Assembly (NCBI GenBank): GCA_963920705.1
Contig: OY987225.1
Span: 8,907,210-8,971,209 of the forward strand
Direction: 5' to 3'
DNA length: 64,000 bases
Source: Odiellus spinosus
Lineage: Eukaryota; Arthropoda; Arachnida; Opiliones; Phalangiidae
Shown: in pieces, positions 1 through 64,000 of the stretch
Position numbering within the stretch: position 1 is the stretch's first letter
How the letters are laid out: each line of letters begins with the position of its first letter
The notes under the pieces: generated by a model
The model's input: the letters and a program-made list of their open reading frames with translations, nothing else
What the model was told of the DNA's origin: nothing
Databases searched by the model: none
Program-made: the position numbers and the translations under genes

Positions 1-1005
1 TTGAAAATATTTATTACACTAAGACCATCATGTGGAAAGAAAAGCCTAGGCTTAGGAGAAATTTAAGATATATCTTAATTAATAAATCATTAAGGTAACA
101 AGAAGTATGCAAACTCGTTCTTAATTAAAGGAATCTACTTGTTATGTAACCGGGTACAAATATTCTTCCGTTCTAATCAAGTTTCCCAAAATTTGCCCAG
201 CTACAATTATAATTTCAGTTAAATGTCAAGGCTGTTAAATGTAGTTACTTTTTCGGGTTGAATCAAAGGGTCCTACTTAGATTTCATCTTAAGGAATAGA
301 AGTCTTATTCCCCTTATTTTTAATATCTTTTAGCTTTTTAGGGATTAAATTAAAAGAATTATCTACTTTCTAAAATAATAATGTGATTTTCTCCTTCGAG
401 ATGTTTGAATGAGCTTCCATATCGAAGCGTCTTTAACCATTTTGCTCTTCAAACTTTTATTTTTCGAAGCGTTATTTGTTCTTTCAATTCGAACCATACA
501 AAATTATCACATGAAAAATACTAAATAAACTTATTATCCAAAATGTTAAAGACTCCTATCAAAGTTAGAATTTTCATCAAAAAAGAATTCTACGAACGCC
601 AGACTCGAACTGTCTGCTCTAGTCAAAAATGAAGAGGGAGGGAAAATGCTAGAAGGTGCCACCAGGTGTACAAAATTTTTATCCAAATATTTTTTGGCGG
701 GAAATCCAAACTGGAGGAGCCCATTTGCATCAGATTAAATAAAATAGAACAGTAAATAATATTCATGGAAATTACGCCTACGATAAAAAAAATATATTGT
801 AACTGAGGGTGTTAGGCTTCTTCGAGAGTGGGAATTGAATAGGAAGAAAATAAAAATGGTTTCAGTGTATTCGTGAGAATTTTATAAAACATTTTCAGAT
901 AATTCAATGTTAAAACATATGTTCAGCGTACGAATTAATTCTGCCATACACGAACAATTATTATTTTTAGATTGACAAAAAGGATTTGGGCTTAATTTTG
1001 TTACG

Positions 1006-1105
1006 TTTGCAACAGGTGTCCCCGCTGGAAGGTCGTTTCGCCAAATGGGTGGCGCTCCTTCCATACAAATCTCTGGAATATTCCAGCTGGACTCCCTGTT
1101 GCAAA
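1006..1105. repeat. Short inverted repeat with 25-nt arms
   Basis: Arms 1006-1030 and 1081-1105 both read TTTGCAACAGG followed by a partly matching stretch ending GCTGGAA or AGCTGGAA when oriented the same way. The 50-nt loop is GC-richer than its surroundings. It is probably the core of a dispersed repeat; no coding function is suggested. Confidence 0.55.
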
Positions 1106-1488
1106 GTCACCCCCTTTTTCTTTGCATAAAAAGAGATCTCAATAAGATAGCAAAATAGATTGATGATAGATTTCAAGACAGATTGATAATAGATTTTCAA
1201 GAAAGATAGAAATAAAAGACCGAGTAAACGATTAGAATAAAGTTGTAATTTTTTAATTAAGAAAATATTCATCCAGTCACTCGGAGGAAAGGTGATTAAC
1301 GTTAATTATAACACAAGGGTAATATTTTATTATAATATTTAGAAAATATCCCTTAAAGGGATCTTCTTCCAATTCCTCAAAAAGGTAAATAAGTAACCCT
1401 GAGGGAAAATAGATTAGAAAATAAGAAAAAAGAAAATAAATAGTAAACCCTTAAATATTTTCCCCGGCTACACGTTTTATACAGTATA

Positions 1489-1669
1489 AAGGCCCATTTA
1501 CAAAAGAGTGGAAAGCTGAAGCGTAATCTGATGCATGAAGCAATAACAACAGGAGGCATAGGTTCATACATCGTTTAAAAATGAGATTTTGGAACCTATG
1601 CCTCCTCTTGTTATTTGCTCCATGCATCGGCTTACGCTTAAGCTTGCCGCTCTTTTGTAAAAGGGCCTT
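1489..1669. repeat. Imperfect hairpin with about 77-nt arms
   Basis: Arm 1489-1565 (starting AAGGCCCATTTACAAAAGAG) pairs with 1591-1669, leaving a loop of about 25 nt. The arms match at most positions with scattered mismatches and one small indel. This is the geometry of a short MITE or a long fold-back transcript. No TATA box or gene is seen beside it, so a transposon-derived origin is the simplest reading. Confidence 0.7.
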
Positions 1670-2156
1670 AAGAGATTAGATTCGTAAAATCAAAACTATG
1701 GCTAGATGCTTTTTTCTACATTACATAAGCTGCGTTTGGACACGCGTGTCGATGATAACGCCTGATGAAATATAATGTAGGTTGTATCCAGCTTGACGCT
1801 GAATTCAGCCAGTACTGTCCGAATGCTTCCGATCTTCGTCTTCCTCCCTATGAACAACACGCTTAATATAAAAATTTTAATAAGGTAAGGTTAAGTTAGG
1901 TTAGGTAGATAACGTGGTTGTCGGGGAGGTACTATTTTAGTTTCCCCAATTTGTGTTAAATTACAGTTTTTTTTTTTTTTTTTTTTTTCATTGTTGTCTG
2001 AATTTAGATTCAAATGATTATGGCTTCAGTTACCATAGGCCTAAAATTCCTATCCTAACGCGTACAATTAAACGTTTTCAAAATGGGTTATTAATAACCT
2101 AGTAGTGAAATAAAAAAAAAAAATTGAATCTCACCTCAAATGAAATGGTTGGATAG

Positions 2157-2497
2157 TGTAACAAAGATAGCAGACGATACATTAGACAATAATTGTTCTT
2201 GAGTTCCCCGTTTTGGCGCCCTAGTCGCGGTAGTCATAGATTATAAAAGTGGAGATGCTTGCTTCGAAAGGGGGCAGGCTGGCAGAATTATAACTAGGAG
2301 AAAACGAACGATTAATTTAAGGAGAACTCTTTATAATATTTTGTCTGGAAGATACTCTTCCTCCCAGGAGTTATTGAAATTATTTGAAGTGAGTTATTTA
2401 AGTTAAATTAAATCCAATACAGTTTTAGTCTGACAGCGATCTGGACCAAGAGCCAGGGGTTAGTAATGGCCCTGTAATACTATATCAAAACGTTACA
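2157..2497 (+). repeat. 5' LTR of gypsy element 1
   Basis: The segment begins TGTAAC and ends GTTACA, a terminal inverted pair typical of LTRs, and is followed directly by a tRNA-primer-like site. It contains a TATA-like box TATAAAA at 2242-2248, fitting the U3 promoter. Length is 341 bp. Boundaries come from the terminal pair and PBS because no second LTR copy is present for comparison. Confidence 0.65.
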
Positions 2498-2515
2498 TTG
2501 GTGATAGAGGTGGTT
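2498..2515 (+). other. Primer-binding-site-like sequence of gypsy element 1
   Basis: TTGGTGATAGAGGTGG follows the LTR end immediately. The TTGGTG start and position are usual for a gypsy primer binding site complementary to a tRNA 3' end. The exact tRNA was not determined. Confidence 0.5.
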
Positions 2516-2662
2516 GGGCTAGAAAACTGTTGGGTTTTCTTTTATCGGTTTTTATTTGAGATGACTTTTTGACGGTTTATGTGTTTTGTCTGATCCTAGG
2601 TTGGTTTTTATTATGGTGATTTCCCTTTTTAGCTTGTAGTTTTTTTTAGTTTTATTCCTTTT

Positions 2663-3640
2663 ATGCCTGTTACCCGTGCTGCTTTTCTTCGCCAACGGAG
2701 TGCTCTTGTTAGTGATCTCACACGTGCTTCCGTACCACGTATACCTGCAGAGCGGGCCAGTTCACAACTTCTTGCGCCCAAGGATTCCCTTGACGAATTT
2801 AAAGATTTACTTGATCGGGTTTCCGCTAAACTAGTGATGCCTACTACAGATCAGACCGCCGCTAGTACTTCGGAAATGGCTGCTTGTATGGCTTTAATAG
2901 CAAAGAACGTGGATCTCTTGGGACAGGCTATTCGTCAACCACGCCCAAGGTATAATATTCCTACTCCGACATTTACTTTTTCCGGATCTCGTCAGGAGAA
3001 CCCCTTACGTTGCCTTAAGGATTTAAAAAAAAATTGTGTTTCGGAAAACATTACTCCTGATATTTTACTACAAAAACTCCCGGTTTTTCTTAAGGGTAGT
3101 GCAGAGACCTGGTGGGATACTAAGTCCTTTTCCACGTTTTCAAATTTTGAAACTGCTTTCCTTGATCGGCATTTAACTTCCGATTTTAAACGAGCATTAA
3201 TACAACAGCTACTACATCGCCGTCGGGTGAGGATCCTGATACATTTATTAGTGACGTTGTGTCCCTTAATAGTCAGCTCCCTGTTCCCTTGCCTGATGAA
3301 GACATTTTGGATTTAATTTAAGAGGGCTTACATAAGGACCTCATTGCTCATATTAATTTTCGTTCTTGCACCAGTTTATCAATCGTAGAAGAGGAGATTT
3401 CATATGCTCGTCGACGTATGGCTCGATTGGCTCCATCCCCTAATCCTTTTTTTGTTCGACCCCCTCCAATTCCAGCCATTGTTCAACGCCCATTACCTGT
3501 GGTTCCTGGTTCTTCTCCCGCCCCTTCCGGTTCTTTACCAACCAGTGGTCCGACTTGTTGGACGTGTAATTTGGTTGGCCATGTTTCCAAATAGTGCCCT
3601 ACCCGTTCTGGGTCAAAAAATTACTTCTTGCTCAAGGCCA
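2663..3640 (+). pseudogene. Gag of gypsy element 1, frameshifted
   Basis: The first open block (2663-3316) has the helical make-up of retrotransposon capsid, including a LKGSAETWWDT-like motif near 3090-3120. Coding continues in another frame from about 3300 with a proline-rich linker and a zinc knuckle (CWTCN..GH....C) near 3554-3597. An in-frame TAG lies inside the knuckle at about 3593. Gag would bind element RNA and form the particle. The frame change near 3230-3300 and the stops make this copy non-functional. Confidence 0.75.
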
Positions 3641-4609
3641 CCATCTAATATTAACCCTGTGCGTTTTCGTCAAAATATTTTAAATATGATTTTTAGTTTG
3701 CCGACTCTCTATGCTCACGTTTCCGTTGTGTTACCAAATGGCCGAAATTTATCTTGTTTATTAGATTCAGGTTCTGACCTTTCACACTTTAATGAGGACA
3801 TTTGGACATCCCTGTTTCCAGATTGGCTGCCTTCTTCAGACCGTCCCCTTGTTACCATGGCTGATGGGTCTTCTCAGGTTCTGTTGGATAGACGACACAT
3901 TTGTCTTAAAATTAAGAATCACCCCTTTTCAAATGAGTTCTCATTGATCGAGAACTTAGTTGAACCTGGTATTCTTGGACGTGATTTCTTAATTAATCAT
4001 GCGGTAACAATGGATTACGACTCCGGTACAGTTACATTGGGTAAGCGGTCCCAAATTACCATTGCCTTCGATAAAGGTCGTAATGAGACCCCACTGTGTA
4101 ATGATGAGGACTTTGAGGCGGAAATAGAAAAAGCTATTTCTCGTACTAAATTGTCAGCTCCCCAGTGTCAAGAGCTACGGTGTCTTTTACGTAAATTCCC
4201 TTCAGTATTTTCTGCGAAGCCTGGGTTAACGTCTTTAACTCACCACGTTATTAATACTGGTGATGCTGCACCAATTGCTTTAAAACCCTATAGAGTCTCG
4301 CGTTTAAAGGAACGCCTCATTGAACGCCACATAGAGGAAATGCTTGACAATGATATTATTGTTCGCTCACAAAGTCCTTGGGCGTCCCCTGTAGTAGTAG
4401 TCCCAATGAAACTACCTTTGTATGAATGTGACGAAAGTGCTCCAGTGAGTTCGTTTAGTCGGTTTTATGTAGACTTGCGGCGTCTTAATGCAGTAACGAT
4501 TCGGGACCCTTATCCTATTCCTCGCATTGATGATCTTATAGATGTCCTGGGTCAACCTACCTTTATTACCACTCTGGACTTGCGTTCCGGTTTTATCTCA
4601 GGTTTTTGA
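3641..4609 (+). pseudogene. Protease and N-terminal reverse transcriptase of gypsy element 1
   Basis: An aspartic protease is marked by LLDSGSD near 3755-3780 and the downstream ILGRDFL motif near 3972-3995. It is followed by the N-terminal fingers of reverse transcriptase, with SPWASPVVVV near 4372-4405, FYVDLRRLN near 4463-4490 and TTLDLRSGF near 4567-4600. Coding then jumps directly into the last part of RNase H. The palm with the YLDD catalytic motif is missing, so polymerase function is lost. The deletion joint is near 4600-4610. Confidence 0.85.
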
Positions 4610-6000
4610 TTTTGAAATCCTGTATAATCGTGGTTCCGTTAATGTGGTTGCCGATGCTCTATCTCGGGCCCCAGTTGATTGCCCCTCCCCTTTTTTAGAC
4701 GACCTGAATGAAGATAGTTGGTGATGACCTCGGTTCTAACACAATTATTCTTTCACCCCATCAAGATGGAAAAATTTTTGCGGTACGAGCCTGCATTAAT
4801 ATTTCGGATGTCGTGACATCTCCATCAACATTGTCTCAACAGGAAATTCGTGAACACCAAATAACTGATGCTCGGTATGGGAATATATATGAAGCTCTAA
4901 CCATTGGTAGCCCAGACGGGAGAAACCCTGTTCCTGACCAGCACCAATACTCTATACATGATAATATTTTATACCGAAAATTGGCTCCAGCGCTGTTCAA
5001 GATAGTACTCCCCAATACATTAATCCCTAAGGTTTTAAACCTTATTCATGACCACCAATACTCTGGTCATCTTGGTATAAAGAAAACTTGCCAGCGCCCA
5101 GTTCCAGTTCTGGTGGCCGAAGATGAAGTGATATTACTAAGTATGTACGAAGCTGTTTGATTTGTCAGCAACGGAAACCTCGTAACACCTTAAAGCCTGG
5201 CCCGATGCAATGTACTGTAGTCGATGGTCCTTGGTCAATGGTTGGCGTGGATTTGATATGATCCCTCCCACTATGTAATAACCGTAATCGTTTTTTATTA
5301 GTTTTTACCGACTATTTTTCTAAATGGGTCGAGTTTGTTCCTTTACCCATATCTACACCAGCTACAATTGCCGATGCTTTGGTTTCACGTGTGGTTCGGC
5401 AATGGGGTAGCCCCGTTCGTCTCCTTAGTGATAATGGCCCTCAGTTTATTTCTGAGTTATGGCGTACTACATGTGAAAAGATGAATATTCAGTGTACGTA
5501 TACCTCTCCGTATCATCCACAGACCGATCAGACTGAACGGGTTAATCGGGTTATTGGCGACATGATCAGTTCTTATGTGGGTAATAAGCATACTACTTGG
5601 GATGTTAATTTACCTTTATTTCAGTTGGCGTATAATAGTGCCCCTCACGAATCTACCGGACATTCTCCGTTCTTTATCAATCATGGACGGGAAGCACGTT
5701 TCCCATGGCTGGAAGCAGCTTTTAATCCTCGTTTACAGGGTAATCCAGACCAAGTACAGGTCTATATCCGAGATGTTATTGCCCCTATGCAAGCTACCCT
5801 GGATGATGTTCGCCATAATATTACTCGTTCACAGGAAAGGCAACGACATTATTATAATAACTCTAGGATTAGTTGGGAACCTGCGGTTGGTTCATTTGTT
5901 TGGAAAAAAACCCACCCAGTATCAAAAGCAGCGACGGGATATTCAAAAAAATTGGCACAATATAAACGGCATTTACCATCCACTCGAAATGTTGAATTTG
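4610..6000 (+). pseudogene. RNase H tail and integrase of gypsy element 1
   Basis: The block opens with the conserved RNase H end (VNVVADALSRAP near 4640-4670). The zinc-binding H2C2 region follows, with its histidines near 5050-5075 and cysteines near 5150-5165 in shifted frames. The integrase catalytic core has FTDYFSKWVEFVPL near 5308-5350, LLSDNGPQF near 5424-5450, YHPQTDQTERVNRV near 5511-5553, and a GSFVWKKTHP tail near 5889-5918. Stops at about 5158 and 5260 and frame changes disable it. Sequence after about 5950 no longer resembles integrase, marking the 3' truncation. Confidence 0.85.
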
Positions 6001-6198
6001 TATATACCGCACTCCCTCGCGTAAATTATCGCTATAAACCAAATCATTACTTATTTTACAAAAGTATAATTAAATTATTTTATTAAAATCTTTAGGGATC
6101 TCCGAGTAATTAACGTGATGATTAAAAGTAATTTTAATACGTATCAAATAATGCTGTAGTATAGATATCACTACCGTATAAAAAGTTTATTTAGTCTT

Positions 6199-7053
6199 AT
6201 GTTGGAATTTTTTGGTCATTTTGCTCGAGTTAATCAAGATTTGAATCCTCCAATTTCCGAAGTCGAGTTGATTGCCACTCTCAAAAGAAACCTTAGGACG
6301 GAAATAAAACAGTTATTGGTCTTCATGGAAGCTAAATCAGTCTCAGAGTTACATCATCATTCCTTAAGAATTGAACAAACACTCGGACTTTTTCCAACAA
6401 AGAAGGAGAAAAATGAAAACACTTCTGCCGACATTTCAGAAAAAAACATGAGAGAAACTCCAAAAACAACATCAGCCAAGACCTCAATACCTATTAGTGT
6501 CTCAACATCGACACCGGGATCCTTGGTTCCGATAGCTACAGATGTAACAACGGAAGGAACATTTGCAACACCGTCTCCACCAGTTAGACCTCAACTACCG
6601 AGTGGAATCGGTCCAATGAGCCCCTATGGAGTAGCCTGGTCACATTACGAGACTTTCCCTAGCGGGAATGAGTCAGAGAACGACCCATATCCCGCACCGA
6701 TAAGTCCTTTTATGTATTTGCCATGGGCATTTCCAGGCATGGCTCCCCAATATACACAACAGCCAAATGTAACCTATTCTCATTTTCATCCGGGTCTTTC
6801 AACAGAATACCCTCCACGAGCTAATAATCCAAGTCAACAAAGAGGAAGAGGTTACGATAGAAACCGAAGACAGCAAAATTCTAGTTCAAATAACGCCAGA
6901 CCAAGAGCGCTTCCCCCAACGGGAACTCGATACCAATGTCCCCGGGGAAATACCACAAGAACTTTTCAGCCCTCAAGTAATCCTAGAAATGAAATTACGT
7001 GTTTTAACTGTAACGGAATCGGACATTTGGCCAGGAACTGTCCTTCCCCATGA
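6199..7053 (+). pseudogene. Gag of gypsy element 2, 5'-truncated
   Basis: The ORF starts inside a capsid-like helical domain, so the ATG at 6199 is probably internal. A long proline/serine/threonine-rich linker follows, then an RG/RN-rich basic patch near 6840-6910, and a single CCHC zinc knuckle (CFNCNGIGHLARNC) near 7011-7045, the usual nucleic-acid-binding end of gypsy gag. The frame ends at 7053. Protease coding resumes in another frame, which could be a programmed shift or decay. Confidence 0.75.
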
Positions 7054-7189
7054 ATTTTCAGAAATCAGAACCAGGGAAACGCCGGAGCGGGAGGCAGAGT
7101 TACAAACGCCCAGCCTCCCGCCACCACTCAATAAGTTCAAACAGTTCCGATTCAACCGAATCACCTCCTCCCCTTAGGTTGGGATTAAT

Positions 7190-9675
7190 TAAACGAAGGA
7201 GGAGATATTAGAGACTTCCTCATATCATTTCCGTTGTTTTCGAACATGGAACAATACCTACCCGATTAGACAATGGAGCGGAAGTTTCAATGATTAGTAT
7301 CGAACAATGGAGAGAAATAAAGAAAAAACGAGGCGAAGAAGAAAATTTTGCTCCCAATGAGAAAGTGACGGAATGCATTATAATGGGAGATGGTCACTAC
7401 ACTTTTACGAAAGGATCTATTAAACTGAACTTGCGAGATAAAATTCGAAAATGGTGAATCAAGAAAATTCACTTCAAGAGTTCCACATAATCCCATCTTT
7501 ACTCTGCGATGCTATCCTAGGACAAGACTTTCTAGAAGATTGGAAGGTAATTATGAATTTTAAGGACAAATCTTGTCACATCAACGGAGCTACTTTGAAA
7601 TTTCCAGACCTCCAAAAAGATAAAGGCCCACCTTCCCCTCAAATTGTTCAAAACGTCAATGAAGCGATTGATAGAACTAAACTTCCAATGAGATATAAGA
7701 AGGAATTACAGGAATTACTCCTCCGTTTCCCAGATTTGTTTAGCAATAAATTTGGAAGAACTAACCTAGTAGTTCATGAAATCCACACTGGAAATGCAAA
7801 GCCAGTTACTAAGATGCCGTATCGAGTGAGCGACCGAAAGAAGGCGATTATCGAACAGCACATTTCCGAAATGTTGAAAGATGGAATAAATAGACCTTCT
7901 ACGTCTCCATGGGCATCTCCGATTGTTATAGTAGAGAAAGATGATGGATCCGGCACTGGAAAGATCAAAACTAGATTCTGTGTGGATTTAAGAGGAGTAA
8001 ATAAAGTAACAGAAAAAGATCCCTACCCAATACCACGGATTGAAGAGACATTAAATAAGTTGGGAAAGCCAAAGTATATTACTGCACTCGACTTAAAAAG
8101 TGGATACTGGCAAGTAGAAATGTGTCCAGACTGTGCACCAAAACCGCTTTCATTTTCCATGCTGGGAAATATGAATTCCATGTTCTCCCGTTTGGTCTAA
8201 CTGGAGCTCCATCGACCTTTCAAAGGCTGATGGATGAAATATTTAGAGACGGAGAACCCTTCTCTATAGTGGTGTACTTAGATGACATTTTGATTCCCTC
8301 CGAGACCTGGGAAGATCATAAAAATGCACTGGAATATGTGATTCATCGTCTACAAAATGCTGGACTCACGCTACAACTGAAGAAATGTCGTTTCGCTCAG
8401 TCAGAAGCTACCGTACTTGGACATGTAGTGAGCGGAGCGGGTATCCACATAGATCTGTCAAAAATAGAAGCGATAACGAATTTCCCAACACCGAAAAATC
8501 TAAAACAAGTTCAACGTTTCCTGGGAATGGCGGGATGGCATCATAGATTCATTCCGAACTTTTCTACAATAGCTGCTCCAATAAATAAGCTGAAGAAAAA
8601 GGGAACACCTTTTAAATGGGGTAAAGAGCAGGAAGAATCATTCCGGAAATTAAAAGAAGCCATCAGTTCTGCTCCGCCATTAGCCGCCTATAGACCTGAA
8701 CTTCCCTGTATTTTAACAACTGACGCATCAGATTTGGGACTCGGAGCTTTTTTAACACAAATTCAGGATGGAGTGGAAGTCCCAATTGCTTATGCCAGCA
8801 GGAGCTTGAGAAATGTTGAACCAAAATATTCAACATCTGAAAAAGAATGTCTAGCCATATATTGGGCAATAAATCATTTCCGACCGTATCTGGAAAGTAA
8901 ACCATTTACAGTAGTCACGGATCACAAGGCGCTAACCTTCGGTATGAAAGAACCGAATTCTCGACTTGTAAGATGGGCCATGTATCTTCAAACCTTCGAT
9001 TTTAAAGTCCAGCATAAGAAAGGAGTCGAGAACGTAGTCGCTGATGCTTTATCCAGAGCTCCTTTGGCATTACTAGCTATGGCCAGGTTCTCCAGCTCGT
9101 CTTCCGAATTGGAATCAGGGGAATTAAGAAATTCATCGGAATCGTCGGACGAAGGAACAGATAGATCAGTGATCGCCCATGTTATACCTCCATACCCGCA
9201 TGCCAATTACCATATCTTTGACCAAGACGAGATAATCGCAGCTCAAAGGGAGGACCCGGCTATGGAAGGATTAAGAGAACACTTCGATCAAGAAAATCCT
9301 CCCCCACACCCCAAGTTCGAAATGAAAAATCAATTAATCTATAGAAAAGCCACCGAAGCGAGACCATCCAGAATTTTCTTACCAACAATATTGCGTCGAG
9401 AAGTCTTTCGACTGCTACATGACCATCCCTTAGCAGCGCACCGAGGAAGGCATAAGACGATAGAAAGAGTTGGACATAGATTCTGGTGGCCGGCAATGTT
9501 AAGAGACATTCGAACGTATATCCGTGAGTGTGTCCTCTGTCAACAGTACAAAATCAGTAATCGAAGAAGGCCTGGATTAATGATATCAACCGAAGCAACC
9601 TCACCTTGGGATAAAATTGGAATAGACATTATGGGCCCTTTCCTAGAAGCCGACGAGGTTATAAATATCTTCTAG
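7190..9675 (+). pseudogene. Protease, reverse transcriptase and RNase H of gypsy element 2
   Basis: The protease core is seen at 7262-7300 (RLDNGAEVSMIS; the usual DSG triad reads DNG) and ILGQDFLEDW near 7515-7545. RT follows, with SPWASPIVIV near 7905-7935, RFCVDLRGVNK near 7974-8010 and ALDLKSGYWQ near 8083-8112. A one-base frame change near 8135-8150 precedes LPFGLTGAPSTFQRLMDEIF and the catalytic YLDDIL at about 8275-8292. RNase H spans roughly 8700-9060 (TTDASDLGLGAFL, STSEKECLAIYWA, TDHKALTF, NVVADALSRAP). An acidic linker and the integrase H2C2 zinc region (H..H near 9420-9445, CVLCQQ near 9531-9545) follow. Only a few lesions are present, so this copy is younger than element 1. Confidence 0.9.
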
Positions 9676-10513
9676 TATTTACAGATTACATGACAAAATA
9701 TGTTGAACTAGTTCCACTCAGGAATATATCTGCGGAAACTAGCACCAAGGCCTTAAAGAACGTCGTCTGCAGGTGGGGAGCACCGAAACAAATTTTAAGC
9801 GATAGAGGGACTTAATTCGTTTCTACACTCTGGAGAGATACCTGTAAGCTCTTCAGGATAAGTCCCATTCACACGACTCCTTATCATCCTCAATCAGATT
9901 TGACGGAAAGAGTAAACAGAGTCTTGGGAGAAACAATTTCCATTTATGTTGAAAACAATCACCGAACATGGGATGAAACTCTAAATGCTCTAGCTTTCGC
10001 GATAAATTCAGCACCGCATGATACGACAAAAATATCTTCATTCTATTTGAACATGGGTCGAGAACCGCGATTACCCTGGGATCTGGAAATAGGAATGCCA
10101 GTCGAAGAGTTGGAGGACAGGAGTCCCACTATAAAGGAATTAAAAAGACAATGGGCTCTAGCCAAAGAATTCTCCAGGCTAGCTCAAGAAAAGCAGTCGG
10201 AACGTTATTGTGGAGATTAACGCACCCTCTATCAAGAGCTGAAGAAGGACAGATGGCGAAATTAAGTCCTAAGTGGTCTGGTCCATACAAAATCATCGAA
10301 AAAATAAGTCCCTTGGTCTATGTTCTGGAAGATGTCATCACTAAGCAAAATATTGGAGCGATTAAAATTGATCAACTAAAGTTATATCATACCAAGGAAG
10401 TTCCCCTTGGGGAAGATCAACCTCCCCAAAGACCCGAGTCCGAAGATACGGAAGTTCTCCCACGAGAAGAGAGAGTATTAGCTCCAGAATCAAGTGGGGA
10501 ACCAAGAGTATGA
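9640..10513 (+). pseudogene. Integrase core and C-terminal domain of gypsy element 2
   Basis: A frame change near 9650 leads into the integrase core: FTDYMTKYVELVPL near 9680-9720, ILSDRG near 9791-9808, and YHPQSDLTERVNRV near 9882-9923, which supply the D,D,E residues with the upstream GIDIMGP at 9619-9639. An in-frame TAA at 9813-9815 interrupts the core. After another shift near 10200 comes RLTHPLSRAEEG and a GPY-type C-terminal module (KWSGPYKII near 10272-10298). No chromodomain is seen after it. The frame ends in TGA at 10511-10513, overlapping the next ORF by ATGA. Confidence 0.85.
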
Positions 10514-11056
10514 TGATCCGGAAGAGAACAAGAATCACATACGAAATTATTCCTGAAACGGATTCTGATCAATTAAGAAGAAACTTGAGACCAGAACCTA
10601 ATCTTGAGGAAACTATTCCGAAAAGAAGATATGAACCAGAAGAACCCTTGCCAGAATTAAGCCCTATTCCCTCAGAGGAAGACTGGGAAAAAAGATTCCC
10701 TTTAGAAAGTTCCTCTCAGGAAGAAATGGTCCCCGAAGAAGGAAGGGCAAATCAGAAGAGACCAGTCCATGGGTCAAGATCGTCCTATTCCGGAAAACCA
10801 ACTAAGAAAAAATCGAAGGGCATCGATCAAGAGGAAAATGACAAAGCGAGGTTCCTTGAAGAAACCTTCTCTCAAGGAGAATTAAAAGCCAGGGAAGAAA
10901 AACGAGTTAAAACAAAAAGACCCGTTCACGCCCTTAGTTCTTCATCCTCATCTTCCGGAAAACCTCAAAGGAAAAAGTCAAAAGAGGATAACCCGAAAGA
11001 GGGTCTGAAGGCAGACAATACCAGCATTGACGTTCAACCCTCTACGTTTACTCCTG

Positions 11057-12556
11057 GGAGGCTATTCTCTAACTTCATTCGGATCGAAAGCTGCTCGAAT
11101 CATTCGGAATTCGCGTTGTCTGGGCCAAAAATACAAATAAGCGTATTCTGAAGGGCACGAATGCGAATCATTCGGTTCGGGTTGATTCGAACCATTCGGC
11201 GGCCGATAGAGCCGTCCGAATCAAGTTTCCTCTCTTTTTGAGTGTTTTCCTCCTTTTTTTCAGCCCCGTTTTTCCTCGTCTCAAGGTGATTGTACGTAAA
11301 ATTTAACCGCCATGTTTCTTCAACTTCAAATCAAAATAATCAAATTTGCGGCAATAAAAATAACTACCCGTGGTCAATTAAGTAATTAGAATTGTATCTT
11401 AAACGTGTCGATTGCGTGGGGGCCCATCTATTTACGTTTATGTTAGATTTTTCGGTTGAATAGGTAAGGTTAACGAGTCAATATTTTTGGCCTTGGTTGA
11501 TAAAACCCGGCTCCGTCCCAAGGTTGGTAGTCTAGAGATATTTGCTGGCTCCGTCCGACGGTCCGAGGCTCTTGCCAATAATTTTCAATTTGACCGTCGA
11601 ATTTTGACGGAGCTTCGAGAATTTGGACCCGGGCGGCTACCAATATTTTAAGCGTAAACGTATACCAACTTGCCGGCGATTTTTTTGTTAGTCAATAATT
11701 ATACGTTTATCGCTAATTGATTGTATTTATTTAAAATTAAATCTAAACATTTTAAGTTTAACGGTAGATGATTGCTTTTATTTTAAATTAAATAACATAA
11801 AAGTTTAACGCTAGATGATTGAATTTATTTAAGATTGATATTAAATCTAATAATTAAAAGTCTAGTACGCTAGATGATCGGATTTAAATTCAATTAATAT
11901 TAAATCTTATGATTTGGAGCACTACTTTGAATTACTGTTTTTATTACGTATCAAATTTCTTTCATGAAAGGATTCTTCTAGATAAATACCAACGATTGGT
12001 AATTTTATTGCCATCTAAATTTAAATTAAAATGGTTATTTAAACCAATGGTATTATGAAAACCATATAAACTACATTAGTCTGAAATTACCATTTTACTT
12101 AAACGTTTATTGAATGAAGAAACCGTATTCCTATACTAACCCTTAATTTCAAATAAGTTTACACTCTCAGTTTCATTAAATTTAAATAATAAAAATAACT
12201 AAGAGGCATATTCATAATTTGATCAATATAATAATGCTAAATTTCCCAAGAAATCAAACACATTTGATCGAGTTGAATAATGTCCCAAAAATATTATTTT
12301 AAAAATCTAAATATGTTTAAATATTCCCGCCCGAATTCTGACCAATAAGAGAGAAATAATACCTCGCGATCTCCTACTTTCTCCACATAAAAATGACGTA
12401 CACTATGATTCGGATTCGGGCTCGAAGGGATCCGAATCAGCATTCGAATAAGGGTTAGAGAATAGGCTTTTTTGTACCCAACCCGAATGAAGGCGATGCG
12501 AATGATTCGAACTCTCCGAATTCGAATGCTTCGGATTTTTTTAGAGAATTGCCTCC
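11057..12556. mobile_element. 1500-bp non-autonomous TIR element
   Basis: The left end GGAGGCTATTCTCTAA and right end TTAGAGAATTGCCTCC are inverted copies (one mismatch in 16). The flanking CTG at 11054-11056 and 12557-12559 is a 3-bp target duplication. Excluding the element and one CTG restores frame continuity of the host ORF, which confirms the boundaries. The subterminal 150-200 bp on both sides carry many CGAATCATTCGG-like words in both orientations; the centre (11650-12300) is AT-rich with no gene. Three-base duplications and subterminal repeats would suit a CACTA-type or related superfamily, but the termini are not CACTA, so the superfamily is open. Confidence 0.85.
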
Positions 12557-12858
12557 CTGAACTACCGAGAACGAAAAGGGATGCCTCCTCTAGCTCTTCA
12601 GATAAACCAGACCAAAAGCGAAGGAAGCAAAAATCCTCGAGTTCCTCGGTATACGATGTATCTCTCATAGAGAAAGGACGAGAGATCCTAAAACGAAATG
12701 CAGGACGACTTTCTAAATATAAAAGGAAAGGTTCACCAAAGTCGGACTCAACAAACGTTCCAAAAAGGAAAACACGCAGAGAAGAGGAATCAGAAGGGGA
12801 AGATCAAAGAGATGAGGAAGAAGAAATTCAGGAACGCCCGCCACCCAATTATGACGCG

Positions 12859-15800
12859 AGTAGTTTAAGACTGTACAACAAGACTAAAATAAACAAATGA
12901 CGTCATCAAGTAAACAAATTTGCATAAGCCACGCCCCCAAAATAAACAAATTTGCATAATTAGCCCCGCCCCCAAAATCAACAAACAGCTTATCCGTCAA
13001 CAAATGACGTCATATGTCAACAAATTTGCCTAATTAACCCCGCCCCCAAAGGCTACAAATTTGCATCATACACGCTCCCTAAGGCTACAAATTGGCCTAA
13101 TTAGCCCCGCCCCTAAGGTAAACAAATTTGCATAATAGCCCCGCCCCCAAAATAAACAAGGAAGGGGACATCTTTCCACCCCCTCCATCAACGTATTAGC
13201 CTAATGGGCCCCACCCGGAAAGTCCACAAATTACCCTACATAACCCGCCCCATAATCAATATTAAAGGGACAGTGACACCAAAAACGTTTTTTTCGTTCG
13301 TCTTCATTGGTAGAAATAAAGGGTTTCGAATGCCTATCAGGCGAGTCAGCCAAGGTCAAATGATACGAATGTGGTTCTTTTGTTACCCACGTACAAATGA
13401 CCACTGAATCGCCCTCTGGTAGGGGCCTTCTGTACTCGTGACCTCCCTGGTTAGACCTATTTTAAACATGTTTTACCCAATTTTGACTGATTTTTCAAGG
13501 TTTTTCATTGGTGTATACAACTTGTGACGTCATAAGATCAATTGGTGTGTATTGTGACCTGTTGAAAAAGCAATGTTATTCACCCTTAAGACTGGACACG
13601 ATTATTTTTAATTGTTAACTCTATAATACAATGATGATATATCTGAAGTAGTGTCACTCCATGTCGTATCGGTCTTGTTATATTTCCTCTACAATCCAAG
13701 GTTGTAAGTCCAACGTGGGAAGGAAGATAGAGATCTTCGGTTTGTACAGAAGCTTCCATTTGTGAGGATATATCTCTGAGATTATCCTAGGCTGCAATCC
13801 AACGTGGCAAAGGTGTTAAAAACATTCTTCTCATACAGAACCTTTCAATTGAAAGGTTTTGAACTTTTGGATATATTTAAAGAGAGAATGCAGCACCGAA
13901 AGGTATCCCAATTTTGAAACTATATTTAAAGGGTTCGGGGCCTGATTATATTATGGGAAACAAAGTAAAATAATGTTATGAGGGAGGATGAGGGTTGTTA
14001 ATTAGAGTTAAACTGCAATACCTTACCTTTGTAATGAACTTTAAACGGGATTGGTAGTCGTAAAGTTCCATCAAGTTGTTGTTTTGTCTTATGGACTTGA
14101 CCATCTTGTTAAACTCTTTTTGATGAAGATGATGCAGTTAATTATTATGGTAAGAGTTATGAATTCTTGATCTTTGAAAGGTATCATAATCCAATGAGCT
14201 TATATTCTTCGACCTGGATTATCCATTGTGTGAAAAAATGTAAGGTTTCGTTATAAATGTCATTTAAAACAATTTCAGTCCTTACTAGAATAGATTTTTT
14301 TAATTATTTTATCCAAACTCAAATCCCGTTTTTCAAATCTAAGTGATTTTATACAGTACAGTTTTAACAATAGTTTAATTTTCCCAAAGCCTTGTAGAAA
14401 AATTAAAATATATTTTGGGTACGGTGTAGAAAAGCATCACAATTTAATTAAATGATTCGATTGTATAAAATTGATTGGAAAAATGACATTGTATATTTAT
14501 GGAAAAGGGTTAAGGTGTAATAATATCTCGTTACATCTTTGATTGTTCGGGAGTAACATAAGATTAAAGTTAAATTGTTTCCTTCTATTTCCCTTAAATT
14601 ACATCTGTATTTTTCCATACAATTTTAATATAAGTTTTAATGATTTTGGCTCAATAGAATTAGTGAACTTTGTAGTAAAATAATAGAAAATCAAAACATC
14701 CGCTAAAAGTAGCTATTCTTTCGCGAGAGATATAACACTAAAGTAAAAACATTTTTGTCTAGCTTAAACCACTCACGATTTTCAGGTGGAACAGTTACTT
14801 TAGATAATCAAAACTACATGACCCGTACTCGAGTAAATCACTGAAACTGACTACTTACTATAATTTTGTAAAAAGGGGTTTCCAATTTAACATATTACTG
14901 ATATTTGGTTAATTTGGACGGGACTATAAAGTATAAAAAATTATGGTTTTCGAGTGGAAACTACCTCTTCAATCTAAATACCATAACGAAGTATATAGAA
15001 ACCTCGCGGCGCTTTCAAGGTCTTTCTACGTGTTTAATCTCTTAATTTTCTACATCTAAGGTAATCGTGCGAGTATAGAAATACTTTTAAAATATTTAAA
15101 TGGTCACTGTAGCTTTTTCATAATAGAACGAAAATTATTAGCGGAATGCATTTTATAAAATTATAAAGTAAACAAAAAAGCTAGAATATTGTAACTTACT
15201 TCAAAGATCCACACAGGCTATATATTGTAAAATTAAACTATGATGTATTACACGCTACAATCTTTTTGATTCTACGAAGTTAAGGCTTCTTTTCCAGGAC
15301 GTGTCAATTATCCCCCTGAGGTTTATAAAGAAATATCTAATACTTTTCAAAACTAAAATTATTTGTTAGTAGTTATCATTCATTTACAAGCAAGAAACCC
15401 CGTTTCTAGGTGAAGATGTTTGAGAGCTTTTGTTAAATATAATTGTATTCACGCGGGACTTAATACACCTAACCACTTGACCAGTCAGCTCTGATTTACT
15501 AGTAACGACATTTTCAGACTTATAAGAGATGATTAAAATCTAGCGGTGTCTGGAAATATAATTAGGCTATACTATAAAAACAACTTGATAACATGTTAAC
15601 CGTTACCAGGCTATGCTTCTACAGTTACCTAGCATTACTTTGTGAAATAAATATCATCATAATCATAATGAACAAATATCGGTTCAAGTAAAATCTAAAC
15701 CTACTACTTCCCGAAAAAGAGATCAAGCTAAAACTGATTTGAAGCTATATATGGCGTCTCGTTCCGAAAAAAAAATTTACTTGATTTTAAAACTGGTTCT

Positions 15801-18800
15801 TAATAATCGCATTCCAAGAGAACAGTTTCAATCTGGTATTTGATCAATTTTAACTACAAAACCCGTTGAAACAGTACTGTTGCACAATATATCGAAAGAA
15901 TTTATGGTATGTGTTTAAAATACACGTAAAATATAATAAAAGCGAATGGATGCATGAATCAAATATGTAAGCGAAATACCGAAGAAAGGGAAATTTAAAG
16001 CTCTAGGCGTTGGCTTGAAACTTGGCCATGGAAATACCAATGCGTTTAAAAGTGTTAGTGACTTAATTTTTAAAACAAGCTAATTCAAAACAGTCTTTAA
16101 ACAAAATCTTCAGTTAAAAATAAAAATTTATTATTATTATTCCAACTTTATTATTTGCTACCGCAGAGAGAATAATTTCCAAGGTGTACGTTTTATATAG
16201 AGGTCAAGGATCGCGTTGAGTAGGATTTTAAAATTCAATAATGTAAAACAAAAGTTCAAATATTTTACCCGTGAAAAATTTCATATCGGCTTGAGCACTG
16301 CCTAGAATTAAAGACCAATTCTCAGTGATTGACAAAGCTTAGAGAAAAATGTCATAAGAAAAGAATGGTCAGTTAAAAGTGTTAAATTTACAAAACTATA
16401 CTTAAAGTTTTTCTACTTTCCAACTCGGAGATCGAGACTGTCACATCGCAAAACTAGTAACTAGCGTAAAACTCCCATTCTAAAAAATGGTTGTAGCCCT
16501 AAGATATAAAATTAAGATATAAAATTCCAAAAGAGTTGCATTCTCTTTAGAAATGTCTCAAATTATAAGGAATGTATGAATAATAAATATGTTTGGGATA
16601 TATATATCTCTAGGTGTTGGCTGGAGCCACGGCCATGAAATAACTACGTAAAAGAGCTGGTGAGTGAGTGTTTTCTTAAACAAGACAATTTGCGCATTCT
16701 TTAAGAAAAAATTCAGTTTATTCAATAAAAATTCATAAAAAACTACATTAATTAATAGTTGATGACAGAGAAGTTCCGATGTGTACGATAGAATTTAGAG
16801 CTCAAAGAGCGCGTTGAATCTAGATTTCTTTTATATAAGAACGCCTGACACGATTTCAAACGCATGCAATATATGAATTACAGAAAAGAGATCGAGAAAT
16901 TTACCATATATTTGTAAATACCTTCTTGGATCCACTTTACACTAAAAGCCAAACGTTCACTAAATAGTGTGTATAAAATATTAAAGCCCTAAAAAAGATG
17001 AGGTTGCTTGTTCGGGATACTTCGGGCAAACTTTATCCCGTCAAAACACTTTCAAAAATTAATTTTTTATTTAAAAAGCGAGGCACACATTCCGTATATA
17101 TCTACGTTCTTACAATGTTGATTTAATATTAACTATCGCTTTGAAGTCTTTAAACTATAATAGAGAAGGAATTATATCGATAGTTTCTGTATGTATGTGT
17201 TTCAAGACGAAATTGTCTAAAAAGTAAGACGGCTTTCGACCAGAACTTCAACGGCATTAGTATTGTTTCATAGGTTTATGTACAAAGAAACAACATTTTG
17301 GTGAAACTTAGACTGTTTCTTTAGACAAATTTTATTAATCCGTAGCAGTGTCTTAAATTAATTTAATTATATTCTTACATGTGTTGTTATTCTTCACACA
17401 TAAAAATAAAAACGTTCGCTGCCAACTTATAAACGGAGCCTTTATCAAAAATTGGCGTGATATACCTGGATTGGGAAATCACCGAAACTGGTTTTTTGAG
17501 TCTTACTGGGAGAACAGGGAAGGACAAAGAAAGTGTTCAAAACTAATTAGTATTATGATAGGCTTGTAATTTTATCTCAAGACAAAACAATAAGTTTATC
17601 CTTGGTCCTTCTAAAAAAAGAGCGAGGGTGGGTCGACATTTATATTGACCAGTTTGAGAATGACCTCCGCAGAAATTCTCCAACGAAACCACGCTATTAC
17701 ACTCGCAAGCTCCGAGATTCCAAAATTGAATAGAAACTATTGCAAATAATTTAATGAAAACGAGACTTTTGTCTCCAAACGTTTGTATCCTGTAGGGTCG
17801 AGTCCGTACGTTTCTGGCGCACACCTATCACAGTTTTAGCCAACTACATTAGGTTTACAAGTACATTGTCCTCCTAGATTAGCTCAAGAGGTACTGACTT
17901 ATCCCGGTGGTTCGAAATTACATTCTGTTATGAATTGAATGAAGCCTTAGTATTTCCTTAATTTCATTTAATCAAGCATTTGAGATTTTTACCATGCGCT
18001 TGTCCGTAAGCGTAAAATCCAATACTGTACAAGTATTTCTTGCAAACATCGGGAAGTATTGATCTAATTACGCCGGAAAAGGCTTGCCCGTAACGGACCT
18101 TTCGTATTCTTGTCTTCTATGCATGTTCATCGGAGTGCCTTGGAAGAATGGAATACTGTCTGTTCTCGGGATCAGCGCGATCTATTACAAGAAGATATTT
18201 TTGAAACTGTGTCACTTTGGACACTATAAAACGACTCATTTCTTACGGAACCGTTCAAAATGGAAGCTGATGGTGTATCGATTTGCGAATTGTATTGTTT
18301 GAGCTCTTAGTTTACTAAAGTTAAGCAGAACCTAGAAAATATTCTTGAATCTAATCCGTATCATATCTGGCACATACAACGCCTTTCTTTGAAACACTCA
18401 AATCCGAGAATATTTTAGCCTGATATTCATACAAAATCGATTTATAACACTATTTATAATCCTTTCAGCTTAAGTAAATTGGCAAAGTACTTTACTCGTA
18501 AAAAGTACATATTAGAAGTTCCCCTTACAAGATCTTCATTAAAACTAAACTCTATTCTCTGTAAATATACAAAAATTTAATGATATAAATCCTCCCACGA
18601 ATTTAAGCCTTGGCATGAATAAACTTTGTTTTTTCTATTTCATCTTAGAAAAAATTTAACTAATCTTATCAAATTAACGATAAATTATGGGATATCAATC
18701 CAATTTTCATTAATCTTCACATAACTCTTGTACGGCCTTAAAGTAGTTTTACGACTTGGCCTTTCTAATCTAATGTTGTGTAAAAATTGGAAACCAATAA

Positions 18801-19086
18801 AATATTATTATTATTATTATAAACTATCATTGGAACCTGAAACCACCACATATTTGAGCCAATATCAATGTCCGAGTTAATGATATACCGATTATCTGAA
18901 GACCAATTTGGAGCAAGAGTTAAAGTTGCCCAAAATATATTTTAAGTGAATAGTTGATTTCATTTCTCAACGTCTCGATTGGGTAGTATGTGACTGCAAA
19001 GTACGATAAGGCTTGGTACATCGCATAAATACTAGAGACATTTAAAGAAGAAAACGACTTTTTAATGAAGTTTACGAAAGAGACTG
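12859..19086 (+). repeat. Left arm of the giant inverted repeat
   Basis: The arm is the reverse complement of 20268-24580 over its length, apart from segments present only here: roughly 13667-15505 (about 1.84 kb) and 17031-17195 (about 165 bp). These explain why this arm is longer. Open frames at 17381-17569, 17543-17824 (minus) and 18084-18302 are mirrored in the other arm because of the repeat, not because of proven coding selection. Confidence 0.85.
12889..13262 (+). repeat. Left subterminal array with CRE, octamer and GC-box words
   Basis: Seven to eight degenerate units of about 45-50 bp are built from CAAATTTGCATAA, then TAGCCCCGCCCCCAAAA. The words are recognisable transcription-factor sites: TGACGTCA (CRE) at 12898-12905 and 13005-13012, ATTTGCAT (octamer) in several units, and CCCCGCCCC (GC box) in most units. 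Whether they are bound is unknown; the sequence shows only the words and their regular order. Confidence 0.75.
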
Positions 19087-20267
19087 GGCATAATAATCGG
19101 TCGGGCAGCCTCTCGGTGAGGACATATCTCATGTGCCTCTTAACTTCATTCTATGCATAGTTTTAGATCACACATTCACTGTTTCTAGGAATAAAACCTT
19201 TAAACTTAAAGAAACAGATTTTGAAATTATGCATTCATTACTGCTGAAAGATGAATAAAGGACCATAATATATTTTTATAAGATATTTTCTGTTCCTTAA
19301 TGTAGATAGTTTATAATATTCTAATAATCAGTATTTGGACCAGCAAATGTAGAACACTTACTTACCCCAAAATATTTTTTGGTCAATATAATTACAGTTC
19401 CTGGGATTCGTAGTGATATTAATATAGGTATATGATTTTAGCACTTCGCAGGGTTCCACATGTAGCCGACCAAAAACATGTTTTCGTTTTTCGCATTATT
19501 CAACTGAATCCGCAAATTTTGAGAATAATTTGGGCATTATCACTCGATTCTCCACATTCCTTTCCGTAAGAGACCTAGTTTTCATATAGCTATAATGATT
19601 AGCTTAAAAGTCATTCAAAATGTTGTTTTTCCTAGTCGAAAATAGACTCAAAATCTCCTCCATTTTAACTCATAGTTTCCCTTTACATAGCCCATATTCA
19701 CTCAAACTTCGAAGAAAAGAAATTAAAATCTTGGTTCGCGTAGTCTATTTTACGTAAAATATTAACATTCTAAAACCCGAATATCTTAACAAACATTGAT
19801 TATTAATGAAAGTTACTTTTGAGGAAATACTTGTCCAGATGATAAGGTTTTCAAGCACCCAAATTTCCGTAAAACGAAACCAATCAGCACCAGTAAAAAT
19901 GAATTAAATATTATACTATTGAAATTTATAAAAATTTAATTAGATTTAATACAATAGTCATATTAAATTTACACTTTTTTAACATTGATATCTCCCAAGG
20001 ACCATAGCTTTACTTTTTGAAGAGTGAGCTATACGCTTCAAAGATTACTTAAAACATCTTTACCTGATACAGTATTTTCATACCTTATTCTTTCGAATAA
20101 CTAGCCGGGAATTTGAGCTCTTTTCTTATGCCTGATTAGTTTCATCGTGAAGGCATTTTTACAAACACCCAAAAATCTTTTAATAATAAGAATAATCAAT
20201 CTTATTAAGTTCCCTTTGGATATATTCGATGCGTTATAAATACTTTCGCTTTTAACATTTTTTCTCT
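19087..20267. other. Central loop of the giant inverted repeat
   Basis: This AT-rich stretch lies between the innermost matching arm sequences (TTTCGTAAACTTCATTAAAAA on the right, its complement on the left). No gene, repeat array or RNA gene is seen in it. Confidence 0.6.
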
Positions 20268-20518
20268 CTCTTTCGTAAACTTCATTAAAAAGTCGTTTTC
20301 TTCTTTAAATGTCTCTAGTATTAATGCGATGTACCAAGCTTTATCGTACTTTGCAGTCACATACTACCCAATCGAGACGTTGAGAAATGAAATCAACTAT
20401 TCACTTAAAATATATTTTGGGCAACTTTAACTCTTGCTCCAAATTGGTCTTCAGATAATCGGTATATCATTAACTCGGACATTGATATTGGCTCAAATAT
20501 GTGGTGGTTTCAGGTTCC

Positions 20519-20550
<32 letters not shown>

Positions 20551-21561
20551 TAATAATAATAATATTTTATTGGTTTCCAATTTTTACACAACATTAGATT
20601 AGAAAGGCCAAGTCGTAAAACGACTTTAAGGCCGTACAAGAGTTATGTGAAGATTAATGAAAATTGGATTGATATCCCATAATTTATCGTTAATTGGATA
20701 AGATTAGTTATATTTTTTCTAAGATGAAATAGCAAAAACAATGTTTATTCATGCCAAGGCTTAAATTCGTGGGAGGATTTATATCATTAAATTTTTGTAT
20801 ATTTACAGAGAATAGAGTTTAGTTTTAATGAAGATCTTGTAAGGGGAACTTCTAATATGTACTTTTTACGAGTAAAGTACTTTGCCAATTTACTTAAGCT
20901 GAAAGGATTATAAATAGTGTTATTAATCGATTTTGTATGAATATCAGGCTAAAATATTCTCGGATTTGGTATATATCTAAAATTTTGAGTGTTTCAAAGA
21001 TAGGCGTTGTATGTGCCAGATATGATACAGATTAGATTCAAGAATATTTTCTAGGTTCTGCTTAACTTTAGTAAACTAAGAGCTCAAACAATACAATTCG
21101 CAAATCGATACACCATCAGCTTCCATTTTGAACGGTTCCGTAAGAAATGAGTCGTTTTATAGTGTCCAAAGTGACACAGTTTCAAAAATATCTTCTTGTA
21201 ATAGATCGCGCTGATACCGAGAACAGACAGTATTCCATTCTTCCAAGGCACTCCGATGAACATGCATAGAAGACAAGAATACGAAAGGTCCGTTACGGTC
21301 AAGCCTTTTACGGCGTAATTAGATCAATACTTCCCGATGTTTGCAAGAAATACTTGTACAGTATTGGATTTTACGCTTACGGACAAGCGCATGGTAAAAA
21401 TCTCAAATGCTTGAATAAATGAAATTAAGGAAATACTAAGGCTTCATTCAATTCATAACAGAATGTAATTTCGAACCACCGGGATAAGTCAGTACCTCTT
21501 GAGCTAATCTAGGAGGACAATGTACTTGTAAACCTAATGTAGTTGTCTAAAACTGTGATAG

Positions 21562-21843
21562 GTGTGCGCCAGGAACGTACGGACTCGACCCTACAGGATA
21601 CAAACGTTTGGAGACAAAAGTCTCGTTTTCATTAAATTATTTGCAATAGTTTCTATTCAATTTTTTAATCTCGGAGCTTGCGAGTGTAATAGCGTGGTTT
21701 CGTTGGAGAATTTCTGCGGAGGTCATTCTCAAACTGGCCAATGTAAATGTCGACCCACCCTCGCTCTTTTTTTAGACGGACCAAGGATATACTTCTTGTT
21801 TTGTCTTGAGATAAAATTACAAGCCTATCATAAAACTAATTAG
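21562..21843 (+). pseudogene. Laminin-EGF-like half motif inside the giant repeat arm
   Basis: The frame carries the spacing C-x-C-x9-C-x8-C-x-C with TGQCKCRP, the pattern of the first half of a laminin-type EGF module. The second half (the cysteines after the GxxC turn) is absent; the frame runs on into unrelated residues. The mirrored copy in the left arm (17543-17824, minus strand) has tyrosine in place of the fourth cysteine. It could be a captured host exon fragment or chance. No splice acceptor was convincingly placed. Confidence 0.25.
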
Positions 21844-24212
21844 TTTTGAACACTTTCTTTGTCCTTCCCTGTTCTCCCAGTAAGACTCAAAAAACCAGTT
21901 TCGGTGATTTCCCAATCCAGGTATATCACGGCAATTTTTGATAAAGGCTCCGTTTATAAGTTGGCAGCGAACGTTTTTATTTTTATGTGTGAAGAATAAC
22001 AACACATGTAAGAATATAATTAAATTAATTTAAGACTTTGCTACGGATTAATAAAATTTGTCTAAAGAAACAGTCTAAGTTTCATCAAAATGTGGTTTCT
22101 TTGTACATAAACCTATGAAACAATACTAATGCCGTTGAAGTTCTGGTCGAAAGCCGTCTTACTTTTTAGACAATTTCGTCTTGAAACACAGTTTGCCCGA
22201 AGTATCCCGAACAAGCAACCACATCTTTTCTAGGGCTTTAATATTTTATACACACTATTTAGTGAACGTTTGGCTTTTAGTGTAAAGTGGATCCAAGAAG
22301 GTATTTACAAATATATGGTAAATTTCTCGATCTCTTTTCTGTAATTCATATATTGCATGCGTTTGAAATCGTGTCAGGCGTTCTTATATAAAAGAAATCT
22401 AGATTCAACGCGCTCTTTGAGCTCTAAATTCTATCGTACACATCGGAACTTCTCTGTCATCAACTATTAATTAATGTAGTTTTTCATGAATTTTTATTGA
22501 ATAAACTGAATTTTTTCTTAAAGAATGCGCAAATTGTCTTGTTTAAGAAAACACTCACTCACCAGCTCTTTTAATTACGTAGTTATTTCATGGCCGTGGC
22601 TCCAGCCAACACCTAGAGATATATATTTCCCAAACATATTTATTATTCATACATTCCTTATAATTTGAGACATTTCTAAAGAGAATGCAACTCTTTTGGA
22701 ATTTTATATCTTAATTTTATATCTTAGGGCTACAACCATTTTTTAGAATGGGAGTTTTACGCTAGTTACTAGTTTTGCGATGTGACAGTCTCGATCTCCG
22801 AGTTGGAAAGTAGAAAACCTTTAAGTATAGTTTTGTAAATTTAACACTTTTAACTGACCATTCTTTTCTTATGACATTTTTCTCTAAGCTTTGTCAATCA
22901 CTGAGAATTGGTCTTTAATTCTAGGCAGTGCTCAAGCCGATATGAAATTTTTCACAATATAAGAAGGTTATTTTCATAACATAGCTTTATTTTAGTTTCT
23001 TTTAATTTCACGGGTAAAATATTTGAACTTTTGTTTTACATTATTGAATTTTAAAATCCTACTCAACGCGATCCTTGACCTATATATAAAACGTACACCT
23101 TGGAAATTATTCTCTCTGCGGTACCAAATAATAAAGTTGGAATAATAATAATAAATTTTTATTTTTAACTGAAGATTTTGTTTAAAGACTGTTTTGAATT
23201 AGCTTGTTTTAAAAATTAAGTCACTAACACTTTTAAACGCATTGGTATTTTCATGGCCAAGTTTCAAGCCAACGCCTAGAGCTTTAAATTTCCCTTCGGT
23301 ATTTCGCTTACATATTTGATTCACGCATCCATTCGCTTTTATTATATTTTACGTGTATTTTAAACACATACCATAAATTATTTCGATATATTGTGCAACA
23401 GTACTGTTTCAACGGGTTTTGTAGTTAAAATTGATCAAATACCAGATTGAAACTGTTCTCTTGGAATGCGATTATTAAGAACCAGTTTTAAAATCAAGTA
23501 AATTTTTTTCCGGAACGAGACGCCATATATAGCTTCAAATCAGTTTTAGCTTGATCTCTTTTTCGGAAAGTAGTAGCCTTTAGCAGGTTTAGATTTTACT
23601 TGAACCGATATTTGTTCATTATGATTATGATGATATTTATTTCACAAAGTAATGCTAGGTAACTGTAGAAGCATAGCCTGGAAGTGTGAGAAAGTGTTTC
23701 AAATTGCACGGTTAACATGTTATCAAGTTGTTTTTATTATATTTCCAGACACCGCTAGATTTTAATCATCTCTTATAAGTCTGAAAGTGTAGTTACTAGA
23801 CATGGAGTGACACTACTTCAGATATATCATCATTGTATTATAGAGTTAACAATTAAAAATAATCGTCTCCAGTCTTAAGGGTGAATAACATTGCTTTTTC
23901 AACAGGTCACAATACACACCAATTGATCTTATGACGTCACAAAATGCATACACCAATGAAAAACCTTGAAAAATCAATCAAAATTGGGTAAAACATGTTT
24001 AAAATAGGTCTAACCAGGGAGGTCACGAGTACAGAAGGCCCCTACCAGAGGGCGATTCAGTGGTCATTTGTACGTGGGGAACAAAAGAACCACATTCGTA
24101 TCATTTGACCTTGGCTGACTCGCCTGATAGCCATTCGAAACCCTTTATTTCTACCAATGAAGACGAACGAAAAAAACGTTTTTGGTGTCACTGTCCCTTT
24201 AATATTGATTAT

Positions 24213-24555
24213 GGGACTTTCCGGGTGGGGCCAATTAGGCTAATACGTTGATGGAGGGGGTGGAAAGATGTCCCCTTCCTTGTTTATTTTGGGGGCGGGG
24301 CTATTATGAAAATTTGTTTACCTTAGGGGCGGGGCTAATTAGGCCAATTTGTAGCCTTTGGGAGCGTGTATGATGCAAATTTGTAGCCTTTGGGGGCAGG
24401 GTTAATTAGGCAAATTTGTTGACATATGACCTCATTTGTTGACGGATGCGCTGTTTGTTGATTTTGGGGGCGGGGCTAATTATGCAAATTTGTTTATTTT
24501 GGGGGCATGGCTTATGCAAATTTGTTTACTTGATGACGTCATTTGTTTATTTTAG
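24213..24555 (-). repeat. Right subterminal array with CRE, octamer, GC-box and NF-kB-like words
   Basis: This is the mirror image of the left subterminal array. It contains TGACGTCA at 24534-24541, several ATGCAAAT octamers and GGGGGCGGGGC boxes. At its inner edge is a consensus NF-kB/Dorsal-type word GGGACTTTCC at 24213-24222 (the left arm has the one-base variant). Units are partly decayed here (for example GGGGGCATGG). Confidence 0.75.
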
Positions 24556-24939
24556 ACTTGTTGTACAGGCTTAAACTACTGACGCGGAAAGTGATTCATC
24601 TTCCCCTGGCGGGGAATTCCCTTCTCTTAGGGATGAAATTCCCACAAATTACGAGAAACCTTACAAAAAAGGATGGTTTAGGGAAATCTGCTATAGACAT
24701 ACAGTTCACCCAAAAATCGTTTCTTTCAATGTATATTATTACCCATCCGGACCAAAACCTAAACGGTTACGTTCCCCCAGGGAAGTTAAGGCCTACTTGA
24801 ATTCAAAAAACCTTATAGATTTAAAGGTCGAAGATTTTGACTTTAACCGACATCCCATTGCCAAACCCCCATGGGAACGAGTTCGTTTCGCGAAAAAACG
24901 AAAGACTTAATTAACTAAATTCAGATATTTTACTTTTAG

Positions 24940-27201
24940 AAAGGACGACCAAAACGGCCCGAAATTCTGATACCTGACGTTGGAGGTATAAAAGTGGAAA
25001 AAGCCGTATCGTTATCCACCACAACGAATTGGCAGGAAAAAACGTTAAGTCGTCTTCTAATAGCCTTGGCCGACAAAGTGGATTCCGAACAGGATAGTGA
25101 GAAAGAAAAAGCCTTTCCGGAAATAAAAATTTTTAAATGTGAAGACGAAATTCAAGTCCTCCTGTGCTACCCTCTGAAAAATGAAATAAAGGCTATAACA
25201 ATAAACTTAAAGGAAAAATCCATATGGATTTTGGAAAGACGATGCATAGTTGTATCCGGAGGTGGTTTTTCGAGTTTTTACGATAAAATAACCGAACTTC
25301 CCTTCGGGGAATGGGAAAGTATCCTTCCCGAAGTCACGTATTCAAACCCCGTAACTACAAGAGTACAAATCAGAGAAATGTTTAATTCAAAAAACCCGAA
25401 AACCGAAATGAAACCAAACCTTCTCCAAGAACAACTGAAGCTGAAAGAAACAAAAGAAAGCCAAACCATTGAAAGAATAGAGAAAAAGATCTCGACAGGA
25501 AGAATGGACGAAAAAGACAAAAAGAGCGGAGATAAGGCTTCTTCGGTGGAGAAAGAGGATGTTGATGAAGATGAAAAGAAAAAACAGATTAAACAAACAA
25601 GAAAAAGTTAAAAAAGCGCAAGTGGGAAAAAGAAACAAAGAGAACACTTCTAGAAAAACATGTTAAAGAAATTAGGGAGAAGAAAAGGACTGAAAAAACT
25701 ACCAAATCGGGTGAAAAGATCAACCCCACTGTGTCACCCTCAATTGAAGAAGGACATTATTTCGAAAAACAAGTCGACGAACAACACAACAACTCAGAAA
25801 GCTCCGATGAACTGTCAAAAAAAAGGAGGTGTGAGTCAAGGGAGGAAAATTTCGACGAAGCACAAAGAAAAGAACAAGAACGTCTAGAGATGGAAAACTT
25901 AATAAAATACATTGCCGAAGAGAGACGAAAATCGAACGAGAAATGGAGACAGGAAAGGGAGGAAAAAGCTGCTAAAGAAAAAAAAAGGGAAGATGAAAGT
26001 GAATATCAAAAACATAAAAAAGAGGAAGAAGTAATAAAAATCCGCTATTACAGACACGTTGAAGAGAGAGAGAGAGACTGCGAAAATGGAAAGAAGAGGA
26101 AAACGAAAGATTAGCCAAAGAACGGTGGCAGGAAGAAAAGAAAAAAGTAGATAAATGGAATTCAATAGAAGAACAAAAAAAAAACGGCATAAGGAAATAA
26201 TAGAGAGGATGGAAAGGTCTAAGGAATACGAAAGAGAAACCCAGAAACACAGGGAAAGGAGAGAAACTTATTATAGAGAACATAAAGCTCGGTATGAATT
26301 CATAGAAAATTTCGACTCTAAACCTGATCCAGAAACAGGAGAAGCTTTAATACTAGATGTCGAATTAGAAAAAAGAGAAAAATCGTTGAAGAAGGAAAAA
26401 GAAAAACCAAGAAAAAACGAAGACTTGCAAAAGAAATTGGCAACTTCGAAAGAATCTCTACGAGAACAAGAAAAAGGAAAAGATATGAATGAAGAAAAAA
26501 ATTCTAACGACACTTCAGTCCTTCAGAACGAACAAGACTTCCTAATCCTTCATGAACCAACTCCGGAAAGTGAAATGAATGTGACTACCCCTTCCTTTCA
26601 GTTAGAAGAACTTTTACGACAAAATGTAGACGAGTTCGTAAATGATTCAAAGTCAACTTTTTCAACGTCAAAAGCAAACTCCTCGAGTGCGAACGAACAT
26701 CTCCCCTACGATCATTTTTCGAATCAATTCCAATTCTCGAACCAACAACAATCTACGTTACATAAAAGAACGTCGAAATCGAAAAACCAAACATCCTATA
26801 GAGATCTGAACCGGAAACCAACAGATGTTGAAATAAAAAGGTTAAATACGTTGTCCTATGGAGTCTACGGATATCTCCCGGTTTCTCCTTCGAGAAGATG
26901 GAATCTAACGGAAGAGGAAAGGAAAATAAAAAGAACACCTTTGTCTCGACCTCCACCGGACAGGGACAGAATTCCCCTAATTTGGGAAGGAATAACGATG
27001 CAAGAGATATCGTCCCTTTATCCAATAAATCAAGAGGGATGGCCAGTAATTATTCCCCCTACCTCGGACTACATCTGCGTCGCTTGTGGGAAAAGTGGAA
27101 TACATTACCCCGTCTTTTGTCCAGCGCGTTTCCGATACCGACTCGAGTGCAGGAAGAAAATACAAGCAAACCAACAACAATCAAAACAGAAAAAACATTA
27201 A
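24940..27201 (+). pseudogene. Second env-position coding region: AT-hook, charged coiled coil, zinc knuckle
   Basis: Coding begins just after the MBD ORF. The frame opens after a TAG at 24937 with KGRPKRPE, an AT-hook-like GRP core, and has no upstream ATG, so it may be joined to the MBD ORF by a shift, readthrough or splice (TTTTAG precedes it). A globular-looking part spans 24985-25330. A very Lys/Glu/Arg-rich helical part follows (25400-26500), broken by stops or shifts at about 25609, 25690-25730 and 26112. The last block (26155-27201) ends with CVACGKSGIHYPVFC, a CCHC-like knuckle variant, and a basic tail. Low-complexity codons make minus-strand frames appear open; they are shadows. The function is unknown. 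Nucleic-acid or chromatin binding is inferred from composition. Confidence 0.6.
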
Positions 27202-27270
27202 CTTTTTAAAACTTCTTCGTTAAAAGAATAACTTTTGTTTATTTTCAAAAAAAATGAAAATAAAAGGTTT

Positions 27271-27281
27271 GGGTGGGAGAG
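27271..27281 (+). other. Polypurine tract of gypsy element 2
   Basis: GGGTGGGAGAG directly precedes the LTR start, the expected place and composition for the plus-strand primer of a gypsy element. Confidence 0.65.
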
Positions 27282-27722
27282 TGCAACAGGGCGCAAACAA
27301 TTTGAAAAGCCCGCCATCGTATAAGCCCAGTAAGGTTGGTGGCGCCCTCTTGCGTTTCCCCGCCCAAAACTTTCCTTGCTATGACAAAAATGAAAAAGTT
27401 CAGTTTCTGTTGTGACTCGACTGGAGACTAGTCTCTCTCGACTTGGGTTAGGATTTTCTCTTTGAGAAGTTTGGAAGTAAGAGTTAATAAAAACTCAATA
27501 TTTAAATAATAAGGAATCTTTGGTGAAGGAATAAAAACGAACTTCGTTGAGCATAATTTTGGAAGTATTCTTTCTATAGAGAAGTCGATAATCAACTTAA
27601 CCATTGGCCAGTATGAAACCCAAGTACAAGGTGAGTAACCTTTAGGATTAGAACTAAGGAATTTAGGAAGATTAAAGTTAAACAAAAGAAATTGTAACAG
27701 TGAACTTGGGCTTCCTGTTACA
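27282..27722 (+). repeat. 3' LTR of gypsy element 2
   Basis: The 441-bp segment begins TGCAACAGG and ends CCTGTTACA, an inverted pair with one mismatch, right after the polypurine tract. It carries GC-rich U3-like sequence near 27290-27365 and AATAAAAAC-type words further on. The 5' partner is lost, so boundaries rest on the tract and terminal pair. Confidence 0.65.
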
Positions 27723-29505
27723 CTTATGGTAATTATTTTTCTTATGCTCCTACTTATAATTCGTTACGTAAAAACTTCCCCTCATTATAAAAGTAGTTCA
27801 ATATTTTTAAATCGAAATTTATGGTTTGTTCTAAGAGATGTATTTTTACCATAAAAATTATGTATTCATACTCCTAGTCTAAAGCTATGAACTGAGCCAA
27901 TGCTTCTAACTCTACACTTATCAGCTCCAATGCTTAACTTCAATTGTACAGATATATAATATAGATTTCTCATCTAGAGAAGACGAATGTTTCGTACCAT
28001 AAATTGTATTTTATACATTTTAAATACCATGAGTTAATCTACACGAAAATATTGTACTACAGGCTAAAAATAATATAAAATTGCTAAAAATTTCTTTAGA
28101 TAACCCTGAAACACTATTAATAAAAAAATATATACGTTATTAGAGTACATTTTTGCCTTTTGGAATAAAAATGCTTCATTTTATTTTATTGTTTTTTTTT
28201 TGAAAGCGTCATTTTTCGATTTAGGAAGTAAAGAGCAGGGTCAATTTATATATCAAAAATCAGCTTATTTAAGCATCGATTCAAATAAGCTATAAAATAA
28301 ATAATCGAAGTTTTTCCTCTGGAGATTTGTCCTTTGGAATAAAAATGTTTAAGTTTTTTTCCCAAAGCTTAATTTTTCGTAAAAATCGAAAAATGCGAAT
28401 ATAGTGTCTAAGAAAACTAACAGAGTCTATTCTTATATCAAAAGAAAGGTTATTTAAGCACCTACAGGGTTGCCACAGTTTTTTCAGATTCAAATTCCCT
28501 GAATTTTCCATCGATTTTTCCCTGACCGTTTCAGCTAATACTACAGATTTTTTTTTTTTAAATTATTTTGTAATTGCGTTCCCCAGACTTTTTGCACGCA
28601 TATCATTGTTCTAATCTATACAACTGACACGCTTAGCTTCAAATCATTTTCGCAGATAATGATTGTAATTTCCTGGCTTCTTCAAAGATCTTTAAATTAG
28701 CTGACTTTTTAAAATATCTTAAAATTCCCTAACTTTTTTGGTTCATTTTCAAATTCCCTGACTTTTGTGGCAGCCCTGACCTATTTCAATATGATCTAGA
28801 GTAAAAACTCAGAGTTGTTCCTCTAGGGGGGGAATCCCAGAGTCTGACCCCCAAATGACCCGTAGTTAAAAATTAGCGAATAAAGATATTAGGATTCTAC
28901 GCTACAAATACTCTATAAATGATAAATTTCTTAAAATTATAAATACCCAAAGGTATGACTCAAATTTATGTTTAGGGGTACGAAAACGAACTTTCGCAGA
29001 GGTCGAAAACGTGGGGTACTTTCAAAATGCTATAATTCCTCAACCAATCAATATTTATCACTCAAAACCAACCAATTGGCCCCAATTTGGTGTGTCTAAA
29101 ATTTCATGATGATCAGTCGACCCATGGTGGGGACCATACCTATCAGTCTTGTATTGATCCATACATTAATTTAAACTTATATATAATCTTAACCTTTTCA
29201 CACTCGTTCTTCCAAGAGTTCTGACGAGCGACTGTTAGCTTTTTCAACTGGTTTTTAGTTAAGCGCAAAAGGTTTGTTCACGCACCGTGACGGTATGTAC
29301 CAATACTGTACTATTAAATGTTGGATTAGGTTGTAACGGATTCGGGTGGAGATTTTAATCCTTGCCTGAATGCTGATGGCCTAGGGCTATTTTAACAAAA
29401 ACGAGTGGGCTTACCGGCGCGGCTAAAGACATATTCAATTTTATACCGAAAAAGAAGCATATAAACTTGAATAAAATTGTAACCTGAATAAAGAACGACT
29501 AGTAT
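27723..29505. other. Gene-free stretch with degenerate repeats
   Basis: No coding region is supported. Two related segments (about 28150-28275 and 28330-28460) share CCTTTTGGAATAAAAATG-like and TTATTTAAGCA-like words and look like an old tandem duplication. The only bounded element is the MITE at 28465-28778. The rest is AT-rich unique sequence. Confidence 0.55.
28465..28778. mobile_element. 314-bp MITE with CAGGG termini
   Basis: The left end CAGGGTTGCCAC is mirrored by the right end GTGGCAGCCCTG, and ACCTA flanks both sides (28460-28464 and 28779-28783), giving a 5-bp duplication. The interior repeats AATTCCCTGACTTTT-like phrases, a pattern widespread in arthropod repeats. CAGGG ends recall hAT elements, but those make 8-bp duplications, so the family is not settled. 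Confidence 0.7.
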
Positions 29506-29884
29506 TGTAATGGGGACCCTTTTTATACATTTAATGAAAGACCAAAAAGCTTACCAAGGATCATGAACTACATGCTATCAAATGGGACTCAATCATGCTT
29601 TCAACCCCTGAAGAAACCTCCTACAGAGGGCGCCAGCGGCAACTCACATCATGTGGGATCATCATATCTAGAATGTCACGTGACTTCCAGGGAGATCATT
29701 CATAAAATGGAAAGCTACAAACCTACGGAGGTCAATTGGTGGGAGAACGAACTCAGGATATCATGTTTAAACTTGAATATTTATAATGTTATTTGTTTAA
29801 ATTATATTATCCCATTAAAATACTTTAAGATGTAAAACCAGTTTGCTTACTCTCTGTCAAAGTCTCAAAGACCCACCAGTTACA
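29506..29884 (+). repeat. Lone LTR of a third LTR retrotransposon
   Basis: The segment begins TGTAATGGGG and ends CAGTTACA, forming a TGTAA/TTACA terminal pair, and is followed by AATGGAGGCACCGCCG, a primer-binding-site-like sequence at 29885-29900. TTTTTATAC near the start could be a TATA region. No gag or pol follows on this strand, so only the LTR and a few bases of internal sequence survive. The short frame at 29563-29835 lies inside it and is not treated as a gene. Confidence 0.55.
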
Positions 29885-30115
29885 AATGGAGGCACCGCCG
29901 ATTCATTTCGCTTAGTTTGTTTCTTTTTTTGCGCACGTTAGTTTCGTTTTTTCGCTCCGTCGTGTTTTTTTTTCTTCTTCTTTTTTTTTTTTGGTCTCGC
30001 TTTTTTCGGTCGGGGATGTGTGCAGCCCCATCAGCTGTGATCATTAATTTCCAGGGGACACTACTTATTTCTGTGCCTAATTTCAGTCCCATGTGCTAGG
30101 ACAGCTATTGAACTA

Positions 30116-30533
30116 TCAATGACCGGTTTTTACACTGGAATCACATGTTGGGTAGTTGTTAATCCAGGCTAAAATACTCCTTGGTTTATCACGTGATTGA
30201 GAGAGGGCTTTTCTCTTTGATAGTTTTAGCTTGGAGGAGATTGCTTGTGATTCTGGAGTGGTAAACAGGGTGGGCCATGCCCGCAGTATTTTCCAGTACC
30301 TAAGGTTGTAGAGCCATCTATCGCGCGATTTTAAGTTTTGTTTGTACATTTTTGCCCGAATTGTCTTCTGCTTGAACTCTTCGAGGTTAAGGCTTAAATC
30401 CACGTGTAAGACTATGATGATATCAGATATTGAGAGATTGCTTCTCTTTTCTTCTCTTGATCTTTCAGATATTTTTTCTGATTTTAAGTTTTTAATAAGA
30501 ACGAGTTTCGAATTTCTTAAATGGCAAGGTTAG
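30116..30533 (-). CDS. Unidentified open frame of about 139 codons
   Basis: The frame is open from just after a stop near 30534 to TGA-type closure at 30116. Its composition is protein-like: charged helix-forming residues, then RDRWLYNLRYWKILRAWP near 30288-30330 and a serine/lysine-rich tail. I recognise no family. There is a possible in-frame ATG at 30403, but coding-like composition continues upstream of it. It may be an exon or a remnant of the LTR element beside it. Confidence 0.25.
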
Positions 30534-30903
30534 GCATATTTAGTGATTGTATAAAAATATTTAACGTGCTGCAATAGTTCATGACTAACAGACACGTCCA
30601 AACACGCGACGCGGCCTAAACTAACGTTTCCTAAGACCGAGAGCAGACGATACAATTTGAAACTCAAAGCTTTCTTAGCCCACCAGCTGGCTTTTACAGC
30701 GGACGTCCTGGTTTTTACTGTGTTAGGCATGGGATAAGATCTCTGTACTATTCGTACCGTATTTTCCATTCCATACTACTTCTCTCTTCCAAGGTTTTAG
30801 TGTCATTCTTTTGGAATAGCTACCTCATTAAGAAGCCACGTTGTTTTGAGCTTTTTTTTTCTTCTTCCTGGATTTTGTAAGGAGCTAGGGATGTGATTAC
30901 ATT

Positions 30904-32905
30904 CTTAACAGCTCCCAAATTGGCTCACAAAATGTGTAAAATTAAATAAAAATAAAGACGCTTTAGGGTTATTGACGAAGTAGAGGTATAGACATTTTAC
31001 GATGAGTAGTAGGTGACAAAGTAGAAGTTGGTTATGTAGCAGTAGTGACGTAGGAGTGATAGTGGCGTAGTAGTAGTTAGTGACGTAAGGGTAGGAGTGA
31101 CGCAGTAGTGAACAACTTTTTAGTGGTATTGATGGTTTAGTTAGAGGGATTGACCATGAGCAATTTGGGAAGCTTTGATTTGAAGGAATTGATAGAGGTA
31201 GACACAACCAGTTCAGTAAGGAGAGCGTTCCACTTGGGGATAACGCGAAGGAAGAAGGAGTTTTTAACCACGTTTAGCCGGGTGCGCATGACGAAAAGTT
31301 TGCGCGAGTTACCACGCGTTTGAGAGTCAGTGACTTGAGAGAAGTAATTCTGAAGCGGGTCCGCAAGAATCTTGTATATGAGTAATAGATCACGTAAGTC
31401 CCACCTGGTTTGGAGTGAGGGCCAGTTGAGAACTTTCTTCCTTTCGTGAAAAGTTCGAAGGAGCAAGGGGACTTTGGTCACGGCGAATTGAATGTTCTCG
31501 AGCACGATATTGCCTTTAATAAGGTGAGGTCGCCAGATGGAGGAGCAGTATTCGAGAATAGGTCTCACATATTGGTTGTAAAGGGTAGTAACTATTTTGT
31601 AGTTCATATAGGAGAAGTTCCTTCGAATCGCACCCGTAATTTTACAGGTTCTTGAGGTAATATCTGCACAATGATACGTGCATGAGAGGTTGCTTGAGAT
31701 TATAATTATAACACCCAGGTAGCGGTGGTGAGGCGTACGCTGAAGGAGGGTTCCGAATATTAAGTATGGAGAAAGAGAGTTGTTAGTCTCGCCTTTTACC
31801 GTAGATATTCTCAAGTGGAAGGATTTGTTTGGGTTGAAAAAGAAGCCATTGACTCAGGGTATGTAGGTCCAAATGGTACGGTATAGTTTGGCGTCATCAG
31901 CGTATAGAATAAGAGCACTTAAAATGTTAGATGGCATATCATTGATGTATATCCAAAAGATTAGAGGCCCCAAGACACTGCCTTGGGGAACACCACTGAG
32001 GACACGTACAGAATCGCTTAAAGTGCCATTGAGAGAGACCTTTTGAGTGCGACAAGAGAGGTAAGTGGTGAGCCAATCGTGAAGATTACCGTCCAAACCA
32101 AGGGCTCGAAGTTTAGATAGGAGGCGCAAATGAGGCACTGAGTCGAAAGCCTTTGAAATATCTAGATAATAATATCCATGGGGAAGCCTGCATCAAGCGC
32201 CTGGAGCCACTCAGATAGGGTTGATAAAAGGTTTGTAGTAGTGGAGCGACCTCTGAGGAAACCATATTGCGCGGGATATAATTTGTGCTTTACATGGTTG
32301 TAGATTATACCATGTAAATAAATTTCAAGGGTCTTGCAGATTGCGGAGGTGAGGCTTATTGGGGGATAATTTTTTGTATCCTATTTAGAGCCACTTTTTT
32401 TTGTAGATAGGCACTACATTAGCAGTGAGCCAATCATCAGGGAGCTGGCCTGAGTATAGAGAGGAAGAGAAGAGAATGGCGAGAGGACCATCAAGTGTGT
32501 TACAACACATTCGGAGAAGTCTATTCGGAATCATGTCTGGGCCAGCTGAGGAGCCTTGTTTTAGTTTTTTCAGAATAAGCCGCAGATCAGCTCTTGTTGG
32601 AGGGGGCGAACACCACACCGTCGTCGCTTCGTCTGATATAGTTCTCGTTTGACATCTGAGAGGGTAGACTTATAAAGAAGTCTGAGATTAACAACACGAG
32701 AAGGCATGTTAAGGGCAATTGCTCTTTTTAATTTTTTCCATAACTTCTCTTTCTTGCGAAGGAGGTGGCGAGTGTGTTTAGAGAGCCATGGGCGAGATGC
32801 TCTATTATTAGACGAGTTACATTTCGGGACATGTTTGTCTATTATGGAGAAAATGTGGTCTTTAAATATATTCCAGGCCGCATTGATGTCGTGATTGACT
32901 AACAA
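30904..32905 (-). mobile_element. 5'-truncated LINE (jockey/CR1-type) remnant
   Basis: Reading from 32905 leftwards: a linker with the PWLSKHTRHLLRKKEKLWKKL-type helix of LINE ORF2 after the lost endonuclease, RT motifs PTRADLRLILKKLKQGSSAGPDMIP-like near 32600-32530, SLTSAICKTLE near 32355-32320, AFDSVPHLRL near 32150-32120, SGVPQGSVLGPL near 32005-31965, and the catalytic YADD near 31895-31885. A thumb/C-terminal part with LYNQYVRPILEYCSSIW lies near 31585-31530. Frames change near 32600, 32385, 32165 and 31850, so it is dead. The 3' region (31130-30904) has degenerate GTAGTAG-type repeats on the plus strand. Confidence 0.8.
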
Positions 32906-33466
32906 AGTGTTCCAATTAACAATGCAATGCTTGAAAGATTTGTTTCGAAATTATCAAATTTTTTTGCAGCTTCTAAGGTAAATGAATTTGAATAATTAAC
33001 TTAATCATTATTACATATATTTTTAACCCTAATATTAACCTTTTGAGAGTTTTCAAGAATTTTTTTAATTCAGTATAATGAAAAAAAATTCTGGTGCAAA
33101 AATGTTCCACCTCAAACCATTATTAAGAAAGTTACAAGAGATTGAAATTTTAACCTTCCTATGTAAAAATCCCATAGGTTAAATATTCTTTTCCTTCACA
33201 AGATGAACTTTCAAGTAAATCTTTACCAACACATTGCCATAATTCTTTTTGACTGAGTTTTTTCTTAACCTTACCTAACCTAACCTTACCTAACTTAATA
33301 TTGAAATTTATTCTATGTGAAATAATGTCAAATTTATTCTGTGTGAAATTTTATCTTTTCCGGAATTTTCTCAGGTATTCTGCAACCGAAGGTAAGCTTC
33401 TGCGAAATTAATATTTAGCGGGATCAGGCTTCGGAGAATTTTAGTGGGCATGCCCACTTCAATTAC
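32906..33466. other. Gene-free AT-rich stretch
   Basis: No coding region. It includes ACCTTACCTAACCTAACC-like words near 33265-33295, matching the inverted words near 1880-1905. These are pentamer-rich (CCTAA) but interrupted, so they are not a telomere. Confidence 0.5.
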
Positions 33467-33922
33467 ATGCACGAGCCTTTAAGGAATGTTTTGGATAATG
33501 GGGTTAATCAAATTCGACTTTTTTCACGGTTAAAAATCAAAAACATTATGTTTCACTCTGAATCGTACACACGAACAATAAGGCACCAAAATGATATTGT
33601 CTCATTTAAAAATAATGGCAGGGTTAATTATGGAAAAATTAAGATATTTTTAAAGCACAGCCCACGTTGTGTTTGCCAAAGAGGAAATTGCGAGTGTACA
33701 ATAAATTATCTCGCAGTCATTTCCAAATTTAATTGTTCATTGCCATTCAAGTTTCAAAAACCTGGAAACTTAAACAATCCATATAAAAAAAAAAAAATCG
33801 ATGACACTCCTAACATTATCCAAGCAGTTCCAATTCAAAACCTTTTTCTACCTTGCTTTTTAATTTTTAATAATAATGTAAACTATGTCGCGGAACCATG
33901 TAATGTAACCGAAGGAAGCTAA
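33467..33922 (+). pseudogene. C-terminal fragment resembling TNP2-type transposase tails
   Basis: This 151-codon frame opens inside a domain (the ATG is probably internal). It contains FHSESYTRTIRHQNDIVSF and NYGKIKIFL, the kind of tail module I associate with TNP2-like transposase-domain proteins of animals, then VPIQNLFLPCFLIF near the end. A catalytic part is not found upstream. It would be a relic of an element related to, but distinct from, the one at 46087. The match is from memory of the family pattern, so certainty is low. Confidence 0.35.
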
Positions 33923-34089
33923 TTTAATTTTGTATGTTACGATCATAAATTATATATTTTAAGATAAAATTAAAATATATAAATGTACATTTACTCTCAT
34001 TCAATTAGTAAATAGGCCATATCAAGATGTAAAAGACTCCAAAAAGGAAAAAAAAATATTGCCAGTTGTGATCATGGAGGTTTAAATTT

Positions 34090-34420
34090 AAACCATACTA
34101 ACTACAGTAAAAATTAAGCCTTAAATTGGTCTTATGTTAATCTGCTTTATAAGTCTTTCAACCGTACTAATGAAAGTCAAAATTAAGCCTTAAATTGGTC
34201 ATTTATTAATCTTAAATAAATCTGCATTATAAGTCTTTCAACCGTACTATTGACAGTTAAAATTAAGTCTTAAATTGGTCTTACATATATATTAATTTTG
34301 AATCCTTAAACCATACTAAGAATACTCTAAAATAAGTCTAAAATGAATCCTAAATAAATCTGCCTTTTGAGTCTTTAAACAATGCTTATAACAGTCTTAA
34401 TTTAGTCCTAATTGCGACTT
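34090..34420 (+). repeat. Degenerate tandem repeat, about 70-80 bp unit
   Basis: AAATTAAGCCTTAAATTGGT recurs at 34111, 34180 and, with changes, 34260, each followed by TAAGTCTTTCAACCGTACTA-like sequence. A fourth, weaker unit follows. Units get less similar to the right. No gene. Confidence 0.65.
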
Positions 34421-34861
34421 TATTAAAACGCCAATTTTGATCACCATTTCATATCAAATTTAGACTTAAAAAAGACTTATTTTTGTGTTAAAAAACAATA
34501 TAGTAAATGATCCATATTTAATACTTGTTTAAGCTTAACTGAAGACTTAAATATTTTTCATCCTTAATATAGCTTTAATTTAGACTTGTATTTTGGTAAG
34601 GGAATTTTCGGCAATGCCAAACCATGGGTAAGCCTTGGCGCATCTCTAATAAGTGCGTGTAACTTTCTTAATAATAGTTTGCGGTGAATAATTTTTGCAC
34701 CATAATTTTTCTCTGATTTTTTCTGATTTAGAAACAATTTGGTTCCTCTAAAAATTCGCTGCAGCAGCTATTTTTTAATTTAGCACACCTTTTTTATTTT
34801 TTTACTAATTTAAAATTATAATTCAAGTGTTAGGCCTTAGGCTCTATAGGTAACCATTCTT

Positions 34862-36175
34862 ATGTTAGGTAATCTTTTTGGGATATTAAGCTCTATATTA
34901 TTGATTATCATGTTTCGATTAACGAATTTAGATTGGGGACTTGTAATGGTAGTTATGTTTCATAGTAATGATATATGGATGTTTTTCTCTGGGACGTATC
35001 CACAAATTGATCATATTCGACAAGCTGGTGTAATCCCACCAACATATCATACTCCAGAAGAAACTAATTATCATACCCCTGCACCAACTCCTCATAGAAC
35101 CCCTTTACGTAGGGCAAAATTTAGAATCTTATCTGATTTAACCGACAGGAATACCGTTCAAAATGCTGACAGAGAACTATTTAACGAGGAACGATTAGTT
35201 TAAGCCATTTCCAGTAGAGTTTTTGATAAATTTAGTAATAGACTGGAACATACGGAGCAGGAAATCCGGGTATTGACGCAAGCAGCTAAAGAGAAACCCG
35301 TAAATAATCCTATACAATCAAATACAGCAACTAATACTAGTGCAATAGACGATGATCCTACGTTAAATTTCAAATTCAAGAACAGTTAGCTAGGGAACGA
35401 GAGGGGATTATTCGAGAACGTAGAGAGTTGGAGCAGCAACAACACATAGATACTACAGGCTAAAGAAGCCTTGGATAAGCAAACATTGTGTGTCCAGAAT
35501 AGAATTATACAGGATTGAAAGACACTTAATCAGTAACGATTGCTATTTGAGGATCAGGTACATGCCCATTTACAAAGTAGATTACAACAGTTAAATTCCC
35601 TTGAAAGAGACCCCCCTCCACCAGATCTAATGCAAACTTCAACAGTGAAGGGAGTATTACTGATCCACTAGAAAATTAAGTTAATTTACCCCAGAGTTCA
35701 CGAGAAAAGGCTAATTCAGTCACAATAAGGCATATGGGAACTGACCCTGACCTAACCCTATATTATCGGGAGATTTTAATATTGCAATCAAATTGCTTCG
35801 TCCTCTGCATCTATGAGTTTAGGAAACCCTGTCAGTTTACCTATTTCTACCGTGGTAACAGTTAATTTAACCAGTTCAGGTATTTCCTCCTCGACGGGAT
35901 TAATATATTCTGCAGCTACTACCTCTCAAAATGCTAGTGTAGTTAGCTCAGGCATGGGCCAAGAAATGATAAATCAAGGACATGACTCTTGCACCTTCAC
36001 ACGTACAAAAGCTACCATCCTCCCAAAAAAACAGGCCGAAGGGGGGAATGAACTATTAAAAACAAAAAATAAAATAAAATTGGGAGCATGTTTCCGGTTT
36101 TTACTAGCGTCATCTAGCGTTGAAAAATGTAAAATATTTGTTTGTAAAATGGCGGATAATAATTCGTTAGGGTAA
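34862..36175 (+). pseudogene. Decayed coding region with proline-rich and coiled-coil parts
   Basis: Protein-like composition is spread over several frames: a proline/threonine-rich piece (PPTYHTPEETNYHTPAPTPH near 35035-35095), a helix with EQEIRVLTQAAKEK near 35262-35295, a strongly coiled stretch (EQLAREREGIIRERRELEQQ near 35380-35440), then a Ser/Thr-rich frame at 35813-36175. Stops lie at about 35202, 35385 and 35515. The layout suits the N-terminal part of a retrotransposon gag, but no capsid motif or zinc knuckle confirms it. The first 40 codons of the frame at 34862 do not look coding. Confidence 0.35.
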
Positions 36176-36459
36176 AGATGTTTGCGATGATTTCAGATTT
36201 TTTAGTTTTACCAGAGTTTCTCAAATTCAAATATTTTAAATTAGTACTTACTTCCCAGGTAGCATTTACACGTGTTGTATTGGTCGATATTTAGTCTCGT
36301 CGTCGATATTACGTGTAAAAACGTTATAAGCACCGTGCGGTTAAGGTGTAAATAGCACCATTTTCAAACATTCTAAAAAAAAAACATATTATAACGTTTC
36401 AAAAACGTTTAAATTAAAATAGAATGATGACGCTAAAAAAGAAACGTTTTTAAATCGTA

Positions 36460-37830
36460 ATATCAACGTATTTTATACACGTAAACGAATGATGTTAAAC
36501 ATAGCGTTACAGAAACGCTTTTGTTACGAATGTTAAAAACTTATGGAACACGTCACAAATTACACGTCATAAGCGTTTGCAAATAACGTTGACAATTCCA
36601 CGTAAAAAGAATGGTGTTTTATAAAGCGTTACAGAAACGTTTTTGTTACTAATATAAAAAAACAATTGAACACTTCACAAGTTACACGTTATAAACGTAT
36701 GCAAATAACGTTTACAATTCCACGTAAAAAGAATGTTGTAAAATAAAGAGTTACAGAAACGTTTGTGTTTCTTAAATAAAAAACTAATTGAACACGTCAC
36801 AAGTTACACGTTATAAACGTATGCAAATAACGTTTACAACTCCACTTACAAAGAAATGTGTTCTATAAAGCGTTACAGAAACGTTTGTGTTTCTTAAATA
36901 AAAAACTAATTTAACACGTCACAAGTTACACGTTATAAACGTATGCAAATAACGTTTACAATGCCACGTAAAAAGAATGGTCTTCAATAAAGCGTAACAG
37001 AAAAGTTTGTGTTTCTTAAATAAAAAACTTATTGAACACGTCACAAGTTACACGTTATAAACGTATGCAAATAACGTTTACAATTCCACGTAAAAAGAAA
37101 GGTGTTCTATAAAGCGTTACAGAAACGTTTGTGTGTTTCTTAAATAAAACTAAACACGTCACAAATTACACGTTACAAACGTATGCAAATAACGTTTGCA
37201 ATGCCACGTAAAAAGAATGGTCTTCAATAAAGCGTAACAGAAACGTTTGTGTTTCTTAAATAAAAAACTTATTGAACACGTCACAAGTTACACGTTATAA
37301 ACGTATGCAAATATCGTTTACAATTCCACGTAAAAAGAAAGGTGTTCTATAAAGCGTTACAGAAACGTTTGTGTGTTTCTTAAATAAAACTATTTAAACA
37401 CGTCACAAATTACACGTTACAAACGTTTGCAAATAACGTTTACAATGCCATGTAAAAAGAATGGTCTTCAATAAAGCGTTACAGAAACGATTGTGTGTTT
37501 CTTAAATAAAACTAATTTAACACGTCACAAATTACACGTTACAAACGTAGGCAAATAACGTTTACAATGCCACGTAAAAAGAATGGTCTTCAATAAAGCG
37601 TAACAGAAACGTTTGTGTTTCTTAAATAAAAAACTTATTGAACACGTCACAAGTTACACGTTATAAACGTATGCAAATATCGTTTACAGTTCCACGTGAA
37701 AAGAAAGGTGTTCTATAAAGCGTTACAGAAACGTTTCTGTTTCTTAAATAAAAACTAATTGAACACGTCATAAGTTACACGTTGGAAACTTATGGAAATA
37801 ACATTTCAATTCCACTTATAAAGTATCTAG
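36460..37830 (+). repeat. Satellite array, about 120-bp unit, about 11 copies
   Basis: Each unit carries CACGTCACAAGTTACACGTT, then CGTATGCAAATAACGTTTAC, a CCACGTAAAAAGAA segment and AAAGCGTTACAGAAACGTTT. Spacing of the last word is about 119-125 bp. Units resemble one another closely in the middle and decay at both ends; the lead-in (36270-36460) has related ACGT-rich words. No gene is inside. Confidence 0.85.
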
Positions 37831-38826
37831 TGAATATCAAGGGTTTTTATTATTTAAAAACTAATTGAAAAATAAAAATTTAACAATCTACTAAAATTGA
37901 ACAATCAACTCCTATAAAACCATCAACTATAAACAATGTAGTATAATAGTATACAGGGTGGCTCAGATTGAGCGCATGGGTCTGGCGCCTGGTAAGCTAA
38001 TTCATATAAGGATAGAGCTATTCAAACTCGCTAGTTTTGAAAAATTAATTCGTTTAGCACGGGCTCAATGTTAATATTACCACTCCGTAGAAGATATTGA
38101 GTTTTTTGATCTGAACTACACTGTATGTTAATGAAAAGGCCTTTAAACTGCTACTCCGGTTAAATTATATCTTCTGGGAAATAGCCGGGTTGCCTCTAGT
38201 TATACATTAAGTTGTCATATAGATATGCCACTGAGCAACGAAATTATGGATCGAGGAGCAACCGCGGTATAAACTGAAAATGCACTATTTAATGTAGAAT
38301 ATATAAATTAACACGTATTCTGAGGTTTTGGTTATCAAATAAAAATCCTAATATTACACTAAATAATCTAGAATAAATTCAAACAAGATTAAGCTAGTTA
38401 CTAGTAGGATTTCAAAGACAACAAGTTGATTAACGTTTGTTAATCATTAATATACCGTTCATGGTCATGCAAAAAGTGTAATCGTGTATAGAGTAAAGTT
38501 ATAATTATGATGATTACGCTTATTTCATAACGTAACCTAAAGTTCACAGGTTTATTTGAAGTAAAAAGGAATCCTAAATTAAACTTACAAAGATCAAAAC
38601 TGAAGCGGATCGATACACAATGATAAACCCTTTAAGAAAAGTAGATTGAACGACTCGCCATAAATCGTGGGAAACACTATTTTTCGCTTTCCCTAATATT
38701 TTCATACGTCTCGACCCCCTTTTTTACTTCATTTCTTGTTCGTATTTGGATAGCATTATTGAATAAAGAAATTTAAGGGGGCAATGAGCCTCTAAATTCG
38801 ATCTCTTTTAGCGTGCAAGGGTTTAA

Positions 38827-39898
38827 GGATAAACTTAAAAATCTTAATGTTATATTAGGCCAAATTAGTGGAAATCCAAAAATCCATAAAGTAAATCACC
38901 CAGTACGTATTATTGTAATACCCATACTTAACTTATCCATCCCTATTAATACACACGAAATTAAAAATACCACATAAAATTAAAACTAACTTAGCAAATA
39001 ATGTTTCAACGCATAAACAAATATAATTCTCACAACCAAGCCGATAACGACATCATCGATAAACAACTTATATTCAGAAACTTTCCCCGAAAATTTAAAA
39101 CTAATTTACATACTTGCTAACCCCCTAAAGTAATTTCCGATATTTATTTAAAATCTTGGCAAAAATAATAATACTCATGAACGAACATTAAGAAATAAGA
39201 AAATAAATGTAGTATATCAAAAAGGAAAAACCTTAAAAAACATGTTTAAGAATCCTACTAAAAACGTTCTAAATAATGAGCATTATAAGACTAATCCTGA
39301 TGGCGTTATTTATCAAATCCCTTGCGGCGTTTGTCAAGACATAGGTGAAACCATTAGATAGGTCCAAACTAGCATAAAATCAACGCGCAGTTAAAAACCT
39401 TGATCCTAACAATAGTCTAGCTGTACATACAAAAAAATACGGGCCACATTATTAATTTCGAAAACAAAACCATAGTACACTCAGAAAAACATACTTAAAA
39501 CCGAAAAACAGCTGAAAAAATATTCATAAAACAAAAGGCACCATGAACTTAGAAAAAGAGGGTATTCTCTCATCTATCTGGAATGTTACACCCTTGATAT
39601 CTGGACTCACCCTTCAATAAGCTTTTGTGATTGATGAATATTTCCTGTCGCGCGCTATACCTGTATACTGATTTTAAACCTATATTCTCTACGCAATTCG
39701 AGTTACTCGTCACGCTTATACTGAATCGCGTACGATTCGAAACGTTGTGTCGGACCATGTTGGCTGTTTACACCAACATGGAATTTAGTTTTTAAAATAC
39801 TTTGCTAAAATAAATTTAATTTCAAACTACGTCATGAGTTTTTCGTAAATACTTTTTCTACATATATTTCAACCATGACATCAATTAAACCCATCATT
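38827..39898 (+). mobile_element. Penelope-like element fragment (RT and GIY-YIG endonuclease)
   Basis: A perfect 11-bp duplication CAAGGGTTTAA flanks it (38816-38826 and 39899-39909). Translation shows GNPKIHKVNHPVRIIV near 38877-38925, the PKIHK...PxRxIV block typical of Penelope-like RT. Further on is GVIYQIPCGVC near 39301-39335 and, in shifted frames, a FENKTIVHSEKH-like segment near 39450-39490, both typical of the GIY-YIG endonuclease that follows the RT. Most of the RT between them is degenerate. It is 5'-truncated and dead. Confidence 0.7.
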
Positions 39899-40151
39899 CA
39901 AGGGTTTAAAGCATTCAGTGAACAAAACCGACTAAAACTATGTAAGAGCCAATATTAAAAGGAGGGAAAATAGTCGATGCTCTTTCTCCCGCCTTTCTTT
40001 CATTTCGTTTAATTACCATGTACATTCAAAAAAACATTTTTTTTTTGGGAAATCGATATTAAATAAAATAGTTAATTAGCGGTTTATCGTATAATTTCTA
40101 TATTGAAAGCTTTCGCTTTCTTAGAATACGATTGATCAGAAAATATATCGA

Positions 40152-40633
40152 CAGGGTTTACAAACTACAAGGACACCTCGAATAGTCAGGAATTTGAAAA
40201 TTGGCCCAAACAGACCGGTAAAAGTCGGAATTTAAAAATTATGAAAAAAAAACATAATAATGGTTATCCTATTTATCCTATTCGGAACACTATACAGGTT
40301 TCGTGCAACATTTTCAAAGTGAGATTTACTGACTTTTCCCGGTATTTCCTGATCATTTCTAACTGATTTTATTGAATAAAATTAAGTATTTTTCTTGACT
40401 GATTTTCACGAGCTGTTTTCAATGCGCAATTTGCTTAGAATATGAGCAAAAAATCTTGAGGCTAATATTTACTGCTGAAAATGATTATTAATAATAGGTC
40501 GTATTATAAACATTTCATTGAGTTTATCCCGACCTTCTGGGCTCATTTTTAACTTCCTTGACTTGTACCGGTCATTTTAGGCCAGTTTTCAAATTCCCTG
40601 ATTATTCGAGGGTTTCTTGTAGTGTCTAAACCC
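40152..40633. repeat. Palindromic CAGGG element at the centre of the second palindrome
   Basis: The left end CAGGGTTTACAAACTACAAG is mirrored at the right end by CTTGTAGTGTCTAAACCCTG, and CTCGAATAGTCAGGAATTTG-like words pair further in. The phrasing (AAATTCCCTGATT) matches the MITE at 28465-28778. The match continues into the larger palindrome arms on both sides, so it forms the hairpin top. Confidence 0.7.
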
Positions 40634-40742
40634 TGTCGATATATTTTCTGATCAATCATATTATAAGAAAGCGAACGCTTTAAATAAAAAAATTATACGA
40701 TAAACCGATAATTAACTATTTAATTTAATAACGATTTCCCAC

Positions 40743-41379
40743 ATGGGCGCCCGCAGGGGGTGGCAAACGGGGCAATTTCCCCCATCCCTGGACTGGTCAT
40801 GCCCCCCTTGGATCATAGATGGCCCCGTTTAGCTTTAGGTTTATATTTTTCAAATAAAGCATACAAAGTTTTAAAGTAACACGTTTTTAGTTAACGATAT
40901 ATCCCATATATTTTAAACTTTATTATTTTTATGTGGTTTTTATTTACAGGATGAAGTTTCTAATTTTATTTAGTAAAAATAATTACAATAGTATTAGAGG
41001 CATGAAAAGAGGCTAGGTTTTGATTAGTTTTAAATTTTCAAGGCTATTTTTGCACGAAAGCCAAAAAAAGCGTGAGAAATTATAAATTTATACTTTCTAG
41101 AACTTTAAACTATTTGAGAATTCTATATTTAAAAAAATGGTGTATTTAACGTTGTTCAACGATATGCTGGACTGCTTGTTTATTCAATCTAATGTTTATG
41201 ATAATTTCGGTACATTAATAAGGCTCAGTTAAAAGGTACGTTAAACAATAGTTTAAGTTTTCCCCAAAAAAAAAAATCCCGGAGCGGATGGTAGCTTCGC
41301 GCCCAGACCCCCATTTACTTCGGCTACACCAAAATTACCAATGCCCCCCCCCCTTGCAAAACTTTCTGCGGGCGCCCAT
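40743..41379. mobile_element. 637-bp MITE with 14-bp perfect TIRs
   Basis: ATGGGCGCCCGCAG at 40743 is mirrored exactly by CTGCGGGCGCCCAT ending at 41379. GATTTCCCAC flanks both sides (40733-40742 and 41380-41389), a 10-bp duplication of the kind made by Mutator-like elements (9-11 bp). Subterminal stretches are G-rich on the left and C-rich on the right. The interior is AT-rich with no gene. Confidence 0.85.
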
Positions 41380-42939
41380 GATTTCCCACCAAAATAATTT
41401 TTGTGAATGTACATGGTAATTAAACGAACAGAAAGAAAGGCGGGAGAAAGAGGATCGACTACTTTCCGTTCTTCAAATATTGGCTCTTACATAGCTTTAG
41501 TCGGTTTTGTTCACTGAATTCTCTATTCGTAGTGCGTAAATTAATGGAGTAAAACCCTTGCACGCTAAAAGAGATCGAATTTAGAGGCTCATTGCCCCCT
41601 TACGTTTCTTCATTCAATAATCCTATCCAAATACGAACAAGAAAAGAAGTAAAAAAGGGGGTTGAGACATAAAAATATTACGGAAAGAGAAAAATAGTGT
41701 TTCCCACGATTTATGGCGAGTCGTTCAATCTACTTTTCTTAAAGGGTTTTTCATTGTGTATCGATCCGCTTCAGTTTTGATCTTTGTAAGTTTAATTTAA
41801 GATTCCTTTTTACTTCAAATAAACATGTGAACTTTAGGTTACGTTAAGAAATAAGCGTAATCATCATAATAATAACTATACTATATACACGATTTCACTT
41901 TTTGCATGATTTTGAAAGGTATATTAATGATTAGCAAACGTTAATCAACTGGTTGTCTTTGAAATCCTATATACAAGATCAAAATATACTATGTACACGA
42001 TTAAACTATGCTATATGCACGATTATAGCAGGTATATTAATGATTTACAAACGTTAATCAACGTTAATCTTGTTGAACTTAATCGAGATTATTAAGTGTG
42101 ATAAAATAATTTTTATTGGATATCCCAAAACCTCAGAATACGTGTTTATTTATATATTCTAACTTAAATATTGTCTATTTATTTATTCTTGTCTAACTGG
42201 AAATTTAAAATTCGAATCATATAACTATGAAATGTTTTAATGTTACTGTCAATTTTTACACGAGGAGTTGATTACTCCACGAAATTGATTACGTAATTGC
42301 CTTAATATATATCACGGCCAAAGACTGTAGTTAGTTACTTGATCACGTAGTGTACAGATTTTATGGAACTAACTCCTCGTTTTAAGCATAAAACATGTTT
42401 AAAACTATAGCTGCATTCACACTAAGTAATTTGAAACCATTTTTAACTGTTTAGAAGGGTTAAAATTTTAAACTTATAGGTACTAGATCTAGAATTACAA
42501 TTATAGTATATTTCCACCATTAAAACGGTTGGAAACTTTTGCAATGTGTAGTAAACCTAGATTAAATCATAAGATATTCGCGACTGCTTTAAATCAAGAA
42601 TTCATTAACTTGATCCCGTTAGAGTTACCTGTCCTTAACCGAGCAAAGTACTCGTCGAAAGGACTATTGTACCCACATACTTTAATCGAGATTGATTTAC
42701 ATTAGTGTCTTATAATATGAGAGCTTGAAAAATATAGAAATTATAGGATGCCCGAGAGCCATAATTTTAATTTACTATAGTTCTTCAGATCAATTTAATT
42801 GTAATAAATCGTATGCTTTTACTTAAAAGGTTCTACGTTAAACAGCTAATTAACTATACTGCATAGTTGATATGTTTAATAATTAGTAGAATAATACTTA
42901 AAAAATCACTTGATTTTATTCTTCAACCTCCCTTTAATA

Positions 42940-43200
42940 GCATTCGCCGAATTTTGTAGGTGCTATTCGTTGTGTATGAACTAATGTAGTTTAAACCTTG
43001 AACTATAAAATAGCGAATATATAGTTTTATTTCTTCCCCCGACATTTACTTATTCATAGATACCACACAAACACCAATAAAAGAAGTAAAAATGGGCTTC
43101 GACAGGGGATAAAAACGCAAAAAAAGGTTTGGAAGAAAAAATGTGTTTTACACAATTTATGAAGAGAGTCCGTTAAAAAGTTTAGACAATTGCGACTGGC
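42940..43200 (+). repeat. Diverged third copy of the palindrome-2 arm
   Basis: The order of words (CTATTCGTTGTGTATGAACT, ATAAAATAGCGAATATA, CCCCCGACATTTACTTATTC, AAAAGAAGTAAAAATGGG, CACAATTTATGAAGAGAGTC) parallels the right arm at about 41521-41735 with many substitutions. It lies in the same orientation as that arm, so the family has older relatives in place. Confidence 0.5.
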
Positions 43201-45179
43201 ATTTAAAGAACAGACTTTAGTAAGAAGTCAAGATTTAAAGTCAATCTGTAAATATGTTAACTGTGACCTATTCCCTAGCGGCTGTAGAGCGCAAACGAAT
43301 TTAAACTCGCGGAAAGCAAGAGATCTTGTTGAAAAATTTTAGTTTTCTGTGGGCGCTCGCGAGTCACACCTCATCCGCCCTTACGCGACAAGTAAAAGCC
43401 TGTAGAGAACGGGTCAAAGCAACGGTATCGAAATTCAAAGCAACGGTATCGAAATTCAATTTTTTAACCGCACTCAAACACGGGGCTATTATGTAGAGGT
43501 TTCAATTGTTTTTCAACTGGCTATCTGGTAATTATGCAGTTTGAATAATAGTACAAGTTTAAGTGGATTAATTATTTTTAATTTTCAGTTTCTTAATTTC
43601 TCTGTGTGCCTCTTTGGTCTACTACATATTAAATCTGCAAGTTCAACGATTTGGCTTATCTACTAGTACTAAGTAAGTCTATTTTTGCGAAATATAATTT
43701 TGTCAGTTAATTGAGGATAAGCTGACTGATTATTGGGGAACATATTTATAATTAAGGCTGTAAGTCGGAAAATTTCCCTTGGTTCACCCCTCGTTTGTAA
43801 AATTGTTTTTAGTTTTACTTTTACTTTAGGGTGCAGTTAGTCAATTATGAAAAAAAAAAAAAAAAATGGAAATTGGATAATTCAAACTAACTTTATGGGT
43901 TTTTTTATTTTTCCGATTTGTGGAAAAGTTTACGCTTTTTTCTTTTGCGAAAAATTAAGAACACTATTTAAAATATATGTCAATATGTATACTGTCCAAA
44001 TACTCGTTGCTTTAGTTTAATTTAAACGATGCTAGGTAGTCGACTATTTTAAAGATTGGAGCCTTCCAAGACTGCAATAACCACCCTTAAGGACCAAATT
44101 TACTTGTTAACAGTTTCTTTTAATTTGAAATGGGCTAGAAGATTAATAACGTTTTCCATTTACCGCTCAAGAGCGCTCAAAGATCAACCTGAGAGCGATA
44201 TGAAACATTTGCGTGTTCCATCTTGATTCGCTCTCGATTTGATTTGCGTGTTCCATTGATATTGCGATCGGCTTGATGTCAAAATTTAATTTGGACAAAT
44301 TTAGAAAAAGGCTAAATGCTTATCATTTCTCTTAGTCTTCCTACCGTGGTTCTAATGAAAATATTTTGGAAATTATCTCTACCTAAAATAATTCTGCATA
44401 AAAAATTGAGGATTACATTTTGGTTGAGAATGTTTTAACAAATTTAAAGACAAGGCTTATAAAATTACCACTCCCACCATTTTCTTCCCTTTCACAAAAG
44501 GTAGCTAGAATAAAGCTTCTCTGGAAATAACGCATGTTTTATTTCATTCTGATCAGCCCTGGCACTCCGCCGCTATCAAAATTTTGTAATGTATCAGAGG
44601 GCCAATCTCAAGCGCTTCTAGATCAGTCAAATGGAAACCGCTAAAAATATTTTACAGTTGGGGTCCTAACTTGTTCAACTTGGGACTCTAGAGATTCCAC
44701 TGGAAGTCGTAGCATTATCGAGCATCTTTTTTATGTTGAAATAAAAAATTTGAGTGCTCGTGGGCTATGGTTTTTGGCTGTCTTTTTAAAAACCAGATTA
44801 ATCGAAAAGAAGCACTTTTTTCACTATATAATTTCTCAAATTGAAAATTCAACTGCTTCATCCTTGATAGCAAGCAAGGGCTCTAGAGCAATTGAAATTC
44901 CGTTTTCAGCCAGATTCAGTACTTCCAGAGTGGTCTAGCTAGAGATCGGGGTTTTGGTCAAGATAATCCACAAATATTCGGTAAATAAGTAAATTATTAA
45001 TAGTAATCAGTTAAATATTTGTGATTTCATTGTATTTATCAATGTGTTATGAATAAATGTAAAATAAACCGAAATTATCTTATGCAACCACCGACCTCTA
45101 ACACTGGCGGAACTCCATTATTTTTTTACTTTATGTCAAACAGGCCTCCTGAAATGTTATCACAACTTGCCACTATAGT
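43201..45179. other. Gene-free stretch
   Basis: No supported gene. A 20-bp direct repeat (CAAAGCAACGGTATCGAAAT) lies at about 43418-43456, a poly-A run at about 43851-43866, and related GCGTGTTCCAT words at about 44212 and 44246. The frame at 44750-44938 has no family features and is not called. Confidence 0.5.
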
Positions 45180-45895
45180 GACTTAGGACGCCCGGACGAG
45201 TCTCAACTTTATTAAAGAAAAATATTTTATTAGGCTTAGCGTTTTTCGTGCACTTTCAGAGGAATAGGCTTAGCTTTTACGCTTTTAGGCTTAGCGGGTG
45301 CTTAGCAACTTCCAAGACTGAACTACAGTTATGTAGGATGCCCGGACGAGGCTTAACTTGATTTATTCAAGAAATATTTTTAATTAGGCTTAGAGCTTTT
45401 CGTGCACTTCCAGAGGAATAGGCTTAGCTTTTCTTACGCTTTTAGGCTTAGCGGGTGCATAGCAACTTCCAAGACTGAACTACAGTTATGTAGGATGCCC
45501 GGACGAGGCTTAACTTGATTTATTCAAGAAATATTTTTAATTAGGCTTAGCGCTTTTCGTGCACTTCCAGAGGAATAGGCTTAGCTTTTCTTACGCTTTT
45601 AGGCTTAGCGGGTGCATAGCACATACAGTTATGTGGGATGCCCGGACGAAGCCTAACTTTATTTATTAAAGAAAAATATTTTATTAGGCTTAGCTTTTCT
45701 TTCGCTTTTAGGCTTAGAGGAGAGGGTGGTAAGGAACTTCCAAGACTGAACTACAGTTAGGTGGGATGCCCGGACAAGGCTTAACTTGATTTATTCAAGA
45801 AAAATATTTTATTAGGCTTAGCGCTTTTCCTGCACTTACAGAGAAATATGCTTAGCTTTTCATACGCTTTTAGGCTTAGCAATTGCCACTACGAG
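45180..45895 (+). repeat. Subterminal-type array left of the transposase, about 130-157-bp unit
   Basis: GCCCGGACGAG recurs at 45190, 45340, 45497, 45640 and (one change) 45768. Each unit also has several AGGCTTAGC words and TTATTAAAGAAAAATATTTT-like sequence. The array begins next to CACTATAGTGACTTAGG near 45173 and ends with CCACTACGAGGCTTAGC near 45884. Clustered repeats beside a transposase are typical of subterminal binding arrays of CACTA-type elements. The start of a spurious 5' extension of the transposase frame lies in this array. Confidence 0.7.
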
Positions 45896-46086
45896 GCTTA
45901 GCTTGTTTGACAGAATTGTTTTCTTACATGGGCCATAGATACCGTGTCAGTTCTTCCTATTTTGCAGTAAGAGAAAAATATAATGTGTTCCTTATTTGGC
46001 AGATAATTTTAGTTTTAACATTTTCTTCGCGTACTAAAGTTTTGTCATATAGTATGAAAATTGGTTGTTGGTATTTTCTTTCAGAC

Positions 46087-48211
46087 ATGAAAAGGCGGAA
46101 TTTTTATATTTCAAAAAGACAAAAAATAAGGGACGTGTCTGAATCTGTTAGAGAAATTTTAGAACAATCTTCCGAACAAAATTCTGTAGAATTACAAGAT
46201 TGTGATCCGTCTCTTTCCTCAAACTTAGAAGTTGAAAATTATGCATGTAATGTTGATGAAGGCCAACCCAGTAAGAGTCATGTTGATGAAGGCCAACCCA
46301 GTACGAGTCGTGTTGAGGGAAGCGTACCAGGTTTCAATCCTGCTGAACTAAATAAAACATTTTTTTTGGGAGCATCAACATCTGATTGTGATTCATTGGA
46401 ATCTGATGAAGATATCTTCGAGAGAGACATAGATTCAAGCTTTGATGAAACTTCAAGCAACGATTCAGACCATGAACTACCTAGTTTTGAAGATAGTTTA
46501 AAACAGTGGGCATTGGAACACCAGATAAGCCATGAAGCCTTTAATAAACTCCTTAGAATTTTGCACCCCTATCATAATTCTCTACCGATTGACTCTAGAA
46601 CAATCTTGGATTCCAATCTTCGGGAAGCCTTAGTAGTTGATATATTAGAAAATGGAGAGTATTATCACCTAGGTCTTGCTGAAGGGATTAAATTTAAACT
46701 TAATTCTGGTTTGAAAGACAAATTAAAGAGGGTTCTCAAGCTTTCATTTAACATTGATGGAATCCCAATTCAGAAAAGCACTGGATTGCAATTTTGGCCA
46801 ATTTTAGGTCGTTGTACTACTACTAATGATGTTGAACCCTTTGTCATTGGCCTTTTTTGCGGTAATGAAAAGCCCAAAAAATTGGAAACATACCTTAGTA
46901 AATTTGTTAGTGAAATTAAAGAGTTGCTTGAGGTTGGATTACAATTTAACAACAAACATTTTCAAATTGATCTTGGCCCTTTTATTTGCGATGCGCCAGC
47001 TAAAGCATACTTCAAAGCCATTGTGAATCACAACAGTTACTTTGGATGTGATTATTGCACACAAAAGGGAAATTATTTCACGAAAGTAATTTTTGACACA
47101 TTTGATGCCCCACTAAGAACTGATCGAAGTTTCCGAGATCAAGAACAAAAGCAGCACCACACGGGAGACTCACCATTGATGGCATTACCAATAGATATGA
47201 TATTGAATTTTCCTATTGATCCTATGCATTTGGTCTTTCTTGGTTGCGTTAAAAGAATTATTAATAATCTAACAACACCAAAGTCTAAAGTCAAACAACG
47301 TCGGCAAGTTATTGATGAGTTGTCTGAAAAAATTCGAAACTGGTCGAAATACGCTCCTCAAGAATTTTCGAGAAAACCAAGGGATTTTTCTGAAGTTAAA
47401 AAGTGGAAAGCAACTGAATTTCGACAATTTCTTCTATACACGTCATGTTTTGTTTTTGAAAATACATTGCCTAAAATTTTTGTGGATCATTTTCGACTTC
47501 TCCACTGTGCTATTTATATTTTGTGCCAAGAATCACCGGATGCAGAAATGATAACATATGCAGAGACACTTTTACAGGAATTTGTAAAATCTGCTAAAGA
47601 CATATATGGTCGTGGAATATATGTGTATAACATACATAATCTAATACATCTAGCTGCTCATGCTAGAGTATATGGTGGTTTAGAGAGCTTTTTCTGCTTT
47701 TCCATTTGAATCGTATCTTGGAAAGTTAAAAAAACTAGTGCGAAGCCCAAACAGACCCCTTCAGCAAGCTATAATAAGACTGCATGAATTAAAATCATTG
47801 AAAAAAGATTTCTCAAGTGAGAAGAATATTGACATTGTGGTGAAAGCGAGTCACACTGGTGGGCCAATACTTGATATTAAGGGAGGTGTCGAGTATAAGA
47901 AACTGATAAAAAATGATTTAATTTCCACAACTAAAGCAGCTGATGCTTATTAAAAACTTTCTAGCGGTTTAGTTGTTAGAATTCTGAACTTCGTAAAGAA
48001 AAATTCCATTGTTCATGTGATAGGCAGATGTTTTAGAAAAGCCGAAAGTGGATATGATTATCCCTGTGATTCGATATTGCTTGGCATTGAAGTGCTCTCT
48101 GACTTATCTCCGATAAATAAGTATCTTGGTAGTGATATCACTCAAAAATGCTATTTCCTACCTACATCAGACTCTTCGGGAATTTCTGTTCCACTTCTAC
48201 ATAGTTCTTAA
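46087..48211 (+). pseudogene. TNP2/CMC-type transposase pseudogene
   Basis: I take the start at 46087 (MKRRNFYISKRQK), just after a TTTCAG acceptor-like word; the frame is open from 45883 but that part is repeat DNA. After an acidic serine-rich region comes the DDE-type core: FNIDGIPIQ with D near residue 224, FICDAPAKAY with D near 302, a GCDYCTQKG zinc-like pair, and IDPMHLVFLGCVKRII with D near 378, then YNIHNLIHLAAHARVYGGLE. This matches the Transposase_21/DUF4218 layout of EnSpm/CACTA (CMC) elements. A one-base change in the T/C-rich run at 47689-47705 ends the frame at 47709, where the expected AFPFESYLGKLKKLV continues in the next frame. A second lesion lies near 47950. The tail runs to 48211. 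Confidence 0.75.
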
Positions 48212-48329
48212 GGATTATTTATTATTAAGCTTTTATCAGTCAAACACTGGTGTCGGGAAAACTATTACCACAGAAACTATACTAAGTAAGGACGGTTCGT
48301 CTATTTCTGGTTACAGATATTAAACAAAA

Positions 48330-51300
48330 ATGTACAAAGTGGTTGAATTTAAACCGACGATTCCTGGTGGCTTGAAAGAGGTTGGTGTCATAAACAAAAC
48401 TTGGATGGCACCTAAAGGGAATAAGTGTTACTGGCCACCTTATCGTACTCAAGATAGAGTTGATAAGGCTTGCACCACAGGAGAAATTCCTGTTGACAAC
48501 TGGACTTTGTATGAAATAGACAGAGTGCTTTATTCGACTGGTATGTTGCACTTCTCTTTTTTGTATTAAGGCACGTATTCAATCAAGATTATTTTGGCTA
48601 AGATTCAAGCTTTTGCGTCAAATCAAAGTGGAATTTTAAATGAAGCTTTTCATTTAACCCTTCATGTTATCAGGCTTCGAGTGGCAGAGAAGCAAATGTC
48701 TAAATAGATTTCATGTAAGATTCTCTTGGAAAAGCTAAAGCAGAAGCTAGAAAAAGTTGATTGAAAACGGGGCTTATGGCTTAAAATCACTCCTACCTGT
48801 GAAAAAGTAGATACCACGAAGTTTTTATTAATTTGAACCAGCAGTATTAAATTATTTTTAAATATATGAACAGACGACTACAAAATTGCAAAAAAAAAGG
48901 AACGGGACTCTGTAGTTTCATCTGACGTTGGAGACACGGATGCTGAGGAACTTGTTATAAAGAAAAGAAAATTTCAATCTAATCAAATGTATGAAGATGT
49001 CTCTAATCTTTCAACAGACTCAGAGAATGATGGTAATTTTTAAGTTCATTTACGTGTAATTTAAGTGCACGTTTTGAAAAAAAAATATTCCTTTAGACAC
49101 TGGGAAAAAAACAGTCGTTCTTCCTTCATTACCACTTTTTCCATCAAAAAGTAAGTTTTTAACATGCTTTTATTAAAAAAATCTAATAATTTTTTTATTA
49201 ATTTAAATATATTTGTTATACCCTGAAAGAGGCTTCAGCTGCAGCATCTCAGAAAGACACACTAAAAACTGCTTCAACATCACCGAAAGATAAACTAAAA
49301 AGTGCTTTACCATCGCCCAACAAACGTAAACAAAAACCTGGTTTTACATCCTTCAAAGAGCAGACGGTTTATAACAGCAATAAGACGAGTACACAATCCA
49401 TTCCCAATGAGCCGTCTACTATGGAGAAAGATTTGAATGTTTTGTCACTTGCTCAAAATTATTTGGATAACAGAAGTGATATTTTAGGTAAATTTTAATA
49501 ACTCTGATAATAATTTCATTGTCAACAAGTTTCGATACGGGCTTATTAATTTAAAAAATTAATTGGGCTACTAGTATAAGAATAATTGCGAAGATAACAC
49601 ATGATTAAATAAAAATGACATGAAAGAGTTTCAAACTTAAGCTCGTTATTAAATCGAATATAATTTCCGTTACAAAAATCTTAAAAATTCAAATTTTATT
49701 GTTATTGTTTTTAACAACGCGGGCTTTAAATTTTTTTATGAATATTACATTTATGTTAAGCCAGATTAAGTTAAATTAGGTTAAATATTTAAATGTATTG
49801 TTAAAACCAATATCCATAAAATTGGTAAATAAGATTTTTCAAAAATATAAATTATATCAGATTGAAAAACGAACCACGATTCGAAACTGTGTCCTGTCAT
49901 TTTTATAATTAAAATCTGTGTTTTTGTTTCTTAGCACGTTAATACAAAAGTTTTGTCCAAAAAAAATGGTATTTTAAACACTTATCACTCTTAGTAATTT
50001 TTCCACCAGTTTACAATAAGAATCTATTTCTGTAGCTATTCATTCTTTAAGAGCCCGTGGTGTATGAGAGAAATCCTTGAAAATTGTCTTCCATAAATAT
50101 GTAAGTCAGATGTCGATGGGAAATTTAGACTATTGTCTGCTTGACATTACAGTTGAACTATATAAGGATGACAATTTTCAGGTGGTTGGATATTTTTTTG
50201 AGGTGTGGGTTCCTTCATGCGGTAATTTTTTTTCTTATTTAAATCCGTCAGAATTGGACTCTAATAACTCGGGAAATGAGGATGGCTCCCGTAAAAACCT
50301 CGAAACTACAAATGAAAGAAATAATCAAAGCTCGAGTCCATCATTATTGAGCAGTGACTCCAGGTTGGGGTTTAAAAGTCCAAATTCGAAAACTGGTACT
50401 TGGAATATAACGCCTCGAAGACCTAACCCTAACCCAAGCACTTTAAGAACATGTCAATTATTTTCTAATTAAAGGAAAAATCGCCTTTTGCTGGAAAGCG
50501 CTCTTTAAAATTTCTGCAAGGAATTTCCAATTGATTTTCTTTAATTTATTTTTAGTTGACGAACCATCATTCCGATTGCTTCAATATATCAAGAAAGGTG
50601 TGGACTTAAATACTTCAATGTTAAATAAGCTGCTGGTTGAAAATAACCCAAAACAGTCCAAAAATGAACTACCTGAAGATGTAGTATTACCACTAGATAG
50701 TATGGACAAATTAGACTACTTAGAAACGTTCGTTGCTTCCAAACCAAATCAGTTGTTACTGGTAAATATAATTCCGTAGCTAGTGTAATTTTAATAACTC
50801 ATCCGCTTCTGCTACTACACATATCTAATATCTTTTTCATTTAATATTTTAAGATCTCATATTTGGGCGGCCTTGGTGGCAGAGACCTTGGTGATTGCGT
50901 GAGAAGAATATTTTCGGGCCTCATGACTGACGCTGTTGCCAAAATGTTTAACTGGGAAGGACGTCATGGCAAGCGTCCTTTTAAAGATCTCAAACTAAAA
51001 GACTTATTAATTAGTAAGTATATTATTATCAGAGTTAAAGCAAACCTCAATTGTCATAAGTAGTCTGAGATTTAAAAAAAAAATAGCATGAACAAATATA
51101 AAAATTCTCGATTGGCTATGTAAAGCTAAATCTTAAGTTTTCATTATTTTGCATCATTTCATGATTTTCTCAAGAGAATCATTTCAAAAGAGCATTTCAG
51201 TTTAAAATAAGCTTCTTAACGGGAGAATAAATTCTCGCAACAAGTTTACTATTAATACTTTACAGTTTAAAATAGGCCTAATTCACTAGTAGGCAAATAA

Positions 51301-52024
51301 CAAACTTGAAAATAATAAATTTCTCAGGTTTATGTTGATTCATGAAGGGTTTGGTATCTTGTCATGAACGAGTCTTTAGCTAATCACGCAAGTAGCTCAA
51401 GCTTTTATCCCAAAAGGTTGTTTTAATCTAGGTTGAGAGGAGACTCGTAATCAACGAAATTTTAAACTCTCTGTGGATGATTGTTAAGCCTACTTTTTAA
51501 GTAATTTGTTTTTCGTCTTAGTATTTGTTATTTGTGAACAAAGTATTATACAATTTAGAAGATAGTTTTTGATATGATATCACTATTTAGATTGGTTTTT
51601 TTAAAGGGGTCGAATGCACACAGGAAAAATATGTTTTTTCTAATAGCTTTAGACTATTTAAACATACCTAAAAAGATATCAAAACGCACCAAAGTTTTAG
51701 TTTGTAATTCCCGGTTAATTATTAACGTTGAAGGAATATCATATTTTTAAAGGAGTAAATTATTAAAGCCAATGAAATTCCTTTAAAATTATGCTTGATC
51801 CAAATGAGAGGTTTGTTTATTTTCTTTTGCAATAAATTATAATTCAATAATCCTAATTTGTTTAATTTTCAGATTCAGTTAGATCAAATTTACGTTTCAA
51901 AGAAGCGACTGAGGCAGATGTTGAAAAACCCATGAAAGAATGGTTGAAACAAGCTAGTACTAGATTGAAAAGGAAAGCAATAAATAATGAAGCTCAACCA
52001 GTTACCAGTGATGACCACACTTAA
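48330..52024 (+). CDS. DUF4806-type protein, seven exons, intact
   Basis: Exons: 48330-48540, 48874-49032, 49097-49150, 49230-49487, 50556-50761, 50854-51013, 51873-52024. All six introns are GT-AG, phases agree, and the total is 1200 nt (399 codons and TAA) with no stop. The N-terminal exon (MYKVVEFKPT, NKCYWPPYRT) is typical of this family. Middle exons are Lys/Ser/Thr-rich and probably disordered. Exons 5-6 hold the conserved DUF4806 region (LDYLETFVASKP, then YLGGLGGRDLGDCVRRI and TDAVAKMFNWEGRHGKRPF). It lies 118 bp after the transposase remnant on the same strand. In animal genomes this pair often travels together, so it may be the element's second gene. Its molecular role is unknown. 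A 131-codon open frame in intron 4 (50077-50472) could be an alternative exon. Confidence 0.75.
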
Positions 52025-52849
52025 GCTACATCACTAAAGTATTCGTGGAATTTTTATTTTAAATCAATAACTCTTGAGAGCGAAATAAAAAAACTTTTTT
52101 TTAAAAATAAGACAGTGACGTGATTCAAACCAATTCTTTTGATTGCATTGTAAGCTCTAGGCGTTCATTTTCTCTCTGAAAAAGGTTTTGCACCAACGAT
52201 TCTTTAATGACTAAGTGTATATAAATAGAAAAAAAAGATAAACTAACATGCACGACATTTAAGAATCATATTTCATTGCCAATCAGTAATTAAAAACATT
52301 TATTAAATTAATGGTAAAAAACCTCAGAATTGAATAATTGATTCTAGTACTTATGTGGCATACTTATACACAAAACCTCTGAAATTTGCAAATGTGTGTT
52401 TGGTGTTAATTTAACACATAACCAATCAAAAATGCTCCCCCTAAGACTCGATAAAATGATTAAAAGAAACTTACAACGTTATCGCACTCTATAGCTTGTA
52501 AAGATTTTACTAAGCCAAAGGTCTTGCGGCTTCTGATCGATTAAATAGCCTACATTTATCTAAATGCTAAAAAATTAATCTGTAGAGGGTTTTATCTTAA
52601 GTCAGAAAATATTTCTCAGATAATTTTATTGCAAATTTTTTCAGTTGAATGATTAAAAAGTTTCGAAATTTCATTCTTCACCCTCCTAGCTTTTTAGTTT
52701 GTTAGAGGAATCCCCTTTAAAATGAACCGAATTTATCAAAACTTTCGTTGACCAATTAAAAATATTAATTGGTGTATAAATTAAACTTTCTACTATACCT
52801 ATTTAACTAAAAGTGCGGAGACTTTAATTTAATTTGAAAAACTGCTAAT
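52025..52849. other. Gene-free AT-rich stretch after the DUF4806 gene
   Basis: It contains AATAAAAAAAC near 52083, a plausible polyadenylation signal for the upstream gene. No inverted copy of the CACTATAGTGACTTAGG terminus was found here, so the right end of the transposon-like locus is not located. Confidence 0.5.
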
Positions 52850-53350
52850 ATTGTCAAGTAGATAAGAGTTTAAAGGTAAACATGGGAAAAATGGTTCACC
52901 TTTTGAATTAATTTTTGGAATCACCGTGCCAAAAAACGTATTCCAGAATGATTTCTGAATTTTTAGACACATTTTTTGGTGTTTAAATTTATTTATAAAG
53001 TTTGGTACAATTTTAATTTTATTAAATATTAAATCGGACCAATCATATTGTAATGTCGTAACATTAAAAGAATACGACGGCATTTGAAGCTTAAGGTCTT
53101 GCCCATTAAACGGGGGCCTATTATTTTAATGTTACACATTGCAAACACAATTAAGCGATGAAATTGTATGATTGGTTCGAAATTATATTAACTAAAATTC
53201 CAATTTTTTAAACTTTTCAAATTTATTTAAACATCAAGGAACTTTCTAAAATTTTTGGAAAATTCTCGAGTATGTTTTTTGGCATGGTGATTCCGAAAAT
53301 AAATTCAAAGGGTGTACCATTTATAACTCTCAAGTGTCCCTTTAAAACTT
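52850..53350. repeat. About 500-bp foldback repeat
   Basis: The left arm (about 52880-53060) contains GGAATCACCGTGCCAAAAAA; the right arm (about 53150-53345) contains its mirror TTTTTTGGCATGGTGATTCC. Further words (CGGACCAATCATA and its mirror) pair towards the centre. Divergence between the arms is substantial, so it is older than the other palindromes. The minus-strand frame at 52829-53083 is repeat DNA. Confidence 0.65.
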
Positions 53351-53360
53351 AAATATCTTG

Positions 53361-53450
53361 AAGCAGCAATGCATAAAAATAATTAAGTACATATATTGAA
53401 AGTTTAAAGCAGCAATGTATAAAAATAATTAAGTAAATATATTGAAAGTT
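53361..53450 (+). repeat. 45-bp tandem duplication
   Basis: Two adjacent 45-bp copies contain AGCAGCAATGCATAAAAATA and AGCAGCAATGTATAAAAATA respectively. They differ at a few bases only. Confidence 0.85.
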
Positions 53451-53619
53451 AAGTTCTGTGAATTAATAAATATTATTAATTTTATTTGGTTTTATATCTA
53501 ATGATAGAAAAACTAATATAAGACGAAAAATTAAGAAATTGATTTAGAAATAATTTTATGTAGTGGGTTATATCAAAGATTTTCACATCTTCAAGGGTGA
53601 CCACTGACCAAGTGCTTTA

Positions 53620-54405
53620 AAACGACGAGGCTGTTGACTGACGGCGCTCACACGTTTTCAAATTTATCTCGATCGATTTGAAAGCTTTTAGCGGACGTCG
53701 GCTTTGAAACGTGTCAAACTCGTCGATTCACGGCGTTAACATGTTTCCAAGCTGACGGCGAATGACGAAGTTGACACGTTTGAAAGATGTCGGCGGACGT
53801 CGGCCTTGAAACGTATCAAAGTCGTCGATTGACAGCGTCAACACGTTTCAAACCTGGCGAAGGACGACAAATTTGACACGTTTAAGATTTGAGCGGACGT
53901 AGGCTTTGAAACGTGTCAAAGTCGTCGACTGACGGCGTTAACACGTTTCAAACTTGTCGATGGACGACGAATTTGACACGTTTGAAAGATGTCGGCGGAC
54001 GTCGGCCTTGAAACGTGTCAAATTCGTTGACTAACGGCGTTAACACCTTTCACATTTGTCGTCGGACGACAAATTTGACACGTTTGAACGATGTCGGTGT
54101 TACACGACTTTGATACGTGTTAATGTCGTGAGCTAACGGCGTTGACATGTTTCAAAGCTGTCGTCGGACGACAAATTTGATACGTTTCAACGATGCTGGT
54201 GTTTAGACGACTTTGATACGGGTTAAAGTCGTGAACTAACGGCGTTTCAAAGCTGTCGGCGGACGACGAAGTTGACACGTTTGAAAGATGTCGGCGGACG
54301 ACGCAGTTGACACGTGAAGGAAGGTCTACTTTGAAACGTATCAAAGCCGTCGACTGACGGCGTTAACACGTTTGAAAGATTAAGCGATTCTTCAACGTCA
54401 AAAGC
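53620..54405 (+). repeat. Satellite array, about 105-bp unit, GACGTC-rich
   Basis: About seven units are built from TTTGACACGTTTGAAAGATG, GTCGGCGGACGTCGG, TTGAAACGTGTCAAA and CGACTGACGGCGTTAACACG. Units vary in length (about 95-120 bp) and contain many internal inverted words (for example ACACGTTT and AAACGTGT). The GC content is clearly above the surroundings. No gene; the minus-strand frame at 54120-54344 is an artefact of the repeat. Confidence 0.8.
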
Positions 54406-55275
54406 TTACGTCGATGCAACACGGTGATGTTTGGTTATAATATAAAATAAAAACACCGTGTTTTGGGATGTCAAAACGCGCGTTTTCACAACGTCAACAG
54501 CATACATTTTAAAAACGTTATAAAAGTCGTCAATTGTAAACGTTTTCGAAATAAGTGTTTACGACGTCAATGCGACACGGTGATGTTAGGTAATAAAATA
54601 GTATAAAAACACCGTGTTTTGGGGTGACAAAACGGGCGTTTTCACAACGTCAACAATACACATTTTAAAAACGTTAGAAAAGTCGTCAATTGTAAACGTT
54701 TTCGAAATAAGTGTTTACGACGTCAATGCGACACGGTGATGTTAGGTAATAAAATAGTATAAAAACACCGTGTTTTGGGGTGACAAAACGGGCGTTTTCA
54801 CAACGTCAACAATACACATTTTAAAAACGTTAGAAAAGTCGTCAATTGTAAACGTTTTCGAAATAAGTGTTTACGACGTCAATGCGACACGGTGATGTTA
54901 GGTAATAAAATAGTATAAAAACACCGTGTTTTGGGGTGACAAAACGGGCGTTTTCACAACGTCAACGATACACATTTTAAAAACGTTAGAAAAGTCATCA
55001 ATTGTAAACGTTTTCGAAATAAGTGTTTACGACGTCATAGCGACACGGTGATGTTAGGTAATAAAATAGTATAAAAACACGGTGTTTTGGGGTGACAAAA
55101 CGGGCGTTTTCACAACGTCAACGATATACATTTTAAAAACGTTAGAAAAGTCGTCAATTATAAACGTTTTCGAAATAAGTGTTTGCGACGTCATTGCAAC
55201 ACGGTGATGTTTGGTAATAAAATAGTATAAAAACACCGTGTTTTGGGGTGACAAAACTGGCGTTTTCAAAACGTT
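54406..55275 (+). repeat. Satellite array, exact 156-bp period
   Basis: CACGGTGATGTT begins at 54420, 54576, 54732, 54888, 55044 and 55200, a constant 156-bp step. Each unit also has AAAACACCGTGTTTTGG, GGGCGTTTTCACAACGTC and ATTGTAAACGTTTTCGAAAT. Copies are nearly identical and only the edge copies differ more, so the array is young or homogenised. It abuts the 105-bp array and shares its ACGT-rich vocabulary. Confidence 0.95.
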
Positions 55276-55289
55276 TTTTAATGATCGAT

Positions 55290-57089
55290 TTTCAGTTGCA
55301 AATCCATCCGATTTCAACGGTGTTTACACCAATTTGAGCTACATGGGTTCTATGGCATACATTTCCTTTTTTTTAACAATTATTCTTGTTAAATAATTTA
55401 TAAAAGAAGTTTATTTTCCATGGTTTTTAAACTTTAAACACCGTTGGAAAAGGCTTTCTCTGAATTCTCTCCCCCTATAAACCCGTATTTCCGTTATTGA
55501 ATATTTCTCCTCTATAGAGGGCGTTAGTATTTCGCTGTTTTAGTTGGTAGACGCGTTTTAGAGAAAAGGAATGTCCTTGATTTATCATTTCTTGGCCCAT
55601 GGAATATGAAATATCGAATTGGTACAGTTTATCTGATGCAAGGCTTACCTTAATAGTATCGAGGTCTTTCGAGGATCAGACTTCCTAGGACTATATGCTC
55701 TGGCTTGACGAACAGATTATTGAATTAGATACTCGGGAGAGTTTAAAACCTTTATCATGATCTCGTAACACATTCTCTCCGCGAAATATTCGTCGATTTT
55801 ATTTATTTCGAGCCTTCGTTCGCTTGGCTGCCATTTTAGCGGAAGTGTAACGAAGGTCGCTACCTAGCGATTTTTATTTGAAATAAGATTGAAGCCGCGA
55901 AATTCAAACGCGTATTTTTACTAGTATTTGTATGTTGAAGCCTATCAATTCTAAAAATGATCTAAAAACGCTGAATTATAGAAATTATGGATGTTTTTAC
56001 TTCGTTCGATAAGAGTTACCGATAGCAAATACCCTGTTGTTAAGTTATCGGGTGGTTATCGTATCTTGCGCTCGATAATTTCACGTTTGGAAGTTAGAGA
56101 ATACCATTTTTTGATAACTTATCACATTTACGATAAAACCGGAGTTATCGTATGTGTGTGCATGATAAAAAAGTTAGAGAATTGCCCCCAATGCCCTTTT
56201 GCCCTCGCCCCTCAATGATATGAACTCAGTCTCAGACAACATAATACAGTTCATATTGTGGGTCCAGGATAGGTTTAGAATAAATTAGAAATATCTTAAA
56301 GTCGAACTTTCCTAAAGTGAGTAGGTACTACACACCAGTGATTCTAAAATCACCATGTCAGCCGGCAGAAAATGCGATGCTATTTGGTATAGTTTCACCA
56401 AGAAAAAGCATAAATTTATTCCCATGAAAATCCCAAAAATTAATAAGAATTCAAAAAAAAAATCAACAACCCCATCTTGTCGTAAACAATTGCAACAATC
56501 GGCATTATGTAAACAAATGGGCATAGCTCGGGGTTTTGAACAGCTTATTTTTGTTAAATGCCGGGATTTATACCCCCACTGTATCACGATTCTCCATCAG
56601 GAATTTTTTTCAAATGTGTATTTTTTCCCGTTGATTTGTGTGGCACATTTAACTAGTGCCCAGGATTCTCTGCAGGTTATTCCCCGCTCTCGAATTGTAG
56701 TAGAATAAAATTCCCCTATTTCGAGTTGATCATGTTAAGTTGCCATTTCTGGCGTTATTTATACTGTTTTGAAAACATAGTCAGGTCTCGGTGGGGAACC
56801 ATTCTCTGAAATAGCTCAAACTGTTCGCAATAATACTCACACTATTCTTCGCGCATAATTTTTTGGCCCTTCGTGTTTCTAGACTGCCTGTTTTCGTTTT
56901 TATTTTTTTTTTGAAGTTACGTATGGTGACCTGGTGACAGTGTTTGTGCACACATATTAGTTGTAGGTTTTTTTTTCTTGCCTAAAATATTTTGTACTGT
57001 TTTGCGAGTTATTAAAATTGGATTACTCCTGGTTTTTGTTTCGCTTTTTTTTTTCCCCGAGGGTCTTTCCTTTTTGAAGGGCGGGTTAT
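55290..57089. other. Mostly gene-free stretch
   Basis: No complete gene is supported. The only coding-like piece is the BED-like frame at 56355-56708, listed separately. CTCTATAGAGGGCG near 55512 is the type of word found in many arthropod repeats. Other frames (for example 55991-56218) show no family features. Confidence 0.45.
56355..56708 (+). pseudogene. Possible BED-finger-like fragment of a hAT transposase
   Basis: The frame begins MSAGRKCDAIWYSFTKKKH, which resembles the start of BED zinc fingers at the N-terminus of hAT transposases (GRK-D-VW-x-F). The following lysine-rich stretch contains cysteines but not the CxxC...HxxxC/H ligands needed for a working finger, and the rest resembles nothing I know. 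It may be a decayed fragment or chance. Confidence 0.22.
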
Positions 57090-57427
57090 TGTAAGGGGGT
57101 GCTTCTTACCAGAAGAAGGAAAGTCCCTAGGTGTTCTTTTATCTAGACTTCATCGTGGCCAAGCACTAACTGAGCACCAACCCTGTATTTCACACTTGGG
57201 TTAGAGGGCGCTACAGACAACTCCTTAAGTCACGTGATTAGACGTTAATAAGGAATGGTATATAAAGAAGATCTAGAGTATTTTGAAGGCAGTTGGCGGG
57301 AGGCTGGGTACCAGGATCTCCCGTTTATTTATGTTTTTAATTAACATATCTTGTAAAGTTCATTTTAGAAAATAAGTTGGTTGTGTTAAACAGCACCATT
57401 ATTATTTTAATTTAGCCTATTAACAGC
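57090..57427 (+). repeat. LTR-like segment with TATA box
   Basis: It begins TGTAAGGGGG (compare TGTAATGGGG of the LTR at 29506), has AGAGGGCGCTACAG near 57204, a strong TATATAAAG at about 57258-57266 and an AT-rich end. The right end is uncertain (TTAACA near 57425 is one choice) and no PBS is evident, so this is only a candidate solo LTR. Confidence 0.3.
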
Positions 57428-59498
57428 TAGCAAAGCGATAAGTACTCCTCTAGCGTTCTGCGTAGCCTCAATAACAGGCCCAGAGGTTTAGGAATATTGG
57501 TACGAATCAAATGAACAACGAGTTTTCTGATATCTCAGTGAAAAGAGTACTTCACTTCATCAATGAAATTTGGCTTTTTTAAGCCTTTGACTGTCTGGGG
57601 TTGCACAATGGTCTACTAGTTTAAGTACATGGTTGGCTTTATCCAACGAACCCTCTCTTAGTAAACATTACAGGTTATACCTAAGTAACAAATCCAAATC
57701 TGCTAGTTAATGGCGCGAAAAATTATCTTTGCCACTGAGGTCTTCGAACTCTAGCTAACGGGTCCTCGACACTCGTGGCCACAGTAGCTTTTCACAGGTG
57801 ATTCATTGTAACACTGCGAATTTAGGACCTATTGGGCTTTTGCGTAATTATGAGGTTCTCTTAAGTTGGCGCCACCAACTGGTTTAGTTATAGATTTCTT
57901 GGCGGTTTTCTATAGTCTCTCTCCTGCTCTAATTAATGAGTTTTATTTCAATAATAAGTTATGTTTCAGATGTTTTTTAATAGATAGTTTTAGTTGAACG
58001 TTTTATTTATTATAAGAATGGTAGCGCATAGACCTCAACAAACATCTATGACGTTCTCTCAATAAGCCAGTTAAATTGTTTAGATAAACTTAGTCATGAT
58101 AGAGGATAATTAATATCAGTTACGTTATCAGCAATTACCGTGACTAGACGCTTCCGCCTTCTTGCCCAAAGACGGTCGAGTTTCACACTATAGGCTTGCT
58201 TAGGCTTATATAATTTCAAAAAACTGTTTAACGTCAAGGATTATGCCGAAATAGATAAACCTGAACCGTCCTAGACTTTGATCTATTACTTGTGTTAAGG
58301 GAAAGCCAAAGAAACGTCGCACAAACCTGAGCATCCCGGAGAAGAATGCTCCGAACTTCGACATCAGTTTTTGTTCAAGCCGTTTCTCAGCTTTCTTTCA
58401 TCGATCTGGGATGTAGACATGACTGGTCAAGTCCTGAAAAAATAATAAAAGGTAATTACTAAAAAGAAAAAACACATTTAAACACAATTATTCGGGTAGA
58501 TTAAAAAATATAGCAAATTTAAAGCATAGAGAAATTATTAGGGAAGGCTGGTTAAAACCCAAACAAAATAAGATTTGTCTACAACGCATTGATGGACACG
58601 CTTCACGGAGTGTAGTACAGTGGAAGGTTAGCGAAGCGCTTCACTAGCCTTCCACTGTGATAAACTACGTGAAGCAATCCTATCAAGCGGATTATTTTAA
58701 GTAACCAGATTGCGAGTCCCAGTCAGGTATCTCAGTCGAGTCTCGTGACGTCAGACCTTGTATAGAGCGAAAGCACGAGAGGAAAATTATTGAAAATATT
58801 TTGGTTGAAGTGCCAGCTAGCGATCGAGCAAACTGGCCCAATAAAAAAATTAGAACCACAGAGGCATGCTATAGGTTTTTTGGGGGAAGAAATCGTGGAG
58901 TCGTAGGGAGTTTTCCCCCAAAAGTTCTCTCTCTCATGCCACAGATATGCGTTTCAAACCCGAAACATACAGTAGGAGATTAAAGAAACATTAGGTTCGA
59001 CAGTATAACTTCAGAATGAAGTCAAGGTGATACACGGTTTATGGCAATTGTGAAGGATTGCCAAAACCAGTCTGAAAACGATGGTTGTCATATGTAGCAT
59101 AGCGTTTTGGTTACTTATAGAAAATAATCCGCTTATGCTGCTACCAGTGTTGCGAATCCCTTTATAGTACTTATTATTATTATCTAAATCATTGTTTTTT
59201 GTATACGTCATTTTGTCTACTTCCGCCTGTTTCTCCGCACAAGCTGCTTAACCCCACATAGTTATAAGACTTATAACCGATCTCTCTTTTATTCGGGGGG
59301 GATTCCTCCGGAACGGGGTTCTTCTCGTCTCTTATTTTGTGACGAAAATTGAACGATCGAGATAAAAAATCCCCCCGAAGAGGGTTTTAGAAAAAAGTTT
59401 GTTGGGGGCGGGTAAATTTGATAGAAAGGTTTTGAATTAAGGTGGAGAAGAGGAAAATTGGACTTGATCAGCATTCAGTAATGGAAACTCGTATCACT
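57428..59498. other. Gene-free stretch
   Basis: No supported gene. It holds the hairpin at 58601-58674. A GGCGCCACCAACTGG word near 57868 and G-rich tracts near 59295-59310 and 59400-59412 stand out, but no element boundary could be fixed. Confidence 0.45.
58601..58674. repeat. 74-nt hairpin, 36-nt arms, 2-nt loop
   Basis: CTTCACGGAGTGTAGTACAG opens arm 58601-58636, whose mirror is 58639-58674, ending CTACGTGAAG. ACAGTGGAAGG pairs without mismatch in the middle. Only about six of 36 positions differ. It could be a MITE relic or a transcribed fold-back; the loop is too short for a normal pre-miRNA. Confidence 0.75.
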
Positions 59499-61020
59499 TG
59501 GTAACTCAACACTTCTTTATTAAATCAACTACTAATTCACAAATAATAATAATATACACTCGGGGAAATAAACGTTTTAACACAACTAAGGCTATTCGCA
59601 CCGAGGGTACGATACTATCCCTCTATGAGGGGGAAGAGGTTTTTCGATCTCTTTTTCTAATTATGGTTTTTCTCTTTAATTCTTCGTTAAATAGTTCAAA
59701 CGTTAATTCTAATTTTAATCGCGGGGATTCTATAAATGTACGGAAGACGCGATACGTTCTTTTCACAAAGAATGACATGGAATTAATGGTTTTTCTCAGT
59801 TAACTTTAATTTTAATCCTTTAACAATATTCTATCAACCACCTTGGATCTTTTGATATAGAGGGGCAGTTTAAAATTTTAATTATTTATAACAATTATCA
59901 AGCTTACATTTCTCGTTCTCGGGAAATGGGGCGGCAATGGTTAGGATCACACAAAAAACTATGTCCCGGAGGGTAACAGATATATATATATTGTAAATAA
60001 TTATCGATACGTCTCTTAGGAGGTTAGAGTTTAGAATGACCAACTTTCTCTTTCGGACCTTATCTTTACTCGACAAAAAAAAAAGAAAACGGGGGGTTCT
60101 TTCGAGAAATACCTTCACTTTCTTTGTGAATTTCAATACTTTTAACTGTCTAGACCTTTTCTATAGGGTTTAGGGTACGTTATTTTCTTACTCTCGGATT
60201 TTCTACTTTTCTCAACTATAACCCGACATTCAATCTGGCTTAAAAACGAGGGGAGGGGGGCAAAATCAAAATGTACTCAACACAAAGGGTCCAAACAGCG
60301 ATTATAATACAGTCTTATCCTCGGATTTCGTTGACAACGGACTACGCTTCTCAGTCGGTTTCTCGGATTTCCTCTTGGATTAATTACGTTCTCATATGAT
60401 TCCCGATAAGGGTCATCTGGGGATTCAACGTGTGTTTTTCGTCAGCTTCCTGGTGGATTACGTTTAGATCGGTTTCGGATCCAAGAGGGATAATCTCGTT
60501 CTGTCCTTTAGGTGGGGTTTTCGAAGTCTCTGGCATTGGATTCCTTTTGAAATCAATGTTTTTCCGCGATTTGATATAATTTTAAAGTTTAATGTTATAA
60601 TATTCCGTCCGTTAAAGGGTTCCGGCCGTGTCTTATTCTATTGTCCCAGCGGGGGATCTTTTCTCATCTGAGAGAAAGGAAAATATATTTAGTAGGTCAG
60701 TTTCCGCCTCTTTAACCCATCGGCGATGTAGCCATTTCTCGAACGCACATGATATGGTAACCATGAGATTTAATTTTCATTTGTCAATTCTTTGTTACGT
60801 TATTAAATAGACACCGTGTGATAAATTTTGACTTAATTTAAACAAAGTATAAACTATTAGTAAATTACATTTCATATTAATCACTCAAGCTAAGCATCAA
60901 AAACACCCGAGTTAAACTCCCAAGAACTATCCACTACCAAACAAGCGTAAGAAGCGAACCCACTATCACGTGTCGCGTCTAGAGGAGGTAAAAAATCATG
61001 ACGTTTTTGGGGGCGTGACA
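59499..61020 (-). repeat. Candidate long LTR on the minus strand
   Basis: Read on the minus strand it begins TGTCACGCCCCCAAAAACGT and could end GAGTTACCA at 59499, giving TG...CA ends. GATTTAATAAAGAAG near the end offers a polyadenylation word. The TGTCACGCCCC start is familiar from gypsy LTRs. No target duplication, PBS or partner LTR was found, and the 1.5-kb length is long, so this is tentative. The frames inside show no family features. Confidence 0.3.
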
Positions 61021-62363
61021 ATCAAAAGGTCTACTTTTGTCCCTAAAAGGGAGTGGGAGGTCAGAGGTTAGCAAGCCTCGTGAAATCTAGCATTTAACAT
61101 TGAAATTAAAAATTTCAAATACGTTAAAATCCCTTAGATTAGGTTTGTGGGGAAATTTTTAGCGTTAAGTACCTGGTTAATTCATTTGTAGAACTTGTAT
61201 CGGAACAGTAACGCCTTATAGTGAAAGTTAACTCCAAAGTTAACTCAAAGAGTGAGAGACAACTCCCAAGATACTTTTATTTCCAGTATTGTAGTATCAA
61301 TAAAGAGTCATTTTTACATAGCGCACCTTATTCTCAATAATCTAGCAATAATAACAGAAATGACTGCGTTGATTGAAGGTTGGGCTACTGATAACAGTCT
61401 TGGTTTCAACGAATCCTACACCCGAGGTGTATCAGAAACTTCGCAAGTTAACATTCTCTGAACATGACTCTGGTGTAAATACGTAACCCAACCTTAAATT
61501 CGCATCCCAAACAAACAAAGTCTGTATACATTCTAAACATTAACCACCATTCTCCCCGTCTCGTCACACCCTGGCACTTCCCTTATTAGACTAGGCTTCC
61601 TCCATTTGGACTCCACCCACTATAGGAGACATTGACTCCCTTCAAAAGGCAAAAATAAAATCACGAAACGAATGCGAAACCTTCCCCATTTTGCCGCCCC
61701 AGAAGTTATTGACCCAGCAGCTATACGCCAGAGGATCAACAACCTTTGCCTTTTCCGTGACTTTTTCCATAAGAATTCTTCCATCCTCCCTCCATCTAAC
61801 GTTACTCGCGGCTATCCTTAAAAACCCAGAGCGACTACATCTGCTCGTCTACATCACTTCATCCACTAGGTAATAATCGATTGAAATAAACTCCCATCTT
61901 CCATTATTGAATTGGTTTACTGTCAGTATAAATTTCATACTGACATGTTACATTTAATTTTAGGCACCCTTAAAGGCCACTCCATCTGTTGGAATTATCG
62001 TTAAACTTTTATATTAATAAAAGTGATTTAAAAACTCAAACATAATGTTTATTCAAAAACAACTTATTAAAAAGATAAATAACATTTCAACTACGACTTA
62101 ATCCTTTACGAATTAACAAAACTAGAGCTAACCATTCTAAACAGAACTTGAAAGAGAACTGAAAAAGGAAGAGAACTAAAACGCTAAACTGCACAATCTC
62201 TTACACCTATCCCTTACGTCACATGCGGTATGTCACTTCCTGTTCTACCTAAATTGGCGGTTTATACAAAATATAAGTAGGGGGAAAATGAGCGTACTGC
62301 CCCACTTGGGAGCCGATGGAGCCGGGAGCCCAAAATGGCGCCCATTTTTTTTATTATTCAAAT
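61021..62363. other. Gene-free stretch
   Basis: Nothing coding is supported. Short frames at 61252-61461 and 61691-61873 lack family features. TAACTCCAAAGTTAACTC near 61223 is a small local repeat. Confidence 0.45.
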
Positions 62364-62452
62364 TTTTTTTTTTTTTTTATTTCATCCAGGTTTCGAACCT
62401 GGTACCTAATGTATGTGAGGTAAGTGCATTAGCAAACTAAGCCGTCTTCTCA
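62364..62452 (-). repeat. tRNA-derived SINE-like sequence
   Basis: On the minus strand there is an A-box-like CGGCTTAGTTTGCTAATGC (62426-62444) and a B box GGTTCGAAACC (62389-62399) inside a perfect T-arm (CCAGG, TTCGAAA, CCTGG), followed by an A-rich tail (62364-62379). The anticodon and acceptor stems do not pair, so it is a SINE head rather than a functional tRNA gene. Confidence 0.6.
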
Positions 62453-62484
62453 TATCAACTTTAAAAATATTTTCCATCCTTATC

Positions 62485-62835
62485 TATATTCTCGGTTCTT
62501 ATCTCTGTGTACATATATCACTGAAAGTTTAAATGATAAGGCGCCAAATCAAATGCGATTCTATAACCTATACTGAAACCTCTTTAAGCCTTTATCGTTT
62601 TCGAATTCCGCGCGGGTTTCCTATCTTATTATCACCTATGCCAGATCTTATCTTAAAACTCATTGGAAAAATAAATATATTTTTATATTCTTGTTTCTTA
62701 TCTCTATGTTCATATATCACATGATTGAAAGTTTAAGTGATAAGGCGCTAAATCAAATGTGAATCTATAACCTATACTGAAACCTCTTAAAGCCTTTATC
62801 GTTTTCGAATTTCGCGCGGTTCTCCTATCAGTAGT
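62485..62835 (+). repeat. Two-copy direct repeat, about 200-bp offset
   Basis: Copy 1 (about 62485-62630) and copy 2 (about 62682-62835) share ATAACCTATACTGAAACCTC and CCTTTATCGTTTTCGAATT. The second has a few substitutions and a small insertion (ATGATT). The frame at 62533-62724 lies across it and is not a gene. Confidence 0.8.
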
Positions 62836-63130
62836 ATCATGTTATCGACAAAAGTCTTTGCGTGTCCTATCTCAAAACACACCAGATAAATAAATTGATG
62901 GATTTTCAAATATCTTAACAAATAACTACAAGAATTTCCCCAAGTAAACATAACTATAAATTTTAACTGCAAATATACAATTATTTGTCTTAAACATTAT
63001 AATAAATGCGGAAAAATACTCAAACAAGCTGACGAACACCACGATATCAAATTAAAATTGGAAAGTTAGGCCTAATTACAACGTGTATGAAAATTGAAAT
63101 ACACTAATGATATATACAATTAAAGCTCGT

Positions 63131-63415
63131 GGTTAAACCCTACGCGGCATTGGTAAAACGTACTTCCATAGTTCAAGTACTGATATGTCGCTTGGTAAAA
63201 ACCTACGCGTCATTGGTAAAACCTATTTCCCAACTCAAGTACTGATTTGACGCTGAATCGCTTGGTAAAACCCTACGCGTCATTGGTAAAACCTATTTCA
63301 CAACTTATATGACTCATATTTCTAGGTTTAAAAGCGGGTTTTATCGGGGAAATACGTTGAAACTCGTGGTAAAACCCAACACTTCTTCGGGAAAACCAAT
63401 TTCTCAACTGATATG
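63131..63415 (+). repeat. Direct repeats upstream of the last gene
   Basis: CCCTACGCGTCATTGGTAAAA-like blocks occur at about 63137, 63202 and 63273, with a weaker one near 63369. TTGGTAAAAC recurs several times per block. The array ends about 20 bp before the TATA box of the next gene, so it may act as a promoter-proximal element. Confidence 0.65.
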
Positions 63416-63430
63416 ACGCCTATTTCAGAG

Positions 63431-63438
63431 TATAAAAG
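63431..63438 (+). promoter_or_regulatory. TATA box of the last gene
   Basis: TATAAAAG lies about 30 bp upstream of TCATTTA, an initiator-like word near 63459, and about 80 bp upstream of the split start codon. The spacing fits a normal RNA polymerase II core promoter. Confidence 0.65.
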
Positions 63439-63459
63439 CTAGGATACATGGTAGATAAG

Positions 63460-64000
63460 TCATTTAAAGCTGTCTTCAACCGTATTCCAGCCATCTACAA
63501 GAACACTAAAATGTAAGTACCATTTCGCTCTTAAAATTAACTTAGAAATTATTATCTTAACCCTAAATAACTTTGAAATTAATAACCTAACCCTAAATAT
63601 TTTTGAACTTTTCGCTGTCCTCGTAAATAACTTTTTCTTCCTAATATCTTATTATTAGTATAAAACCCCCCCAATTAACTTAGCCGTTTCTATCATTTAC
63701 AGGGACAACACAAATGTATTCGAGATCTCGTCAAGCAAATCGGTTACCATCACCCCTGACTGTCAAATCAGACTTGGATTTACCGATGGGTCCACCGGAA
63801 TCATTCTAAGTGAGGAGGAGTACTTTCAAATACATCGGATGCGGGAAGAAATCTCTCGGTACTTTCAAAACGAAGACGCAAGCCCATCATCGGTTTTCCT
63901 CGAAGGATCAACCCATAAACGGGTGGAACTTAAGTCATACAAGGATCGTAAAATGCTTAATATCCGCGAAATGACGACCGGAAACGGGAAGAACTATGGG
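63460..64000 (+). CDS. Gene with intron-split start codon, PC4/p15-like, cut by window edge
   Basis: Exon 1 runs from about 63460 and ends AAAAT at 63512. The intron 63513-63704 starts GTAAGT and ends TTTACAG. Exon 2 starts at 63705 with the G that completes ATG and stays open for 98 further codons to the window end. The protein begins MDNTNVFEISSSK and has an acidic region (LSEEEYFQIHRMREEISRYF). It ends in THKRVELKSYKDRKMLNIRE, which resembles the start of the single-stranded-DNA-binding PC4/p15 coactivator domain (V.l..fkgr..idIRE). No signal peptide. PC4 relatives act in transcription or DNA binding; whether this is a host gene or an element gene cannot be told from the part seen. Confidence 0.6.

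What the first reader, a model, noticed from the sequence alone, without database searches (positions are those of the whole stretch)
10510..24910. A Ty3/gypsy element carrying a methyl-CpG-binding-like domain where env would be
The ORF overlaps the pol stop by ATGA, sits between integrase and the polypurine tract/LTR, and is uninterrupted by stops over 390 codons once two insertions are set aside. Its end has the MBD pattern (GWFRE, VYYYPSG, LRSPREVKAYL, FDF). Chromodomains are known in gypsy integrases; an MBD in a separate third ORF would be another way of reading chromatin or methylation, or of shielding the element from silencing. The function is inferred.
Basis: partly seen in the sequence, partly recalled or inferred. 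Interest (0 to 1): 0.9.

Follow-up and report, generated by a model that had tools for sequence, protein, structure and literature searches.

The report
Retrotransposon integrases carrying a DNA-methylation reader
A diverse, recently mobile family of jumping genes in this unnamed eukaryote genome carries, at the tail of the polyprotein that holds its DNA-inserting enzyme, a domain of the type that reads DNA methylation, which could steer new copies into silent chromatin.

Summary
The MBD is real (Pfam PF01429, E 5.4e-9), but it is not a third ORF. The window's own 443-Mb genome (150 matches, a lower bound) shows it as the C-terminus of one Pol polyprotein, behind the integrase core. Of 18 Pol C-termini scanned, 18 have integrase core and MBD. 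The window's "ATGA overlap" is a frame break in a decayed copy: its pieces map in order onto one Pol of a relative. The real third ORF lies downstream (24940-27201). The other gypsy fragment in the window belongs to a family of which the one member read also ends in an MBD. MBD Pols form one clade against 56 public relatives. Residues that contact methyl-CpG in MeCP2 are conserved, the MBD is under purifying selection, and one copy has identical LTRs. MBD copies cluster mostly apart from other gypsies, in regions whose few samples show CpG decay. The host has DNMT1-type exons and an SRA domain. Best reading: an integrase-borne methyl-DNA/chromatin reader guiding integration, a counterpart of the chromovirus chromodomain. 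Ligand and targeting are inferred.

The parts
2216..6083 (+). Element 1: another Ty3/gypsy fragment (5' end approximate; integrase core at 5262-6083; gag and protease-RT parts upstream by inspection, with weak Pfam scores), broken off before its Pol C-terminus; a member of its family carries an MBD elsewhere in the genome
   Evidence: rve E 2.4e-11; gag E 0.016, below cut-off; family member C8:6530874, 87% identical over the integrase, Pol ends in MBD, Pfam E 2.2e-10
6160..7050 (+). Element 2 gag fragment with CCHC knuckle (N-terminus and 5' LTR missing)
   Evidence: zf-CCHC E 7.1e-7; 73% identical to L042 gag
7442..10510 (+). Element 2 Pol, broken by stops and frame breaks: RT, RNase H, H2C2, integrase, SH3/GPY-type module
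   Evidence: Pfam; pieces 90-94% identical to one continuous Pol in L042
10510..11055 (+).
11056..12557 (.). Insertion 1, about 1.5 kb, short imperfect terminal inverted repeats GGGAGGC(T/A)ATTCTCTAA; target duplication not resolved
   Evidence: boundaries by inspection
12558..12858 (+). Pol linker, second piece
   Evidence: 12568-12858 is 86% identical to L042 Pol 1375-1471; codon-use test not decisive for this piece
12859..24580 (.). Insertion 2, 11.7-kb foldback element (AG...CT ends, arms 94-99% complementary), flanked by GACGCG at 12853-12858 and 24581-24586
24581..24910 (+). Last Pol piece, carrying the MBD (24653-24853), then the Pol stop
   Evidence: PF01429 E 5.4e-9; 85-94% identical to Pol C-termini of L042, L043, L046
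24940..27201 (+). The true third ORF of the element (broken into at least three frames here); charged, C-terminal C-X2-C-X5-H-X4-C motif, no Pfam match
   Evidence: 24940-25608 is 90% identical over 221 residues to the ORF after Pol in L046; Pfam none
27262..27722 (+). Polypurine tract (27262-27281) and putative 3' LTR (27282-27722; TGCAACAG...CTGTTACA)
   Evidence: By inspection; short similarity to the L065 and L067 3' regions; no second LTR found in the window

Best explanation
This is a decayed copy of a Ty3/gypsy LTR retrotransposon from a clade whose Pol has acquired a methyl-CpG-binding domain at the C-terminus, behind the integrase (shown). By analogy with chromodomain integrases it tethers the pre-integration complex to chromatin by binding DNA, most probably methylated CpG, so that new copies land in silent, methylated, repeat-rich regions (inferred). 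There an insertion harms the host little and hides among repeats. Shown: domain, position, clade, conservation, recent mobility, clustering. Inferred: ligand, tethering, benefit.
For: Domain order: 18 of 18 Pol C-terminal pieces (750 aa) have rve and MBD above cut-off; two further copies (L046, L050) have the MBD by a seed HMM that includes the window's own MBD. One side of a branch with SH-aLRT 99 (quick tree). Methyl-CpG contact positions (MeCP2 numbering recalled): R111 39 of 39, D121 37 of 40, Y123 40 of 40, R133 38 of 40 distinct sequences. dN/dS below 1 in 49 of 49 usable pairs of 190, median 0.27. MBD omega 0.10-0.18 in the 7 of 9 tested pairs where it could be computed. LTRs identical over 379/379 aligned bases in one copy, with a 4-bp duplication CCGT. 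Host DNMT1-type exons and SRA domain. Clustering: 19 of 33 intact MBD Pols lie within 1 Mb of a different MBD copy, against 12 of 100 intact gypsies found with a non-MBD query, Fisher p 5e-7. Element-1 family: 7 of 7 copies used lie within 1 Mb of an MBD copy; the 1,202-aa family without MBD 0 of 14. CpG o/e in those regions 0.76 against 1.44 outside (8 x 1 kb each, p 0.007), TpG+CpA 1.02 against 0.80 (p 0.007), GpC control p 0.51.
Against: No binding or methylation data. As a profile the MBDs match BAZ2B best (E 8.4e-10), a TAM-type domain, before MBD4 and MeCP2. The 64-kb window, which lies in an MBD-rich region, has CpG o/e 1.03, and 6.3 kb of flanks of four insertions pool to 1.01; fetched MBD elements themselves range from 0.57 to 1.13. 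No DNMT3 was seen. Two long open Pols (L049, L060) have lost R133. Clustering may reflect selective retention or segmental duplication rather than targeting, and 12 of 100 control gypsies do lie in the same regions. The CpG samples are few and were placed by me.
Confidence: 0.6

Rival explanations
1. The MBD is a chromatin tether of TAM type: it binds DNA (or RNA) without regard to methylation and acts as an extra nucleic-acid grip for the integrase complex, with location set by other means.
For: Best profile match is BAZ2B, then BAZ2A; [quoted passage not shown] the window DNA is not strongly CpG-depleted.
Against: R111, D121, Y123 and R133 are conserved together, whereas BAZ2A has K, E, W and K there; the element-1 family member read is closest to MBD2 (E 1.2e-7).
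Confidence: 0.25
2. The domain acts after insertion, not in targeting: Pol or a processed integrase-MBD fragment binds the element's own methylated DNA and blocks or competes with host MBD proteins, shielding the element from silencing.
Against: In the 20 copies fetched the MBD ends Pol, a position that favours a role in the integration complex; intact MBD copies are unevenly placed, which shielding does not predict.
Confidence: 0.1
3. A separate third ORF with MBD in env position, started by reinitiation at ATGA.
For: ATGA overlap in the window copy.
Against: Pieces map consecutively to one Pol; the 11 N-terminal residues do not align; long single Pol frames in several subfamilies.
Confidence: 0.01
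4. Clustering and CpG decay arise because copies survive only in gene-poor, old, low-recombination regions; the MBD has no targeting role. (This overlaps with the first two rivals, so the odds do not add up to 1.)
For: Chromo-domain hits also concentrate near MBD copies: 50 of 86 within 1 Mb against 33% expected; gypsies generally accumulate in heterochromatin (established knowledge).
Against: Gypsies of similar intactness without a nearby MBD hit mostly lie elsewhere: 12 of 100 within 1 Mb of an MBD copy.
Confidence: 0.3

Closest known systems
Chromoviruses (Ty3/gypsy with integrase C-terminal chromodomain)
   Same: A chromatin-reading domain at the C-terminus of integrase behind an SH3/GPY-type module; uneven chromosomal distribution (chromodomain hallmark and targeting read as passages in PMC3605345)
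   Different: MBD instead of chromodomain; no chromodomain among Pfam matches (E 0.01) of 18 of 18 Pol C-termini; predicted ligand is DNA/methyl-CpG rather than a histone mark
Bdelloid rotifer LTR retrotransposons with captured ORF3s (PMC5408684)
   Same: Elements that capture extra domains, including nucleases, downstream of pol
   Different: There the captures are separate ORF3s (GDSL, DEDDy, env-like); 'mbd' and 'methyl' occur 0 times in the main text; here the MBD is inside Pol
MBD/TAM proteins: MBD2/3, MBD4, MeCP2, BAZ2A/B
   Same: Domain family PF01429 and, against MeCP2 and MBD4, the contact residues
   Different: Here encoded by a mobile element and fused to Pol behind the integrase

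Membership tests
Ty3/gypsy LTR retrotransposons | Pol order RT-RNase H-integrase with gag upstream | tested here: met
Ty3/gypsy LTR retrotransposons | Paired LTRs and short target duplication | tested here: met
   Met in copies: LTR-type direct repeats in 6 of 8 copies examined, three of them cut by the fetched piece; clean 4-bp duplication read in one. Not met in the window copy, which is 5'-truncated
Chromoviruses | Chromodomain at integrase C-terminus | tested here: not met
   No PF00385 match in 18 of 18 Pol C-termini at E 0.01
MBD family (PF01429) | Profile score above Pfam cut-off | tested here: met
   Window 36 bits against 21; 18 of 18 Pols, lowest 22.7 bits in L054; element-1 family member 40.5 bits
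Methyl-CpG-binding MBDs | Arg-Asp-Tyr-Arg contact residues | tested here: met
   Met for the clade; the window copy itself has N for D121
Methyl-CpG-binding MBDs | Selective binding to methylated CpG | not testable with these tools
   Needs biochemistry
Env-type third ORF (errantivirus-like) | Transmembrane/fusion protein after pol | tested here: not met
   Best 19-residue hydropathy 0.96 or less in the window pieces of ORF3 and of the downstream ORF; no env family matched

The most novel reading that the evidence does not exclude
A clade of LTR retrotransposons evolved integration guided directly by DNA methylation: the integrase carries its own 5-methyl-CpG reader, so the host's silencing mark becomes the landing signal.
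Probability: 0.42. Interest if true: 0.95.

Novelty: new variant of a known kind. Interest (0 to 1): 0.86.

Why it matters
Chromodomain integrases are a well-known case of a retrotransposon that reads chromatin through a domain fused to integrase. An MBD in the same position would be an independent solution in which the mark read is on the DNA itself. If it binds methyl-CpG, it would make directly testable whether silencing marks attract the elements they are meant to restrain. It would also offer a natural integrase steered by DNA methylation. The full-text searches made here (open-access PMC only, several lists capped: 25 of 1,465, 20 of 24 and 15 of 58 shown) listed no paper that, by its title, abstract start or the passages I read, describes an element-encoded MBD.

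Tried and rejected
Searches outside this genome found no element with an MBD. Viral contigs was scanned with the MBD, the RT-integrase piece, an alignment of pols, and one MBD of another subfamily: no confirmed relative. Genome contigs with the single Pol piece gave none. With the alignment it gave 11 loci from bacterial and archaeal records, taken by me as contamination; none had an MBD, but most hold little sequence past Pol. Protein searches with the MBD gave no hit (E 0.001 and 0.01). 120 public Pol relatives (the best of 672) have no MBD match, but only lengths of 296-941 aa could be candidates, so full-length Pols were excluded. Rfam and tRNA scans of the window: nothing.

Rejected ideas: separate ORF3; env; element 1 as a family without MBD, which I first assumed and which proved wrong for the one member read. 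The repeat between the two linker pieces was too weak to use. Codon use supports coding for ORF3a and the MBD piece (0 of 500 shuffles each) but not clearly for ORF3b (34 of 500, and other frames score higher); for that piece I rely on its match to L042. An open frame in the window copy is not evidence of selection on that copy, whose Pol and downstream ORF are broken.

Limits. Tree: quick method, arbitrary root; 76 of 102 usable rows went in (26 lower-ranked public rows left out); it holds neither element 1 nor the own-genome families without MBD. In one search, 145 of the 150 rows were used (segments of one copy merged). Lack of an MBD is checked by sequence only for the 1,202-aa family: Pfam on the tail of L080, and L081 only read (same tail). 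The other control copies merely have no MBD hit nearby, and that query misses divergent MBDs such as element 1's. In one search the control was run with 17 copies, 3 of them not of the checked family; one search repeats it with the 14. The chromo figure uses the 86 of 149 rows on ten large contigs. The element-1 count uses 7 of the 12 rows at 81% or more (the window copy, its twin and three on small contigs left out); three of the seven lie within 33 kb of each other and may be duplicates. In one search the window locus is counted twice, because its rows differ in length.

Full report
What is in the window. The element runs from a truncated gag (6160) through a broken Pol to a putative 3' LTR ending near 27722. 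It is cut by two insertions. The second (12859-24580) is an 11.7-kb foldback flanked by GACGCG, which by inspection reads as the same two codons (Asp-Ala) in frame on either side. The end matches PF01429 with 36 bits, E 5.4e-9, cut-off 21. So the MBD is real and well above chance.

It is not a third ORF. The window's own genome (G000, 443 Mb) was searched with the MBD piece: 150 matches, all at E 5.1e-7 or better, 150 of 271 candidates scored. Of these, 33 lie in open frames of 1,081-1,707 aa. I fetched 20 copies. In 19 of 20 a single frame of 1,081-1,706 aa ends with the MBD, 11-23 residues before the end, 71 in one; the twentieth, L046, has 595 aa open. In the 10 copies checked, Pol lies in the -1 frame relative to gag. 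Pfam on the last 750 residues of 18 of these Pols gives integrase core and MBD in 18 of 18, with an SH3_Tf2-1/Integrase_p58_C match between them in 17 of 18, often below that model's cut-off. The window pieces fall in order on one protein of L042: integrase 943-1073 and 1084-1187, ORF3a 1200-1371, ORF3b 1375-1471, MBD piece 1470-1578; the first 11 residues of 'ORF3' do not align. The ATGA is therefore a frame break in a dying copy. The element's real third ORF is 24940-27201, 90% identical over its first 221 residues to the ORF after Pol in L046. In three copies of one lineage (L056, L058, L059) the third ORF is TatD-like (E 8.6e-22 to 4.6e-33), with residues of the YcfH motifs GETGLDY and ETDSP changed, so probably not a working nuclease (inference). 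The third ORFs of other lineages that were scanned have no Pfam match.

A clade. In a quick tree of RT-RNase H-H2C2 sequence, the 20 MBD rows (19 loci and the window) form one side of a branch with SH-aLRT 99 against 56 public relatives. Their MBDs are down to about 35% identical. The other gypsy fragment of the window was taken at first as an outgroup. A family member at C8:6.53 Mb (87% identical over the integrase) also ends in an MBD, E 2.2e-10, nearest to MBD2 (E 1.2e-7), whereas the profile of the others is nearest to BAZ2B (8.4e-10), then BAZ2A, MBD4 and MeCP2. A related family with Pols of 1,202 aa shows no MBD in its Pol tail (L080 by Pfam; L081 by reading).

Conservation and age. In 40 distinct MBD sequences the MeCP2 contact positions (numbering recalled) are R111 39 of 39, D121 37 of 40, Y123 40 of 40, R133 38 of 40. 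The exceptions at D121 are the window copy with its twin, and one copy with several stops; those at R133 are two Pols with long open frames. dN/dS in the MBD is below 1 in 49 of 49 usable pairs of 190 (139 saturated, 2 too close), median 0.27. In 7 of 9 tested pairs where it could be computed, MBD omega is 0.10-0.18, linker 0.11-0.82, an upstream integrase stretch 0-0.12. Of eight copies whose flanks were fetched, LTR-type direct repeats were found in six: 379/379 aligned bases identical with duplication CCGT in one, 221/221 and 140/140 in two where the fetched piece was cut, 99.4% over 671, 98.9% over 264 (cut), and 95.2% over 331 with one mismatch and one gap. No pair was found for two copies. 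The lineage has moved recently.

Where the copies lie, and host methylation. The host has DNMT1-type exons (motif GGPPCQGFSGMNRF; assignment by recalled motif), a DNMT2-like gene and an SRA domain; no DNMT3 was seen at this sensitivity. Intact MBD Pols lie within 1 Mb of a different MBD copy in 19 of 33 cases, against 12 of 100 intact gypsies found with a query without MBD (Fisher p 5e-7; on ten large contigs 12 of 23 against 8 of 60, p 5e-4). Among 88 MBD copies on large contigs, 81% have another within 1 Mb; random placement gives 60% on average and 80% at most in 2,000 trials. The 1,202-aa family has 0 of 14 copies within 1 Mb of an MBD copy (3.2 expected, P 0.017); the element-1 family has 7 of the 7 used (2.5 expected, P 0.0006). 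Chromodomain hits, whatever their source, lie near MBD copies in 50 of 86 cases (33% expected). Eight 1-kb samples from inside these regions have CpG o/e 0.76 and TpG+CpA 1.02; eight from outside have 1.44 and 0.80 (p 0.007 each); GpC does not differ (p 0.51). That is the footprint expected of germline CpG methylation. Against it: the window itself has 1.03, pooled flanks of four insertions 1.01, and the 20 fetched element stretches 0.57-1.13, so depletion is relative and patchy, and the samples are few. The DNMT1 and DNMT2 gene loci have 0.71 and 0.77, so depletion is not confined to the MBD-rich regions.

Mechanism. Shown: an MBD at the integrase end of Pol in a diverse, recently mobile clade, conserved at the residues that read methyl-CpG, in a host with maintenance methylation genes; uneven placement, in regions whose samples show a CpG-decay footprint. 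Inferred: the domain binds methylated CpG, tethers the integration complex, and so directs insertion into silent chromatin, as chromodomains are held to do for chromoviruses (passages of PMC3605345). Not shown: any binding, any targeting in new insertions. Survival bias in such regions remains a serious rival.

Novelty. PMC5408684 (passages) describes captured ORF3s in rotifer LTR elements, with 'mbd' and 'methyl' absent from its main text; PMC6338049 (first of four parts) names chromodomain and DnaQ-like exonuclease as accessory domains of LTR elements; PMC8885841 (passages) concerns host SETDB1 MBDs; PMC7998251 was seen in passages only. No listed paper appeared to describe an element-encoded MBD (searches, some with capped lists), but subscription journals and repeat databases were not searched. 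I place it as a new variant of a known kind: the architecture of chromodomain integrases with a different, DNA-reading module. It is not a chromovirus, since no chromodomain was found.

Noticed in passing
window 12859-24580: 11.7-kb near-perfect foldback with AG...CT ends and 6-bp target duplication, like Maverick/Polinton termini (recalled), but with no large ORFs; inserted into the Pol linker.
   Followed up: partly
window 11056-12557: 1.5-kb insertion with short terminal inverted repeats and unusually high CpG o/e (1.68 over 11076-12560).
   Followed up: no
G000:C1 around 8.9048 Mb, about 2.4 kb left of the window start: Window copy and element 1 both have 100% identical twins on the other strand mirrored about one point: a large inverted duplication with arms of at least 27 kb, or an assembly fold-back.
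   Followed up: no
L056, L058, L059 third ORF: TatD-like protein as third ORF of a Ty3/gypsy lineage, with catalytic-motif residues replaced compared with YcfH; a search for TatD with LTR retrotransposon terms showed 8 of 81 papers, none of the 8 containing TatD.
   Followed up: partly
L048 and relatives, and window 26155-27198: Third ORFs of two other lineages share a C-terminal C-X2-C-X5-H-X4-C motif (sequences); no Pfam match and only one hit, E 0.96, in the PDB for the L048 group.
   Followed up: partly
window 36425-37818, 54408-55331, 45277-45861: Tandem arrays with periods of 122, 156 and 157 bp.
   Followed up: no
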